From assembly GCA_020831895.1 (NCBI GenBank), contig JAFIFS010000007.1, positions 62,001-126,000 on the forward strand: a stretch of DNA of 64,000 nucleotides, in the 5' to 3' direction. The notes beneath the pieces are model-generated. The model made no database searches. It was given only the letters and a program-made list of their open reading frames with translations, and was not told where the DNA came from. Below, piece after piece: positions 1-64,000 of the stretch (positions are counted from its first letter, which is position 1; each line of letters begins with the position of its first letter). This DNA is from Chromatiales bacterium. GTDB taxonomy: Bacteria; Pseudomonadota; Gammaproteobacteria; Steroidobacterales; GCA-2729495. A program made the translations under genes and the position numbers.

Positions 1-1
1 C

Positions 2-379
2 GGGATTCACACCTATCCGCAGTGGGAAGGCAAGTCGATAGACGAGGCGCTGCCCTACACGATCGAGAATATCGAGGGAGTTCGCGCTGCCCTGCCGAAC
101 CGGCCCGTGGCTGTGCTGGAGGCGGGCTGGGCAACAACAGCCGAAGAGTTCGGAGAACGTGCGGACGCACGCAAGCAAGCGGGTCATTTTGATGCGCTGG
201 CCGCCTGGGGCGAAGCCGAGGGTATTACCGTGTTTTTCTTCTCCGCGTTCGACGAGCCCTGGAAGGGCGATCCCGCGAGGCCCCTGGGAGCCGAGAAGCA
301 CTGGGGAATCTTCTACGTCGACCGCAGCCCCAAGTACATCCTGTGGCGGCCTGGCGCCGGTGACAATGACCAAGGCTGA
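2..379 (+). CDS. Glycoside hydrolase family 17 (beta-1,3-glucanase type), C-terminal part
   Basis: Only the last 125 residues are present; the gene runs in from the left edge in frame 2. The fragment reads GIHTYPQWEGKSIDEALPYT near its start and carries VLEAGW (codons at about 113-130), matching the GH17 nucleophile strand (Glu in E-x-GW). It then shows FFFSAFDEPWKG and EKHWGIFYVDRSPKY, which are characteristic of bacterial GH17 C-termini. GH17 enzymes cleave or transglycosylate beta-1,3-glucans. The gene is followed by a GH16 gene in the same direction, supporting a laminarin-type glucan role. Signal peptide and full length cannot be judged. Family call is confident; exact specificity is inferred. 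Confidence 0.85.
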   Translation, partial: GIHTYPQWEGKSIDEALPYTIENIEGVRAALPNRPVAVLEAGWATTAEEFGERADARKQAGHFDALAAWGEAEGITVFFFSAFDEPWKGDPARPLGAEKHWGIFYVDRSPKYILWRPGAGDNDQG

Positions 380-440
380 TGAGTCCGGGCGGCTTCGAGG
401 CCGGCCGCGGTGGAACACGCCACTGCGATGAGAAGCAAAA

Positions 441-469
441 TTGACAACGCTGTCATTCCTTGCTAAATC
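441..469 (+). promoter_or_regulatory. Candidate promoter with overlapping LacI-type operator upstream of the GH16 gene
   Basis: TTGACA (441-446) is followed after 17 bp by a weak -10, TAAATC (464-469). The palindrome TGACAACGCTGTCA (442-455) overlaps the -35. It matches, with one mismatch, a perfect palindrome found upstream of the phosphorylase gene at 11750-11763. The arrangement is that of a repressor operator. Binding by the LacI-family regulator encoded at 6949-8040 is inferred, not shown. Confidence 0.6.
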
Positions 470-506
470 TCCAGCATCAAGGATGCTCCTGACCGCAAGG
501 AATGCC

Positions 507-1457
507 ATGGCCCAGCACAGTTATCGCAAAGCCGCGAAGATGGCTTTTCTGGCCTCTGCCCTCGGGCTGTCTGGCTGCTTTGGAGAAAACGACGAACCGT
601 TGCTGTCAGGCGTGGACGTGGCTCCGCCGGCGCAGCTGCCGCCGCAGGGCAATGTCAACATCCCGAATCCCACGATCACCTTGCTCGACAACACGCCGGT
701 CAGCGCTGGCGCTGCGCGCACACTGGTCTGGAGCGATGAGTTCGACGGTGATCGTGTAGATCCTGAAACCTGGTTTTTCCAGAGCGGAGACGGTACGGAC
801 GAGGGTATCCCGGGCTGGGGCAACAACGAACTGCAGTTCTACCTGCCTGACAATGCCCAAGTCAGCGATGGCCTGCTGAGGATCACCGCGCGCGAGGAGC
901 GGGTTGGCCCGTTCAGGTACACGTCGGCCCGGATCATCACGCGTGACCGGGTGGCTGTCCGCTATGGCCGCATCGAGGCCCGCATCCGTCTGCCTGGAGG
1001 CCAGGGCATCTGGCCCGCATTCTGGCTGTTTGCCCAGGACAGCCCGTACGGCGGCTGGGCGGCCTCGGGCGAGATCGACATCGTCGAGGCCGTAAACCTG
1101 GGTGGCACCGGAGGTAACCGCGTGTTCGGCACCCTTCACTATGGTGGTGAGTTCCCGGCCAACCTCTTCACGAGCCGGCAGTACACGGTGCCGGCTGATG
1201 CCACCCAAGAGTTCCATGTCTATGCGATCGAGTGGGATCCGACGGAGATTCGCTGGTACGTCGATGACGTGCTGTATGCCGTGCAGAACAGCTGGTTCTC
1301 GACCGGCGGGCCTTTCCCGGCGCCCTTCGACACTCCGTTCTATATCCTCCTCAACGTCGCGGTAGGCGGAAATCTGCCTGGCCCACCCAATGAATCGACA
1401 GTATTTCCGGTGACCATGGAAGTCGACTGGGTGCGTGTCTACTCCGGCGTGGACTGA
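507..1457 (+). CDS. GH16 family beta-glucanase (laminarinase-type) lipoprotein
   Basis: An endo-acting beta-1,3(-1,4)-glucanase is predicted. I start it at ATG 507 (316 aa): AAGGA lies 5 bp upstream, and the product then begins with a compact lipoprotein signal ending in the lipobox LSGC (Cys24). An upstream TTG at 441 would lie inside the promoter/operator. After a Pro-rich linker comes the GH16 jelly roll, with VWSDEFDG at its start, the catalytic motif GEIDIVEA (about 188-195; Glu189 nucleophile, Glu194 acid/base) and the usual C-terminal MEVDWVRVY. Membrane anchoring is expected from the lipobox. It lies between the GH17 gene and a repeat lipoprotein. Family assignment is firm; exact substrate linkage is inferred from neighbours. 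Confidence 0.93.
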   Translation: MAQHSYRKAAKMAFLASALGLSGCFGENDEPLLSGVDVAPPAQLPPQGNVNIPNPTITLLDNTPVSAGAARTLVWSDEFDGDRVDPETWFFQSGDGTDEGIPGWGNNELQFYLPDNAQVSDGLLRITAREERVGPFRYTSARIITRDRVAVRYGRIEARIRLPGGQGIWPAFWLFAQDSPYGGWAASGEIDIVEAVNLGGTGGNRVFGTLHYGGEFPANLFTSRQYTVPADATQEFHVYAIEWDPTEIRWYVDDVLYAVQNSWFSTGGPFPAPFDTPFYILLNVAVGGNLPGPPNESTVFPVTMEVDWVRVYSGVD

Positions 1458-1520
1458 AGCCTGATGGCCGCCCCGAACCGCCTCGCGCAAATGCGGCGAC
1501 AACAGTAACGGAGCCAGCCG

Positions 1521-3113
1521 ATGACCACCGCTCGATGCGCCATCCGCAGATGCAACTTGCCCCTCGCATTGGCTGCATCCCTCGCAATCGGTGGTTGCTT
1601 CGGCCAGGGTGATGGCCCCGAAAGGATTCCCGGCACCCCGGCACCGCCTCCCCCTGATATCCCGCCCGGCTTCTGCGATGTGATCAACTTCGAGGATGTC
1701 TGCGGTCCGGTTACGTTCATCAACTTTGAGGGCGGGGTCTCACAGGTTGTCGTCAACCCGTTCCCGGGAGGCATCAATACAACGGATCGTGTCGCCCGGA
1801 TGCTCAAGTTTCCATCCCAGTTCACTTTCGGTGGCAGCACTCTGCCGCTGCCTGCAGGCGTCGACTTCTCGCTCGGAACGGCCTTCACGGTGAAGGTCTG
1901 GTCGCAGCGCCAGGTGCCTGTGCTGTTCAAGCTCGAGGGCCTTGAGGTGGAACGCTCCAGAACTCATGACGGCGGCAGCACCTGGCGGCAGCTTTGCTTT
2001 GACTTCAGCGGCGCCACGGCTGGGCCGGCGGTGACCGGAATGACGGTGATCTTCGACATTGACGTCATGGGCAACGCCGATGCTGACCCTGGCAACTGGA
2101 CCTTCTACTTCGACGAGATCACGCAGGTGGAGTTCTGCGAAGACAGCGGGGAGCTGGTGAATTTCCCGATCGATTTCGAGGGCGATCCGTCGAGCTATGT
2201 ATTCCGCGACGGCGGCGGGTTCGCTGGCGGGCAGGCGTCGGTGATCAGCAATCCGGAGCCGGATGGCAATGACAGCGCCCAGGTCGGGCAAATGCTGAAG
2301 TTCGCGGGCGATGTATTCGGTGGCGCGACACTGGACCTGGACGGCCCGTTGAACCTGGCACCGGGCAGCGCGTTCACGATGGATGTCTGGTCCCGCCGCC
2401 CGGTACCGGTTACGGTCAAGCTCGAGGGCGGGCCGGTAGGCGAGGACACGGCTTTCCATACCGGTTCGGGATGGGAGACGCTGTGCTTCGATTTCAGCGC
2501 GCTCTCAGGCAGCGGTACGGATGGCATCACGCTGATATTTGACCTCGGCGTCAACGGCGCTGCGGCCACGGATCCGCTGAACTGGACTTTCTACTTCGAC
2601 AATATCGACCGTGCACCGCCCTGCGAGGACGATGGCTTCCGGGTGGTTCTGCCTGTTGATTTTGAGGGCGTGCCGCCCGTGTTCGACAACTTCGAGGGTG
2701 GCGTCTCGACCGTGATCGATAACCCGGTTCCGGGGAGCATCAATACCAGCCCCCGGGTGGCCCGTATGCAGAAGTTTGCTGGTGAGGTATTCGCCGGCAG
2801 CACGCTGCCGCTGGGCAGCCCGATCGACTTTTCGGCCGGCGAGGTCTTCAGGATGCTGGTCTGGTCGCAGCGGCCGGTCGACGTGCTGTTCAAGCTTGAG
2901 CGCGAAGGGCCGGAGCTTCAGCGTAATCCTCGTCATGGGGGCTCAGGCTGGGAGGTGATGTGCTTCGACTTCACGGGAGATACACCCGGAATCCAGGTCG
3001 GCGGGATCACGCTCATATTCGACCTCGGTGTTGTTGGTGATGCGGCCAGCGACCCGGACAACTGGACCTTCTACTTCGACGATATCGAACAGGTCGAGAG
3101 CTGCGGGGGGTAG
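1521..3113 (+). CDS. Lipoprotein with three tandem carbohydrate-binding-like repeats
   Basis: 530 aa with lipobox AIGGC (Cys26) and a Pro-rich spacer (GTPAPPPPDIPP). It is made of three homologous units of about 150-160 residues. They open with INFEGGVSQVVVNPFPGG, IDFEGDPSSYVF and VDFEGVPP...NFEGGVSTVI. Each contains a VWSQRPV- or VWSRRPV-like strand, a GITLIFDLGV-like strand, and a closing NWTFYFD(E/N/D)I motif followed by a Cys. The repeating beta-strand pattern, lipid anchor and position between a GH16 and a glycosidase gene suggest surface glycan binding, as in other glucan-use loci. I cannot name a CBM family from sequence alone. No catalytic motif is visible. The stop at 3111-3113 lies 6 bp before the next gene. 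Confidence 0.75.
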   Translation: MTTARCAIRRCNLPLALAASLAIGGCFGQGDGPERIPGTPAPPPPDIPPGFCDVINFEDVCGPVTFINFEGGVSQVVVNPFPGGINTTDRVARMLKFPSQFTFGGSTLPLPAGVDFSLGTAFTVKVWSQRQVPVLFKLEGLEVERSRTHDGGSTWRQLCFDFSGATAGPAVTGMTVIFDIDVMGNADADPGNWTFYFDEITQVEFCEDSGELVNFPIDFEGDPSSYVFRDGGGFAGGQASVISNPEPDGNDSAQVGQMLKFAGDVFGGATLDLDGPLNLAPGSAFTMDVWSRRPVPVTVKLEGGPVGEDTAFHTGSGWETLCFDFSALSGSGTDGITLIFDLGVNGAAATDPLNWTFYFDNIDRAPPCEDDGFRVVLPVDFEGVPPVFDNFEGGVSTVIDNPVPGSINTSPRVARMQKFAGEVFAGSTLPLGSPIDFSAGEVFRMLVWSQRPVDVLFKLEREGPELQRNPRHGGSGWEVMCFDFTGDTPGIQVGGITLIFDLGVVGDAASDPDNWTFYFDDIEQVESCGG

Positions 3114-3119
3114 CATCCG

Positions 3120-6100
3120 ATGTCATCTGCCTTGGGGCGTCACGGTTCTCGAGGGCCCGCCACGTTGCGGGGCCTCCTGGTCATGCTCTGCTGGCTTGTG
3201 CCGGCTGGCGCGGGAGGCCTTGCCCAGGCGTCGGAAAAGGTCACCACGTTCAGGGACGAAGAAGGCTGGCGCCTGCTCGTCGACGGCCAGGACTTCTACG
3301 TCAAGGGCGTGGTCTGGAGCTACACGCCCAGGGGCGAGAACTACACCTACAACCTGTTTGGCAGATCCGAGGAGTATATCCGCGCCGTAATCGACTACGA
3401 CTTCAGCATGATGAGGGCTGCCGGGATCAACAGTATCCGCAGCTTCATGATGATTCCACCAGAGTGGGTCACCTACATCTTCGAAAAGTACGGCATAAGG
3501 ACCGTGATCAACCCGCTGATGGGGCGCTATGGCACTACCGTGGGCGGCCGTTGGGTGGAGTTCACCGACTACTCGGACCCACTGACAAGGGCGACTCTGA
3601 AGGCTGAGAGCGTGGCCATCGTCGAGCTGTATAACGGCGTCCCCGGTGTGCTGATGTTTGCCTTTGGCAACGAGAATAACTACGGGCTGTCCTGGTCCAG
3701 TTTCGAAATCGAGAACCTCCCTGTCGGCGAGCAGGATACAGCCCGCGCCCGCTTCCTGTATTCACTGTTCAACGAGGTCATCACCGCTGCGAAGGAGGTC
3801 GCCCCGGACTATCCCTATGCCATCGTCAACGGCGACATCCAGTACATCGACCTGATCGCCGAGCTTGTACCCGAACTGGATGTGCTGGGGAGCAACGTCT
3901 ACCGTGGGCGCAGCTTCACCGACCTTTGGTCCCGGGTCGACGAGCGCCTGGATGTTCCGGTGCTGTTCTTCGAATTCGGCAGCGATGCTTACAACGCGAG
4001 AGAGGATCGTGAGGACCAGGTGGCGCAGGCCGACTACCTCTTTCACCAGTGGAGCGAGATGTACCGCAAAGCCTGGGGTAATGGCGAGGAGGGCAACTCG
4101 ATCGGTGGCTACGTCTTCCAGTGGCGGGACGAATGGTGGAAGTACTTGCAGGAGGAGCGCCTCGATATCCATGACACCACGGCCTCCTGGTCCAACGAGG
4201 CCTACCAGTTCGACTGGATGCCGGATGCCCCAAACATGAATGAGGAGTGGTTCGGCATCGCAGCGCTGGGTACCCGCAACCGGGATCGCGTGGCCACGGC
4301 CCGCCCACGCATGGCGGTCGATGTGCTGACGGAGGTCTGGAAGATCGACCCGTATCGCTCACGACCTGCTGAGATCGCACAGGCGTTGGAGCAGATCGAC
4401 CTCGATTACCTGCAGCTGCGCGCCGAAGTGCGCCGGCTTGTGGACCTGACCGAGGAAACCAGGAGAACACTCCGGTTCACCGGTGGCGAGCTGCGCCTGG
4501 AGATGCTGCTCAAGGGCGAATCGTCGAGAATCAAGGAGCAGGGCGAGGATGGCGTCGAGTTCTCTGATGGTCAGATGGTCTTTCTGGATTTCGAGTTCGC
4601 ACCGACCAACCGGATCAGGGGCGAGTTTACCGTAAACATCCTCGGCAACGTCGCCGACACGGAGCCGCTGGAAATCCAGTACGGTCGGCGGGGCCTCCCT
4701 GTGGAGGTCGTAATTGCCCCTGATGGCGACCCTTCGGTCGTGACGACCCGCAGCTTCGACGACCGGGGGCGCATCGAGATCTACGACTTCAATGCGACCT
4801 ACTCAGGGGTGTCGTTCGACATCGAGGCGTTCTACAACACGCCGCGTTTTCACTGGAAGTACGAAGGAGATTTCTTCGGACTGATTCGCGAGGCTACCGA
4901 CATTGCCGGAGGCGACATCTGGAACTCCAAGGCTCCGCAGGGTGTGGAGATACAGGGCAAACAGGGCTGGCTGGACGGGCTTACGCTGCTTTTCGGGCCG
5001 GAAGTGTACTGGGGCGCTAATCCCAAAGCCGTACTCAAATACGATTTCAGCCTCGGCAACTATGACCTGACGTTCATCCACTCGGAAGATGTCGCCCGGC
5101 TGGATGATTCGGCTACTGCGACGCAGGCCACGGAGCGTCAAACCCGGCAGACTACGCTCTACCTGACCCGGACCTTCGGTGACGCCTTGACGCTCGAGCT
5201 GGGCGGCATCATGTCGGCTACCGAAAAAATAGGCGACGAATTCACCCGCTTGTCTGGCCAGAACATCATTCTGGACCAGATTGAATTCAAGGATACCCTC
5301 GGCGTAAAGGGTCGCTTGACCTTCGATTACCTGAATACTCGTTCCTACGTCGCTTTTGACCTCGCAGGCCTTGTCGCCGACGGTGGTGATCCGCTGCGCG
5401 AATTCGGCACTCGACTGCCTTACTCCTCGCTGGGCAACAAGCGGGAGTACGAAGCCGGCGTGATGCTGAATTTCGGGAACTTCATGCTGTTTCCGCGGAT
5501 TCTCTACCGCGACAACCTGGTGGATGCCAACCCCAACATCCAGGCGGATATCGGAGGCCCAGGCAACACCACCCTGTTTCCAGGGCTCCAGGTGCGGAAT
5601 CGTGAAAAGGACCCTTTCGCTGTTCTGGGCAACCGGGAAGCGCGTGCTGCAGAGATATTCCTGACTTACGACCCCACGCCGGAAACGTTCTTCTACGCAT
5701 GGGATAACGACATGCGTGAGGATGCCCGCCTGGCCTACAATATCGGCCTCAACGTCACGCGCTATCCCACGGCCACCGATGCCTTCCAGTTTTTCTTTGA
5801 GGAAGGCGGCATCAACGCGCCATTCGGTGCGGGCCTGCCCAAGGAAACCGTCTGGACAGCCTCCTCACGGGTGGTTTTCAATCCGACGGTCAATGCCAGG
5901 TACATCGCCAATCTGCTGGTAGGCCGGGATCAGTCCACCGGCGACCCGGAGGGGGGCACCCGGCGCTTTTACGAAGTGGCGGGGAAAGCGGTACTCGGCG
6001 GGCGCCATATCCTTTCTGGTCACTTCAAGTTGGATGCCTGGGGGCCTTACGACTTTCACCGCCAGTTCAACCTGACCTACCCGAAACAGCTCAAGCTCGA

Positions 6101-6266
6101 TTATTCGATCCTGCTGGACCAGAACCGTGACCCCCTGAGATCCACGCAGATCGGTATCCGGGGGGAGTACAGGACGCTGGACGAGAACTCACCCGGGGAC
6201 GAGTTCCGGGATGGGCTGAACAGGTACCTGTTCCAGACGGTCTTCTACCTGATCTACCGGTTCTGA
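3120..6266 (+). CDS. TIM-barrel glycosidase (GH2/clan-A-like) fused to a predicted outer-membrane beta-barrel
   Basis: 1048 aa. A signal peptide (about 1-37, ...GGLAQA/S) is followed by a clan GH-A TIM barrel at about 43-400. It has FYVKGVVWSYTPRGENYT at the start, GNEN at 183-186 (acid/base Glu185) and VLFFEFGSDAY at 281-291 (nucleophile Glu285). A short helical linker (about 425-450) leads to roughly 590 residues of alternating strands rich in aromatic/charged pairs, with no further enzyme motif. The chain ends in YLIYRF, the terminal-Phe signature of outer-membrane beta-barrels. I read it as an enzyme tethered by its own barrel to the outer membrane. The fusion is intact, with no frameshift. 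The substrate is probably a beta-glucan oligomer, inferred from neighbours. Confidence 0.75.
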   Translation: MSSALGRHGSRGPATLRGLLVMLCWLVPAGAGGLAQASEKVTTFRDEEGWRLLVDGQDFYVKGVVWSYTPRGENYTYNLFGRSEEYIRAVIDYDFSMMRAAGINSIRSFMMIPPEWVTYIFEKYGIRTVINPLMGRYGTTVGGRWVEFTDYSDPLTRATLKAESVAIVELYNGVPGVLMFAFGNENNYGLSWSSFEIENLPVGEQDTARARFLYSLFNEVITAAKEVAPDYPYAIVNGDIQYIDLIAELVPELDVLGSNVYRGRSFTDLWSRVDERLDVPVLFFEFGSDAYNAREDREDQVAQADYLFHQWSEMYRKAWGNGEEGNSIGGYVFQWRDEWWKYLQEERLDIHDTTASWSNEAYQFDWMPDAPNMNEEWFGIAALGTRNRDRVATARPRMAVDVLTEVWKIDPYRSRPAEIAQALEQIDLDYLQLRAEVRRLVDLTEETRRTLRFTGGELRLEMLLKGESSRIKEQGEDGVEFSDGQMVFLDFEFAPTNRIRGEFTVNILGNVADTEPLEIQYGRRGLPVEVVIAPDGDPSVVTTRSFDDRGRIEIYDFNATYSGVSFDIEAFYNTPRFHWKYEGDFFGLIREATDIAGGDIWNSKAPQGVEIQGKQGWLDGLTLLFGPEVYWGANPKAVLKYDFSLGNYDLTFIHSEDVARLDDSATATQATERQTRQTTLYLTRTFGDALTLELGGIMSATEKIGDEFTRLSGQNIILDQIEFKDTLGVKGRLTFDYLNTRSYVAFDLAGLVADGGDPLREFGTRLPYSSLGNKREYEAGVMLNFGNFMLFPRILYRDNLVDANPNIQADIGGPGNTTLFPGLQVRNREKDPFAVLGNREARAAEIFLTYDPTPETFFYAWDNDMREDARLAYNIGLNVTRYPTATDAFQFFFEEGGINAPFGAGLPKETVWTASSRVVFNPTVNARYIANLLVGRDQSTGDPEGGTRRFYEVAGKAVLGGRHILSGHFKLDAWGPYDFHRQFNLTYPKQLKLDYSILLDQNRDPLRSTQIGIRGEYRTLDENSPGDEFRDGLNRYLFQTVFYLIYRF

Positions 6267-6295
6267 CGATGGCCGTGCAAGGAGGAATCGTCGAT

Positions 6296-7009
6296 ATGTC
6301 GACCAACCATCATCTTACGGTCGCGTCCCCGCGGGCTAGATTCTGGAGGCTGATTGGCGCAGGCCTGCTCGCGATGCTGCTCTCAGCGTGTGAAAGCCCG
6401 AGCGATTCCGAAGGGGTCGTGATCAACCAGATCCTGCTGCCGGCCGACACGCTGCTGAACCTTGCGTGCATCGATGTGGGCATCGGTGCTGAGACCTGCG
6501 TGCTCGGTGACCCGGAGAACCCGTTCGCACTGGTGGCGACGCCTGAATTCGATGTCAACAACCCTGACGCCGAGACCAAGTTCGACCTGGCCAACAAGAT
6601 ACCGGCCGGGCCGACGGGCGCCAAGGCTCGTTTCTACCTGTGGGCCACGGCACTGGCTCGGCGCCCGTCCGGTGAGAACCAGTGGCTGACAGCGAGAGCG
6701 CTGCATGAGCTGTACGATGCCAACAGTGACCCGCTGATCCGGGAGCAGGCGCTGCGTGCCTACCGCTCGGTCCTGGACAACTTCTTCGGCTCAGTGACGT
6801 TCTTCGAGTTCGGCGGCGTGTCGTTTCCGGCCACACTGAACGAGCGGGTGGCCGACGACCTGTTCCGTACCGAGGCGACCGGGTTCGTGCGTCTGGTCCC
6901 CGGCGATCCCATCAACGTGCTCGCTCTTTTCGGCGATTGGGGATATACCTACCGCCCGGCGACGCCACCGGACTTCGTCGACGGCCTGGTGTTCGTCAAT
7001 ATCTTCTGA
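6296..7009 (+). CDS. Lipoprotein of unknown function in the glucan locus
   Basis: 237 aa from ATG 6296, chosen because AAGGAGG lies about 10 bp upstream; a longer reading from 6269 lacks this. A signal peptide ends in lipobox LLSAC (Cys32). I recognise no family. Visible features are a possible disulfide pair in the stretch LACIDVGIGAETCVLG, a helical middle containing TARALHELYDANSD, and an aromatic C-terminus ending DGLVFVNIF. It follows the glycosidase-barrel gene by 29 bp, so co-transcription is likely. Its last 61 bp overlap the 3' end of the convergent lacI-type gene. A role as an accessory surface protein of the glucan system is a guess from position. Confidence 0.7.
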   Translation: MSTNHHLTVASPRARFWRLIGAGLLAMLLSACESPSDSEGVVINQILLPADTLLNLACIDVGIGAETCVLGDPENPFALVATPEFDVNNPDAETKFDLANKIPAGPTGAKARFYLWATALARRPSGENQWLTARALHELYDANSDPLIREQALRAYRSVLDNFFGSVTFFEFGGVSFPATLNERVADDLFRTEATGFVRLVPGDPINVLALFGDWGYTYRPATPPDFVDGLVFVNIF

Positions 7010-8040
7010 CCCGGGGCTGGCCCGGTGGATTCCCTGATTTTGATCGTGCCCGCTATGATTTCCGAGAGAGAGCCGTCAGCCTTCTGCGGAGTGTGGGCGA
7101 CCAGAGCCTCGACCGCACGCTCTGCCATGCGGGCCAGTGGCTGCCGGATGGTTGTCAGGTTCGGGTAGACCTGCTGGGCGAGGGCGCTGTCGTCGCAGCC
7201 TGCAACCGACAGCTGCTCGGGTATCCGGATGCCACGAATGATGACCTCCTGCATCACGCCGGCCGCCATGTCGTCATTTGCAGCGAAGATGGCAGTGGGT
7301 GGATGCTTCAGCTCAAGCAGGCGGGCGGCCGCGGTTTTTCCGCCTGGCGTCGAGTTGTCACCCTGGAGCACCAGCGAGCGGTCCAGTGGGATCCCGCTCT
7401 CCCGCAGGCCCTCACAATAGCCGGAATACCGGTTCTGGACCGCGCTGTGCTGACGGTGTCCCTTGATGAAGCCGATCCGCGTATGCCCCAATGAGACCAG
7501 GTAGCGGGTCATTTCCGAGAAAATCTCGTGATCGTTGGTGGAAATAGAGCACGGTGTTTCCTGTTTGCCACCCGGCGACAGCCTGACCAGCGGCGTACCG
7601 CTGCCTTCTATTGCGCGTACAAGCTCCGGGATATTGGACAGGGGAGCGGCCAGGATAATGCCGGCGGGCCGGACCTGGGATATCAGCGCGTCGAGCTCTG
7701 ACACGACCTCCCGCTCGGCGTAGCTGTAGGGGTGAATCAGCAGCTCATGACTGGCAGCCCGGCAGGCCCGCAGCGCCCCACTTTGCAGCCTCAGCACGTA
7801 GCCGCAGCTGGCCATGTCATGCGACTCGGGATCCTCGTAGATCAGCACGATCAGCCGGGAACGGCGGCTCGCGAGGTTGCGGGCAAACTGGTTGGGACGG
7901 TAGCCGAGGACCTTGATGGCTCGCTCTACCTCGGCACAGGTATCCGCACGCACGTTGGGCTCCCGGTTGATCACGCGGGAGACCGTCTTCGGGGACACCC
8001 CGGCCAGTCGGGCAACGTCGGTTATGGTGGCTTTGATCAT
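6949..8040 (-). CDS. LacI-family transcriptional regulator, probable glucan-locus repressor
   Basis: 363 aa. The N-terminus has the canonical LacI helix-turn-helix (ITDVARLAGVSPKTVSRVIN at 6-25) and hinge helix (about 54-61). A periplasmic-binding-protein-like sugar domain follows: LVSLGHTRIGFIKG, PTAIFAANDDMAAGV and the C-terminal TTIRQPLARMAERAVE. It lies 116 bp downstream of the phosphorylase gene on the same strand and may be transcribed from the same operator-bearing promoter, giving autoregulation. The effector is unknown; LacI regulators of this kind usually sense the locus's oligosaccharide or an early metabolite. The last 20 residues overlap the convergent lipoprotein gene. Family certain; regulon inferred from palindromes at 442, 11750, 11890 and 12049. 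Confidence 0.93.
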   Translation of the reverse strand: MIKATITDVARLAGVSPKTVSRVINREPNVRADTCAEVERAIKVLGYRPNQFARNLASRRSRLIVLIYEDPESHDMASCGYVLRLQSGALRACRAASHELLIHPYSYAEREVVSELDALISQVRPAGIILAAPLSNIPELVRAIEGSGTPLVRLSPGGKQETPCSISTNDHEIFSEMTRYLVSLGHTRIGFIKGHRQHSAVQNRYSGYCEGLRESGIPLDRSLVLQGDNSTPGGKTAAARLLELKHPPTAIFAANDDMAAGVMQEVIIRGIRIPEQLSVAGCDDSALAQQVYPNLTTIRQPLARMAERAVEALVAHTPQKADGSLSEIIAGTIKIRESTGPAPGQKILTNTRPSTKSGGVAGR

Positions 8041-8156
8041 TTGCTCAGCTGCTGATCAGCCTGCGTCCGCGAAGTCGCGCGTGGCAGCCCGACAAGACCA
8101 AAACGGCGATTCTAGTCGCTGGCACCGTGCAGGTGAATGCTTTTTGTGCAGCATGC

Positions 8157-11100
8157 TCAGCCCGTTGCGCCCCCGGAGAAGAGTGAATGTTCCGGGAAGA
8201 CGAGCTCGATCCTTCTGATTGCCCCGGTGCGCTTGAACACCTCGGCGCTCTCGTCGTGCTCCAGCCAGTTACGCGGCAGGCGGCGCTCGCTTCCGTCCCG
8301 AAGCACCAGTGTCAGGGAGGGGTGCCGGGCCTTGCCAATACCGTAGATCACCGGCAGCTGGCACCAGGAGAACGCCAGCGTGTTCTTGGCAAGCTCGATC
8401 TGCTGCCAGGACCCGTCCACGGCCAGGTGGCGGAATATTCCTGCCTGGCCCAGCAACTCCTGTGTCCGCAGCAGGGCGGGTTCGAAACAGACTTTCCCGC
8501 CCCTGACGCGCAGGCCAAGCTCCCCAAATCGCGTGATGATTTCTTCCTTGACCTGTCCGGTCATGCCGGGCTGCGAGGCCCCGGCGTGCCTCGGGGTATG
8601 TGAGTAAGGATCGGTGGGGAACGCTCCGTATTCCCCGGGCTGCTTGTTGAACCCAAGGCCGGCCCTGATGCTGTAGTAGAGTACCCCCAGGGACTGGCAA
8701 AGTTCTGCTGACTCATCCGCTTCCCGGGCGCGAAAAAAAGCCTCCTGGGTCGCAAGTAGCAGCTTGGCGACCATATGCCAGTAGATAGATCCGAGGCCCT
8801 CGAACGCGAACATGGTGCCGGAACGCCCCGTGAAGCGCTTGTGGTTGAACACGGACTCGTAGACTGCCTCGATGGCGGCCTCGCTGCCCTCGACGGCATC
8901 GCCATAGTCGGGCACCAGGGCCCGCAGCTGCTCCCTCAATGCCCTCGCGTTCTGCAGGCCGGGGTGGAAGCGATAACACCCTTCAGCATCGAGCAGCACG
9001 ATCCGCTCGTCACCCCGATCCAGCATGCACCTGAGCAGAGGGATGCCTTCGAGCTGGCCTGCATCAATACGGTTCTTCTCGAGGAACGCGGGCAGCTTCC
9101 GGTCCGGATACAGCATGAAGCTGTGCTGGTCCTTCCGGTACATCTCGCTGGCAAAAAGTGCCTCCAGCAGCCTGACGGCCTCCCTGGCAGGAACCGCTCC
9201 GGAGTCCAGTGCCGCGACCTGGCCCTCGAGCATCGGATACAGACGACTGATTTCTGCCATCCCTGGCTGCAGCTCAAGCAGGTTGTAGGTGTGGTAGAGG
9301 CCGTCAGGGCGTCGGTTTCCAGTGATGCTGTGGTCCAGAGCGGCAGCCGTGTCATCCAGCAGCTCCTGGAGAGTCTCGGCGGAATGCTCGACTGTGCCGG
9401 AGTACCCGTCGATCCGGTAGATCGACGAACGGTAATGGCTTGCCGCCTCACCCAGTTCCTTGAGTGAGTTGAAGCGAAGGCTGGCGTCCACTCGGCCTGC
9501 TGTGAGTCGTTTACGCAGGCGCCTCATGGCATCTGACGTCGCCGACAGCCACTGGCTGACCTCGACAGACAGGACGATCGCGCAACCCTGACTCTCCAGC
9601 AGTTGCGCAAGCAGCCGCACATAGCGTCGCATATGGCACAGCGTGACCACAGACAGCCCGTGGCCCACCAGCGCGTTGTTGGCATCGTTCCACTCAGGCC
9701 GCTGCGTATTGAGCCAGATGCCTCCGCCAGGCACGAAGTTGGCCAGCTTGGCCAGCATCGGGACCAGCAGCTTTTCCAGCAGCGTCACCTGGTAAACCTC
9801 GCCATCGGGCGCTCTGACCAGCTTTCCGTCAGCGCCGATCGCCGCTACGTGCTGCTCGATACGTGCGGCAAGGTTGTGGTCATAGTCGACCGTATGCTTC
9901 GGATCGCGCAGCTGCGCCTGGAAGGGCCTGATGCGGTAGGGAACATTGGCATAGCTGAAAAGCGGCGTATGCAGCAACTGATTCAGGCGTGCCGGGTGGT
10001 ACTGGACCGACAGTTCGAGCAACCTGAGCAGGTAGATGATCTGGTGGTCGCCCCAGTAGCCGATGTGGCTCCAGGGATTGTCGGGCTCCTCGACTTCCCA
10101 GTCGATGCCCTCCTTGGTGATCCGGTAGGGGTTGTAGCCATCCCTGGTCGAGGCATTGACGAACTTGGCGATCATGCTCTCGATCATTTCCGGGAAGGCG
10201 AGCGCCAGCGCTTCCCAGTTCTGGAAGATGTCGCGCCAGTTGCCTTCGTAGGACAGCAGCCTGCTACCGTCCTCGTCCCGGAGGCGGATGGTGAAGTGAT
10301 TCCACGGCCGGCTTGGGTCGCCATGGCGTCGCCCAAAAGTCAGCGGCAGGTACTCGCGGGCCAGCCGCAGCAGCTGCATGTCGCCATGGGCGGATACCCT
10401 GGCCAGCAGATCCTCCAGCGGCAGTGCATCAGGCAGCTGCAGCAGAAAATCGCGGCTGCGGTCGTGTACCTCGCGGTTGGAGCAGGCCACGGTTCGCCTG
10501 AAATCCTCGGTCGGCACCGAGTACTGGTCGAAGAAAACGCCGCCACGCATGCCATTGAACAGCGTATTGGCGTAGTGGTGGACGACAACGGCTTCTTCAG
10601 CCGCCAGCTGGAAGCCATCGCAGCTGGCCACGGTTCGCGCCAGGCTGTCGCTGCCCTCAGCGACCGAGCGGTCGATGGCGGCGCTGAGCTGGTCGGGCTC
10701 CTGCAGCGCTCGACGCAGCGCAACCACGTCCTTCTGGCTCTGCTCGGTGTTGGCTACCATCCGCCAGACCACCGGTGCCCCGCCAGTCAGCTCGAGACTG
10801 CTCGCCGGAAGGTAGGCCCCGCGGACACCGCGCACCAAGGCTTCCGCACGCAGTGCTGAGCCCGCCTTGAAGCCATCGATCTGGGCCGTGGAGAGCAGGT
10901 GAGTACTGGCCTTCAGGCCCAGGCAGAACACCGTGGTGGCTCTCAGCGATTCCGCAGGCTCGGCGCGGTCGGTGATGGCCGAGTAGAGCGTCAGGATGGC
11001 CAGCCCGCTTTCGGGGTAGAGCTCGTTCCACTTGTAAGCATCCACCAGGTTGCTGACGTTGGTCTGTGCGTAAAGCTTTGTGCCGGCCGGCAGCAGGTTC

Positions 11101-11636
11101 TGCAGCCCGTCCAGCAGGTCAACGGCAAGCGTGCCAGGACCGTCATACTGGAGCTGGCACTGGCGGACAAAACCGTACTCACGACTGGTCATCCATGTGC
11201 AGCGGAAGCGCAGCTTGAGGTCATGGTTGATCTCCTCGAAGGAGAGCTTGTTGCCAAGGACGGTCTTGTAGAGGTTGCGCGTGATCGCATACCGGCCGCC
11301 GTGATCGCGACTGAATGGCTCCCAGATATGCACATCCGCGGCGTCATGCACGCGCAGCAGCGTCCGGCTGCCGGTATGCCCCTGGCTGTCGTGAATCTTG
11401 TCGACGGTGACGTAGGGGAAAAGGGCATTATCCGGTGAGACCCTGCCCGCGGTCACGGCACCATTCGAGGAGGCAAACAGCCAGTGGTCGTCGCTCGAAA
11501 CCAGGCTGATCAAGAACGGAGACATCTGTTCTACGTCGCAGATCAGGTAGCTGCGCTCCCCTGCAAGGTCGACAAATTTCCCTTGGGGCCTTGGCTGTTG
11601 GCTCATCGTGCCGCGGAATGGCTGGTGGGCTTTCAC
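8157..11636 (-). CDS. Large GH94-superfamily phosphorylase, GH149-like (candidate beta-1,3-oligoglucan phosphorylase)
   Basis: 1159 aa from GTG 11636, which has GAGGA 4 bp upstream; ATG 11606 is an alternative with no clear ribosome site. There is no signal peptide, so it is cytoplasmic. An N-terminal beta-rich domain (about 25-340) precedes an (alpha/alpha) barrel with SYEGNWRDIFQNWEAL (462-477), GYWGDHQIIYLLRLLEL (526-542) and RPEWNDANNALVGHGLS (646-662). The Asp of WND (about 651) aligns with the general acid of GH94-type enzymes. Length and motifs fit GH149 better than classical GH94 cellobiose phosphorylases of about 800 aa. Neighbouring GH16 and GH17 genes point to beta-1,3-gluco-oligosaccharides, yielding glucose 1-phosphate. 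Superfamily confident; family number moderately so. Confidence 0.75.
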   Translation of the reverse strand: MKAHQPFRGTMSQQPRPQGKFVDLAGERSYLICDVEQMSPFLISLVSSDDHWLFASSNGAVTAGRVSPDNALFPYVTVDKIHDSQGHTGSRTLLRVHDAADVHIWEPFSRDHGGRYAITRNLYKTVLGNKLSFEEINHDLKLRFRCTWMTSREYGFVRQCQLQYDGPGTLAVDLLDGLQNLLPAGTKLYAQTNVSNLVDAYKWNELYPESGLAILTLYSAITDRAEPAESLRATTVFCLGLKASTHLLSTAQIDGFKAGSALRAEALVRGVRGAYLPASSLELTGGAPVVWRMVANTEQSQKDVVALRRALQEPDQLSAAIDRSVAEGSDSLARTVASCDGFQLAAEEAVVVHHYANTLFNGMRGGVFFDQYSVPTEDFRRTVACSNREVHDRSRDFLLQLPDALPLEDLLARVSAHGDMQLLRLAREYLPLTFGRRHGDPSRPWNHFTIRLRDEDGSRLLSYEGNWRDIFQNWEALALAFPEMIESMIAKFVNASTRDGYNPYRITKEGIDWEVEEPDNPWSHIGYWGDHQIIYLLRLLELSVQYHPARLNQLLHTPLFSYANVPYRIRPFQAQLRDPKHTVDYDHNLAARIEQHVAAIGADGKLVRAPDGEVYQVTLLEKLLVPMLAKLANFVPGGGIWLNTQRPEWNDANNALVGHGLSVVTLCHMRRYVRLLAQLLESQGCAIVLSVEVSQWLSATSDAMRRLRKRLTAGRVDASLRFNSLKELGEAASHYRSSIYRIDGYSGTVEHSAETLQELLDDTAAALDHSITGNRRPDGLYHTYNLLELQPGMAEISRLYPMLEGQVAALDSGAVPAREAVRLLEALFASEMYRKDQHSFMLYPDRKLPAFLEKNRIDAGQLEGIPLLRCMLDRGDERIVLLDAEGCYRFHPGLQNARALREQLRALVPDYGDAVEGSEAAIEAVYESVFNHKRFTGRSGTMFAFEGLGSIYWHMVAKLLLATQEAFFRAREADESAELCQSLGVLYYSIRAGLGFNKQPGEYGAFPTDPYSHTPRHAGASQPGMTGQVKEEIITRFGELGLRVRGGKVCFEPALLRTQELLGQAGIFRHLAVDGSWQQIELAKNTLAFSWCQLPVIYGIGKARHPSLTLVLRDGSERRLPRNWLEHDESAEVFKRTGAIRRIELVFPEHSLFSGGATG

Positions 11637-11735
11637 TTCGTCCTCGCAGGTGCCTTGCAGACAGGGTGCCGGCTCTGTCGTGTCGAGCCTTAACCCTGCG
11701 CCTGGCCTTGTGGCCCACGGTGCTTCAGGCCGGTC

Positions 11736-11766
11736 ATTCTAGTTAAGGCTGACAGCGCTGTCAGCC
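11736..11766 (-). promoter_or_regulatory. Promoter of the phosphorylase gene overlapped by a perfect 20-bp LacI-type operator
   Basis: On the minus strand CTGACA (-35, forward 11759-11764), a 17-bp spacer and TAGAAT (-10, forward 11736-11741) form a good sigma-70 promoter. The expected transcript starts about 90 bp before the GTG at 11636. The perfect palindrome GGCTGACAGCGCTGTCAGCC (11747-11766) covers the -35 and most of the spacer. There is no loop or T-run, so it is not a terminator. Geometry is that of a repressor operator; the likely ligand protein is the LacI-family regulator downstream. Confidence 0.7.
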
Positions 11767-11889
11767 TGCGCAGAGCGCGGTAGCATGCCTTGAGCTCTGG
11801 CGCAGTGAACGACTTGCCGTGAGACACAGGCATCGCCGATGCCATATGTTCCCGGGCCTCTGACCTGTTCGAAGGCGCTGAGCCCAGGG

Positions 11890-11903
11890 TGATAGCGCTG
11901 TCA
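11890..11903. promoter_or_regulatory. LacI-type operator-like palindrome
   Basis: TGATAGCGCTGTCA differs at one position from the perfect palindrome TGACAGCGCTGTCA at 11750-11763, 140 bp away. It lies between the divergent phosphorylase and PEP-CTERM genes. It could be an auxiliary operator allowing looping, or serve the rightward gene. No strong promoter was recognised directly over it. Confidence 0.5.
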
Positions 11904-12048
11904 TTACGCCTGACCCATACCGTGAAGTCGCGTGAACGGGCCGGAATAAAATTCATATAAGCAATGTAAAACAAGAACCTATGTGTTATTTATGAGAATC
12001 ATATGGATGTGGGTCTCCTCGCAGTGCAAGCGGGTCCAGCCTTGCAAA

Positions 12049-12062
12049 TGACTGCGCTATCA
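12049..12062. promoter_or_regulatory. Weaker LacI-type operator-like site upstream of the PEP-CTERM gene
   Basis: TGACTGCGCTATCA matches the locus palindrome at 12 of 14 positions and lies 145 bp before the start at 12207. It sits among -10-like sequences (TATCAT at 12058-12063, TATAGC at 12063-12068). It is the least certain of the four sites, because two symmetric mismatches could also define a different regulator's site. Confidence 0.4.
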
Positions 12063-12206
12063 TATAGCGTCACTATGACGCCTGTTTCTAATCCGGCGGC
12101 AGGTCTGCAATAAATCAGGAAACACGGTGGATAAGGCGGTTGAGGCCGCCAACCTCAGTCGGAATGTGATAACGAGCAACCAATACAAATTGCAGGGGAA
12201 TACATC

Positions 12207-12890
12207 ATGATGAGAACAACAAGCGCGAGCGCCATCATCGGAGCATCCTTCGTGCTGCTTGCCGGGACGGCTCAGGCGGCGACAGTGCAAGATGTCGCCA
12301 TCAACGGCGACTTTGAAGCCGGACTCGACGGCTGGCTTCAGTTTCCATCCGGCGGAACCATCGGTATCGCAGCCGACAACGGCCCAAGTGGGCCTGGCTC
12401 ACAATCCGCTCAGCTGATCGCGGACGGATCGGGTGGTCCCTCGTTTCCGCAGATAAAGCTCGAGCGACTCGCCCCGGGCCTCCTGTTCCCCGGAGCAGAT
12501 GTTACCGTCCAGTACGACGCGCGTTCACCGCTCCAGACGCAGAACATCAACGCAGGCGATTTCGTCGGTAATGTAGTGTTTATTGCCGAGCTTTTTTCCG
12601 AGTTCGCCCAGGACGGCGCAACGAACGAGATCCTTCAGGGCCCGCCGAATTGGCTGACAGAGGACTGGCAGACTTTCACGTTTACCACCACACTCGGTCC
12701 CGACGTGGCGGGCGGTCTGTCGCTGCTGTTCAAGGCTGACTGCGGCGCCAACCCAGACTGCCGGTTCACCGCGTTGATCGACAACGTCTCGATCACCACC
12801 GCCGTCGTTCCGATACCTGCAGCCATGTGGCTTTTTGGCTCGGCCTTGGGCCTCATGGCATTCATGCGCCGGCGAGCCGCAGTCGCCTGA
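12207..12890 (+). CDS. Exported PEP-CTERM sorting-domain protein with a CBM-like jelly-roll domain
   Basis: 227 aa. A signal peptide (cleavage near ...GTAQA/A, about 25) is followed by a domain starting INGDFEAGLDGWLQF and ending FTALIDNVSIT, a pattern seen in CBM4/9/22-like jelly rolls. The C-terminus is a classic PEP-CTERM tail: VPIPAAMWLFGSALGLMAF then the basic MRRRAAV. Such tails are recognised by exosortases, which are not encoded in this window. AGGGGAA lies a few bases before ATG 12207; ATG 12210 is equally possible. It is expressed away from the phosphorylase gene across a region with operator-like sites, so it may bind or package glycan outside the cell. The PEP-CTERM call is firm; ligand unknown. 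Confidence 0.85.
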   Translation: MMRTTSASAIIGASFVLLAGTAQAATVQDVAINGDFEAGLDGWLQFPSGGTIGIAADNGPSGPGSQSAQLIADGSGGPSFPQIKLERLAPGLLFPGADVTVQYDARSPLQTQNINAGDFVGNVVFIAELFSEFAQDGATNEILQGPPNWLTEDWQTFTFTTTLGPDVAGGLSLLFKADCGANPDCRFTALIDNVSITTAVVPIPAAMWLFGSALGLMAFMRRRAAVA

Positions 12891-12932
12891 CCTGACCACC
12901 CATGCCGTGCCAGCCAGGCGGCTGCGCGGTGA

Positions 12933-12990
12933 CTCTGGCCTTGAACAAACAAGCCCCGCGTAAGCGGGGCTTGTTTGTTCAAGGCCAGAG
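12933..12990. terminator. Perfect 27-bp-arm hairpin, bidirectional terminator
   Basis: Arms 12933-12959 and 12964-12990 are exact inverted repeats of 27 bp around the loop GTAA. The inner part is a GC-rich stem (AAGCCCCGC / GCGGGGCTT). The outer part contains TTGTTTGTT on each strand, which provides a U-rich tract in both directions. It separates the convergent PEP-CTERM gene and the alternative oxidase gene, so it can serve both. Confidence 0.9.
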
Positions 12991-13012
12991 GAAACCCGTC
13001 TCGCTGCGGCCA

Positions 13013-13678
13013 CTACCGCCTGTCGCCGGAATCAATCTGGTCCGCAAAGCCATGGTTGACGTCGCGGTGCTTGGCCTCATCAGCGCGCACCGCCTCCACC
13101 ACCTCTCTCAGGCGAGCGTCCGGGCTCAGCTTCCAGTAACGAATGGCTAGGGCAGGTGCGCGGACATTTTCATGACGTCCGCTGTCTATTGCCTCCCGGT
13201 ACTGCGTGTAGCTGTAGACGGCTTCCTCTTCCAGGTAGCCCACCATCCGGTGAGCCGTACGCGTGGACAGCATGTAGAGAAGGAAGAATCCGTAGTAGAA
13301 AAACATCTGGGCAATCACGATGATGGCGCGCTCCAGCCGGTTGGGCTGGGCAATATGGAGAAAAGTCATCAGGTGCATGCGCTCGTTTTCTGCTTCATCA
13401 AGCAGGGTACGGATCCAGTCATCGTCGTCCTTGAGGCGCCGCAGTGAACGCAGGTGCTGTATCGCTCCCCCCACCATCCCGGGTACCGCGGCAACTGTTT
13501 CCAGGACCACTGCCCGATGCCCATAGCGTCCCGCGAAGAAGGCATCGGCAAAAAACCGCATGAAACTAACCAGCGCGCGGGCGATACGATCGGAGATTCC
13601 GCTGGGCTGGTGCCGGTGATCAAGCCGGATGTCGTCTTCCAGGACCAGGCCTTCGTGCTTGCGTGCTGTGGCGACCAT
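13013..13678 (-). CDS. aox: Alternative oxidase (ubiquinol:oxygen oxidoreductase, diiron)
   Basis: 221 aa from ATG 13678; the frame extends to a GTG at 13792, but the extra 38 residues are not family-like. Neither start has a clear ribosome site. All diiron ligands are visible: VVLETVAAVPGM (Glu60), AENERMHLMTF (Glu99, His102), YLEEEAVYSYT (Glu151) and ADEAKHRDVNH (Glu201, His204). The enzyme passes electrons from ubiquinol to oxygen without proton pumping, as an interfacial inner-membrane protein, and resists cyanide and nitric oxide. In bacteria it is often stress- or NO-induced; no regulator gene adjoins it here. It lies alone between a terminator and tmRNA. The family call is secure. Confidence 0.93.
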   Translation of the reverse strand: MVATARKHEGLVLEDDIRLDHRHQPSGISDRIARALVSFMRFFADAFFAGRYGHRAVVLETVAAVPGMVGGAIQHLRSLRRLKDDDDWIRTLLDEAENERMHLMTFLHIAQPNRLERAIIVIAQMFFYYGFFLLYMLSTRTAHRMVGYLEEEAVYSYTQYREAIDSGRHENVRAPALAIRYWKLSPDARLREVVEAVRADEAKHRDVNHGFADQIDSGDRR

Positions 13679-13943
13679 GCTGGGTAAGTTTCTCACTTGC
13701 TCTGTCTTTTCCGACAGTCGCCCGGCATCAGAGTTCCGGCGTGCGCTTCCCTGCCGTAGCCGGGCGCCGGGTCTTGCCAGCTGGCATGCCACGATATCAG
13801 GTGCGCTGCGATCATTGCCCTGATCTGGTCGCTCATGCCTGATTGCCGGGATTGACCCGGGCTCGGCGCCCCGTCGAGGTCTGTCCGGGGCATACCCTGG
13901 GCGCCAGGCTGGAGATGAGCTGAGCAGCTGGTCCGGAACGACA

Positions 13944-13975
13944 AAGGCCGGCCTGGACGACTCCAGACCGACCTT
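13944..13975 (-). terminator. Rho-independent terminator of tmRNA
   Basis: On the minus strand, just after the tmRNA 3' CCA, a 14-bp stem (forward 13944-13957 with 13962-13975, two G-U pairs) with a 4-nt loop is followed by TTTGT. It also separates ssrA from the alternative oxidase gene downstream. Confidence 0.75.
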
Positions 13976-13980
13976 TTATT

Positions 13981-14336
13981 TGGTGGAGGCGGCGGGAATC
14001 GAACCCGCGTCCGCAAGCCCTCTGCTCCGTGCTCTACATGCTTATCCACGTCTATTAATCTTGCTGCCAGCTTCCCGACGGGCAGGGAGCACTGGTAGCC
14101 AGTTCAGTAAGTTTTAGCAATCAGGCCCTGAACATACCCTCATGCGATCTTGTGATAGATGACGCCCGGACCGGACCCACAAGCAGGAACCGGGGTGGAC
14201 GCTGGCGGGGCTTAAGCCGCCAGAGCGTAGTTGTCGTCGTTCGCAACTAGCGTGGTTGCAGCTGGATTTACGAGGTGTTCTGCCCCTCGGCATGCACCCG
14301 GAGGTTCGCAACCCACGTCGAAGCCAGGTCGCCCCC
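13981..14336 (-). ncRNA. ssrA: tmRNA (transfer-messenger RNA)
   Basis: The 5' end GGGGGCGACCTGGCTTCGAC (ending at forward 14336) pairs with the 3' end CGCCTCC-ACCA (forward 13981-13991) to form the tRNA-like acceptor stem. The T-arm GGGTTCGATTCCC precedes it. Total length is about 356 nt, close to the 363 nt of E. coli. The resume frame (forward 14212-14244) encodes the tag ANDDNYALAA followed by TAA. The RNA rescues stalled ribosomes together with SmpB, whose gene lies 148 bp upstream on the same strand. Confidence 0.95.
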
Positions 14337-14350
14337 CGAAGTCAGTAGAG

Positions 14351-14380
14351 ACTATACACCGGGTTGGTGTGGGGTGTCAG
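14351..14380 (-). promoter_or_regulatory. Promoter of tmRNA
   Basis: On the minus strand CTGACA (forward 14375-14380) and TATAGT (forward 14351-14356) are separated by 18 bp. They lie just upstream of the mature 5' end at 14336, leaving a short 5' leader that would need RNase P processing. Match to sigma-70 consensus is 5/6 in each box. Confidence 0.7.
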
Positions 14381-14484
14381 GGGATTGGACAGGCTGGGGC
14401 CGGGGAGGTTCCTGGGTCGGGCAGCAAGATTCGCGAATGAATTCGCTCCTACATATTTATTAATCATGATGTTGGATATATAAG

Positions 14485-14967
14485 CTATCGTGGTTTCAGG
14501 ATGCGTGCCTTCTGCCGCTGCCAGTCGCGGTCCTTTTCCGTCGCCCGCTTGTCATGCTTCTTCTTGCCCTTGGCCAGGCCCAGGGCCAGCTTGGCGCGGC
14601 TGCGTGACCAGTAGAGTTTCAGCGGGACCAGGGTGTAGCCCTCGCGCTCCACGGCGCCGGCGAGGCGGTCGAGTTCGCGGCGGCCAAGCAGCAGCTTGCG
14701 GGTGCGGATGGGATCGGGCTTCACATGAGTCGAGGCCGAGAGCAGCGGTGCGACGTTGGCGCCAATCAGGAAGGCCTCGCCGTTCTTCAGTACCGCGTAG
14801 GCCTCGGTCAGGTTGGCGCGGCCGGCGCGCAGGCTTTTCACTTCCCAGCCCTCGAGGACGAGGCCAGCCTCGTAGGTCTCCTCGATGAAGTAGTCAAAGC
14901 GCGCCTTGCGGTTCTCGGCGATCAGCTTCTGGCCACCTGGACTGTCGGTTTTCTTCTTGCTGCTCAT
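14485..14967 (-). CDS. smpB: SsrA-binding protein SmpB
   Basis: 160 aa, normal family length. It begins [20 protein letters not shown] and contains the OB-fold hallmarks [32 protein letters not shown] and the basic C-terminal tail [18 protein letters not shown], which enters the ribosome during trans-translation. SmpB delivers tmRNA to stalled ribosomes. The gene is immediately upstream of ssrA on the same strand. ATG start at 14967; the 79 bp to the divergent transporter gene should hold both promoters. Confidence 0.97.
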
Positions 14968-15046
14968 GGGGCTGGTGGCCGGCGCGTGTTGTGGGGCAGG
15001 GGTGATTACTGCAGAATTCGGCGAACTTTAGCAGGCTGAGAGGCAG

Positions 15047-16429
15047 ATGTCGGTTCCGGGCGGCGGGCAACGTACTTCACTTCACGGATTCTGGTCGTCG
15101 CGGCTTGCCTTCATCCTGGCGGTGACGGGCTCGGCTGTCGGGCTCGGCAACATCTGGAAGTTCCCGTACATGACGGGCGAGTATGGGGGCAGCGCATTCG
15201 TGCTGGTCTACCTCGGCGCCGTACTGCTCGTCGGGCTTCCGATCATGATGTCCGAGATCCTGATCGGCCGGCGTGGGCGCCGCAACCCGGTCACGACCAT
15301 GCGGCTGCTGGGCCAGGAGGAGTCCGGCTCCTCGCAGTGGCAGTGGGTCGGTGCGCTGGGAATCATGGGCGGTTTCCTCATCCTGTCGTTCTACGGGGTG
15401 ATCGCCGGCTGGACAGTGGCTTACGTCTTCGAGGCGGCGCGCGGTGCGTTCGCCGGCGCCGGTGCGGCCGAGATCGACGCACGGTTCAGCGCACTCGAGG
15501 GCAGTGCGTTGCGCACAGGGTTCTGGCACACGCTGTTCATGCTGCTGACGATCCTGATCGTGGCCCGCGGCGTCGAGCGGGGGCTCGAGCAGGCGGTGCG
15601 GGTGATGGTGCCTGGTCTCCTGGTCATCATGGTCGTGCTGCTGGTCTATGCGGCGGGCACGGGCGCCTTCGGCCAGGCAGCGGAGTTCATGTTCCGCCCG
15701 GACTTCTCTGCGCTGGATGGCACCGTGATCCTGGCCGCGCTGGGCCAGGCCTTCTTCTCGCTCAGCATAGGCATGGCCTGCGTGATGGCCTATGGTGCCT
15801 ACCTGCCCCAGGATGCATCCATAGGTCGTACCTCTCTGGCCGTGGTTGCGGCCGACACCTCGATCGCCCTGCTGGCAGGGATGGTGATATTTCCCATCGT
15901 GTTCGCCAACGGCCTGGACCCCGCCGACGGCATCGGCCTGGTGTTCAAGACGCTGCCGATTGCCTTCGGCAGCATGGGCGGCGGCGTGCTCATCGGCATG
16001 CTGTTCTTCCTGCTGCTGAGCTTCGCCGCGCTGACCTCGGCGATCAGCCTGATGGAGCCGACCGTGGCCTGGGTGATGGAGAGTCGCGGTGTCAACCGTG
16101 GCGTTGCGGCGACGATCGTCGGCGTCCTGATCTGGCTGCTGGGCTTTGCCACCGTGTTCTCGTTCAACCTGCTGCAGGACTTCCGGTTCCTGCGCGGCAC
16201 GCTCTTCGCCAATATCGATTTCCTGACCAGCAACATCATGCTGCCGCTGGGCGGGCTGCTGGTCACCCTCTTCGCCGGCTGGTTCATGTCGTCCAATTCG
16301 ACTTCGGGCGAGCTTGACCCCCAGGCTGGCACCGGATACCAGCTGTGGCGCATCCTGGTGCGCTGGGTGACTCCGGCTGCGGTCATCATCGTGTTCCTGA
16401 ACAGCATCGGCCTTCTGGACCTGGCCTGA
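15047..16429 (+). CDS. Sodium-dependent transporter, neurotransmitter:sodium symporter (LeuT/SNF) family
   Basis: 460 aa with about 11-12 hydrophobic helices. TM1 contains GSAVGLGNIWKFPYMTGEYG (about 28-47), the conserved unwound sodium- and substrate-binding helix. GASIGMAC-type and FFLLLSFAALTSAISLMEP segments (TM6-8 region) also fit the family. It would import an amino acid or similar solute with Na+ across the inner membrane; substrate not deducible. It is inserted between smpB and ratA, and its stop overlaps the ratA start (TGATG), so the two are translationally coupled. ATG 15047 follows GAGAGGCAG. Confidence 0.92.
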   Translation: MSVPGGGQRTSLHGFWSSRLAFILAVTGSAVGLGNIWKFPYMTGEYGGSAFVLVYLGAVLLVGLPIMMSEILIGRRGRRNPVTTMRLLGQEESGSSQWQWVGALGIMGGFLILSFYGVIAGWTVAYVFEAARGAFAGAGAAEIDARFSALEGSALRTGFWHTLFMLLTILIVARGVERGLEQAVRVMVPGLLVIMVVLLVYAAGTGAFGQAAEFMFRPDFSALDGTVILAALGQAFFSLSIGMACVMAYGAYLPQDASIGRTSLAVVAADTSIALLAGMVIFPIVFANGLDPADGIGLVFKTLPIAFGSMGGGVLIGMLFFLLLSFAALTSAISLMEPTVAWVMESRGVNRGVAATIVGVLIWLLGFATVFSFNLLQDFRFLRGTLFANIDFLTSNIMLPLGGLLVTLFAGWFMSSNSTSGELDPQAGTGYQLWRILVRWVTPAAVIIVFLNSIGLLDLA

Positions 16430-16860
16430 TGCGCACGGTCACGCGCAGCGCGATCGTGCCCTATACACCGGCACAGATGTTCGAGCTGGTGGCCGATGTC
16501 GAGGCCTATCCCCGGTTCCTGCCCGGCTGCGTGGGCTCCTCGATACGCTCGCGCACGCCGGATGAGCTCGTGGCCACCTTGCAGCTTGCGCGTGGACCAC
16601 TCAGGACGGCATTCACTACCCGCAACGGGCTCGAGCCTCCGCGCCGCATGACACTGGAGCTGCTCGAGGGCCCTTTCCTGCTGCTCGAAGGCGCCTGGGA
16701 GTTCACGGCGCTGGGCGAGCAAGGCTCGCGCGCCGTGCTGTCACTGCGCTTCGAGTTTGACAGCGCGATGAAGGACCTGCTGCTGGGTCCGGTATTCGAG
16801 GCTACCTGCAACCAGCTCGTGGATGCATTCGTCGAGCGGGCGGCGGTCGTCTATGCCTGA
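16429..16860 (+). CDS. ratA: RatA/COQ10-like START-domain protein (ubiquinone-binding or ribosome-association factor)
   Basis: 143 aa from ATG 16429, overlapping the transporter stop by one base; an in-frame ATG at 16345 would read through the transporter gene and is not credible. The small START fold is recognised by VPYTPAQMFELVADVEAYP near the N-terminus, FLPGC, and the C-terminal FEATCNQLVDAFVERA. Its eukaryotic relative COQ10 binds ubiquinone. E. coli RatA was described as blocking 70S subunit association. Position between smpB and rnfH matches the conserved gammaproteobacterial order. Which biochemical role applies is unsettled. Confidence 0.9.
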   Translation: MRTVTRSAIVPYTPAQMFELVADVEAYPRFLPGCVGSSIRSRTPDELVATLQLARGPLRTAFTTRNGLEPPRRMTLELLEGPFLLLEGAWEFTALGEQGSRAVLSLRFEFDSAMKDLLLGPVFEATCNQLVDAFVERAAVVYA

Positions 16861-17170
16861 GTCGGCGTCTGGCACGATCACTGTCGAACTGGCCTGCGCG
16901 CTGCCGCGGCGTCAGTGGCTGCTGCTGCTGGAGCTGCCCCGCGGTACCCGTGCGCGCGGGGCGGTGCTGGGCAGCACCTTGCCTGGCGAGTGTCCCGAGA
17001 TCGACTTCGGGCGCTGTCCGCTCGGCATCTGGGGGGAGCCTGCCCCGGATGACCGCCTGCTGGAAACTGGCGACAGGGTAGAGGTCTATCGGCCGCTGCA
17101 GCGTGATCCCCGCGATGCGCGCCGTGAGCTGGCGGCTCGCGGACTGACCATGTCCGGGCGGGGAAGGTAG
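16853..17170 (+). CDS. rnfH: RnfH family protein (UPF0125, ubiquitin-like fold)
   Basis: 105 aa from ATG 16853, overlapping ratA by 8 bp; a longer reading from 16823 is less likely. The beta-grasp family pattern is visible: ITVELACALPRRQWLLLLEL, then IDFGRCPLGIWGEPAPDD, then LLETGDRVEVYRPLQRDPRD, the last being the best-conserved stretch of RnfH proteins. It ends with a basic tail (MSGRGR). The ratA-rnfH pair is conserved; the function remains poorly defined. Confidence 0.9.
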   Translation: MPESASGTITVELACALPRRQWLLLLELPRGTRARGAVLGSTLPGECPEIDFGRCPLGIWGEPAPDDRLLETGDRVEVYRPLQRDPRDARRELAARGLTMSGRGR

Positions 17171-17181
17171 GCGGGACGCCG

Positions 17182-17520
17182 CTACATCGGGCGGGTGACG
17201 GGCACGTCGCGCCTGATCTCGCTCACTCGATCACCCTCGAAGAACACGATGATCCAGCGCTGCTCCGGTACGCGGCTGCGGCCCTCCCTGAAGGAGAACA
17301 TGTAGTCCCAGCGGTCGGGATGGAAGGAGTCGCTGACGACGGGTGTTCCGAGCAGAAAGCGCACCTGGCTGCGCGTCATGCCGACCTGTACGGCATCGAT
17401 ACTGGCCTCGTCAAGCAGATTGCCCTGCTGGACATCCACCCGGTAGACGCAGGCGCCGGTCAGCAGGGCGGCCAGCAGGATCAGCAGGGCAGGAGACCTG
17501 AGTACGGGGCAACGCGACAT
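17182..17520 (-). CDS. bamE: Outer membrane assembly lipoprotein BamE (SmpA/OmlA)
   Basis: 112 aa from ATG 17520, where the signal peptide makes sense: MSRCPVLRS then a hydrophobic core and lipobox LTGAC (Cys near 25). Mature motifs typical of BamE are VQVGMTRSQVRFLLGTPVV and DRWDYMFSFREG. The protein is an accessory subunit of the BAM complex that inserts beta-barrel proteins into the outer membrane. It converges with rnfH and diverges from fur, an order shared with pseudomonads. A longer reading to 17682 would overlap fur and should be ignored. Confidence 0.96.
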   Translation of the reverse strand: MSRCPVLRSPALLILLAALLTGACVYRVDVQQGNLLDEASIDAVQVGMTRSQVRFLLGTPVVSDSFHPDRWDYMFSFREGRSRVPEQRWIIVFFEGDRVSEIRRDVPVTRPM

Positions 17521-17623
17521 CTGTGCTTCCACTCCGTGTCCGGCGCGTGGCGGGCGCCGCCGGGAAAAACGTGGCAGGATGATAGCCCAAGAGCTGCCAT
17601 GGTACACGGGCGAAGACACCGGC

Positions 17624-18031
17624 ATGGAACCTGGGGAACTGCACAAGGCCGGGCTCAAGGCCACCTCGGCGCGATTGCGCATCCTGGAAATCCTGCGCGA
17701 GGAGCAGGAGCATCACCTGAGTGCGGAAGACATCTACCGCCGGCTGCTCGATGCCGGTGACGAGGTGGGTCTCGCGACTGTCTATCGCGTGCTGACGCAG
17801 TTCGAGGCGGCCGGGCTGGTGGCGCGACACAACTTCGCCACAGGCCATTCCGTATTCGAGCTGGATTCCGGCTGCCACCATGACCATATGGTCTGCATGG
17901 AAACCGGCCAGGTGGTCGAGTTCCTCAGTGACGAGATCGAGCGCCTGCAGCGCGAGGTCGCCGCGGCCCATGGCTACGAGCTGGTCGATCACAGCCTGGT
18001 CCTTTACGTGAGACCCAGGAAGGACAGCTAG
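17624..18031 (+). CDS. fur: Ferric uptake regulator Fur
   Basis: 135 aa from ATG 17624 (MEPGELHKAGLKATSARLRI); an upstream in-frame ATG at 17579 adds 15 atypical residues. Winged-helix DNA-binding residues GLATVYRVLTQFEAAGLV and the metal site HHDHMVC are present. The second Cys of the E. coli CxxC zinc motif is missing (CMETG), as in Pseudomonas-type Fur, and there is no His-rich tail. With Fe2+ it represses iron-uptake genes. It is divergent from bamE and convergent with recN, with only 9 bp between the stops and no obvious terminator. Confidence 0.96.
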   Translation: MEPGELHKAGLKATSARLRILEILREEQEHHLSAEDIYRRLLDAGDEVGLATVYRVLTQFEAAGLVARHNFATGHSVFELDSGCHHDHMVCMETGQVVEFLSDEIERLQREVAAAHGYELVDHSLVLYVRPRKDS

Positions 18032-18040
18032 CCCGGGCGC

Positions 18041-19720
18041 TCAGGAACTCTTCCCGGGATCCGACAGCATCTCCTGCGCGTGGGCGCGCGTCTGGCGGGT
18101 GATCCTGACCCCGCCCAGCATCCGGGCGATCTCCTCGACCCGCTGCTCGCCGAGCAGGCGATCGACCTGCGTGCGCGTGCTGCCACGGCTCACATGCTTG
18201 CTGACGCGGAAGTGGGCGGTGGCCTGGCTCGCAACCTGCGGCAGGTGGGTCACGCACAGCACCTGCGCCGCCGCACTGAGTGCCCGCAGCTTCTGGCCGA
18301 CGATCTCGGCCACGGCGCCGCCGACGCCGGCATCCACCTCGTCGAACAGCAGCACGGGTATCCCGCGAGGTCCGCTCAGGCTGACCTGGATCGCAAGGTT
18401 CAGGCGCGAGAGCTCGCCACCCGAGGCAACGCGTGCCACCGGCCCCTCTGGCTGGCCCGGATTGGCTGACACGAGGAACTCGACCTGGTCGGCGCCCGTG
18501 GCCCCGATGCTCCCGTCCGGCCTCGGCGTGATCGCCACCCGGAAGCTGGCGCCACCCATGCCAAGCGCGGCGAGGTTGGAGGCCACAGCTTTCTCCAGGG
18601 CGCGGGCGGCACGCGTACGGCCCCGCGTCAGTTCCGCCGCCGCCTCGACGAGTGCCGAGCGCAGCTGCGCCACGCGCCGCTCCAGCACCTCGCTCTCGAC
18701 ACCGGAGTTCTCAAGCCGGTCCACGCGCTCGGCCAGCTGGACCTGGACCTGATCGAGCTGGTCAGGCTCGACCCGATGCTTGCGGGCCAGATCACGTAGC
18801 GCCGCCAGCCGTTCCTCGAGCTGTGTCTGGCGCTCCGGGTCGTGCTCCAGCTGTTGCAACCTGCTGCGCAGGCTGTTCACCGCTTCCTCGACCTGGATGC
18901 CTGCCTCGGCCAGCGAGGCCAGTGGCCCGTCCAGCTCGGGGTCATGGCGCCGGAGTTCCTCCAGTGTCCGTCGGGCCGCGCTGATGCTGTCCAGCGCCGC
19001 AACCTCATCCTGCTCGTAAAGCACGCGGATAGCCGAGTCGAGACCTTCGATCAGCTGCGCGGCATGACTGACAAGGTTGCGTTCCGCCTCGAGCCGCGAG
19101 GACTCACCCGGCTGAGGCGCCAGTGCAGTGAGCTCCTCCAGCTGGTGGCCGAGCAGCTCCAGCTGGGCGGCGCGGGCTTCGCCCTCGGCTCCGAGCGAGG
19201 CGAGCTCGCCTGCGGCAGCGTTCCAGTCCGCATGAGACGTGGCCGTTTTCTCCAGCAGCGGGCCCAGGGCGCCATGGCTGTCGAGTATTGCGCGCTGCGC
19301 GGAGCGTGAGCGCAGCGACTGATGATCCTGCTGCCCGCAGATATCCACGAGCCGTGAGCCCAGCTCGGCCAGCACCCGGAGCGGCACCGCATGACCATTC
19401 ACGTAGCCGCGCGAGCGGCCATCGGCATTGATGACACGCCGCAGCAGGCAGTCATCGCCTGAGTCGAGGTCGTGTTCGGCCAGCCACGCGCGTACCGCAG
19501 GCGCAGCCGCCAGCTCGAATCCAGCGGTGATCTCGGCCCGGTCCGTGCCGGCGCGCAGCGCCCCCGAATCGCCGCGTCCTCCGAGGCAGAGGTCCAGTGC
19601 ATCAAACAGGATCGACTTGCCTGCTCCCGTTTCACCGGTCAGCACCGTAAAGCCGTGGCTGAACTCGAGCTCGACCTCGTCGATCACGGCCAGGTTGCGG
19701 ACGTGCAGCTGCGTAAGCAC
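18041..19720 (-). CDS. recN: DNA repair protein RecN (SMC-like ATPase)
   Basis: 559 aa from GTG 19720, preceded by GAGAAGG; the longer frame to 19867 overlaps nadK and adds non-homologous residues. Walker A is GETGAGKSILFDALDLCLGG near the N-terminus. A central coiled coil follows, then the C-terminal ATPase half with RVASGGELSRLNLAIQ (signature) and VLLFDEVDAGVGG (Walker B). RecN acts early in double-strand break repair, tethering DNA ends. It lies 11 bp downstream of nadK, as in E. coli. Confidence 0.97.
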   Translation of the reverse strand: MLTQLHVRNLAVIDEVELEFSHGFTVLTGETGAGKSILFDALDLCLGGRGDSGALRAGTDRAEITAGFELAAAPAVRAWLAEHDLDSGDDCLLRRVINADGRSRGYVNGHAVPLRVLAELGSRLVDICGQQDHQSLRSRSAQRAILDSHGALGPLLEKTATSHADWNAAAGELASLGAEGEARAAQLELLGHQLEELTALAPQPGESSRLEAERNLVSHAAQLIEGLDSAIRVLYEQDEVAALDSISAARRTLEELRRHDPELDGPLASLAEAGIQVEEAVNSLRSRLQQLEHDPERQTQLEERLAALRDLARKHRVEPDQLDQVQVQLAERVDRLENSGVESEVLERRVAQLRSALVEAAAELTRGRTRAARALEKAVASNLAALGMGGASFRVAITPRPDGSIGATGADQVEFLVSANPGQPEGPVARVASGGELSRLNLAIQVSLSGPRGIPVLLFDEVDAGVGGAVAEIVGQKLRALSAAAQVLCVTHLPQVASQATAHFRVSKHVSRGSTRTQVDRLLGEQRVEEIARMLGGVRITRQTRAHAQEMLSDPGKSS

Positions 19721-19731
19721 GGAGCGCCTTC

Positions 19732-20655
19732 TCAACGCTCGGGGCTGTTGCGCCCGCCGCGTTCCCGCGGGTCGCCACCCCAGTGCAGCTTGCCACGCAG
19801 GATCTCGAAATAGTCGTATCCCGGCGGATGCAGCAGCGTGACCCGGTCCCCGGCCGTGGCCACGCAAAGCCGTTCCCCGGCCGTGAGTCGGCCGAGGATG
19901 TTGCCGTCACAGCTCACTGCGGCAGCATCCGGATAGCCGGCCGGCAGACGGACCTCGATCTGCCGGTGAGCCGCAATGACGAGCGGGCGGTCACTGAGCG
20001 TATGGGGGCAGATGGGCGTGAGGACGATGGCCTGCAGTCCGGGCTCTACGATGGGCCCCCCGCAGGAGAGCGCATAGGCAGTCGAGCCGGTGGGGCTGGC
20101 GATCACGAGGCCGTCGCCGGCGTGCGTGTTGACGTAGGTGCCGTCGACCCAGGTCTGGCAGTCGAACATACGGCCCGTTTCGTCGTGACGCTTGATGACG
20201 ATGTCGTTGAAGGCCAGCCCGCTCCGCTGCTCGTGGCCCCCCTCGAGGCGGGCCTCCAGCATCATCCGGTGCTCGGTCACGTAGTCTCCGGCGAGCACGC
20301 TGTCGAGCGAGTCGAGCATCTGCTCCGGGCTGATATCGGTCAGGAAGCCGAGGCGGCCGCGGTTGATCCCCAGCAGGGGTGTGTCGCTGCCTGCTGCCCG
20401 CCGCGCGGCATACAGCATGCTGCCGTCGCCTCCAACGGTCACCAGGAGTGTGCAGGCTGTGGCGAGCTCCGATTCGGGCAGGCGGTGTACCGGATCGGCC
20501 AGCTCCCCGGCCGGGAAGGTCTCGGGTACCATGACCTGACGGTCCCTGAGGTGCAGGTGGGACGCCAGCAGGCGTAACGAGCCGGCGACGCGCGGCTCCT
20601 GGTGGTTGCCCATCAGGCCCACCACCGGGAAACGTTTCGGGCTCGGACTGCTCAC
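19732..20655 (-). CDS. nadK: NAD kinase
   Basis: 307 aa, close to E. coli NadK (292). It phosphorylates NAD to NADP with ATP. The diagnostic GGDGS motif is at 75-79 (TLLVTVGGDGSMLYAARR), followed by LLGINRGRLGFLTDI, FNDIVIKRH and SPTGSTAYALSCGGP. Start is GTG 20655, with no strong ribosome site. It is transcribed with recN and diverges from hrcA across 129 bp. Confidence 0.97.
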   Translation of the reverse strand: MSSPSPKRFPVVGLMGNHQEPRVAGSLRLLASHLHLRDRQVMVPETFPAGELADPVHRLPESELATACTLLVTVGGDGSMLYAARRAAGSDTPLLGINRGRLGFLTDISPEQMLDSLDSVLAGDYVTEHRMMLEARLEGGHEQRSGLAFNDIVIKRHDETGRMFDCQTWVDGTYVNTHAGDGLVIASPTGSTAYALSCGGPIVEPGLQAIVLTPICPHTLSDRPLVIAAHRQIEVRLPAGYPDAAAVSCDGNILGRLTAGERLCVATAGDRVTLLHPPGYDYFEILRGKLHWGGDPRERGGRNSPER

Positions 20656-20784
20656 GGCGTAACGGGTTCCTGTCGCTGGAAAGGCATGCTGCCGGCAGTC
20701 CGCGATCTTGACACTGCTTCGCGGGCGTTGCTAGCGTTCGAGTGGTTTTCAACACCTTCACCTGGCGCGGAGCATCTTTCGGCC

Positions 20785-21843
20785 ATGAGCACGGAGAACA
20801 CGCCGCAAGTGCCGTCGGAACGGGCGAGGCACATTCTGCGGGTGCTGGTCGAACAGTACATCCGGGACGGCCAGCCGGTCGGCTCGCGCACACTGTCCCG
20901 TGCCCCCGGCCTCAGCCTCAGCCCGGCGACCATCCGCAACGTGATGGCTGATCTCGAGGAGATGGGGTACATCGCCTCACCGCACACCTCGGCGGGCCGC
21001 GTTCCCACGCCCAAGGGCTACCGGGTGTTCGTCGACACGCTGGTCAAGCTGCAGCCGGTATCCGGCCAGGAGCTGAAGCTGCTGCAGCAGCAGTTCGAGG
21101 AACAGGTGCTGGCCGACGGCAAGTCGCTGGCTGCCGTGGCCTCGTCGGCGCTCTCGGCGCTGACCAGCATGGCCGGTGTTGTCACGATTCCGCGCCCTGC
21201 GCATGTCCGCCTGCGCCAGATCGAGTTCATCGCGCTGTCCGAGCGACGGGTGCTGGCGATCCTGGTTGGCAGCGATGCAGAGGTGCAGAATCGGGTGCTG
21301 CACATGGAGCGTGACTACAGCAACGACGAGCTGCGCCGGGTGTCCAACCTGCTCAACGAGCGCTTCAGCGGCCTTTCGACGGACGAGATCCGCGCGGCGG
21401 TGCTGAAGGAGCTCAAGCAGACCCGGGAAAGCATGAACCAGCTGATGCTGGACAGCATCGCGATGGCCGGGCGGGCCCTCGATCGGGGGGAGTCACGCTC
21501 CGGTTACGTGATCTCCGGCGAGACCAAGCTGATGGATTTCGAGGAGCTCTCGGATATCGAGAAGCTTCGCGCGCTGTTCGAGGCGTTCAGCCAGCAGCGA
21601 GAGATCCTTCACCTGCTGGACCGCAGTGTCAGCGCTCAGGGGGTGCAGATCTTCATCGGGGAGGAGTCCGGCTACCGGATCCTCGATGACTGCAGCCTGG
21701 TTGCAGCGCCATACTCGGTCAACGACGAGATCGTCGGCGTGCTCGGCGTGATCGGGCCGACACGGATGGCCTATGAACGGGTGATCCCGATTGTCGACAT
21801 TACGGCCCGCCTGGTCGGCGCGGCCTTGAATTCCTCCCAGTAG
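20785..21843 (+). CDS. hrcA: Heat-inducible transcription repressor HrcA
   Basis: 352 aa from ATG 20785; a longer reading from 20602 runs into nadK. An N-terminal winged helix (QPVGSRTLSRAPGLSLSPAT, then IRNVMADLEEMGYI) and HTSAGRVPTPKGYRVFVD are signature HrcA segments. The C-terminal effector region contains GVIGPTRMAYERVIPIVD. HrcA represses chaperonin genes by binding CIRCE elements. I see no CIRCE repeat in front of hrcA, grpE, dnaK or dnaJ here, so its targets are probably elsewhere (for example groESL). TTGACA at 20708-20713 may be its -35. Confidence 0.96.
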   Translation: MSTENTPQVPSERARHILRVLVEQYIRDGQPVGSRTLSRAPGLSLSPATIRNVMADLEEMGYIASPHTSAGRVPTPKGYRVFVDTLVKLQPVSGQELKLLQQQFEEQVLADGKSLAAVASSALSALTSMAGVVTIPRPAHVRLRQIEFIALSERRVLAILVGSDAEVQNRVLHMERDYSNDELRRVSNLLNERFSGLSTDEIRAAVLKELKQTRESMNQLMLDSIAMAGRALDRGESRSGYVISGETKLMDFEELSDIEKLRALFEAFSQQREILHLLDRSVSAQGVQIFIGEESGYRILDDCSLVAAPYSVNDEIVGVLGVIGPTRMAYERVIPIVDITARLVGAALNSSQ

Positions 21844-21852
21844 TCCCCAAGA
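21825..21852 (+). promoter_or_regulatory. Candidate sigma-32 (heat-shock) promoter of grpE
   Basis: CTTGAAT (21825-21831), 13 bp, then CCCCAAGA (21845-21852). The -35 matches the RpoH consensus CTTGAAA at 6/7; the -10 matches CCCCATnT in its first five bases. It overlaps the hrcA stop codon. The same -35 and the same 13-bp spacer recur in front of dnaK. Confidence 0.6.
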
Positions 21853-21920
21853 CGGTATAGTGGCGCCCGGGTCCGCCCGGGGGCGCACCCTTCGTTTGCC
21901 GTGGGAGGTCCTGAAGATCG

Positions 21921-22490
21921 ATGTCTGAGCAATCCGGAGAGCCCGACCAGGAGGTTCCTGGCGGGCAGGCTGGGCCGCAGCCCGAGACAGGCGGGGATAC
22001 CGCCGAAGCGGAGGGTTCCGAGTCGCTGGAAGCAGCGCTGGCTGCCGCCGAGGCCCGGGCGGAGGAGCACTGGAACAAGTACCTGCGCTCGGTTGCCGAG
22101 CTTGACAACATGCGCAAGCGGCTGGCCCGCGAAGTGGACAGCGCGCGCCGGGCCGGAATCGAAAAGGCAGCGGCCGAGTTCCTGCCGGTGGCTGACAGCC
22201 TCGAGCTGGCTCTGGAGAGCGCTGCCGGCGTTGCAGACGAGGGGCTGCTGGAGGGCCAGCAGGCCACGCTCCGGCTGCTGCTGTCAGCCCTGCAGCGCCT
22301 TGAGATCGAACAGATCGATCCCTGCGGGGCGCCGTTCGACCCGCAGCTGCACGAGGCAATGAGCATGCAGCCGGCCGGAGAGGCCGTACCCGGCTCGGTT
22401 CTTGCTGTCCTGCAAAAAGGTTATCGCCTGGGCGAGCGTCTGCTGCGCCCTGCGCGGGTCGTCGTGGCTGGCGAGCCTGACACACACTGA
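21921..22490 (+). CDS. grpE: Nucleotide exchange factor GrpE
   Basis: 189 aa. An acidic low-complexity N-terminus is followed by a long helix (EEHWNKYLRSVAELDNMRKR) and the C-terminal beta domain containing IEQIDPCGAPFDPQLHEAMS and VLAVLQKGYRLGERLLRPARV, both hallmarks of GrpE. It releases ADP from DnaK. ATG 21921 follows GGGAGGTCC. It lies between hrcA and dnaK, with its own candidate sigma-32 promoter. Confidence 0.97.
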   Translation: MSEQSGEPDQEVPGGQAGPQPETGGDTAEAEGSESLEAALAAAEARAEEHWNKYLRSVAELDNMRKRLAREVDSARRAGIEKAAAEFLPVADSLELALESAAGVADEGLLEGQQATLRLLLSALQRLEIEQIDPCGAPFDPQLHEAMSMQPAGEAVPGSVLAVLQKGYRLGERLLRPARVVVAGEPDTH

Positions 22491-22502
22491 AGCGACCGAC
22501 CG

Positions 22503-22530
22503 CTTGAATTGCGCCCGGCAGCGCCCATTT
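22503..22530 (+). promoter_or_regulatory. Candidate sigma-32 (heat-shock) promoter of dnaK
   Basis: CTTGAAT (22503-22509), a 13-bp spacer, then GCCCATTT (22523-22530), matching the RpoH consensus CTTGAAA / CCCCATnT at 6/7 and all but one of the -10 positions. It ends 38 bp before the dnaK start. Confidence 0.75.
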
Positions 22531-22568
22531 AAGGGGTCAGGCTCAGTTATCACATCCTGGAGAAATTG

Positions 22569-24497
22569 ATGGGCAAGGTAATCGGCATCGATCTCGGCAC
22601 GACAAACTCCTGTGTCGCGATCATGGAAGGCGGCAAGGCCAAGGTGATCGAGAACAGCGAGGGCGACCGGACGACGCCTTCCGTGGTGGCCTTCACCAAG
22701 GACAACGAGGCCCTGGTCGGGCAGTCAGCCAAGCGCCAGGCGGTGACCAACCCGGCGAACACGCTGTTTGCTGTCAAGCGACTGATCGGACGCCGGTTCA
22801 GGGATGACGTGGTCCAGAAGGACATCAAGATGGTGCCCTACCGGATCGTCGAGGCTGACAACGGCGACGCCTGGGTCGAGGCCGGTGGCAAGAACATGGC
22901 GCCGCCGGAGGTCTCGGCGCGCGTGCTGATGAAGATGAAGAAGACTGCCGAGGATTATCTTGGCGAGCCTGTGACAGAGGCGGTGATCACGGTCCCTGCC
23001 TATTTCAACGATTCGCAGCGCCAGGCGACCAAGGATGCGGGCAGGATCGCAGGCCTCGAGGTCAAGCGCATCATCAACGAGCCGACGGCTGCCGCGCTGG
23101 CTTATGGCATGGACAAGCAGCGGGGTGACCGCAAGATTGCCGTCTACGACCTCGGCGGCGGCACCTTTGACGTCTCCGTCATCGAGATCGCCGAGATCGA
23201 CGGCGAGCACCAGTTCGAGGTGCTGGCTACCAACGGCGACACATTTCTCGGGGGCGAGGACTTCGACCTCAAGGTGATCCATTACCTGAGCAGTGAGTTC
23301 CAGAAGGAAAGCGGCATCGACATTACCCAGGACCCGCTGGCGATGCAGCGCCTGAAGGAAGCTGCCGAGAAGGCGAAGATCGAGCTCTCCTCCCAGCAGC
23401 AGACGGAGATCAATCTGCCCTACATCACGGCCGATGCCAGCGGTCCCAAGCACCTGAATATCCGCCTGACGCGGGCCAAGCTCGAGGCACTGGTCGAGGA
23501 CCTGGTGGAGCGCACCATCGGGCCCTGCCGCACGGCGATCTCCGATGCCGGGCTGAAGGTCGGCGACATCGACGACGTGATCCTGGTGGGTGGCCAGACG
23601 CGGATGCCCAAGGTGCAGGAGGCCGTCAAGGGCTTCTTCGGCAAGGAGCCGCGCAAGGACGTGAACCCGGACGAGGCTGTCGCCATCGGCGCCGCGATCC
23701 AGGGCGGCGTGCTCTCGGGCCAGGTCAAGGACGTGCTGCTGCTCGACGTCACGCCGCTGTCGCTCGGCATCGAGACGCTGGGCGGCGTGATGACCAAGCT
23801 GATCGACAAGAACACCACGATCCCGACCAAGGCGCAGCAGGTGTTCTCTACTGCCGATGACAACCAGACGGCGGTCACCATCCACGTGCTGCAGGGCGAG
23901 CGCGAGCGCGCGTCTGACAACAAGTCGCTGGGGCGCTTCGATCTGTCCGACATCCCGCCCGCGCCGCGTGGAATGCCGCAGGTGGAGGTCGCCTTCGATA
24001 TCGATGCCAACGGCATCCTCAATGTCTCGGCGCGCGACAAGGCGACAGGCAAGGAGCAGAAGATCGTCATCAAGGCTTCCAGCGGGCTCTCCGACGATGA
24101 AATCCAGCGCATGGTCAGCGACGCCGAGGCGCATGCCGAGGAAGATCGCAGGTTTCGCGAGCTCGTCGACGTGCGCAACCAGGCAGACGGCCTGGTCCAT
24201 GCGACGGAGAAGTCGCTGGCCGACCTGGGCGACAAGGTCGGGCCGGAGCAGCGTTCGGCGGCCGAGTCCGCTGTGGCGGAGCTGCGCGAAGCCCTGAAGG
24301 GCGATGACAAGGCGCGCATAGAGACGAAGATGAACGCACTCTCCGAGGCGGCTGCCGAACTCGCGAAGCAGGCCTACGAGCAGTCGGCACAGGCGCCGGA
24401 TGCCGCTGGCGAGGCCCAGCCCAACGACAGTGACGGGGTCGTCGACGCGGAGTTCGAGGAGGTCAGGGACGACGACAAGAAGGCCGGCAAGGCCTGA
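22569..24497 (+). CDS. dnaK: Chaperone protein DnaK (Hsp70)
   Basis: 642 aa, normal length. ATG 22569 is chosen (GGAG 9 bp upstream); a TTG one codon earlier is not needed. Motifs in order: [14 protein letters not shown] (phosphate 1), [52 protein letters not shown] (phosphate 2), [13 protein letters not shown], the linker [16 protein letters not shown], and a lid ending in an acidic tail ([11 protein letters not shown]). It folds nascent and stress-denatured proteins with DnaJ and GrpE. Confidence 0.99.
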
Positions 24498-24529
24498 GTC
24501 GATTGTCGGTCAGGCATCCGGCAGTGCGG

Positions 24530-24552
24530 GCCGCGGGCGTGAGTCCCGCGGC
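24530..24552 (+). other. GC-rich hairpin between dnaK and dnaJ
   Basis: GCCGCGGG (24530-24537) and GCCGCGGG's complement CCCGCGGC (24545-24552) form a perfect 8-bp stem with a 7-nt loop. No T-run follows, so it is not an intrinsic terminator. It may stabilise the upstream dnaK message or reduce dnaJ expression relative to dnaK. Confidence 0.45.
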
Positions 24553-24586
24553 GCCGCCCGGGTGCGGTTCCGGGACAAGCTGAAGC

Positions 24587-25735
24587 ATGGCTAAACGCGA
24601 TTACTACCAGGTGCTTGGCGTCGCGCGCGACGCGTCGGAGGCCGATATCAAGAAGGCCTACCGCCGTCTTGCCATGAAGCATCATCCCGACCGGAACCCC
24701 GACAGCACCGAGTCAGAGCTGGCCTTCAAGGAAGGGAAGGAGGCCTACGAGGTGCTCTCCAGCGCGGAGAAGCGTGCCGCCTATGACCGTTTCGGTCATG
24801 CCGGCGTGGATGCCTCGATGCGGGGTGGTCCGGGTGCCGGGGCAGGCGCTGGAGGTTTTGGCGCCGATGCGTTCGGCGACATCTTCGGCGATGTGTTTGG
24901 CGACATCTTTGGTGGTGGCCGGCGGGGTCGATCCACCGTCTTCCGCGGATCGGACCTGCGTTACGAGCTTGCGCTCGACCTTGAGCAGGCGGTATTCGGC
25001 GACACCATCAACATCACGATCCCGACACTGGCCAGCTGCGAGACCTGCGACGGAACCGGGGCTCGGCCGGGCAGCAGTCCGGTAACCTGCCGGACCTGTA
25101 GCGGCAGCGGCCAGGTCCGGGTGACGCAGGGTTTCTTCTCGATCCAGCAGACCTGTCCGCAATGCCGTGGCGCTGGCAAGGTCATTGAGGACCCCTGCGG
25201 TACCTGCAGCGGGCGCGGTCGGGTGCAGAAATCCCGCACCTTGGCTGTCAAGGTGCCGCCCGGCGTCGACAATGGGGACCGGATCCGGCTGAGCGGCGAG
25301 GGCGAGGCGGGGCAGAATGGTGGGCCGCCGGGCGACCTCTACGTTGAAATAAGGATCCGGGACCACCCGATCTTCGAGCGGGAGGGTGCGAACCTGCTGT
25401 GCACGATCCCGATCAGTTTCGCGACTGCGGTCCTCGGCGGACAGGTCGAAGTGCCTACGCTGCATGGCGAAGTCAACCTCAAGGTACCGGCCGAGACGCA
25501 GTCCGGGAAGGTGTTCCGGCTGCGGGGCAAGGGGGTCAGGCCTGTCCGCGGGGGCGCGGTGGGCGACCTCTACTGCCGGGTCGAGATCGAGACGCCGGTC
25601 AACCTGAACGCCGAGCAGAAGAAACTGCTGCAGGCCTTCAACGATGCGCTGATCGCCGGCGGCGAGGGCCACAGGCCCCGCAGCGAATCCTGGATGGACG
25701 GGGTCAGGCGTTTCTTCGAGAGGATCGGCTCCTGA
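24587..25735 (+). CDS. dnaJ: Chaperone protein DnaJ (Hsp40)
   Basis: 382 aa. The J domain has the HPD motif at 33-35 (KHHPDRNPD). A Gly/Phe-rich region is at about 78-115. Four CxxCxGxG zinc repeats follow: [24 protein letters not shown] and CGTCSGRG. The C-terminal substrate-binding domains end in a typical [19 protein letters not shown]. DnaJ delivers substrates to DnaK and stimulates its ATPase. Cotranscription with dnaK is likely. Confidence 0.99.
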
Positions 25736-25752
25736 GCCGTCAGGCGGGACAT

Positions 25753-26577
25753 ATGCTGAAGATCGCGGTGATGGGTGCCAACGGGCGCATGGGGGGCAGC
25801 CTCGTGCGCCTGGTCTCGGACACCTCTGGCATGCGCCTGCATGCGGCGCTGACCGAGCCGGGTCATGCCTGCGTTGGCCAGGATGCCGGCCAGCTTGCCG
25901 GACTTCCGCCAATCGGCCTTGCTGTTACGGACGCGCTGGAAGACGCACTGGCCGGTGCTGATGTGGTCATCGATTTCACGAGCGCCGCCGGTTTTGACTG
26001 CCAGCTGGCCGCCTTTGTACGTGCCGGGGTGCCTGCCGTGATCGGCACGACCGGGCTGTCGGGCGCCCAGCAGGGCCAGCTCGAGGAGGCGGCGCGCCAG
26101 GTTGGAATCGTTTATGGCCGGAACATGAGCCTGGGTGTCGCCGTCATGACGGAGCTTGCGCGCCTCGCCGCCCGGCTGCTCGGTGACGAATACGATATCG
26201 AGATCGTCGAGGCCCATCACCGGCACAAGCAGGATGCGCCGTCGGGCACGGCACTGCAGCTCGGTGAAGCCTTAGCACAGGCCCGGGGTGCCGAGCTGAC
26301 CAGCCTGGCCGCCCCGCCCCGTCATGGGGCCAGCTGCCCGCGTGTGGCAGGGGAGATCGGTTTCGCCTCGCTGCGCGCAGGAGGCATCATCGGGGATCAC
26401 AGCGTGCTGTTCGCCAGTGCCGAGGAGCTGATCCAGGTGCGCCACGAGGCCCTGGACCGCATGCTGTTCGCCCGCGGGGCGCTCCGCGCCGCAAGCTGGC
26501 TCGCTGGGCAGCCGCCTGGCCTCTATGCGATGCGCGACGTGCTCGGCCTTGGCGACACTTCAGTCGTCGCATCCTGA
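25753..26577 (+). CDS. dapB: 4-hydroxy-tetrahydrodipicolinate reductase
   Basis: 274 aa from ATG 25753, just after dnaJ. The Rossmann motif VMGANGRMGG (6-15) binds NAD(P)H. DVVIDFTSA and GTTGLS line the cofactor site. EAHHRHKQDAPSGTAL is the catalytic His/Lys and substrate-binding segment. It catalyses the second dedicated step of diaminopimelate and lysine synthesis. The dnaJ-dapB-carAB order is common in Gammaproteobacteria. Confidence 0.97.
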   Translation: MLKIAVMGANGRMGGSLVRLVSDTSGMRLHAALTEPGHACVGQDAGQLAGLPPIGLAVTDALEDALAGADVVIDFTSAAGFDCQLAAFVRAGVPAVIGTTGLSGAQQGQLEEAARQVGIVYGRNMSLGVAVMTELARLAARLLGDEYDIEIVEAHHRHKQDAPSGTALQLGEALAQARGAELTSLAAPPRHGASCPRVAGEIGFASLRAGGIIGDHSVLFASAEELIQVRHEALDRMLFARGALRAASWLAGQPPGLYAMRDVLGLGDTSVVAS

Positions 26578-26690
26578 TAGAATAGCGGCTCGCTTTCCGG
26601 CTGGAGCAGTCCGAGGTCGGGGGACCCAGGTGGCCTCCCGGGCTGTCTTATGCGCACTATGAACTCCCCAGATTTCCGAGGTGCACCGTG

Positions 26691-27872
26691 ATGGAACCAG
26701 CACTGCTGGCCCTGGAGGACGGGACGCTGTTTCACGGCATCTCGGTGGGTGCCCCCGGGCGCACCATCGGCGAGGTCGTGTTCAACACGGCGATGACCGG
26801 CTACCAGGAAATTCTGACGGATCCGTCGTACTGCCGGCAGATCGTCACCCTGACCTATCCCCATATCGGTAATACGGGGATCAACTCCGACGACCACGAG
26901 AGCGACCGCGTGCATGCCGCCGGCCTGGTCATCCGGGACCTGCCGGCCGTCGTCAGCAGTTGGCGCAGCGAGCTCAGCCTGGGCGAGTTCCTGAGCCGGG
27001 CCGGCACGGTCGCGATTGCAGGTATCGATACGCGGCGGCTGACGCGCAAGCTGCGCGAGCGGGGCGCCATGTCGGGCTGCATCATGACGGGTGCCGATGT
27101 CGATCCCGCGACGGCCGTCGAACATGCCCGGCGCTTCCCTGGTCTTGCCGGCATGGACCTGGCCCGTATCGTCAGTACCCGAAGTGCCTACCAGTGGAGC
27201 CTGGGCCCGGGATGGCCAGACGAGGATGAGCGCCAGCCCAGGCGCGGTGCGAGCTGGTCGGTGGTGGCCTATGATTTCGGGATCAAGCGCAACATCCTGC
27301 GGTTGCTGGTGGCCAGCGACTGCCAGGTCACCGTCGTGCCCGCGCAGACCCCGGCTGCCGAGGTACTGGCGATGTCCCCGGACGGCGTCTTCCTGTCGAA
27401 TGGTCCCGGAGATCCTGAGCCCTGCGACTACGCGATCGAGGCAGCCCGCGAGATCATGTCGGCGGGTGTTCCGGTATTCGGTATCTGCCTCGGTCACCAG
27501 CTGCTCGCGCTTGCGAGCGGTGCCCGCACCGAGAAGATGAAGTTCGGGCATCACGGGGCCAACCACCCGGTTAAGGACCTCGACAGCGGCCGTGTCTATA
27601 TCACCAGCCAGAACCACGGATTTGCCGTGGCCGAGGGCTCCCTTCCTGGCATGCTGCGTGCGACGCACCGGTCACTTTTTGATGACTCTCTTCAAGGTAT
27701 AGAGAGAACTGATTGTTTTGCATTTGGTTTCCAGGGTCACCCCGAGGCCAGTCCCGGGCCGCATGACCTGCAGCCACTGTTCCGGCGTTTCACCGATCTG
27801 ATGCGCCGGCGTCAGCAGTTGGCCCGGACTTCTGCCGGGGCCTCCGTCACTCCAGCCGGGAAGCAAGCCTGA
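26691..27872 (+). CDS. carA: Carbamoyl-phosphate synthase small subunit (glutaminase)
   Basis: 393 aa from ATG 26691 (GAGGTG upstream); GTG 26688 is the preceding codon. The N-terminal domain has [17 protein letters not shown]. The C-terminal class I glutamine amidotransferase has [17 protein letters not shown] (nucleophile Cys), [13 protein letters not shown] and GHPEASPGP (catalytic His-Glu). It supplies ammonia from glutamine to CarB for arginine and pyrimidine synthesis. Codons around 27675-27725 are unusually AT-rich, but the frame is intact. The stop is 1 bp before carB. Confidence 0.98.
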
Positions 27873-27873
27873 G

Positions 27874-31094
<3,221 letters not shown>

Positions 31095-31098
<4 letters not shown>

Positions 31099-31571
31099 AG
31101 AAGACACCAATGACGGTACGCGGAGCCGAGAAGCTGCGCGAGGAACTGCGCAGCCTGAAAAGTGAGTCCCGCCCGGCGGTTATCCAGGCAATTTCCGAGG
31201 CTCGCGCACACGGCGACCTGAAGGAGAACGCCGAGTACCACGCTGCGAAGGAGCAGCAGGGCTTCGTCGAGGGGCGCATCCGTGAGATCGAGACCAAGCT
31301 GGCCGAGGCCGAGGTGATCGATGTAACCGCCCTGAACCCCGGCGGGCGTATCGTGTTCGGCACGACTGTCGAGCTGCTCGAGGAGGACAGCGAGCGGTGC
31401 ACGCGCTACCAGATCGTCGGTGATGACGAGGCCGATATCGATGCCGGAAAAATCTCGGTCAGCTCCCCGATTGCGCGTGCGCTGATCGGGCGCCATGCCG
31501 GAGATGAGGTCACCGTCAACACGCCCGGCGGTGAGCGAATCTACGAGATCGTGAAGGTCGAATACATCTGA
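31095..31571 (+). CDS. greA: Transcription elongation factor GreA
   Basis: 158 aa. GTG 31095 overlaps the carB stop (GTGA) and gives [18 protein letters not shown], aligning with E. coli GreA; ATG 31110 would remove five residues. The coiled coil carries [20 protein letters not shown] with the acidic tip that enters the RNA polymerase channel. The C-terminal FKBP-like domain has [19 protein letters not shown]. It stimulates cleavage of backtracked RNA. Confidence 0.97.
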
Positions 31572-31594
31572 GACTGAAGCCGGGGACCCTGACC

Positions 31595-32212
31595 ATGGCC
31601 TCGCTGTCCAGTTCAAGGTGGAAGCAACGCCAGGCTCGCGACCCCTGGGTCCAGCGGGCCCGGGCCGGCGGTTGGCGATCACGGGCGATCTTCAAGCTGG
31701 AGGAAATCCAGCGCCGTGACCGCTTGATGGCGCCAGGGCAGCTGGTCATTGACCTGGGCGCGGCACCGGGGGCCTGGAGCCAGTACGCAGCGGGTGTCGT
31801 CGGGGCTGCCGGTCACGTGATCGCCGTGGATCTGCTCCCGATGGAGCCGCTGGATGGTGTGACCGTTATCCAGGGCGACTTCACCGATGCCGCCACGCTG
31901 GAGCGCATCCGGGCGGCGCTGGACGGGTTGAGGGCCGGTCTCATCCTGTCTGACATGGCGCCCAACATGAGCGGCACCCGGGCAGTCGACCAGCCGAGAT
32001 CGATGTATCTGGCCGAACTGACGCTCGAGCTGGCCAGCGAGGCACTGGCCCCGAGGGGAAGTATGGTGATCAAGCTGTTCCAGGGCGAAGGGTTCCAGGA
32101 GTTCGTCGCCGTCTGCCGGGGCAAGTTCGCCGAAGTGAGGCTGCGCAAACCCGAAGCATCGCGGCAGGGCAACCGGGAGACCTATCTGGTGGCCAGAAAC
32201 TTTCGGTTGTAG
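31595..32212 (+). CDS. rlmE: 23S rRNA (uridine-2'-O-)-methyltransferase RlmE (FtsJ/RrmJ)
   Basis: 205 aa. It opens SSRWKQRQARDPWVQRARA; the SAM motif is VIDLGAAPGAWSQYA; the active-site Asp is in ILSDMAPNMSGT and the Lys in MVIKLFQGEGFQEF. It methylates U2552 of 23S rRNA. It precedes ftsH, as in E. coli, where the pair is heat-induced; I found no convincing sigma-32 site in the 23-bp gap, so any such promoter is further upstream. Confidence 0.97.
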   Translation: MASLSSSRWKQRQARDPWVQRARAGGWRSRAIFKLEEIQRRDRLMAPGQLVIDLGAAPGAWSQYAAGVVGAAGHVIAVDLLPMEPLDGVTVIQGDFTDAATLERIRAALDGLRAGLILSDMAPNMSGTRAVDQPRSMYLAELTLELASEALAPRGSMVIKLFQGEGFQEFVAVCRGKFAEVRLRKPEASRQGNRETYLVARNFRL

Positions 32213-32266
32213 TACGGTCTAAAACCCAATGCGCCCGCCCGGAGGCGGCGGTCAGGAGAGCTTCCC

Positions 32267-34198
<1,932 letters not shown>

Positions 34199-34272
34199 GC
34201 GGGACGGGCCGCCACATAGCCGGCCACCTTGTCCAGGCGCTGTCCGGGGCCCGTCCCGGACACTGCCTGCTC

Positions 34273-35067
34273 ATGGGCATCCTTAACGTCACCCCTGATT
34301 CTTTCCATGACGGGGGGCGTCACCTTGTCCCTGACCGTGCGCTTGGCCATGCCGAGGCAATGGCGCGCTCCGGAGCAGACATCATCGACGTCGGCGGCGA
34401 GTCCAGCCGTCCGGGCGCAAGGGCGGTCGGCGAGCAGGAGGAGATGGATCGCGTGCTGCCAGTCATCGAGGCCATCCGGGCCCGCCTGGACATCACGCTC
34501 TCCATCGATACGACCAAACCCGCCGTCATGCGTGCCGCGGTCGCGGCCGGGGCCGGGCTGGTCAACGATATCAACGGCCTGCGGGCCGACGGCGCACTCG
34601 GTGCGGTTGCCGGGCTGGGCGTGCCTGTATGCCTCATGCACATGCAGGGCGAGCCTGCGACCATGCAGGCATCGCCGGAGTATGGCGATGTGGTCCGCGA
34701 GGTACACGGCTTCCTGGCTGAGCGGGCGCAGGCCTGCATCACGGCCGGGATCGACCCCCGTCACATAATCCTTGATCCGGGCTTCGGCTTCGGCAAGCGG
34801 CTGGGGCACAATCTGGCCCTGTTGCATGCGCTGCCGCAGCTGGTGGGGCTCGGGTACCCTGTCCTCGCAGGAGTGTCCCGGAAGTCGATGATCGGAATGA
34901 TCACCGGTAACCCCGGGGCAGATCGCCTTCCCGGCAGCCTGGTGCTTGCCATGGCAGCCTGGGCCCGCGGGGTACGCATCCTGCGTGTCCATGACGTGGC
35001 CGAGACCGCGCAGGCGCTGGCAGTTTCCAGGGCCATTGCCGGACAAATCCCGCCAGGAGAGGGGTAG
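34273..35067 (+). CDS. folP: Dihydropteroate synthase
   Basis: 264 aa from the first ATG. MGILNVTPDSFHDGGRH normally lies about 17 residues inside DHPS proteins, so the true N-terminus is probably longer. The frame is open upstream, but no ATG, GTG or TTG occurs back to the ftsH stop. A CTG at 34195 overlaps that stop (CTGA) and would add 26 residues. Other motifs: IIDVGGESSRPGA, LSIDTTKPAVM, LVNDINGL, ILDPGFGFGKRLGHN and PVLAGVSRKSMIG. It joins pteridine and p-aminobenzoate in folate synthesis. Function certain, start uncertain. Confidence 0.95.
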   Translation: MGILNVTPDSFHDGGRHLVPDRALGHAEAMARSGADIIDVGGESSRPGARAVGEQEEMDRVLPVIEAIRARLDITLSIDTTKPAVMRAAVAAGAGLVNDINGLRADGALGAVAGLGVPVCLMHMQGEPATMQASPEYGDVVREVHGFLAERAQACITAGIDPRHIILDPGFGFGKRLGHNLALLHALPQLVGLGYPVLAGVSRKSMIGMITGNPGADRLPGSLVLAMAAWARGVRILRVHDVAETAQALAVSRAIAGQIPPGEG

Positions 35068-36399
35068 ATGGGCAGACAGTATTTCGGGACTGATGGCATT
35101 CGTGGCCGTGTCGGCCAGCAGCCGATGACGGTGGATTTCGCGATGCGCCTGGCGAGTGCAGCCGCCCGCGTGCTTGCGCCGGAGGGCGGGCGCGTGATGA
35201 TCGGCAAGGACACGCGGGTTTCCGGGTACATGTTCGAGTCTGCTCTCGAGGCCGGCTTCGTGGCGGCCGGCATGGATGTAGGGCTGCTTGGCCCGCTGCC
35301 GACGCCGGCCATTGCCTACCTGACGCGTGAATCGGGTGCCGATCTCGGCGTCGTCATCAGCGCGTCGCACAACCCCTTCTACGACAACGGTATCAAGTTC
35401 TTTGACCGTGAGGGCGCGAAGCTCTCGGATCAGCTCGAGCTCGCGATCGAGGCCTGCCTGGAGCAGCCGGCTGTCACCCGCGAATCGACCTCGCTGGGCC
35501 GGGCCAAGCGCGTGGACACAGCGCTTGAGGATTACCAGCGCTTCTGCATCTCCGGTCTGCCCGCCGGCTTCAGTCTCGACGGGATGAAGATCGTCATCGA
35601 TTGCGCGCACGGCGCGGGCTACAAGGCTGGCCCCCGCGTGCTGGCTGCCCTCGGCGCGGAGATCGTACCGATCGGCTGCTCCCCGAACGGGCGCAACATC
35701 AATGATGGCTGTGGCTCGACCCGCCCGGAGCTGCTCCAGCTCACCGTTCCCGGTGTCCGTGCCGACCTTGGCATCGCGCTAGATGGAGACGCGGATCGCC
35801 TGGTCATGGTGGACCACCAGGGGCAGCTCATCGATGGTGACCTGCTGCTTTTCATCCTTGCAACGGCCTGGCGGCAGTCAGGCACCCTGGCCGGACCCGT
35901 GGTGGGTACCCTGATGAGCAACCTCGGTCTGGAGCTGGCGCTGCGTGAGCGGGGGATAGGCTTCGAGCGCGCTAGCGTGGGTGACCGCTACGTGCTCGAG
36001 CGTCTGCAGCAGACCGGCGGCATCCTGGGCGGTGAGACCTCCGGGCACGTGATCTGCCTGAACAAGACCACGACCGGCGACGCGCTGATAGCCGCCCTTC
36101 AGGTGCTCGCCGTCCTCAGGGCATCTGGTCGAAGCCTCGCCGAGCTTGCCGCGCAGATGCCCAGGTTTCCCCAGGTCCTGATCAACGTGCCTGTCCAGGG
36201 CCGTCCGCAGGTGGCTACACCGGTGATCAGCGCCGCCGTGTCCCGCATCGAGGAGCGGCTCGGACAGCGCGGCCGCGTCGTGTTGCGGCCCTCCGGTACC
36301 GAGCCGGTGGTCCGGGTGATGGTGGAGGGCGAAAACCCGGAGCTCGTCCGCGCCGCTGCCAGCGAGCTTGCAGAGGTGGTCCGCGACAACGGCAGCTGA
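35068..36399 (+). CDS. glmM: Phosphoglucosamine mutase
   Basis: 443 aa, directly abutting folP. It begins RQYFGTDGIRGRVG. The phospho-serine loop is VVISASHNPFYDNGIKFF (active Ser100); the metal loop is ALDGDADRLVMVD; the sugar loop is GGETSGHVIC; the phosphate loop is RPSGTEPVVRVMVEGEN. It converts glucosamine-6-phosphate to glucosamine-1-phosphate for UDP-GlcNAc, feeding peptidoglycan and LPS. The ftsH-folP-glmM order is conserved. Confidence 0.99.
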   Translation: MGRQYFGTDGIRGRVGQQPMTVDFAMRLASAAARVLAPEGGRVMIGKDTRVSGYMFESALEAGFVAAGMDVGLLGPLPTPAIAYLTRESGADLGVVISASHNPFYDNGIKFFDREGAKLSDQLELAIEACLEQPAVTRESTSLGRAKRVDTALEDYQRFCISGLPAGFSLDGMKIVIDCAHGAGYKAGPRVLAALGAEIVPIGCSPNGRNINDGCGSTRPELLQLTVPGVRADLGIALDGDADRLVMVDHQGQLIDGDLLLFILATAWRQSGTLAGPVVGTLMSNLGLELALRERGIGFERASVGDRYVLERLQQTGGILGGETSGHVICLNKTTTGDALIAALQVLAVLRASGRSLAELAAQMPRFPQVLINVPVQGRPQVATPVISAAVSRIEERLGQRGRVVLRPSGTEPVVRVMVEGENPELVRAAASELAEVVRDNGS

Positions 36400-36502
36400 T
36401 TCGTCACGCTGCCGCGCGTTGATTTTGGTCCTTCCGGACGCTACCCTGCGCGCACTTTTCCCCCACGGGCCCAGTGTCCGACCGTCCAGGGACCTGAAAA
36501 CG

Positions 36503-37267
36503 ATGCCTGCCAGGCGACCTCTGGTTGCAGCCAACTGGAAACTGAATGGCAACCGGGACAGCAATGCCCGGCTGGTCGACGAGCTGCTGTCTGGTCTCGA
36601 CAACAGCCTGCTGGTCGAGGTGCTCGTCTGCCCACCCTTCGTTTATCTGTCCGAGCTTGCCGCCCGGCTCGAGGGCACCGTCGTGATGCTGGGTGCACAG
36701 GATGTCTGCGCCGAGGCTGAGGGCGCGTTCACCGGCGAGATTTCCGCTGCGATGCTCCGTGAAGTGGGCGCGCGCTGGGCGATCCTGGGCCATTCGGAGC
36801 GGCGCGCGCTGTACGCGGAAGGCGATGACCTGGTCGCCCGCAAGTTTGCCGCGGCACAGCTTGGGGGGTTGACGCCAATCCTGTGCGTGGGAGAGACCCT
36901 GCAGGAGCGCGAGTCCGGCAGGACGCTCGAGGTTGTCGGGCGCCAGCTGGAGGCCGTCCTCGATCATTGCGGTGTGGCGGCACTGCAAAACGCAGTCGTG
37001 GCCTACGAGCCTGTCTGGGCCATCGGCACCGGCAAGACCGCCACGCCGGACGAGGCGCAGGAGGTACACGCCGCGATTCGGCGCATGGTGGCAGCGAGGG
37101 ATGATAGAATTGGCGGCGGGCTGCGGATCCTGTACGGCGGCAGCGTCAAGGGTGCCAATGCCGGCAGCCTTTTCTCGATGCCCGACATCGACGGTGGACT
37201 GATTGGCGGCGCCTCGCTGAAGGCGGCCGAGTTTCTGGATATTTGTTGCGCAGCGGCGGGACAGTGA
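36503..37267 (+). CDS. tpiA: Triosephosphate isomerase
   Basis: 254 aa from ATG 36503. It begins RRPLVAANWKLNGN (substrate Lys). The catalytic His is in WAILGHSERR and the catalytic Glu in AYEPVWAIGTGKTATPDEAQ. The phosphate-binding loop is RILYGGSVKGANAG near the C-terminus. It interconverts dihydroxyacetone phosphate and glyceraldehyde-3-phosphate. It lies between glmM and secG, as in pseudomonads and xanthomonads. The 103-bp gap before it has a weak promoter-like pair (TTGATT, 17 bp, TACCCT). Confidence 0.98.
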   Translation: MPARRPLVAANWKLNGNRDSNARLVDELLSGLDNSLLVEVLVCPPFVYLSELAARLEGTVVMLGAQDVCAEAEGAFTGEISAAMLREVGARWAILGHSERRALYAEGDDLVARKFAAAQLGGLTPILCVGETLQERESGRTLEVVGRQLEAVLDHCGVAALQNAVVAYEPVWAIGTGKTATPDEAQEVHAAIRRMVAARDDRIGGGLRILYGGSVKGANAGSLFSMPDIDGGLIGGASLKAAEFLDICCAAAGQ

Positions 37268-37271
37268 CACG

Positions 37272-37658
37272 ATGACAACCTTGCATGCAGCTGTGCTGAT
37301 CGTTCATGTGCTGATCGCGGCGATGATCATCGTCCTCGTGCTCATTCAGCGCGGCAAGGGCGCGGAGCAGGGTGCCGCGTTCGGGGCCGGTGCTTCTGGA
37401 ACAGTTTTCGGTGCGCGCGGGTCGGCGAATTTTCTCTCCCGGACTACGGCGGCACTGGCGACCCTGTTCTTCGTCACCAGCCTGAGCCTCGCTTTCCTCG
37501 GCAGCCAGCGGCCTGCCTCCGAGAGCCTGATCGACCTCATACCGACCGGCGACAGGCCGGCGGTGATCCTGCCGGCCCAGCCGGCGCAGGACGATGACCT
37601 GCCTTCGATCGGTGATTTCGGCGTGCCGGGCGACGACCCGGCGTCGGGTGCCGACTGA
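37272..37658 (+). CDS. secG: Preprotein translocase subunit SecG
   Basis: 128 aa. Two membrane helices (about 4-24 and 56-76) flank the conserved cytoplasmic loop IQRGKGAEQGAAFGAGASGT, followed by VFGARGSANFLSRTTA. An acidic C-terminal tail follows. SecG assists SecYE protein export. The gene begins 4 bp after tpiA and is followed 19 bp later by tRNA-Leu, the same arrangement as secG-leuU in E. coli. Confidence 0.97.
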   Translation: MTTLHAAVLIVHVLIAAMIIVLVLIQRGKGAEQGAAFGAGASGTVFGARGSANFLSRTTAALATLFFVTSLSLAFLGSQRPASESLIDLIPTGDRPAVILPAQPAQDDDLPSIGDFGVPGDDPASGAD

Positions 37659-37677
37659 CCGTCAGTTCCGAATCCAG

Positions 37678-37762
37678 GCCGATGTGGTGGAATTGGTAGA
37701 CACGCTGTCTTGAGGGGGCAGTGGCGCAAGCCGTGCCGGTTCGAGTCCGGCCATCGGCACCA
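37678..37762 (+). tRNA. tRNA-Leu (anticodon GAG)
   Basis: 85 nt with encoded CCA. Acceptor GCCGATG pairs with CATCGGC. The D-arm region is TGGTGGAATTGGTAGACAC. The anticodon stem-loop is CTGTC-TTGAGGG-GGCAG with anticodon GAG. A long variable arm (TGGCGCAAGCCGTG) marks a class II tRNA, and the T-arm is CCGGTTCGAGTCCGG. It is probably cotranscribed with secG. Confidence 0.97.
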
Positions 37763-37825
37763 TGGATTCGAGAGATGAGACAGGCGCGGAGCTCCACGGG
37801 GCGCCGGCCATTCGGGTGAACTGCC

Positions 37826-38182
37826 TTGCTGAACAACTACCTGCCGGTATTGCTTTTTCTGATGGTGGCCGTGGGCATCGGCCTCATCCTCCTCGGAATC
37901 GGCTTTCTGGTCGGCCGGGGGCAGAAAGACCCTGAAAAGCTCAGCGCCTATGAATGCGGCTTCGAGGCCTTCGAGGACAGCCGCATGAAGTTCGATGTCC
38001 GTTACTATCTCGTCGCCATCCTGTTCATCGTATTCGACCTCGAGATCGCATTTCTCTTTCCCTGGGCGATCTCGCTCGACGAGATCGGCCTCTATGGTCT
38101 TGGCGCCATGGCCATATTCCTGCTGGTGCTCGTCGTGGGATTCATCTACGAGTGGAAGAAGGGGGCGCTGGAGTGGGACTGA
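37826..38182 (+). CDS. nuoA: NADH-quinone oxidoreductase subunit A
   Basis: 118 aa from TTG 37826. Three membrane helices are visible, with the family motif [20 protein letters not shown] in the loop between TM1 and TM2. It forms part of the membrane arm near the quinone cavity of complex I. First gene of the nuoA-N operon; the promoter is not obvious in the 63 bp after tRNA-Leu, so read-through from secG-tRNA-Leu is possible. Confidence 0.97.
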
Positions 38183-38670
38183 CCGACCAGGCGCGAGCCC
38201 CCGACATCCTGCAGGAGCGGGGCTTTGTCCTTGCAAAGCTCGACGACCTCGTCAACTGGGCCCGCACCGGGTCCCTCTGGCCCATGACGTTCGGGCTGGC
38301 CTGCTGCGCGGTCGAGATGATGCAGGCGGGCGCGGCACGCTATGACCTCGACCGCTTCGGCATCATATTCAGACCCAGTCCCCGCCAGTCTGACGTCATG
38401 ATCGTTGCAGGCACGCTGACCAACAAGATGGCGCCTGCGTTGCGCAAGGTCTATGACCAGATGGCGGAGCCGCGCTGGGTCATCTCGATGGGCTCCTGCG
38501 CCAACGGCGGGGGCTATTATCACTACTCCTACTCGGTGGTGCGCGGTTGTGACCGCATCGTGCCCGTGGATATCTACGTGCCCGGCTGTCCGCCCACGGC
38601 AGAGGCCCTCCTGTACGGGATCCTGCAGCTGCAGAGCAAGATCCGTCGCACCAGCACGATTGCCCGGTAG
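38173..38670 (+). CDS. nuoB: NADH-quinone oxidoreductase subunit B
   Basis: 165 aa from GTG 38173, overlapping nuoA by 10 bp; the frame continues upstream inside nuoA but is not coding there. It carries the N2 [4Fe-4S] ligands: tandem Cys in [11 protein letters not shown], Cys in [20 protein letters not shown] and Cys in [13 protein letters not shown]. This terminal cluster passes electrons to ubiquinone. Confidence 0.98.
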
Positions 38671-38675
38671 GCCAG

Positions 38676-39377
38676 ATGAGCAAGCGGACAGAAAAACTGG
38701 CCACCGCAATGGCCGACCGGTTCGGTGAGCGCATCACGCGCGTCTCGTCCCGCTGCGGGGAACTCACGTTCGAGCTGGCGCCAGCCGATATCCGGGAAGT
38801 CTGTACCGCACTGCGTGACGAGCCCGCCTTCCGCTTCGGGATGCTGATCGATGTCTGCGGCGTCGACTATCTGGGTTTTGGTCGGCAGGAGTGGGAAACG
38901 GAGGACGCCACGGCAACGGGCTTCAGCCGTGCCGCGGGGCGCGACGTGATCCTGCCCGAGCCCCAGGACAGCTTCCCTCCAAAGCGTTTCGCTGTCGTCT
39001 ACCACCTGCTGTCCCTGGAACATAACTGGCGTCTGCGTCTGCGGGCCTTCACCGGCGAGGCGAACCCGCCGATCGTGCCCTCGGTGACGGAGATCTGGAG
39101 CGCCGCCGACTGGTTCGAGAGGGAGGCTTTCGACCTCTTTGGCATCCTGTTCGAGGGGCACCCTGACCTGCGTAGACTGCTGACCGACTACGGCTTCATC
39201 GGTCATCCGTTCCGCAAGGACTTCCCCCTCAGTGGCAATGTCGAGGTGCGCTACGACCCGGAGCGCGCGCGTGTCATCTACCAGCCGGTATCCATCGAGC
39301 CCAGGACGCTCGTGCCGCGGGTCATCCGCGACGACAACCGCTGGGAACCTGACCTGAAGGGCCGGCCCGATGGCTGA
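38676..39377 (+). CDS. nuoC: NADH-quinone oxidoreductase subunit C
   Basis: 233 aa, separate from nuoD (not fused as in E. coli). The 30-kDa subunit signature is [12 protein letters not shown]-like ([20 protein letters not shown]) and [20 protein letters not shown], then [20 protein letters not shown]. It is a peripheral-arm subunit contacting NuoD and NuoB. Its 3' end overlaps nuoD by 8 bp. Confidence 0.98.
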
Positions 39378-40623
39378 GATCCAGAATTTCACGCTGAATT
39401 TCGGGCCCCAGCATCCGGCTGCGCATGGCGTGCTGCGCCTTGTGCTGGAGATGGATGGCGAGACGATCCAGAAGGCGGATCCCCACATTGGCCTCCTGCA
39501 CCGTGCGACGGAGAAGCTGGCGGAGTCGAAGCCGTACAACCAGAGCATCGGCTACATGGACCGGCTGGACTACGTCTCGATGATGTGCAACGAGCACGGC
39601 TACGTGCTTGCGATCGAGAAGCTCCTCGGCGTGAAGCCGCCACTGCGGGCCCAGTACATCCGGGTCATGTTCGACGAGATCACTCGCATCCTGAACCACC
39701 TGATGTGGCTGGGGGCGCATGGACTCGACATCGGCGCCATGACGATGTTCCTGTACTGCTTCCGCGAGCGCGAAGACCTGATGGACTGCTACGAGGCGGT
39801 CTCGGGCACGCGCATGCACGCGACCTACTACCGCCCGGGCGGCGTATACCGTGACCTTCCCGACCAGATGCCGCGCTACGAGGCCTCGCGCTGGCATGAC
39901 GGGGCGGACCTCAAGCGGATGAACGCTGCCCGTGAAGGGAGCATGCTCGATTTCATCGAAGACTTCACCAACCGGTTCCCCGCGCGCGTCGACGAGTACG
40001 AGACGCTCCTTACGGACAACCGCATCTGGAAGCAGCGGACGGTGAACATCGGTGTGGTCAGCCCGGAGCGCGCCCAGCAGCTCGGCTTCACCGGCCCCAT
40101 GCTGCGCGGTTCGGGGATCGCCTGGGACCTCCGCAAGAAGCAGCCTTACGAAGTCTACGCCGAGATGGACTTCGACATACCCATCGGCGTGAATGGTGAC
40201 TGCTATGACCGTTACCTGGTGCGGATCGAGGAGCTGCGGCAGTCAAACCGTATCATTCGCCAGTGCGTCAAGTGGCTGCGTGAGAACCCTGGTCCTGTCA
40301 TGCTGGATGACTACAAGCTGGTCCCGCCGAGCAGGGAGCAGATGAAGGGCAACATGGAGTCGCTGATCCATCATTTCAAGCTGTTCACCGAAGGCTACAC
40401 GGTGCCGGCCGGCGAGTCCTATGCTGCGGTGGAGGCGCCAAAGGGCGAGTTCGGGATCTACATGATCTCCGACGGGGCGAACAAGCCGTTCCGGGTCAAG
40501 ATCCGTGCGCCAGGCTTCGCCCATCTCGCCGCGATGAGCGAGATGGTGGAAGGCCACATGCTGGCCGACGTGGTGGCGGTGATCGGAACCCAGGATGTCG
40601 TGTTCGGCGAGATCGACCGCTAG
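39370..40623 (+). CDS. nuoD: NADH-quinone oxidoreductase subunit D
   Basis: 417 aa. The 49-kDa subunit, related to the large subunit of NiFe hydrogenases. Visible motifs are [20 protein letters not shown] (quinone-site His), [40 protein letters not shown] and the C-terminal [20 protein letters not shown]. It lines the quinone-binding cavity with NuoB. Full length. Confidence 0.99.
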
Positions 40624-40627
40624 GGAC

Positions 40628-41158
40628 ATGACGGAAGCAACATCAGGCCAGGTTCAGGATGACGCGCAGCTTCCGAAGCTGTCGGACCACCTGCGTGCGG
40701 AAATCGATCATTGGGTGGCCAAGTTTCCGGCCGGCCGGCAGCGTTCTGCCGTGATCGGAGCGCTGCACGCGGCTCAGCATGAGAATGGTGGCTATCTCAC
40801 TGCTCCCCTGATGGTGGCGATTGCGCGCTACCTCGAGCTGGCGCCGATCCAGGTTTTCGAGGTTGCCGCGTTCTATTCGATGTTCGAGACGCGTCCCGTC
40901 GGGCGCCACTGCGTCTCGGTGTGCACCAATATCGCCTGCATGCTGCGTGGTGCTGACGAGATCGTGGCCCACCTTGAGCGCAGGCTCGGGATCCGGCTTG
41001 GGGACAGCACGCCTGACGGACGGATCTTCCTCAAGCGGGAGGAAGAGTGCCTGGCGGCCTGCACGGGTGCGCCGATGATGATGGTCGACCACAAGTACCA
41101 CGAGCACCTGACGCTGGAGCGCGTGGACGAGATCATCGACGGGCTGGAGCGGGACTGA
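40628..41158 (+). CDS. nuoE: NADH-quinone oxidoreductase subunit E
   Basis: 176 aa from ATG 40628 (4 bp after nuoD). A thioredoxin-like fold holds the N1a [2Fe-2S] cluster, with Cys ligands in VCTNIACMLRG and EECLAACTGAP. AAFYSMFETRPVGRHCVSVC is a typical segment. It belongs to the NADH-dehydrogenase module with NuoF and NuoG. Its stop overlaps the nuoF start (TGATG). Confidence 0.98.
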   Translation: MTEATSGQVQDDAQLPKLSDHLRAEIDHWVAKFPAGRQRSAVIGALHAAQHENGGYLTAPLMVAIARYLELAPIQVFEVAAFYSMFETRPVGRHCVSVCTNIACMLRGADEIVAHLERRLGIRLGDSTPDGRIFLKREEECLAACTGAPMMMVDHKYHEHLTLERVDEIIDGLERD

Positions 41159-42462
41159 TGCGTGAACAGAACCAGGTCTGCCTTCAGACACTGACGCTCG
41201 GTGTGGATGACCCCTGGTCCCTCGAGTCATATCTGAGGACCGGCGGTTACGAGACATGGGGGAGAATCCTGGCGGGACAGCTCAGCCGTGAGGAAGTCAT
41301 CGAGACGGTCAAGGCGTCCGGGCTCCGCGGCCGCGGTGGCGCCGGCTTTCCGACAGGAGTCAAGTGGGGCTTCATGCCGAAGAACGACCCGCGACAGCGA
41401 TACGTTGTCTGCAACTCCGACGAGAGCGAGCCTGGAACCTGTCATGACAGGGATATCCTGCGCTACAACCCGCATGCGCTAGTGGAGGGGATGGCTATCG
41501 GTGGCTTCGCCATGGGTGCCACTGTAGGGTACAACTACATTCGCGGCGAGTTCATCGACGAGCCCGTGCCGCGCTTCGAGGCCGCACTTCGCGAGGCCTA
41601 CGCGGCCGGTCTGCTCGGTCGCAACATCCGCGGATCCGGCATGGATTTCGACCTCCACACGTTCGTGGGTGCAGGAGCCTATATTTGCGGTGAGGAGACG
41701 GCACTGCTGGAGTCCCTGGAGGGCAAGCCGGGCAAACCCCGTTTCAAGCCGCCATTCCCTGCGGCGTCAGGCCTTTATGGCTGCCCGACCACCATCAACA
41801 ACACACAGTCTTTTGCTTCCGTCCCGGCGATCATGAGGCGCGGCGCCGCATGGTTTGCGTCCCTGGGCCCGAGTGGCTCCGGTGGCACGATGATTTTCTC
41901 CGTCTCCGGCCACGTGAACCGGCCCGGCAATTTCGAGCTGCCGCTGGGAATACCGTTTCGCGAACTGCTCGACATCGCCGGTGGCGTCTGGAAGGGAAGG
42001 GAGCTGAAGGCCGTGATACCGGGGGGATCCTCCGTGCCCGTGCTGCCTGCCGAAGCCATCATGGATCTCACCATGGACTACGACGCCATCCGCAACGCGG
42101 GCTCCGCACTCGGAACCGGCTCCCTGATTGTGATGGATGAGACTACCTGCATGGTGCGGATGCTCGCGCGTATTTCCCGTTTCTACCACGCCGAGTCCTG
42201 CGGTCAGTGCACGCCCTGCCGCGAAGGCACCGGCTGGCTGCATCGGATGCTCCAGCGAATACTGCGCGGGCAGGGCGAGATGAAGGATGTCGAGCTCCTG
42301 GTGCAGATCGCCAACAAGATCGAGGGCCACACGATCTGCGCTTTCGGCGACGCCGCGGCCTGGCCGGTGCAGAGCTTCCTGCGCCACTATCGGCACGAGT
42401 TCGAATACATGGTCGCCAATGGTGGCCGTTCTATCGTGGAGGCACAGTCGCAGGCGGCCTGA
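41158..42462 (+). CDS. nuoF: NADH-quinone oxidoreductase subunit F
   Basis: 434 aa from ATG 41158. The FMN/NADH site is GLRGRGGAGFPTGVKWGF, then CNSDESEPGTCHDR and VGAGAYICGEETALLESLEG. The N3 [4Fe-4S] ligands are in CGQCTPCREGTGW plus a downstream Cys in HTICAFGDAAAWP. This subunit oxidises NADH and starts electron transfer into complex I. Confidence 0.99.
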   Translation: MREQNQVCLQTLTLGVDDPWSLESYLRTGGYETWGRILAGQLSREEVIETVKASGLRGRGGAGFPTGVKWGFMPKNDPRQRYVVCNSDESEPGTCHDRDILRYNPHALVEGMAIGGFAMGATVGYNYIRGEFIDEPVPRFEAALREAYAAGLLGRNIRGSGMDFDLHTFVGAGAYICGEETALLESLEGKPGKPRFKPPFPAASGLYGCPTTINNTQSFASVPAIMRRGAAWFASLGPSGSGGTMIFSVSGHVNRPGNFELPLGIPFRELLDIAGGVWKGRELKAVIPGGSSVPVLPAEAIMDLTMDYDAIRNAGSALGTGSLIVMDETTCMVRMLARISRFYHAESCGQCTPCREGTGWLHRMLQRILRGQGEMKDVELLVQIANKIEGHTICAFGDAAAWPVQSFLRHYRHEFEYMVANGGRSIVEAQSQAA

Positions 42463-42484
42463 CGCCCGCGCGCGAAAAACAGCG

Positions 42485-44680
42485 ATGAGCGACCAGACTT
42501 TCACCATCACGGTAAACGGTACCGAGCTCGAGGCCCGGCCCGGCGAGATGTTGATCGAGGTAACGGACAGGGCAGGGATCTACATCCCCCGCTTCTGTTA
42601 TCACCCCAAGCTCTCGATAGCAGCCAACTGCCGCATGTGCCTCGTGGACTCCCCCAAGGCACCTAAGCCGCTGCCGGCCTGCGCGACACCGGTCGCACCC
42701 GGCATGGAGGTGTTTACCCGTTCGGAGCGGGCGATAGCCGCCCAAAAGGCCACGATGGAGTTCCTGCTGATCAACCATCCGCTGGACTGTCCGATCTGCG
42801 ACCAGGGTGGGGAGTGCGAGCTGCAGGATCTGGCCATGGGCTATGGCCGCGACGTGTCGCGGTTCACCGAGCGCAAGAGGATCGTCCGGGACAAGGACAT
42901 CGGGCCGCTGATCTCCACCGACATGACCCGGTGTATCCACTGCACCCGGTGCGTGCGCTTCGGCAGCGAAATCGCCGGCATCCAGGAGCTGGGTACCATC
43001 GGCCGCGGAGACCGGATGGAGATCAGCACCTATATCGAGCAGAGCGTCAGCCATGAGCTCTCCGGGAACATCATCGACCTGTGTCCGGTCGGGGCGCTCA
43101 ACAGCAAGCCCTACCGATTCAGTGCCCGAGCCTGGGAAATGGTGGCGCGGCGCAGTATCGCACCACATGACTGCCTCGGGTCCCACCAGTCGATTCACGT
43201 GCTGAACGGGCGGGTGAAGCGCGTGGTCCCCGAGGCCTGCGAGGCGATCAACGAAACCTGGCTGTCCGACCGCGACCGCTTTGGCTACGAGGGTATCTAC
43301 GCACCCGACCGGCTGGAGCGCCCCATGCTGCGTACACCCGAGGGCTGGCGCGAGATCGACTGGGACGAGGCACTGCAGCGCGCGGCAGATGGCCTGCGCC
43401 AGGTGGTGGAGATGGCCGGGCCTGAGGCACTGGGCGCATGGGTATCGCCCTCGGCGACGGTCGAGGAGGGCTACCTGCTGCAGGCAATGCTCAGGGGGCT
43501 TGGCAGCAGCAACATCGACCATCGGCTACGCCGACAGGATTTCCGCCAGCAGGCTTCCGACCCGCTGGCGCCGCTGCTGGGCATGCCGGTCGCCGCCATC
43601 GAGGCCTGTGATGCGATCCTGGTTGTAGGCAGCCGCGTGCGCAGCGAGGTGCCGCTGATCGCACATCGCCTGCGCAAGGCCGCTCTGCGCGGTGCAGCGG
43701 TCTCCTTCATCAATCGCGGTGCACATGAGCTTCTGTTCCCGCAGGCTGACTACCTTGTGGCGTCCAATGCGCTAGTGGGCGAGCTGCGCGCTGTCGTGAG
43801 CGCGGCAGGGAAAGCTGCGGGCGGGGAGCTGCCCGCAGGCATGCGCATCGGCGATGTCGTTCCGCTGAAAGTACATGAGCGCATAGCGGCTTCGCTGGCC
43901 TCGGCGGAGCGCCCAATGCTGCTGCTCGGGCTCGAGGCGGGGCGCGAGGCCCGGTTCGCCGAGATCCAGGCCCTGGCCGCCGTGCTCGCCCAGCTTACGG
44001 GTGCGGTGGTGGGCCTGCTCAGCGAGGGGGCGAACAGCGCCGGACTGGCGCAGGCTGGCGTGCTGCCGCATCGGGATCCCGGTGGACAGCTGCGGGAACA
44101 GCCCGGCCAGGACATTGGCGCGATGCTCGAGGCGCCACCAGCAGGGCTGGTCTTATGGAACGTCGAGCCCGAGGCTGACACCGCACATCCGGTTGCCGCC
44201 AAGGCTGCCCTGGCCCGGGCTGGTTTCGTGCTGGCGTTCTCGCCGTGGTTCGGGGAGTCGCTGCGCGACTCCGCGACGCTGGTCCTGCCGATCGGCACGT
44301 GGGCCGAGACGGCCGGAACTTTCGTCAATGCAGCCGGGGACTGGCAGTCCTTTACGGGCGTTGCCCGCAGCGTGGGCGAGAGCCGGCCCGGCTGGAAGGT
44401 GCTGCGTGTACTGGGCAACCGGCTTGAGCTCGAAGGCTTTGACTACCCCGACGCGCCGGCCGTGCTGGCCCGCCTGCAGTCCAGCCTGGCCGGTACACTT
44501 GCACAGAGTCCGGCTTCGCCCGACTGGTCCCTGCTGCAGGGCCCTGTATCCGGAACTTCCGACCCGCTGGACCCGGGACTCTACGCCACTGACCCGCTGG
44601 TTCGGCGGGCCCCGGCGCTGCAGCAGGCGGCACGGGCGTTCGCTGGCAACCCGGCCGCCAGACAGCCGCAGACGGCCTGA
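42485..44680 (+). CDS. nuoG: NADH-quinone oxidoreductase subunit G
   Basis: 731 aa from ATG 42485. The N-terminal ferredoxin-like domain has [15 protein letters not shown] and LPACATPV ([2Fe-2S]). [18 protein letters not shown] and [10 protein letters not shown]...DLCPVGAL hold the 4Fe-4S clusters. The rest is a molybdopterin-oxidoreductase-like domain, which is vestigial in complex I. The protein is shorter than E. coli NuoG (908 aa) and lacks the additional N7-type CxxCxxxC motif, since no such Cys cluster follows the [10 protein letters not shown] segment. Second-half identity is less conserved but in frame throughout. Confidence 0.97.
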
Positions 44681-44694
44681 GGGGCAGCCTTGAA

Positions 44695-45765
44695 ATGAAC
44701 TGGCCAGCCGGACTTGAACAGGCGCTGCCTGAATGGGCCCTCACCACCCTGACCAGCCTGGTGCAGATCGGGGTGGTCTGCCTGGTGCTGATCCTGTCCG
44801 TTGCCTTCCTGACCTACTTCGAGCGCAAGGTCATCGGTTTCATGCAGAATCGCATGGGACCGAACCGGGTCGGGCCGCGTGGCCTCCTGCAGCCGTTCGC
44901 CGACGTGATCAAGCTGCTGATGAAGGAGGTCATCGTTCCCTCGAGCGCGAACCGCTTCCTTTTCGTGATCGCGCCCGTGCTGTCCATCGCGCCAGCCCTG
45001 GCGGCCTGGGCGGTGATGCCCCTTTTCCCCGGGTTCGTCATTGCCGACATCGACGCCGCATTGCTGTACGTCCTTGCGCTGACCTCGATGGGCGTGTACG
45101 GGGTGATCCTGGCTGGCTGGGCGTCGAACTCCAAGTACGCGCTGCTCGGCGCGATGCGCTCGGCTGCGCAGATCATCGCCTACGAAATCGCCATGGGCTT
45201 TGCGCTGGTCGGCGTTCTGATGGCCGGTGGCAGCCTGAACCTTGGGGCCATAGTCGAGGCCCAGGCCGGCGGCCCCCTGAGCTGGTTCTGGCTGCCGCTG
45301 TTCCCACTGTTCATCGTCTACTTCGTCTCGGGCGTGGCGGAGACCAATCGTGCTCCTTTCGACGTTGCAGAGGGCGAGTCTGAGATCGTCGCCGGTTTTC
45401 ACGTCGAGTATTCAGGCGTCGCCTTCGCCGTATTCTTCCTCGCCGAATACGCGAACATGATCCTGATCGCGGCACTGACAGCGGTGCTGTTCCTGGGTGG
45501 CTGGACCTCGCCGTTTGCAGGCTCGATGTTTTCGTTCCTTGACGGCAGCGTTCTCGAGTTCCTGCGCGCATCCGGGCTGCACTGGCTGGCGCTGAAGACC
45601 GCCTTTTTCCTGTTCTGCTTCCTTTGGTTCCGTGCCACTTTTCCGCGCTATCGCTATGACCAGATCATGCGCCTGGGGTGGAAGGTGTTCATTCCCGTCA
45701 CGATTGTCTGGATCTTTGTCGAGGGCGTGATGGTGGTTCTGGGCGTAGGCCCCTGGAGTAGCTGA
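44695..45765 (+). CDS. nuoH: NADH-quinone oxidoreductase subunit H
   Basis: 356 aa, eight membrane helices. Conserved loops are [40 protein letters not shown] and [20 protein letters not shown], the last lining the quinone entry tunnel. NuoH links the peripheral and membrane arms. It starts 14 bp after nuoG. Confidence 0.99.
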
Positions 45766-45766
45766 T

Positions 45767-46255
45767 ATGAACAGTATGGTCAGCGTGATCAAGACTCTGT
45801 CGCTTTGGGAGCTCCTCAAGGGACTGCGCCTCACATTGCGCAACTTCTTCGTCCGAAAGGTCACGGTTCGCTACCCTGAGGAAAAGACCCCGCAATCACC
45901 GCGATTCCGCGGGCTGCACGCGTTGAGGCGTTACCCCAACGGCCAGGAGCGCTGCATTGCCTGCAAGCTTTGCGAGGCAGTATGTCCGGCGGCAGCGATC
46001 ACGATCGAGTCGGACGTGGCCGAGGATGGCACGAGACGTACTACCCGATACGACATTGACCTGTTCAAGTGCATCTACTGTGGTTTCTGCGAGGAAGCCT
46101 GCCCGGTGGATGCGATCGTCGAGACGCGGATTTTCGAGTACCACATGGAGAACCGCGGCGAGAACATCATGACCAAGGACAAGCTGCTCGCGGTCGGCGA
46201 GAAGTATGAGGCGATGATCGCGGCCGACAAGGCCGCGGACGCGCCCTATCGCTGA
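45767..46255 (+). CDS. nuoI: NADH-quinone oxidoreductase subunit I
   Basis: 162 aa. Two ferredoxin-type 4Fe-4S motifs (clusters N6a and N6b): [16 protein letters not shown] and [16 protein letters not shown]. The N-terminus has an amphipathic segment and [18 protein letters not shown] typical of TYKY subunits. It relays electrons toward NuoB. It follows nuoH by 1 bp. Confidence 0.99.
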
Positions 46256-46286
46256 CATCAGTCCGGGCACAAGGCAGCACGTAACG

Positions 46287-46886
46287 ATGGTACCTTCGGT
46301 TCTTTTCGCGATATTTGCCGGTGTGCTGGTGCTCTCTGCGCTTGGCGTCATCATCGCCCGTAACCCCGTGCACTCGGCGCTGCTGCTGATACTCTGTTTC
46401 TTTACCAGCGCTGTACTGTGGCTGCTGCTGGAGGCAGAGTTCCTGGCGCTGGTTCTCGTGCTGGTCTACGTGGGCGCGGTCATGGTGCTTTTCCTTTTTG
46501 TCATCATGATGCTCGACGTCAACGTGACCCGCATGCGCGAGGGGTTCACGCGCTATGCGCCGCTCGGGGCGATCGTCTCAGGCATCATCATTCTGCAGCT
46601 GGCCGGCGCTATCTGGTTGCGTAGCGGGCTGCCCGCGGCGGAGCCACTGACGCCGCGGGAGGCGGGCCACAGCAATACCAGGGAACTGGGCGCGGTACTT
46701 TACACAGAGCATGTCTATGCCTTCGAGCTGGCGGCCTTCATCCTGCTGCTCGCGATCATTGCGGCAATCATGCTCACGTTGCGGCAACGTCCCGGCCTCA
46801 AGGTCCAGGACGTGAGTGCCCAGGTCAAGGTGCAGCGCAAGGACCGGGTGCGCCTCGTCAAGATGGACGCCGAGAAGGACTCATGA
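46287..46886 (+). CDS. nuoJ: NADH-quinone oxidoreductase subunit J
   Basis: 199 aa with five hydrophobic helices. [18 protein letters not shown] in TM3 is the characteristic segment. The C-terminal tail is charged ([18 protein letters not shown]). It is a membrane-arm subunit important for proton-coupling conformational changes. Its stop overlaps the nuoK start (ATGA). Confidence 0.97.
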
Positions 46887-47188
46887 TTACCCTGGCGCAC
46901 TATCTGACGCTTTCGGCGGTCCTGTTCGCCATCAGCGTGGCGGGCATCTACCTCAACCGGAAGAACGTGATCCTGCTGCTGATGTGCATCGAGCTGCAGC
47001 TGCTGGCAGTCAACTTCAATTTCATTGCGTTTTCCCGTTTCCTGGATGACGTGGCCGGCCAGGTGTTCGTGTTCTTCATCCTGACGGTGGCAGCGGCGGA
47101 GGCCGCGATAGGCCTCGCGATCCTCGTCGTGCTGTTCCGCAACCGGCGCAGCATCAATGTCGATGAGCTCGACAGCATGAAGGGCTGA
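46883..47188 (+). CDS. nuoK: NADH-quinone oxidoreductase subunit K
   Basis: 101 aa, three membrane helices. [20 protein letters not shown] holds the conserved membrane Glu, and [20 protein letters not shown] the second. It is an antiporter-related (Mrp-like) subunit. It overlaps nuoJ by 4 bp and ends 3 bp before nuoL. Confidence 0.98.
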
Positions 47189-47191
47189 GCG

Positions 47192-49147
47192 GTGGAAAGC
47201 GTATATCTTGCGATCGTCCTTGCTCCGCTGCTGGCCGCGATCGTTGCGGGCCTGTTTGGCCGGGTGATCGGCCGGACTGGCGCGCACCTGCTGACGATTG
47301 GCGCGGTGGCGCTTGCCTGCGCGCTGTCACTGCTGGTCTTCAAGCAGCAGGTCATCGACGGTGCGGAGGTCTTCAACCAGGCGATCTATACCTGGGCGGT
47401 GATCGGTGATCTCCGCATGGAGGTCGGTTTCCTGATCGACCCGCTGTCGGCCCTGATGATGGTGGTCGTCACCTCGGTTTCCCTGATGGTGCACATCTAC
47501 ACCATCGGCTACATGCATGATGACCCGGGGTATCAGCGTTTCTTCAGCTACATCTCGCTGTTTACCTTCGCGATGCTGATGCTCGTGATGTCGAACAATT
47601 TCCTGCAACTGTTCTTCGGCTGGGAAGCCGTTGGCCTGGTCTCGTACCTCCTGATCGGTTTCTGGTACACGCGTCCCACGGCGATCTTCGCCAACTTCAA
47701 GGCGTTCCTCGTTAACAGGGTGGGGGACTTCGGCTTTCTCCTGGGTATTGCGGTGATCCTGATGTTCACCGGCAGCCTCGATTACTACGAGGTCTTCGAG
47801 CGCTCCGAGGCCCTGCGGGCCGCAACCGTCGAGGTCCTGCCCGGTAGCGCCTGGTCAGCGATCACGGTGGCCTGCATCCTCCTGTTTATCGGTGCTATGG
47901 GCAAGTCGGCGCAGATGCCGCTGCATGTGTGGCTTCCGGACTCCATGGAGGGACCCACCCCGATCTCGGCGCTGATTCATGCCGCCACCATGGTGACGGC
48001 GGGAATCTTCATGCTGGCGCGCATGTCGCCGCTGTTCGAGTATTCGGAGGTGGCACTCAGCCTGGTGCTGGTGATTGGGGCCACCACCGCCCTCCTGACG
48101 GGGCTTCTGGGCATCGTCCAGAACGACATCAAGCGTGTCGTGGCTTATTCCACGCTGTCCCAGCTGGGCTACATGACAGTCGCCCTCGGGGCCTCGGCCT
48201 ACGCAGCGGGCATCTTCCACCTGATGACTCATGCCTTCTTCAAGGCGCTGCTGTTCCTTGCAGCAGGCTCGGTGATCGTCGCGCTGCATCACGAGCAGGA
48301 CATGCGCCGGATGGGTGGTTTGCGCCGTTACATGCCCATCACGTACTGGACCTGCCTGCTGGGCAGCCTCTCGCTGATCGGCTTTCCCGGGTTTGCCGGG
48401 TTCTTCTCGAAGGACGGGATCATCGAGGCCGTCAGCGAGGCCACGCGGCCGGGAGCCGGTTTAGCGCTATTTGCCGTCATTGCCGGCGTGTTCATCACCT
48501 CGCTCTACAGCTTCCGGATGTTTTTCCTGGTCTTCCACGGCCAGGAGCGGATGGACGAGGAAACCCGTTCGCACGCCCACGAGTCGCCCTGGGTAATCAC
48601 CTTGCCCCTGGTACTGCTTGCGATACCCTCCGTGCTGGTGGGCTGGTGGGCCGTCGGTCCCATGCTGTTTGGTGATTTCTTCGGCAGCACGATCTTCTTG
48701 CTGCCTGAGAACGACGTGCTTGGCCGCGTGGCCGAGCATTACACGAGCCCGCTAGGCTTCCTGCTGCATGGGCTGGGTTCGGTGGTGCCCTGGCTGTCCC
48801 TGGCGGGTGTTGCCACCGCCTGGTACCTCTACCTGCATCGTCCGGACCTGCCTGGCCTGATCCAGTCGCGACTGGCGCCGGTGCATGGACTGCTGGTCAA
48901 CAAGTACTACTTCGACGCGTTCAACGAGCGGGTGCTCGCGCGTGGCAGTGTCGGACTCGGCCAGGGTTTGTGGCGTTTCGGGGACGTCAAGCTGATCGAC
49001 GGCGCGCTGGTGAATGGCACGGCACGCCTGGTCAGCTGGACAGCCGCGGTCGTCCGTCACCTGCAGTCCGGCTACCTGTACCACTATGCCTTTGCGATGA
49101 GTATCGGCCTGGCGCTGGTCCTCGGCTGGATCCTGTTGCGCGGTTAG
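47192..49147 (+). CDS. nuoL: NADH-quinone oxidoreductase subunit L
   Basis: 651 aa from GTG 47192. An antiporter-like proton-pumping subunit with about 16 helices and the long lateral C-terminal helix. Conserved stretches are FFGWEAVGLVSYLLIGFWY, HVWLPDSMEGPTPISALIHA and LTHAFFKALLFLAAG (present as LMTHAFFKALLFLAAGSV). It sits at the distal end of the membrane arm. Confidence 0.99.
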   Translation: MESVYLAIVLAPLLAAIVAGLFGRVIGRTGAHLLTIGAVALACALSLLVFKQQVIDGAEVFNQAIYTWAVIGDLRMEVGFLIDPLSALMMVVVTSVSLMVHIYTIGYMHDDPGYQRFFSYISLFTFAMLMLVMSNNFLQLFFGWEAVGLVSYLLIGFWYTRPTAIFANFKAFLVNRVGDFGFLLGIAVILMFTGSLDYYEVFERSEALRAATVEVLPGSAWSAITVACILLFIGAMGKSAQMPLHVWLPDSMEGPTPISALIHAATMVTAGIFMLARMSPLFEYSEVALSLVLVIGATTALLTGLLGIVQNDIKRVVAYSTLSQLGYMTVALGASAYAAGIFHLMTHAFFKALLFLAAGSVIVALHHEQDMRRMGGLRRYMPITYWTCLLGSLSLIGFPGFAGFFSKDGIIEAVSEATRPGAGLALFAVIAGVFITSLYSFRMFFLVFHGQERMDEETRSHAHESPWVITLPLVLLAIPSVLVGWWAVGPMLFGDFFGSTIFLLPENDVLGRVAEHYTSPLGFLLHGLGSVVPWLSLAGVATAWYLYLHRPDLPGLIQSRLAPVHGLLVNKYYFDAFNERVLARGSVGLGQGLWRFGDVKLIDGALVNGTARLVSWTAAVVRHLQSGYLYHYAFAMSIGLALVLGWILLRG

Positions 49148-49153
49148 GTCGAG

Positions 49154-50692
49154 ATGATGCCTGGAATACTCAGCACCCTCATCTGGCTGCCCGTTCTTGG
49201 CGGGCTGCTCCTGATGCTGCTCGCCCGGGGCGGGATGGCTTCGCAGGGCGGTGCCGCACCGGCCCTTCCGCGGCTGTTCGCCCTGGCTGTCTCGCTCCTG
49301 GTCTTTGCGCTGAGCCTGCCGCTGTACTTCGGCTTCGAGCAGGGTACGTCCCAGATGCAGTTCGTCGAGCGTCTGCCGTGGATCGAGCGCTTCGGGGTGG
49401 AGTACTTCCTGGGTGTCGACGGTTTCTCGATGCCGCTGATCCTGCTGACAACCTTCCTGACTCCCGTCATCATCCTCGCTGGCTGGGACGTTATCCGCGA
49501 GCGGGCCGCCGGTTATTTCGCCGCCTTCCTGGTGCTGGAAGGCCTGATGATTGGCGTATTCTCGGCGCTCGATGCGGTGCTGTTCTATGTCTTCTGGGAG
49601 GCGATGCTGATACCGATGTTCATCATCATCGGTATCTGGGGAGGGCCGCGGCGCATCTATGCCACGCTGAAGTTCTTTCTCTACACGTTCTTCGGCTCGG
49701 TCTTCATGCTGATCGCGCTGGTATGGATGTACCTGCAGTCCGGTAGCTGGAGCATCCTGGACTTCCACGCCCTGCCCATCGGCCTCACCGAGCAGGTACT
49801 GATCTTCCTCGCCCTGCTGATCGCCTTCGCCGTCAAGGTTCCGATGTGGCCGGTCCACACCTGGCTGCCTGACGCCCACGTGGAGGCACCTACGGGCGGC
49901 TCGGTGGTCCTGGCTGCGATACTGCTGAAGATGGGTGGCTACGGGTTCGTCCGCTTCAGCCTGCCGATCACCCCTGATGCCAGCGCCTTGCTGGACACTT
50001 TCGTCATTGCGCTGTCCCTGATCGCCATTGTCTACATCGGGTTCGTCGCACTGGCCCAGAGCGACATGAAGAAGCTGATCGCCTATTCGTCGATTGCCCA
50101 TATGGGCTTCGTCACGCTCGGGTTCTTCATTCCGTGGGCCATCGTCGCCAACAGTGGCGGAACGGATGGGATCAGCCTGGGCATTGCCGGCGGCATGGTG
50201 CAGATGATCTCCCATGGCTTCGTATCGGGTGCGCTCTTCCTGTGCGTGGGTGTCATGTACGATCGTGTGCACAGCCGGGAGATAGGCGCCTACGGGGGCG
50301 TGATCAACACGATGCCCAGGTTCGCGGCCTTCATGGTGCTTTTCGCCCTGGCCAACGCGGGCCTGCCCGGCACTTCCGGCTTTGTCGGCGAGTTCTTCGT
50401 GATTCTGGCCAGCTTCAAGGCGGGCTTCTGGTACGCGTTCCTCGCCGCCACGACCCTGATCATCGGGGCTGCCTATACCCTGTGGCTGGTCAAGAGGGTT
50501 ATTTTCGGCGCGGTGGCCAACGAACAGGTTGCCGGGCTCACTGACCTCAGCGCGCGGGAGTTCCTGGTTCTGATGCTCGTGGCTGCCGGTGTCCTCTGGA
50601 TCGGGCTGTGGCCGCAGCCGCTGACCGAGGTGATGATGCCGACGATCGAGAACCTGGTGGACCATATCCTGCAGTCGAAGGTTCCTGAGTGA
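49154..50692 (+). CDS. nuoM: NADH-quinone oxidoreductase subunit M
   Basis: 512 aa, about 14 helices. Antiporter-like pump. FYVFWEAMLIPMFIIIGIWG carries the conserved Glu; VPMWPVHTWLPDAHVEAPT and GSVVLAAILLKMGGYGFVR are family hallmarks. It starts 6 bp after nuoL, and its stop overlaps the nuoN start. Confidence 0.99.
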   Translation: MMPGILSTLIWLPVLGGLLLMLLARGGMASQGGAAPALPRLFALAVSLLVFALSLPLYFGFEQGTSQMQFVERLPWIERFGVEYFLGVDGFSMPLILLTTFLTPVIILAGWDVIRERAAGYFAAFLVLEGLMIGVFSALDAVLFYVFWEAMLIPMFIIIGIWGGPRRIYATLKFFLYTFFGSVFMLIALVWMYLQSGSWSILDFHALPIGLTEQVLIFLALLIAFAVKVPMWPVHTWLPDAHVEAPTGGSVVLAAILLKMGGYGFVRFSLPITPDASALLDTFVIALSLIAIVYIGFVALAQSDMKKLIAYSSIAHMGFVTLGFFIPWAIVANSGGTDGISLGIAGGMVQMISHGFVSGALFLCVGVMYDRVHSREIGAYGGVINTMPRFAAFMVLFALANAGLPGTSGFVGEFFVILASFKAGFWYAFLAATTLIIGAAYTLWLVKRVIFGAVANEQVAGLTDLSAREFLVLMLVAAGVLWIGLWPQPLTEVMMPTIENLVDHILQSKVPE

Positions 50693-52131
50693 TGATGAAT
50701 GAACTGGTCAGCGACCTTTCTGCAGTGCGTGCGGAGGCATTCCTCGCCGCGGGGATCTGCGTCCTCCTGCTTTTCGATCTCTTCATCCGCGACCGTCACC
50801 GGGACCTGACCTATGCTCTGGCGATGCTGCTGCTGGCGGGCACAGGCTGGCTGGCAGCTACGGCGGGCGGCGATGGGCGGGTGCTCGCGTTTGGTGGCAG
50901 CGTCGTCGTAGACCCGCTGGCCCGGGTCCTGAAGGTTGCGGCCGCGCTGGCCATGGCGGTCGTCTTCCTGTACTCGCGCCCTTGGCTGCGCGAGCGGCAG
51001 CTGTTTCGTGGCGAGTACTACGTGCTCGGGCTCTTTGCGCTGCTCGGGATCCTCGTGATCATTTCGGGTCACAGCTTCCTCGTGATCTATCTCGGGCTGG
51101 AGATGCTTTCCTTGGCCCTGTATGCGCTGGTTGTCTATGACCGGGACTCGCCCATCGGTGCGGAGTCAGGCATGAAGTATTTCGTGCTGGGGGCAATAGC
51201 CTCGGGTACGCTGCTTTACGGCATGTCGATCGTTTACGGGTTCAGCGGAACGCTGAACCTCGGGGAGCTGCGCGAGTATGCGGCTGGCCTGGACGGCGTC
51301 CCGGTGTTTCTGCTCGTCGGTCTTGGCTTCATGCTCTCGGGCATCGCGTTCAAGTTCGGGGCCGTGCCGTTCCACATGTGGGTGCCGGATGTCTATCAGG
51401 GTGCGCCCACCAGCGTATCGCTCCTGATTGCAACTGCACCCAAGCTTGCCTCGATCGCTCTCGTCATCCGCCTGGTTGCCGAGGCGCTGCCCGAGCTTCT
51501 GGTGACCTGGCAGGTGATCCTGATGACCCTGGCTGTGCTGTCGCTACTGATCGGCAACATCGTGGCCATCGCCCAGACGAACATCAAGCGGATGCTGGCC
51601 TACTCGGCCATCGCGCATGTCGGCTTCATCCTGCTTGGTGTCGCTACCGGAACCACCGCCGGGGTTGAGGCGGCGGTGTTCTACTCAATTGTTTACGTCG
51701 TCGCAGCAGCAGGCGCTTTCGGCATCATCATGCTGCTCAGCAGCCGGGGCGCCGAAGCCGACCAGCTGGATGATTTCCGCGGCCTGAGCCAGCGCAGCCC
51801 GTGGTTCGCGCTGATGATGCTCCTGTTGATGGCGAGCATGATCGGGATACCCCCGCTGGCCGGCTTCTACGCAAAGTGGATCGTGCTGCTGGCGCTGGTG
51901 GAGGCAGGGGCAGTCTGGCTGGCCCTGTTCGCCGTGCTGATGTCGGTTGTGGGGGCGTTCTATTACCTGCGCGTGATCCGGCTGATGTATTTCGACGAGC
52001 TACCCGGGGGGGCGCCGGTGCAGGCTCCTGGCGACTTCAGGCTGGTGCTCAGCATCAACGCGCTGCTGGCGCTCGCCCTCGGCCTCTTTCCCGGACCCCT
52101 TATGGACCTCTGCACCGGCCTGCTGGGCTGA
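50692..52131 (+). CDS. nuoN: NADH-quinone oxidoreductase subunit N
   Basis: 479 aa from ATG 50692, which overlaps the nuoM stop (TGATG); ATG 50695 is the next codon. Third antiporter-like pump, with LGLEMLSLALYALVVYDRDS, FKFGAVPFHMWVPDVYQGAP and NIKRMLAYSAIAHVGFILLG. It is the last gene of the nuo operon. No clear terminator follows before the metY promoter; CTCGC-TGCTT-GCGAG just after the stop is only a short stem. Confidence 0.98.
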   Translation: MMNELVSDLSAVRAEAFLAAGICVLLLFDLFIRDRHRDLTYALAMLLLAGTGWLAATAGGDGRVLAFGGSVVVDPLARVLKVAAALAMAVVFLYSRPWLRERQLFRGEYYVLGLFALLGILVIISGHSFLVIYLGLEMLSLALYALVVYDRDSPIGAESGMKYFVLGAIASGTLLYGMSIVYGFSGTLNLGELREYAAGLDGVPVFLLVGLGFMLSGIAFKFGAVPFHMWVPDVYQGAPTSVSLLIATAPKLASIALVIRLVAEALPELLVTWQVILMTLAVLSLLIGNIVAIAQTNIKRMLAYSAIAHVGFILLGVATGTTAGVEAAVFYSIVYVVAAAGAFGIIMLLSSRGAEADQLDDFRGLSQRSPWFALMMLLLMASMIGIPPLAGFYAKWIVLLALVEAGAVWLALFAVLMSVVGAFYYLRVIRLMYFDELPGGAPVQAPGDFRLVLSINALLALALGLFPGPLMDLCTGLLG

Positions 52132-52145
52132 TCCCGGCTCGCTGC

Positions 52146-52174
52146 TTGCGAGGGTGGCCGGAAGTCGCTAATAT
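52146..52174 (+). promoter_or_regulatory. Promoter of tRNA-fMet / rimP-nusA-infB operon
   Basis: TTGCGA (52146-52151), a 17-bp spacer and TAATAT (52169-52174) lie about 15 bp before the tRNA. The expected start near 52181 gives a short 5' leader. This matches the metY promoter position in E. coli. Confidence 0.6.
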
Positions 52175-52188
52175 TCACGGGCTGCAGG

Positions 52189-52265
52189 TGCGGGGTGGAG
52201 CAGTCTGGCAGCTCGTCGGGCTCATAACCCGAAGGTCGCAGGTTCGAATCCTGCCCCCGCTACCA
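52189..52265 (+). tRNA. Initiator tRNA-fMet (anticodon CAT)
   Basis: 77 nt with encoded CCA. Three consecutive G-C pairs in the anticodon stem (GGG-CTCATAA-CCC) identify an initiator. The first base pair is mismatched, as required for formylation, but as T1-T72 (TGCGGGG...CCCCGCT-ACCA) rather than the C1-A72 of E. coli. It sits upstream of rimP-nusA-infB, as metY does in E. coli. Confidence 0.96.
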
Positions 52266-52352
52266 GATTCAAGGCTGGCAGCCGGTACTGGTTACCGGCT
52301 GCCACGCTGGGCTGGACAGCCGGTCCAGCGTACACGGATGAAGAACCGACGG

Positions 52353-52373
52353 TGGGCCTCTGGCCCATTTTTT
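52353..52373 (+). terminator. Intrinsic terminator/attenuator between tRNA-fMet and rimP
   Basis: TGGGCC-TCT-GGCCCA (52353-52367) followed by six T's (52368-52373). It can end most transcripts after the tRNA and let a fraction proceed into rimP-nusA-infB. NusA made from this operon could modulate it. A similar GGGCC/GGCCC hairpin with TTTTTTGTTTC lies in the E. coli metY-rimP leader. Confidence 0.8.
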
Positions 52374-52417
52374 GTTTCCGGTGCCGGGAAACCGGGCCGG
52401 ACGAGGAGGTCGAGGTC

Positions 52418-52864
52418 ATACGCGAAAAGCTGGTGGAGCTGCTGGAGCCAGTGGTGGAGCGCCTGGGCTACGAACTGTCCGACCTCGAGTTCGTCAAGGC
52501 GCGCCATGGCCGGCTGCGGATCTTCATCGACCACCCGGAAGGTGTTGACCTGGATGCCTGCGAGGCCGTGAGCCACGCCGTCAGCGCGGTACTCGATGTC
52601 GAGGACCCGCTGCCCGGGGAGTACGTGCTCGAGGTTTCGTCGCCAGGCATGGATCGGCGGCTGGTCAAGCCTGGTCACTTTGACCGCTTCGCGGGCGAGC
52701 GCATCAGGCTGCGGTTCCGGCGCCTGCTGGACGGCAGGCGCAAGATCGAGGGAGTCCTGGCGGCACGCGAGGGCAACCTGATCCGGGTGAGGCTGGACGA
52801 AGGCGAAGACGCCGTCGTGCCCCTCGAAGAGATAGAAGTCGCGCGGCTGGTGCCGCAGTGGTAA
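52418..52864 (+). CDS. rimP: Ribosome maturation factor RimP
   Basis: The protein is recognised by [40 protein letters not shown] and [14 protein letters not shown]. It assists 30S subunit assembly. The start is unusual: the only upstream in-frame start codon, GTG 52352, lies inside the terminator. GAGGAGG (52403-52409) is ideally placed 8 bp before ATA 52418, which would give 148 aa, close to the 150 of E. coli. The next ordinary start, GTG 52433, would give 143 aa with poor spacing. I place the start at ATA tentatively. Confidence 0.9.
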
Positions 52865-52916
52865 ACAGGCGGCTGGCCAAAGGCCGGTGGCGATTGCCGA
52901 ATGGCGGATGCAGGCT

Positions 52917-54437
52917 ATGAATAGTAAAGAGATCCTGTTGGTTGTTGATGCGGTCTCGAACGAGAAGGGTGTCGAGAAGGAGATCATCTTCGAGGCACTG
53001 GAGGCTGCTTTGGCCTCTGCGACTCGCCGCCGCTACCCCGAGGAGGAGGTCGATGTCCGGGTGAGCATCGACCGCGACACCGGTGAGTACGACACTTTCA
53101 GGCGCTGGAAAGTCTTCGCGGACGACTCGACAGAACTGGAAAATCCCGATGCCGAACTCCGGCTGATCGATGCAGTGGATATCGATGCCGCCGCGGAGCC
53201 GGGCGCTTTCGTCGAGCAGCCTATAGAGTCGGTGGAGTTCGGCCGGATCGCCGCGCAGACCGCCAAGCAGGTGATCGTGCAGAAGGTGCGCGAGGCCGAG
53301 CGCCGCAAGGTTGTCGAGGAATTCGAGGGCCGCGTTGGCGAGATGCTGGGTGGCGTGGTCAAGCGTGTCGATCGCAACGGCATCTATGTGGACCTGGGCA
53401 GCAATGCGGAGGGTTTCATTCCGCGTGAGCACTCGATACCGCGCGAACCTGCCCGCCAGCAGGACCGGATCAAGGCCCTGCTGCGCGAGGTCCGCTCGGA
53501 GCCGCGCGGCCCGCAGCTGTTCCTGACCCGCACGTCGCCAGAGTTTCTGATAGAGCTGTTCAAGCTGGAGGTCCCGGAGGTCGGGCAGGGACTTATAGAG
53601 ATCGTGGCCGCAGCGCGCGATCCGGGTCTGCGGGCCAAGATCGCCGTCAAGAGCCACGACCCTCGCATCGACCCGGTCGGCGCCTGCGTCGGCATGCGCG
53701 GCTCCCGGGTGCAGGCCGTCTCCAACGAGCTTGCCGGTGAGCGTGTGGACATCATTCTCTGGGACGACAACCCGGCACAGTTCGTGGTCAATGCGATGTC
53801 CCCGGCTGACGTGACCTCGATCGTCGTTGACGAGGAGTCACACAGCATGGATATCGCCGTCGAGGAGGAGAGGCTCTCACAGGCGATCGGGCGTGGTGGC
53901 CAGAATATCCGGCTGGCCAGCGAGCTGACGGGCTGGGAGCTCAATGTCATGACCGAGGCTGCTGCCGAGGAAAAGACCGAGAGCGAGTCGCGCCAGCTCC
54001 TCGAGCTGTTCATGCAGCAGCTGGATGTTGACGAGGAAGTGGCGACGATCCTGCTACAGGAAGGCTTCTCCAGCATCGAGGAGGTGGCCTATGTACCAGT
54101 GGCTGAGCTTCTGGCTATCGCCGAGTTTGACGAGAAGATCGTCGAGGAGCTGCGCAGCCGCGCACGTGATGTCCTGCTGACGCAGGCGATCGCGACCGAG
54201 GAAAAGATAGACGGCGCGCAGCCGGCGGAAGACCTGCTGGAGGTAGAGGGCGTTGATCAGGAGCTCGCGCTGATTCTCGCGGCGAACGGGATCAGCACCC
54301 GAGACGATCTTGCCGAGAAGGCAGTCGACGAGCTTATGGAGATCCCGGAGATCGATGATGAGAAGCGGGCCGCGGAGCTTATCATGGCCGCCCGGGCCCA
54401 CTGGTTTGAGGACCAGGACGAGGAAGCCGCCGGCTGA
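52917..54437 (+). CDS. nusA: Transcription termination/antitermination protein NusA
   Basis: 506 aa from ATG 52917 ([19 protein letters not shown]); the frame extends to 52887 without homology. The order is an N-terminal polymerase-binding domain, S1 domain ([19 protein letters not shown]), and KH1/KH2 ([38 protein letters not shown]). Two C-terminal acidic repeats (about 375-430 and 445-500) are typical of Gammaproteobacteria. It modulates pausing, termination and antitermination. Confidence 0.98.
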
Positions 54438-54467
54438 GGCTGGCCTGCAGTAAAACGGGGTAGATAT

Positions 54468-56990
54468 ATGTCGAACGTGACGGTTGCGCAGTTTGCCGAG
54501 GTACTGAAAGTACCCGTCGAGCGTCTGATTACTCAGCTCGATGAGGCGGGCATTTCCGTCAAGGGCGCCGATGACCTCATCAGCGAGGACGCCAAGATGG
54601 AGCTGCTGACGCACCTGCGCCGCAGTCATGGGCGTGACGCAGAGTCCACCTCGGCAGCACCACGCAAGATCACGCTCAAGCGCCGTTCACAGACAGAGCT
54701 CAAGCTCTCCGGCAACCAGGGCAGGGCTCGCACCGTAAGCGTCGAGGTCCGCCGCAAGCGCACTTACATCAAGCGCGACGTGCTCGAGCGGGCTGCCCGT
54801 GAACAGCAGGAAGAGCTCGATCGCCAGCGCGAGGCGCAGGAGCAGGCAAAGCTGCAGGCAGAGCGCCAGGAGCAGGAGCGCGCCGCGGCTGAACAGGCCG
54901 AGCGCCAGCGCCTGGAGGCAGAGGAGACACGCCGCCAGGCCGAGGAGGAGGCTCGCCGCCACGCGGAGGCCGAAAAGGTCGAACAGGAGCGACTCGCAGA
55001 GCTGCGCCGGATTGCAGAGGAGGCCCGTCAGCAGGATGCGCCCCCGGCTCCGGCGGCGCCGCCGCGCCGGGCGCCCGAGCAGCCGGCTCGCGGGCCGGCT
55101 ACCCGTTACGGGCGCAAGGAGCTCCATGTCTCCGGTGACGCCAGCGGGCGGCGCAGGAAGAAGACTGCCCGCCGGCGCGCAGCGGTCGCCGTCGATACCC
55201 GCCACGGTTTCGAGAAGCCCACGGCGCCCGTGGTGCGCGAGGTTGCGATTCCGGAGACGATCAAGCTGGGTGATCTGGCCAATCGCATGGCGGTCAAGGC
55301 GCCGGACCTGATCAAGTCGCTAATGAAGATGGGCGTGATGGCGACCATCAACCAGGTGCTGGAGCAGGATACCGCCATCCTCGTCGTCGAGGAGATGGGT
55401 CATGTCGCCAAGCCGGTGAAGGAGGACCTCGCCGAGGTCTCGATCCTGGAGGAGGTGATAGGCAAGGCACAGGGCGAGGATAGGCCGCGCCCGCCGGTCG
55501 TGACCATCATGGGCCACGTCGACCACGGCAAGACCTCGCTGCTGGATCACATCCGGCGCACTCGCGTGGCTGCGGGCGAAGCCGGAGGCATCACCCAGCA
55601 TATCGGCGCCTACCATGTGAAAACGCCCAAGGGCAGGATCACGTTCCTCGATACACCTGGCCATGCGGCCTTCACGGCGATGCGCGCGCGTGGCGCCCGG
55701 GTCACCGATGTCGTCATCCTTGTCGTTGCGGCGGATGACGGTGTCAAGCCACAGACCGAGGAGGCCATCCAGCATGCGCGTGCGGCGGGGGTCCCGATCG
55801 TCGTGGCGGTGAACAAGATCGACAAGGCCGATGCGGATCCGGAGCGGGTGCGCACGGAGCTCGCGGGCCGCGAGCTTGTACCCGAGGAATGGGGCGGAGA
55901 GACGCTGTTTGTCAACGTATCGGCCCATTCCGGTGAGGGCATCGATCGGCTGCTCGAGTCCGTGCTGCTGCAGGCCGAGCTTCTCGACCTCAAGGCGGTT
56001 GACCAGGGCCCGGCTACCGGCGTCGTCCTGGAAGCCAGCCTGGAAAAAGGCCGTGGTGCTGTCGCCACGATCCTGGTGACCCGTGGCGAGCTCAATGTGG
56101 GCGACGCCGTGCTGGCGGGCCAGGAGTCCGGGCGTATCCGCGCCATGATGGATGAAACCGGAAACAAGGTGAAAAGCGCCGGGCCGTCAATGCCCGTCTC
56201 GGTGCTGGGCCTTTCCGGGACCCCGAATTCCGGTGATGAAGTCGTTGTTCTCGACGACGAGAAGAAGGCCCGTGAGCTTGCCGGCCGCCGTGAGAGCCGC
56301 ACCCGGGAGCAGAAGCTGGCCCTGCAGCAGGCGGCGAAGCTCGAGGACGTGTTCAGCCAGATGGAGTCTGCGGCTGCGCAGGGCATTCAGCTGGTGATCA
56401 AGGCCGACGTCCACGGCAGTTCCGAAGCGCTGCGCGAGGCGCTGACCAAGCTTTCGAACGAGGAAGTGCAGATCAAGGTTGTCGGGTCTGGCGTTGGCGC
56501 CATCACCGAGTCGGACGTCAACCTCGCCGCCGCCTCGCAGGCGATCATCATCGGGTTCAATGTCCGTGCAGATGCCGCCGCACGCGCGTTGCTGAAGGAC
56601 ACCGGTGTGGACGTACGCTACTACAGCGTCATTTACCAGGCTATCGACGATATCCGCGCCGCGATCAGCGGCATGCTGGCTCCCGAGATCCGCGAGCAGA
56701 TCGTCGGTCTCGCCCAGGTGCGCGAGGTATTCAGCTCGCCCAAGTTCGGCCAGGTGGCCGGATGCCTCGTCACCGAGGGCTACGTCCGCCGGAGCAATCC
56801 TATCCGCGTCCTGCGCAGCAGCGTGGTCATCTACGAGGGGGAACTCGAGTCACTGCGCCGCTTCAAGGATGACGTCAACGAGGTCCGGGCCGGGACGGAG
56901 TGCGGTATTGGCGTGCGCAACTACAATGATGTCCGCGTAGGCGACCAGATCGAGTGCTACGAGCGGATCGAGGTGCAGCGCACGGTCTGA
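54468..56990 (+). CDS. infB: Translation initiation factor IF-2
   Basis: 840 aa. An N-terminal IF2-N domain ([20 protein letters not shown]) is followed by a highly charged, Gln/Glu/Arg-rich coiled coil (about 105-200) and a basic stretch. The GTPase has [17 protein letters not shown] (G1, near 348), DTPGHAAF (G3) and [10 protein letters not shown] (G4). C-terminal domains bind fMet-tRNA ([20 protein letters not shown]). It brings initiator tRNA, encoded upstream in this operon, to the 30S subunit. Confidence 0.99.
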
Positions 56991-57020
56991 CGCCGTGCTC
57001 CCGCGCCTGAGCGACAGTCG

Positions 57021-57419
57021 ATGCCCCGTGAATTCAGCCGCAGCCGCCGGGTCGAGGAAGAGATCCAGCGCATCGTAGCCGAGATTCTGCGGCAGCGCGT
57101 CCGTGACCCGAGGCTGCAGAGGGTTATCATCACCGACGTGCGTGTATCCCGCGACCTGAGCGTGGCCAGGCTGTACTTCAGCGTGATGCCCGTGCCGGGT
57201 GACGCCCTGGATCCCGCCATGCTGGCCACCTCGCTGGAGAAGGCCAGCGGATTCATACGTCGGGAGCTGGCGCAGGCGCTCAAGGTCAGGGCAGTGCCCG
57301 AGCTGCGCTTCAGCGTGGACGATGGCCTCGACCAGGCGCGCCGGCTCGACCAGCTGATTGACGAGGCAGTCGGCAGGCCATCCGCTGACGCTTCAGACGA
57401 TACCCCTCCGGAACGCTGA
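57021..57419 (+). CDS. rbfA: Ribosome-binding factor A
   Basis: 132 aa. A single KH-like domain: MPREFSRSRRVEEEIQRIVA, VRDPRLQRVIITDVRVSRDL and LRFSVDDGLDQARRLDQLI. It assists late 16S rRNA maturation and cold adaptation. It lies between infB and truB; its stop is 1 bp before truB. Confidence 0.98.
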   Translation: MPREFSRSRRVEEEIQRIVAEILRQRVRDPRLQRVIITDVRVSRDLSVARLYFSVMPVPGDALDPAMLATSLEKASGFIRRELAQALKVRAVPELRFSVDDGLDQARRLDQLIDEAVGRPSADASDDTPPER

Positions 57420-57420
57420 G

Positions 57421-58392
57421 ATGCGCACCAGAGCCCCACGGCGAGCGGTCGATGGCATCCTGCTGCTCGACAAACCGCCAGGCTGCACCTCGAACATTGC
57501 CCTGCAGCGAGTGAAGCGCCTGTTCCAGGCGGCGAAAGCGGGACACACGGGCAGCCTGGACCCGCTGGCTACCGGGATGCTGCCGATTTGCCTGGGTCAG
57601 GCCACCAAGCTTTCGACCTGGCTGCTCAGCGCCGACAAGACCTACAGGGTTGCCCTGGCTATCGGGGCGCGAACCGATACCGGTGATGCGGATGGTACGG
57701 TCGTCGAGTCCTCGGAGCTGGTCACGTTGCCCTTGGACCTGCTCCGGCAGGTGCTGCCACGTTTCCTCGGCGAGCAGCAGCAGCTGCCCCCGATGTATTC
57801 GGCACTCAAGCAGGGCGGACGTCGCCTTTACGAGCTGGCCAGGGCCGGCGTCGAAGTTGAGCGTGCGCCACGCAGCGTGACGATTCATGAGATCGCGATC
57901 GAGGACCCTGATCCGGCGCGCCCTGTTCTCAGGATCCGCTGCAGCAAGGGTACCTATATCCGGACGCTGGTTGAGGATGTCGCCAGAGCAGCAGGCCGTC
58001 TGGCGCATGTCAGCGCGCTGCGTCGCCTTGCTGTCGAGCCGTTCGGGGAGTCCCCCATGTTCACGCTGGAGGCTCTGGAGGCGCTTGCTGCCGCACGGGG
58101 GTTGTCCGGCCTGGATGGTCTCCTGCTCGGCCCTGCGCAGGCACTGGCGGGATGGACCGAGATCAGGCTGGGTCCTGCGGACGCGTTCTACCTGCGCCAG
58201 GGGAGCGAGGTCAATTCGCCGCGGCGCGACATACCGCCTGGCCTCGTGCGGCTGTCCGACGTCAGCGGCAATTTCCTGGGCATAGGGGAGCTACTGCCGG
58301 AAGGCCGTATACAGCCCCGGAGGCTCTTCAACTGGTCCGCTGCAGGTCATGCAGGGCGCTCTGTCACAGTTGCGGATAGCAGGGTACAATAG
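57421..58392 (+). CDS. truB: tRNA pseudouridine-55 synthase
   Basis: 323 aa from ATG 57421 (an in-frame ATG at 57358 lies within rbfA). [15 protein letters not shown] opens the catalytic domain. [20 protein letters not shown] contains the catalytic Asp. [20 protein letters not shown] is another hallmark, and a C-terminal PUA-like domain follows. It makes pseudouridine 55 in the T-loop of tRNAs. Confidence 0.98.
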
Positions 58393-58448
58393 GCGGCTTT
58401 CATATCATGGCTGTAGTTGATCACGGCCGGACCCAGGAGACTGACCGA

Positions 58449-58718
58449 ATGCCACTGAATGCAGAGGCCAAGAGCAAGATTCTCGCCGAGTATGGACGGG
58501 GCGGGGCCGATACCGGTTCCCCTGAGGTGCAGGTTGCACTGCTCTCGGCCCGCATCTCGGAGCTGACCGTGCATTTCTCGAGCCACAAGAAGGACCACCA
58601 CTCGCGGCAGGGCCTGCTGCGGATGGTAAACCAGCGCCGCAAGCTGCTGGATTACCTGAAGCGCAAGGATGCCGAGCGTTACCGCGAGCTGATCACCCGC
58701 CTCGGCCTGCGTCGCTGA
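58449..58718 (+). CDS. rpsO: 30S ribosomal protein S15
   Basis: 89 aa, exactly the usual length. ATG 58449 follows [26 protein letters not shown], then [20 protein letters not shown] and [12 protein letters not shown] are invariant S15 segments. It binds 16S rRNA early in 30S assembly. A terminator follows at once. The pnp gene that commonly comes next is not here. Confidence 0.99.
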
Positions 58719-58767
58719 TCCGGCTGGGTCGGCGACCGGCGGCCCGGTTTCGGGGCCCTGGAAAAAC

Positions 58768-58798
58768 GAACCCCGGCCCGTCAGGCGGGCCGGGGTTC
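58768..58798. terminator. Bidirectional terminator between rpsO and phaR
   Basis: GAACCCCGGCCCG (58768-58780) and CGGGCCGGGGTTC (58786-58798) form a perfect 13-bp stem with a 5-nt loop. TTCTTCTATT follows on the plus strand; on the minus strand the stem is followed by GTTTTTCC. It lies between the converging rpsO and phaR-like genes. Confidence 0.88.
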
Positions 58799-58813
58799 TT
58801 CTATTGTGCAGAC

Positions 58814-59233
58814 TCAGTTCTGGGTGTTGAGCGGACGGAATCCAGCCGTCTCGGCTGCCTGGAAGCTGCTGCTGCCGGTGACGACAGGCCGCGGGGCGAC
58901 CGGGGTGGCGGCGACGCTGGTCAGGACCGCCTTCAGCTGCTGGTTGAGCCGCTCCTTCAGTTCGTGAGCGTCATCCCGGCCGGCGAGCCGAATCAGGCCC
59001 GAGAGAAAGTCAGCCTTAAGGAGGTGCGCGCCGCCCTTGGCACCTTCGCCGATGATCTGCAGCATCACGGGCGTAGTGATATCCGTGCCCGTGGCCTGCT
59101 CGACCACCTTGATCTCGATGCCCTGGACCACCAGCTCCCGGAGATCCTCCAGGTTGACGTAACGGCTCTGCCGTGTGTCATAGAGCCGCCGGTTGACATA
59201 CTTTCGGATCAGTCTCGTTTCATTCGTGCTCAT
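58814..59233 (-). CDS. phaR: PhaR-type polyhydroxyalkanoate synthesis regulator
   Basis: 139 aa. The N-terminal PHB-accumulation DNA-binding domain is clear: RLIRKYVNRRLYDTRQSRYV and NLEDLRELVVQGIEIKVVEQ, then ATGTDITTPVMLQIIGEG. The C-terminal part (FLSGLIRLAGRDDAHELKER) may bind PHA granules, and the last 35 residues are low-complexity. Such proteins repress phasin and PHA genes until polymer appears. No pha genes adjoin it. It converges on rpsO. Confidence 0.87.
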   Translation of the reverse strand: MSTNETRLIRKYVNRRLYDTRQSRYVNLEDLRELVVQGIEIKVVEQATGTDITTPVMLQIIGEGAKGGAHLLKADFLSGLIRLAGRDDAHELKERLNQQLKAVLTSVAATPVAPRPVVTGSSSFQAAETAGFRPLNTQN

Positions 59234-59360
59234 AGTGCCTCACCTGCGCATTGACTCGGGGGAATAAGCCTGGCCGAGTTGCTGTCGGCCTTGTCCCTAT
59301 GGACCGCGTTCCGGCCAGCAAGTTCGCTGCATTTTGGCAGAATTGTTTCGCTGCGGCACG

Positions 59361-59399
59361 AAAAAACCAGGGCGGCGTCAGTCCGCCCTGGTTTTTTTT
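59361..59399. terminator. Strong hairpin terminator downstream of dksA
   Basis: CCAGGGCGG (59367-59375) pairs with CCGCCCTGG (59383-59391) around a 7-nt loop. It is flanked by six A's on the left and eight T's on the right, so it works in both directions. On the minus strand it closes the dksA transcript. It lies within the 212-bp gap upstream of phaR, which shows no other gene. Confidence 0.92.
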
Positions 59400-59445
59400 C
59401 TAATAAAATCAGAATTTTGCTTGAATTATCAGGAGATGTTCTGGC

Positions 59446-60402
59446 TCAACGGTAGCGCTCGTCGCGCTCTCCGTACTGCTTTTCAGCCAGTTCACGGCGC
59501 TCCTGCGCCTCGACCGAAAGAGTGGCCACGGGCCGGGCTTCCAGCCGCTTGAGGCCGATTTCCTCGCCAGTCTCCTCGCAGTATCCGTAGCTGCCGTTCT
59601 CGATCCTTTCCAGCGCGGCATCTATTTTCTTGAGCAGCTTGCGTTCGCGGTCGCGCGTGCGCAGCTCGAGCCCGAATTCCGACTCCTGGGTTGCCCGGTC
59701 ATTGGGGTCCGGGAAGTTGCTCGCCTCATCCTGCATGTGATGGACGGTACGATCGACTTCTTCCATCAACTCCCGTTTCCAGGCGAGCAGGATGCGCTCG
59801 AAGTGGGCGAGCTGGCGATCGTTCATGTACTCCTCGCCCGCCTGCGCCTGGTAGGGAGGTATGCCGTGGATCATGCCGGTCGAGGACCGGCTGGGTGCCT
59901 CCAGCAGGTTGCTGCGCCTGCTGGCGCCTGCTTTGCCGCTGCCGGCGCGTGACCTGGACGCGGCGCGCCGCGTACCCGTCTCGATAACCTTTTCCTTGCT
60001 CACAGTCCGTTTGCTCGCCTTCTTAGCTGACGCTGTCCCTGTCCTGCCTGCCTTGGTGCCCGTTGCCTTTCGGGCGGGGCCGGCGACCTTGCGGCTGGTC
60101 TTGCGCACCGCGGGCGCCTTGCTGCTGGTCTTTCGGGCGACTTTCTTGCGGACCGCTCCGGCGGCGGCAGACGCCTTCTTTGTGGCCTTCTTGCTGCTCG
60201 TGGCCTTGGGGCTGGCAGCCTTGCTGGCTGCCTTCTTCTTCACCGCAGCCTTCTTGACTGCAGTGGTTTTTTTCTTCGGGGTAGGGCTGCTTTTGCCGGC
60301 GGCAGCCTTACTGCGGCTTGCAGCCGCCTTCTTCACCGAGGCACTGCTGGCCGGTGCCTTGCGCGAGACCTTCTTTTTGCTGGATCGCGATGCTGCTGCC
60401 AT
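59446..60402 (-). CDS. dksA: DksA-type RNA polymerase-binding regulator with histone H1-like N-terminal extension
   Basis: 318 aa, twice the E. coli length. Residues 1-165 are Lys/Ala/Ser/Arg-rich and resemble histone H1-like or AlgP-type tails. Residues from about 192 form a DksA unit: coiled coil with the tip DPNDRA (232-237), then ELRTRDRERKLLKKIDAALE. The C-terminal zinc-finger fold keeps EEIGLKRLEARPVATL but only one of four cysteines (Cys275; CEET and SVEA replace CxxC pairs), implying a zinc-independent form. DksA acts with ppGpp on RNA polymerase; the basic tail may bind DNA or RNA. Xanthomonad DksA proteins also have Lys/Ala-rich extensions. Confidence 0.9.
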   Translation of the reverse strand: MAAASRSSKKKVSRKAPASSASVKKAAASRSKAAAGKSSPTPKKKTTAVKKAAVKKKAASKAASPKATSSKKATKKASAAAGAVRKKVARKTSSKAPAVRKTSRKVAGPARKATGTKAGRTGTASAKKASKRTVSKEKVIETGTRRAASRSRAGSGKAGASRRSNLLEAPSRSSTGMIHGIPPYQAQAGEEYMNDRQLAHFERILLAWKRELMEEVDRTVHHMQDEASNFPDPNDRATQESEFGLELRTRDRERKLLKKIDAALERIENGSYGYCEETGEEIGLKRLEARPVATLSVEAQERRELAEKQYGERDERYR

Positions 60403-60437
60403 GGCTGGCTCCCCTGAGCATGCTTGCGAATCGCGGG

Positions 60438-60443
60438 ATTATA
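60438..60443 (-). promoter_or_regulatory. Candidate -10 element of the dksA promoter
   Basis: A perfect TATAAT on the minus strand, 36 bp before the dksA ATG at 60402, followed by a GC-rich discriminator (CCCGCG). Such discriminators are typical of promoters sensitive to ppGpp/DksA, so autoregulation is conceivable. No good -35 was found at 16-18 bp. Confidence 0.5.
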
Positions 60444-60518
60444 CAGTCCGGGGGGCGGTCGGGAAGACCTGCGGGATCCCCAGGGTCCCATGCGCCGGAT
60501 CGGCCGCAGTGGGCCGGG

Positions 60519-60929
60519 TCAGGCCTGGCTGTCTCCTGGCAGCTGGACCGGTGGTGGAGGCGACCAGCCGGGAGCCCGGTGCTCGACGACAACGGTCGTA
60601 TAGATGCCGCCGCGGACGTTGAAGCGCGCCGTCAGTCGCATGAAGCAGGGTTCCAGCAGGCCTGCCAGATCGGCCAGGATCTCGTTGGTCACGGCTTCAT
60701 GGAAGGCTCCGCGGTCGCGGAAGGACCAGATGTAGTTTTTCAGTGCTTTCAGTTCTATGCAGCGCCCAGCGGGAACATATTCGAGATCCAGGATCGCGAA
60801 GTCGGGCTGGCCGGTCTTAGGACACAGGCAGGTGAACTCCGGAATACGGATCCGGATCGTGTAGGGCCTGTCCGGCGCCGGGTTGGGAAAGGTCTCCAGG
60901 CCGCTGGCCTGATGTTGCGGGGATGCCAT
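60519..60929 (-). CDS. queF: NADPH-dependent 7-cyano-7-deazaguanine reductase (short type)
   Basis: 136 aa, the single-domain (B. subtilis-like) form rather than the 280-aa E. coli form. [17 protein letters not shown] contains the catalytic Cys. [18 protein letters not shown] is the QueF motif and [11 protein letters not shown] a conserved C-terminal segment. It reduces preQ0 to preQ1 in queuosine synthesis. It lies between dksA and the divergent smc gene. Confidence 0.96.
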
Positions 60930-61062
60930 TTCTAGGATTCTTCGCTGGTGCCATCCATGGTTTATTTACTTTACACTAGCGACACCTGCCAAGCGACGCG
61001 GCGCCATCCGGGGCCAGCGCTGCAAGCGCCACTCACTGACCGGCATGGAACCCTGAGCGAGC

Positions 61063-64000
61063 ATGCGACTGAGTAGAATCAAGCTGGCCGGATTCAAGTC
61101 GTTCGTCGACCCGACCACCATTTACCTCCCGAGCAACCTGGTCGGCATCGTGGGTCCGAACGGTTGCGGGAAGTCCAACGTCATCGACGCTGTACGCTGG
61201 GTGATGGGCGAGAGCAGCGCCCGCAACCTGCGAGGCGACTCCATGGAGGACGTCATCTTCAACGGCTCCGCGGCCCGCAAGCCCGTGGGTACCGCATCCA
61301 TCGAGCTCTTCTTCGACAACTCTGATGGCGCGATCGGTGGTCAGTATGCCCAGTACGCGGAGATTTCCTTGCGCCGGGTCGTCTCCCGCGACGGGGTGTC
61401 ACAGTACTTCCTGAACAATACCCGCTGCCGGCGGAAGGACATCACGAATTTGTTCCTGGGCACGGGTCTGGGGCCCCGGAGTTACGCCATCATCGAGCAG
61501 GGCATGGTGTCCAGGCTCGTCGAGGGCAAGCCTGACGACATGCGCGTCTACATCGAGGAAGCCGCCGGTATCTCCAAGTACAAGGAGCGGCGCCGGGAGA
61601 CAGAAAACAGGATCAACCACACCCGGGAAAACCTGGCTCGCCTGAACGACCTGCGGGACGAGGTGGCGAAACAGATCCGCCACCTGCAGCGCCAGGCGCA
61701 GACTGCCGAGAAGTACCGCGTGCTGAAGGACCGTGAGCGCACGCTGGAGGCACAGATGCTGGCAATGCGCCTGCGTGACCTCGACCAGGGGCTCGACGTG
61801 CACCGGCTGGCTCTTCTGAACCGGCAGACCGCGATGGATGCGGCGCTTGCCGAGCAGCGCCAGACCGAGGCCGCGATCGAGCAGGCCCGTAGCCGCCATG
61901 TCGAGGCCACGGACGCCTTCAACGCGGCGCAGGCAAGGTTCTATGGCGTCCAGAGCGAGATCTCGCGCCTGGAGCAGGCTATTGCCCATCACCGCGAGAA
62001 CCGCGAGCGACAGGGGCGGGACCTCGAACAGGCGCGGCTCTCGCTGTCCGAGGTCGAGCGCCAGGACGCCCATGACCAGGAGGTACTGGGCGGTCTGGAA
62101 GCGCGCATAGCGGCACTCGGCCCGGCTCTGGAGGCGGCCCGCGAATCCGAGGCGGATGCCGGCAGCAGGCAGCAGGCAGCCGAGCAGCGCCTGGCGGACT
62201 GGCAGCAGCGCTGGCACGAGCTCAATCTGGCCATCCGTGAGCAGGAGCGGATCCGCGAGGTCGAGCAGACCCGCATCGAGCACCAGCAGTCTGCGCGCGA
62301 AAGGCTGGACCGCCAGATAGCCGCTTACAGCGCCGAGCACGGCGCGATCTCGCTGGAGCTGCTGGAACGGCAGCTGACAGAGGCCGAGCAGGCGCGCCTC
62401 GAGGCACAGCAGCGGGTTGACGGCCTGTCCGGGCAGCTGGCCCAGCTGTCCACGGGCATCGCCGAGCAACGCCAGGCCGACCAGGCGCGCAGCCACGACA
62501 TCGAGATGCTGCGCGGCCAGCTGGAGTCCTGTCGCGGCCAGTTGCGGACCCTGGAGTCCGTCCAGTCTGCCGCACTGGGCAACAGCGAGGAGGCCGTCAG
62601 CGAGTGGCTGGAGGACCGGCAGCTGGGTGAGCGACCGCGACTGGTCCAGTCCCTGGACGTTGCCGGTGACTGGTCGCTGGCCGTCGAGACAGTACTGGGC
62701 GATTTCCTGCAGGCAGTGTGTGTCGAATCACTAGCCCCGCTGCTCGAGGGCCTTCCCGACACGCAGCTCGCGCTGGTAGAGCCACGATCTGGCGAGGCAC
62801 AGCAGGCCAGCCTGGACGAACGGTACCTCCTGGCATACGTCCGCAACGCGGGCCCGTTGTCAGGCATGCTGTCCGGTATACGTGTCGCGCCGGACCTGGC
62901 CACAGCCCTGAGTCTGCGCGCCGGCCTCGCTGGCAGCGAATCCGTGATTACGCGGGATGGTATCTGGCTGGGTGCAGGGTGGGTCCGTATCAGTCGCGGT
63001 CAGGGCTATACGGGGCTTATTGCCCGGGAGCAGGAGATCCGCGAACTGGCCGATGACCTGCAGAGGCATGAACGTGAGATCGAGCAGCTGCAGGGTGCAC
63101 GGGTTGCGGCAAGGGCAGCAATAGAAGAGCTGGAGCAACGTCGTGCTGAGACGCAGGAGCAATATAACGAGGCTAACCGGACGGCATCCTCCGCCGCCGG
63201 GACCGTAAACGCGGTCCGCCAGGACCTGCACCGTGCGCGTAACCGGCGCGAGTCCCTGGGTGCCGATATCAACCAGCTGCGTGCCGAACAGGTGCGGATC
63301 GAAGAGCAGCTGGAGGAAGCCAGGCGCCGCATGTCCGATGCTGCTGCGAGCCTCACCAGGCTGGGCGCGCAGCGCGAGACCCTTGAGCAGGAGCAGGCCG
63401 GGGTCCTTGCCGAGTGCGAGGGGGTGCGCGAGGAAGCAGGGAGGGCCCGCGAACACGCCGCCAGCCTGCTGCTGGAACACGAGGGTGCGCGCACGGCCCG
63501 CGATTCAGCCCGGGCTGCCCTGGAGCGGGTGACCAGCCAGCAGCGACAACTCACCGAGCGCATTGCGAGCCTCGAGGAGCAGCTGCGCGATGCCGAAGTG
63601 CCGCTGGCCGACCTGCAGGCTGAACTCGAAACCAGCCTCGCGACCGAGATCGAGGTAGAGAAAACACTCAAGGATCGCCGGTCCGAACTTGAGTCTGTAG
63701 AGAGTGCAGTACGTGCCGATGAGTCGCGGCGCACTGAGCTCGAGAAGAAGGTCTCGGCTGAGCGGGAATCTGTCGAGCAGCTGCGTATTCAGGTCCGGGA
63801 GTCGGAAGTCCGGCGGGAGACGCTGACCGAGAGATTTGCGGTTACGGGCCTCGAGCTTGCCGAGGTGCAGGCCCAGGTCGGCACTGAGAACACGGCTGAC
63901 GAGTGGGAGGCCGAGCTCGTCAAGGTGCGAGGCCAGATCGAGCGCCTCGGGCCTATCAATCTTGCGGCCATCGAGGAGTTCAACGAGCAGTCCGAGCGCA
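61063..64000 (+). CDS. smc: Chromosome partition protein SMC, 5' part
   Basis: The frame opens at ATG 61063 and remains open to the window edge (979 codons). N-terminal MRLSRIKLAGFKSFVDPTT and Walker A GPNGCGKS (31-38) are followed by a long coiled coil (about 165-500). A hinge region lies around 515-650 (SLAVETVLGDFLQAVCVESL), with a second coiled coil beyond. The last visible residues, LGPINLAAIEEFNEQSER, precede the C-terminal ATPase half outside the window. SMC with ScpAB organises and segregates the chromosome. Presence of SMC rather than MukB fits non-enteric Gammaproteobacteria. Confidence 0.97.
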   Translation, partial: MRLSRIKLAGFKSFVDPTTIYLPSNLVGIVGPNGCGKSNVIDAVRWVMGESSARNLRGDSMEDVIFNGSAARKPVGTASIELFFDNSDGAIGGQYAQYAEISLRRVVSRDGVSQYFLNNTRCRRKDITNLFLGTGLGPRSYAIIEQGMVSRLVEGKPDDMRVYIEEAAGISKYKERRRETENRINHTRENLARLNDLRDEVAKQIRHLQRQAQTAEKYRVLKDRERTLEAQMLAMRLRDLDQGLDVHRLALLNRQTAMDAALAEQRQTEAAIEQARSRHVEATDAFNAAQARFYGVQSEISRLEQAIAHHRENRERQGRDLEQARLSLSEVERQDAHDQEVLGGLEARIAALGPALEAARESEADAGSRQQAAEQRLADWQQRWHELNLAIREQERIREVEQTRIEHQQSARERLDRQIAAYSAEHGAISLELLERQLTEAEQARLEAQQRVDGLSGQLAQLSTGIAEQRQADQARSHDIEMLRGQLESCRGQLRTLESVQSAALGNSEEAVSEWLEDRQLGERPRLVQSLDVAGDWSLAVETVLGDFLQAVCVESLAPLLEGLPDTQLALVEPRSGEAQQASLDERYLLAYVRNAGPLSGMLSGIRVAPDLATALSLRAGLAGSESVITRDGIWLGAGWVRISRGQGYTGLIAREQEIRELADDLQRHEREIEQLQGARVAARAAIEELEQRRAETQEQYNEANRTASSAAGTVNAVRQDLHRARNRRESLGADINQLRAEQVRIEEQLEEARRRMSDAAASLTRLGAQRETLEQEQAGVLAECEGVREEAGRAREHAASLLLEHEGARTARDSARAALERVTSQQRQLTERIASLEEQLRDAEVPLADLQAELETSLATEIEVEKTLKDRRSELESVESAVRADESRRTELEKKVSAERESVEQLRIQVRESEVRRETLTERFAVTGLELAEVQAQVGTENTADEWEAELVKVRGQIERLGPINLAAIEEFNEQSER

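Follow-up and report, generated by a model that had tools for sequence, protein, structure and literature searches.

A clan GH-A glycosidase fused to a predicted outer-membrane beta-barrel in bacterial beta-glucan loci

A single gene of a gammaproteobacterial laminarin-type locus encodes a glycosidase joined to a predicted outer-membrane beta-barrel. It lies in the window, the whole 64,000-nucleotide stretch of Chromatiales DNA analysed here. For this fusion we computed an intact frame, a glycoside hydrolase (GH) fold with an invariant catalytic pair, a barrel-type fold, deep conservation and a characteristic gene neighbourhood. Given the models and the conservation, the fusion architecture itself is hardly in doubt. 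The reading we favour, without holding it firmly, is a porin-like barrel whose periplasmic mouth carries a hydrolase and which serves a laminarin-type locus; insertion, side, pore, substrate and coupling are all inferred. Much of the carbon exchanged in the oceans passes through laminarin, a leading currency there, and SusCD/TonB systems receive most of the credit for taking it over the outer membrane. The fusion family, found in at least 10 phyla, offers a concrete and testable candidate route over the outer membrane for laminarin loci without susCD, in which enzyme and outer-membrane pore would be joined in one chain.

An intact fusion gene and its locus

The fusion gene is one open reading frame of 1048 codons with no internal stops, as seen in the ORF list and the translation, and is present once in the window's own genome. 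The sequence-only reading had reported this intact frame with GNEN at residues 183-186, a FFEFGSDAY stretch containing E285 and a YLIYRF end, all of which proved correct; the protein terminates FYLIYRF. As a single sequence, it has no match in Pfam, NCBIfam, PHROG or PDB sequences. The locus reads MFS_2-GH3-GH17-GH16-lipoprotein-fusion-lipoprotein-LacI-GH149, with GH3 and the divergent MFS_2 sugar transporter just outside the window, upstream on the same contig (Pfam, L086). Its features within the window, and the parts of the fusion, are as follows.

1..379, forward strand: 3' end of the GH17 gene (Pfam on upstream contig L086)
441..1457, forward strand: GH16 lipoprotein, probable laminarinase (PF00722, 5.6e-24)
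1521..3113, forward strand: lipoprotein with three repeats, probable surface glycan-binding protein, function inferred (ORF)
3120..6266, forward strand: fusion gene, 1048 aa, signal peptide, clan GH-A glycosidase, linker and predicted outer-membrane beta-barrel (ORF, translation, AlphaFold2)
3120..3230, forward strand: Sec-type signal peptide region, residues 1-37 (LLVMLCWLVPAGAGGLAQA), without a lipobox (read from the sequence by eye)
3240..4310, forward strand: GH-A TIM barrel, residues 41-397, putative acid/base E185 and nucleophile E285 (AlphaFold2, Foldseek, invariant residues, GH2_C in relatives)
4311..4472, forward strand: helical linker, residues 398-451 (DSSP on the model)
4473..6263, forward strand: predicted outer-membrane beta-barrel, about 24 strands, residues 452-1048, ending YLIYRF (AlphaFold2, Foldseek, loop pattern)
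6269..7009, forward strand: small lipoprotein with an LSAC lipobox, directly 3' of the fusion (neighbourhood and alignment)
6949..8040, reverse strand: LacI-family regulator (PF00356, PF13377)
8157..11636, reverse strand: GH149 1,3-beta-glucan phosphorylase (NF058639, 1591 bits, cut-off 1150)

Two lipoproteins flank the fusion. The upstream one ends 6 bp before it, clusters with proteins found directly upstream of the fusion in two other loci (L002 and L026) and found no match in a Pfam search; its repeats are of ~160 residues each, and it is possibly a new glycan-binding protein. The downstream one, which has no PDB or PHROG match, belongs to a family whose genes adjoin the fusion gene of Gammaproteobacteria, Cloacimonadota, Geobacteraceae, Myxococcota and a spirochaete. 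Members of this family (~190-280 aa) share an invariant lipobox cysteine and a GENQYYTA-type motif and make a candidate partner of the fusion. Just past GH149, positions 12207-12890 encode a protein that matches CBM_4_9 weakly and ends in a VPLPA/PEP-CTERM-type tail.

A GH158/GH2-like enzyme

An AlphaFold2 model of the full-length protein, built with 67 window and locus sequences (pLDDT 86.6, pTM 0.74), comprises a TIM barrel at about residues 41-397, helices at 398-446 and long antiparallel strands at 452-1047. The linker is the least conserved region of the fusion. All 67 of the 67 homologues compared carry G183-N184-E185 and E285, which sit at TIM strands 4 and 7 of the model (177-182 and 281-286). 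With a TIM barrel, NE after strand 4 and Glu at strand 7, the criteria of a retaining clan GH-A glycosidase are met, which upholds the earlier assignment of both catalytic glutamates to a clan-A barrel.

The family to which this enzyme belongs is less readily named. Foldseek searches of PDB with the full model placed GH158 first (E 4.7e-15) and GH2 enzymes next, while the family profile, run against PDB sequences, reached GH158 at 3.7e-7 over ~140 positions only and GH2 at 4.4e-5. The hhalign probability against GH158 is 99.6%, indicating a shared clan and not membership, and phmmer with the fusion protein found no GH158 match at E 10. GH158 membership was rejected on this null result and the short, weak profile match, set against the 2.8e-107 at which a neighbouring GH158 gene matches GH158(Pro) (PDB 9oro, released 2026). 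GH158 proper, at ~600 aa, adjoins the fusion in about nine gammaproteobacterial loci and occurs in or near the fusion locus of about ten genomes (L006:13770-15602 and L008:3835-5631, with similar genes in L007, L009-L012, L016, L021, L033 and L067). All 24 tested relatives match the GH2 TIM-barrel family of Pfam (PF02836, GH2_C) at E 0.01 or better, the one relative shown scoring 26.7 bits where the cut-off is 21; the Pfam search of the window's fusion protein gave no GH2 match at E 1 or below. As judged by sequence comparison, the fused enzyme is GH158/GH2-like yet distinct, a separate lineage of the clan, since the neighbouring ~600-residue gene is the true GH158.

A predicted barrel of about 24 strands

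Modelled alone, the C-terminal 637 residues form ~24 antiparallel strands (pLDDT 90.2, pTM 0.84). A Foldseek search of PDB with this half returned outer-membrane beta-barrels as all 50 of its top 50 matches, and these were of many kinds, including AlgE, OprD-family proteins, chitoporin, MOMP, TonB-dependent transporters, FimD, LptD and MtrB. In the search with the full model, the C-terminal half matched AlgE, OccAB4, OpdL and chitoporin. No TM-score exceeds 0.46, a low value that probably reflects a number of strands unlike that of the matched barrels. Fold searching of BFVD brought up nothing beyond noise and porin/SusC-like proteins, and none of the Pfam families reported for the 24 tested relatives is an outer-membrane barrel. 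The sequence-only reading had named soluble beta-sandwich domains as the outcome that would refute its barrel; that test has now been run, and the long strands resemble outer-membrane barrels only, with no beta-sandwiches among the matches. A signal peptide, an even number of amphipathic antiparallel strands (hydrophobicity alternation, z 6.9 against shuffles), alternating loops and the fold match together meet the criteria of an outer-membrane beta-barrel, although closure and the exact strand number are estimates from DSSP. Both halves of the fusion would be new families.

The loops also bear on orientation. Connections between the 24 longest strands alternate between long and short (on average 22.3 against 5.5 residues, p 0.0004 by permutation), a p-value that is only indicative because the strands were hand-picked from the same DSSP string. 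Short turns of outer-membrane proteins are periplasmic, and both the N and C ends of the barrel lie on the short-turn side; strand 1 would thus have its N side, and with it the enzyme, facing the periplasm, provided that the chain does not run back via the lumen. On the strength of the model, a periplasmic enzyme domain is probable. The earlier wording, that the catalytic domain is displayed or retained at the outer membrane, also allowed for an autotransporter-like arrangement in which the GH domain leaves the cell by way of the barrel or alongside it and cuts polymer extracellularly. The modelled part order of signal, enzyme, helix and C-terminal barrel is indeed that of a type Va autotransporter, but such proteins have 12 strands, not ~24, and neither the window protein nor the 24 relatives match the autotransporter domain (PF03797), on which grounds type Va membership was rejected. 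The locus, moreover, already has its GH16 lipoprotein available for surface work. With the loop asymmetry placing the N side at the periplasm, retention there is supported and surface display becomes quite improbable.

Conservation in the predicted outer loops of the barrel is no lower than in its strands. Columns conserved at 90% or more make up 15.7% of the predicted outer loops versus 9.7% of the strands, and the conserved loop residues include W, D, N and F. Such conservation is unusual for porin loops and fits, by inference, a ligand-binding constriction or ligand-specific channel.

The terminal phenylalanine is narrower in meaning. The last residue is F in nearly all members of the window's clade, against a background of 2.3% F (3.6% F, W or Y) at the ends of 606 other long ORFs. 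Relatives in the Bacteroidota/Gemmatimonadota/Myxococcota clade mostly end in L, M, I, W or K, so the terminal Phe marks the window's clade and not the whole family.

A widespread and apparently old family

A scan of GTDB genomes gave at least 588 pattern matches, at least 565 of which encode fusion relatives, and 80 loci were kept for analysis. These span at least 10 phyla and include Pseudomonadota, Cloacimonadota, Geobacteraceae, Spirochaetota, Myxococcota, Gemmatimonadota and Eisenbacteria, together with Krumholzibacteriota, Zixibacteria, Delongbacteria, Ignavibacteriota, Balneolota and Bacteroidota. Nearly all kept relatives align by blastp from about residue 35 to 1025-1048, and full-length homologues from many phyla are 38-65% identical. 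The 67 full-length sequences form a tree that splits deeply into two halves, and its 13 groups take 12 changes, the fewest possible; in most loci of the window's half, the small lipoprotein is the next gene after the fusion. Because the tree tracks phyla so closely, the fusion appears old and inherited largely with its lineage, as far as this sample tells.

The barrel was not found without the enzyme in searches with the barrel alone. Of 198 genomes in the order of Flavobacterium paronense (L072), 6 were positive, each with the barrel in a frame of 1042-1082 aa; the window's phylum gave 2 positives among 399, with frames of 1046 and 1050 aa. A search of the class with the whole protein found three full-length frames and a fourth truncated at the edge of its contig; the fifth match (L005) was weak, belongs to another protein and was set aside. 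By these sequence comparisons, the architecture is that of a widespread conserved family and is not peculiar to the window's genome.

Neighbourhoods point to beta-glucan

Among the 57 loci of at least 10 kb, 52 contain one or more beta-glucan GH genes and 44 contain two or more. GH16 is the most frequent (38 loci), followed by GH149 (26), GH17 (23), GH30 (22), GH3 (11), GH1 (9) and GH158 (8). An importer occurs in 36 of these loci, either MFS_2 (25) or ABC (11), and regulators of the LacI/ROK/GntR type are also among the neighbours. Most neighbour clusters were assigned by one Pfam-tested representative each; the GH1, ABC permease and ATPase clusters were assigned by reading of the sequence. 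Together with the GH16, GH149, GH17 and GH3 genes of the window's own locus, these counts strongly support the link to beta-glucan that had been suggested from the letters alone, and we regard a role of the fusion in beta-glucan use as very probable.

The same neighbours speak to the direction of transport. The barrel's resemblance to AlgE raises the thought of an exporter that secretes and edits a self-made beta-glucan, in the manner of AlgE, BcsC or PgaA with a hydrolase, and exopolysaccharide machines do pair a barrel with a periplasmic hydrolase. However, no glycosyltransferase or synthase cluster recurs among the neighbour families listed, and the neighbours are catabolic (GH149 phosphorylase, sugar importers and these regulators). 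Exopolysaccharide export was rejected on this neighbourhood, and we give it very little credence.

Import, anchoring and TonB-dependent transporters

We lean towards an import pore, with pore activity being inferred. As proposed, a retaining clan GH-A beta-glucanase or beta-glucosidase would be tethered by the helical linker at the periplasmic mouth of a ~24-strand outer-membrane barrel, with laminarin-type beta-1,3/1,6-glucan as the substrate class. The surface GH16 lipoprotein would trim the polymer, and the pieces would cross the outer membrane via the barrel. The fused enzyme would cleave them on emergence, keeping the gradient inward and stopping back-diffusion. GH17 and GH3 would act next, MFS_2 would carry small sugars over the inner membrane, and GH149 would phosphorolyse them after import. 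The earlier suggestion of a combined hydrolase and pore for beta-glucan thus remains a possible reading, supported in its enzyme-barrel fusion and beta-glucan setting and still inferred in its BAM-dependent insertion and its pore function.

TonB-dependent transporters (TBDRs) are the obvious competitors for this task. The window's own locus has none, leaving the fusion as its only predicted outer-membrane channel; the nearest lies ~15 kb upstream of the fusion gene, within a CobN/CobW cluster. This cluster, on the contig upstream of the window (L086:30-10692), comprises CobN, a TonB-dependent receptor and two CobW genes and is probably for cobalamin or metal uptake. In one set of 47 large neighbours, two match TBDR models; for 44 in the other set, no TBDR is among the 25 families listed. 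The nearest TBDR in the Flavobacterium locus (L072) is ~24 kb from the fusion, and the fusion is present in genomes with three TBDRs in total, namely Thiomicrorhabdus (L028) and an Ectothiorhodospiraceae member (L009).

Alternatively, the barrel may be an anchor only, plugged or too narrow for glycans; it would tie a periplasmic glycosidase to the outer membrane, and import of the glycan would fall to a different transporter. SusC/SusD adjoin the fusion in some related loci (L074), and a survey of Woeseiaceae MAGs reports a single SusC gene in seven of their laminarin PULs (PMC12175321), so import need not be the task of the fusion. Of the 18 TBDRs in the window's genome, only one is on the fusion's contig, and those elsewhere could import laminarin; a barrel modelled by AlphaFold2 can be a plugged one, and its lumen could be occupied by the linker helices. 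Yet ~24 strands far exceed what an anchor needs, the predicted outer loops are conserved and most loci lack a TBDR. We therefore consider an anchor alone unlikely, and continue to prefer the import pore. The broadest form of that reading is a TonB-independent glycan importer whose built-in hydrolase pulls beta-glucan inward, ancient across Bacteroidota, related phyla and Proteobacteria and replacing SusCD in many laminarin loci; this we offer only tentatively.

Comparison with known systems

No outer-membrane enzyme-porin fusion was described in the literature searched, most subscription papers and preprints being outside its scope. SusC/TonB-dependent transporters likewise serve outer-membrane glycan import in comparable loci and have barrels of similar size. 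Unlike them, the fusion has no Pfam match to the plug (PF07715) or the TBDR barrel (PF00593), in the window protein or the 24 relatives, and TBDR membership was rejected. Chitoporin, the OprD/Occ family and AlgE are outer-membrane barrels that Foldseek matches to the fusion barrel, with no sequence similarity found; they have 16-18 strands, fewer than the ~24 of the fusion, and lack an enzyme domain.

On the enzyme side, the GH158 endo-beta-1,3-glucanases BuGH158 (PDB 6pal) and GH158(Pro) (PDB 9oro/9p26) are the best structural match of the N-terminal half. They share clan GH-A, NE on strand 4, E on strand 7 and an association with beta-1,3-glucan loci, but identity within the structural match is only 13-16%, and BuGH158 bears an Ig-like domain and no barrel (PMC7157763). 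GH2 glycosidases have in common with the 24 tested relatives the TIM-barrel Pfam, whereas the fusion lacks the GH2 jelly-roll and Ig domains. The closest precedent for a transporter and a glycoside hydrolase in one polypeptide of laminarin loci is FbGH17B of Formosa, an MFS-GH17 fusion (PMC6246565); it differs in having a helical inner-membrane transporter, no outer-membrane barrel and another GH family.

Relatives of the fusion may already be present in published loci. Laminarin loci without susCD are reported from a Colwellia bin (PMC10811738). Flavobacterial laminarin PULs are described as containing a LuxR regulator, a 'GH2' gene, GH16, GH149, GH30, GH17 and MFS (PMC13188888), and 'variant 1' PULs read GH149-GH0-GH30_1-GH17; GH0 is in the top 10% of expressed genes of one abundant MAG, and one PUL of this variant lacks susCD (PMC10108472). 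The text consulted mentions no barrel for the 'GH2' or 'GH0' genes. Our loci L072 and L080-L082, the last of them from Flavobacterium aquatile, resemble these PULs in content and order, with a LuxR-type regulator, the fusion in the place of 'GH2'/'GH0', a PKD or other non-enzyme gene, GH16, GH149 and GH17/GH30/MFS. From this synteny and the GH2_C matches we infer that the published gene is likely, though not proven, to be a fusion relative. The fusion family may be the 'GH0' that metatranscriptomes list among highly expressed laminarin genes.

Follow-up and report, generated by a model that had tools for sequence, protein, structure and literature searches.

The window, meaning here the whole stretch of 64,000 nucleotides, carries in its left part a gene set of the laminarin type, as described in passages on GH149 clusters and on Woeseiaceae laminarin loci (PMC5827456, PMC12175321). 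The positions of its genes and control elements are listed in Table 1. The cluster also holds genes for an MFS_2/GPH-type sugar transporter and a GH3 beta-glucosidase. A further gene, beginning to the left of the window, was read as GH17-like, and its fragment matched no family. The phosphorylase matched NF058639 over its full length (residues 17–1146), scoring 1591 bits where the cut-off is 1150. Its translation probably starts at the GTG at 11636, just downstream of a ribosome-binding-like GAGG; an alternative ATG at 11606 is without such a sequence. The PEP-CTERM-type gene is divergent from GH149, and its relatives at the 31–40% level adjoin the cluster in some related genomes. A repeat protein without a Pfam match (1521–3113, plus strand) lies in the same region; it contains roughly three carbohydrate-binding-like modules, and its relatives adjoin the cluster in several loci.

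Table 1. Genes and putative control elements of the cluster (window positions)
Feature	Position	Strand	Remarks
GH16 glucanase-like secreted protein	441..1457	+	ORF as listed; true start probably downstream of operator
Operator TGACAACGCTGTCA	442..455		Precedes GH16 gene; TTGACA-17-TAAATC on plus strand, -10 weak
1048-aa protein	3120..6266	+	GH158-like domain and outer-membrane-barrel-like C-terminal half (both predicted)
LacI-family regulator	6949..8040	-	PF00356, 60.6 bits (cut-off 27); Peripla_BP_3
GH149–lacI gap	8041..8156	-	Promoter-like TTCACC-17-TAGAAT at 8137-8109; no operator
GH149 beta-1,3-glucan phosphorylase	8157..11636	-	NCBIfam NF058639; PDB 6hq6
Phosphorylase promoter	11736..11764	-	-35 CTGACA 11764-11759, 17-bp spacer, -10 TAGAAT 11741-11736
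Operator O1	11746..11767		Perfect 22-bp palindrome; core conserved in 38/40 GH149 loci
Weaker operator O2 TGATAGCGCTGTCA	11890..11903		140 bp from O1, centre to centre
Weaker operator O3 TGACTGCGCTATCA	12049..12062		Upstream of PEP-CTERM gene; 299 bp from O1
PEP-CTERM-type surface protein	12207..12890	+	Weak matches, below curated cut-offs

The regulator consists of an N-terminal LacI-type helix-turn-helix (PF00356) and a periplasmic-binding-type ligand domain (PF13377), both scoring over the cut-off, and its recognition helix reads VSPKTVSRV. In the hinge helix, L56 and A53 are invariant across 10 aligned regulators, L56 being the leucine which in the LacI family inserts at the central CG of the operator; sections 7 and 9 of the published recognition code hold no entry for the PK pair (PMC2978694). 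The regulator gene and a convergent gene for a 246-aa protein (6269–7009) overlap at their 3' ends by 61 bp (6949–7009). A C-terminal tail of about 17–20 residues is missing in nine relatives of the regulator, which may be partly an artefact of stretches cut at the match.

The initial annotation had placed a perfect 20-bp palindrome on the phosphorylase promoter. The sequence GGCTGACAGCGCTGTCAGCC is indeed present at 11747–11766, but its length was understated, as the perfect symmetry extends by one base on each side to give the 22-bp sequence AGGCTGACAGCGCTGTCAGCCT. This element, O1, with the core TGACAGCGCTGTCA at 11750–11763, is an even palindrome centred on CG, as in operators of the LacI family. 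The minus-strand promoter proposed at the same place was also found, with 10/12 matches the top of three promoter-like matches in 7900–12300, and its -35 hexamer is supplied by the left half of the palindrome. For perfect palindromes of at least 20 bp the expected number in 64 kb is 0.13, and 7 of 60 first-order Markov simulations of the window contained one, so that symmetry alone is weak to modest evidence; the bare palindrome is thus only mildly unusual, and the case is built on comparison. In relatives the outer GGC/GCC arms of O1 are not conserved, the flanks are A/T-rich, and the conserved operator core is TGACARCGYTGTCA.

Exact TGACARCGYTGTCA was detected in three copies in the 2.82 Mb of the own genome, all within 15 kb (contig C108, positions 58970, 62442 and 73750), and the reversed-pattern control gave no match in the same 2.82 Mb. 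The three copies are located between the divergent transporter and GH3 genes, before GH16 and before GH149. One lies 3 kb left of the window and another at 442 within it, neither of which had been noted at first, and the set of sites is therefore wider than the single operator originally described, with local copies at the GH3, transporter and GH16 genes and probably at the PEP-CTERM gene. Within the 570-bp intergenic region between the phosphorylase and PEP-CTERM genes, three sites with 0, 1 and 2 mismatches form an array (at 11750, 11890 and 12049); this is not chance, because none of 2000 simulations of the region gave even two operator sites. The spacings of 140, 159 and 299 bp among O1, O2 and O3 showed no clear helical phasing that would point to looping. 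With a weight matrix built from 71 sites of the GH149 loci of relatives, the five cluster sites were the top five of 124 kb, the last of them still at 14.3 bits and the next match at 2.4 bits. The promoter fit is good at GH149, and the sites of GH16 and GH3 have weak -10 hexamers. Six of the near matches elsewhere in the own genome (L003, L004 and L010–L013) lie inside open frames of at least 100 aa and were taken as chance. The gene for the window regulator was the single PF00356 match in the genome, which makes the assignment of operator to regulator unusually clean within the 92% completeness of the assembly, a level at which another LacI-type gene could have escaped assembly.

Among 296 genomes of the order, GH149 was present in 58. 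The exact motif was found in 56 of these 58 versus 46 of the 238 GH149-negative genomes, and the reversed pattern in 13 of the 296; its presence in 46 genomes without GH149 indicates that the class of LacI regulators to which the motif belongs is a wider one. In 40 GH149 loci taken from 40 of the 58 positive genomes, exact TGACANCGNTGTCA was found in 38, and one of the two loci without it (L045) stops at a contig edge right behind GH149. The genes beside the sites code for TonB-dependent receptors, GH149, GH16, GH3, MFS transporters, LacI, CBM9 and members of the ADP-ribosylglycohydrolase family. In a second set of 80 loci from relatives with an xKTVSR helix, selected for a regulator resembling that of the window and sharing some contigs with the 40 so that the two sets are not independent, the motif occurred in 66 and the reversed control in none. 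It occurred in 1 of 20 other LacI-family loci of the order, a control group that is not proven to be non-xK, in that several members are xK-like (KK, AK, FK), at least 10, including the motif-bearing L202, were left unclassified by the helix pattern, and two (L199 and L200) carry genes already typed VA (L182, L183).

The position of the promoter relative to the operator was compared over 73 sites read in both directions, including two window sites and the nearby site L005 and leaving aside sites at contig ends. A -10-like hexamer (matching TATAAT in 4 or more of its 6 positions) followed the core after 8 bases in 54 of 146 site orientations, versus 2 to 22 of 146 at 21 other offsets tested. 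The 8-base offset corresponds to a 17-bp spacing with nTGACA as the -35 hexamer, and L051, L054 and L058, which belong to another family and have a PK helix like the window regulator, share TAGAAT at this spacing. The enrichment of the 17-bp spacing over the 73 sites shows that an operator doubling as the -35 box is a conserved design, and such a design fits repression by exclusion of RNA polymerase.

These observations altogether indicate that the palindrome is very probably the operator of the local LacI-family repressor of a cluster for utilization of beta-1,3-glucan (laminarin). The proposal that the phosphorylase promoter carries a LacI-family operator thus stands, with the resident regulator as the most likely binder, given the motif in the GH149 loci and the single PF00356 protein. 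A repressor dimer would bind the 14-bp core with its hinge helices at the central CG, and, as the -35 hexamer is the left half of the operator, RNA polymerase should be kept off the phosphorylase promoter while the repressor is bound. With operator copies before GH16 and between the divergent GH3 and transporter genes, all of these would form one regulon. A breakdown product of laminarin, for example laminaribiose, may release the repressor, by analogy with GlyR3 (see below), and O2 and O3 could be auxiliary sites or serve the control of the divergent PEP-CTERM gene. The operator with its conservation and promoter geometry, the gene content and the single lacI gene can be seen in the sequence itself; binding by the resident protein, repression and the inducer are inferred, and conservatively so because of the precedents of GlyR3 and the Pseudomonas GntR.

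For the regulator gene itself, the initial annotation had proposed autoregulation through a transcript shared with the phosphorylase gene, a point that is less certain. The gene order behind this proposal is conserved, lacI being on the GH149 strand in all 36 loci scored (4 of the 40 had no lacI above the score used) and no further than 5 kb downstream of GH149 in 33 of them; together with the absence of a terminator-like site between GH149 and lacI, this makes read-through into lacI plausible. Against it, the 117-bp gap between the two genes contains a promoter-like site with 9/12 matches, a score to be read beside the 0.9 promoter-like sites that shuffles yield in the scanned region. In addition, the 300 bp upstream of the own lacI contain no operator-like site (the best has 4 mismatches), versus 20 of 38 relatives in which an operator differing at no more than 2 positions lies in the corresponding 300 bp, exact in 9 of them; the 38 include L070, a distant 31% homologue. 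Autoregulation would therefore operate here only by read-through from the phosphorylase promoter. A private lacI promoter in the gap may be seen as a fair alternative to read-through, and a version in which the operator acts as described above while lacI is made from this promoter without autoregulation is a tentative but serious possibility.

The other alternatives concern the palindrome. The occurrence of the motif in genomes without GH149 could mean that another transcription factor binds it; this is very unlikely, since the own genome has a single PF00356 protein and the motif goes with xK-helix regulators rather than with the other LacI loci. Nothing specific speaks for the regulator being an activator, and in relatives the operator covers a -35 box that has the 17-bp spacing, a position that would leave no room for polymerase and makes activation about equally improbable. 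That the palindrome arose by chance, as in the few simulated windows that also contained one, or that it forms an RNA hairpin or terminator, is still harder to credit. Both the core and the promoter geometry are conserved, and the palindrome lies upstream of the predicted start. The terminator reading was rejected, the sole terminator-like match in 7900–12300 being located elsewhere, and an Rfam scan of 1–20000 gave nothing at the palindrome and the tmRNA as its sole match.

As the operator of a LacI-type repressor, the palindrome has close precedents. In passages of a survey of LacI-family regulons (Ravcheev et al. 2014, PMC4052901), a central CG is given for 1173 transcription factors and autoregulation for 72%, and the system described here resembles these local sugar regulons in its even palindrome, its central CG and its local control of sugar genes; the main-text passages of that survey name no laminarin, glucan or GH149 regulon. 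GlyR3 of Clostridium thermocellum is described as a repressor of the LacI family that acts on its own operon, celC-glyR3-licA, and is released by laminaribiose (PMC5483248), but it differs in its operator TGAACGCGCGTACA, its cellulase-type targets and its Gram-positive host, and GH149 does not occur in the passages concerned. GntR of Pseudomonas plecoglossicida, also of the LacI family, gave a DNase I footprint on AGACAGCGCTGTCT, a core near-identical to that of the window operator, and represses itself and gluconate genes; it is different with respect to these gluconate targets and to the divergent position of the regulator (passages of PMC12195362). For GH149 clusters and Woeseiaceae laminarin loci, passages of PMC5827456 and PMC12175321 list GH149 with GH16, GH17, GH3 and a transporter, and a LacI gene is noted in the type I GH149 clusters of the former; these passages mention no operator or regulon, and LacI is absent from the main text of the latter. 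Among titles and beginnings of abstracts, no publication was found that describes this regulon; most subscription papers and RegPrecise lie outside this scope, and it may be listed there. The system can be regarded as a well-made representative of the known local regulons of the LacI type, and it is ordinary as regulatory biology.

In relatives, thirteen operator pairs spaced 34–37 bp apart were observed with a -10 between the two operators, which places the second operator at the predicted start. The loci with such pairs are L049, L057, L063, L064, L065, L071, L072, L073, L076, L078, L079 and L080. Eleven pairs lie beside a TonB receptor gene; the direction is ambiguous at L071, and all of the 10 unambiguous pairs are directed at the receptor. 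The two further pairs are beside GH16 (L072) and in a locus with no detected receptor (L073). The window contains no operator pair at 34–37 bp and its cluster no receptor gene; when the receptor of a relative was searched against the own genome, no TonB-receptor homologue was matched, which is not proof of absence. It is rather likely that a single LacI-type regulator, acting through one class of operator, controls GH149, GH16, GH3, transporter and receptor genes in several families as a broad, undescribed laminarin regulon. In this regulon the operator would itself be the -35 box, and at the promoters of TonB receptors two operators roughly 35 bp apart, one on the -35 box and one at the start site, would lock the receptor more tightly than the enzymes.

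Laminarin is one of the major carbon stores of algae. If the above reading is true, one transcription factor and a 14-bp operator would mark the genes for its use across uncultured sediment bacteria, laminarin regulons would become predictable from sequence, and the regulator–operator pair might be used as a simple sensor part. Orphan genes could also be linked to laminarin, for example that of the 1048-aa protein, which has no Pfam or NCBIfam match and of which relatives with 55–72% identity are located at GH149 loci. In a structural model of this protein, weak with a mean pLDDT of 53.5 so that fold matches are leads only, the N-terminal half appears similar to GH158 (endo-beta-1,3-glucanase) and the C-terminal half is predicted to form long antiparallel strands ending in F, resembling an outer-membrane barrel. 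Beyond the PEP-CTERM-type gene, the window carries a gene for an alternative oxidase (PF01786, 264.7 bits; 13013–13792, minus strand), here in a bacterial genome, and the tmRNA gene (Rfam RF00023, 215 bits; 13981–14336, minus strand).
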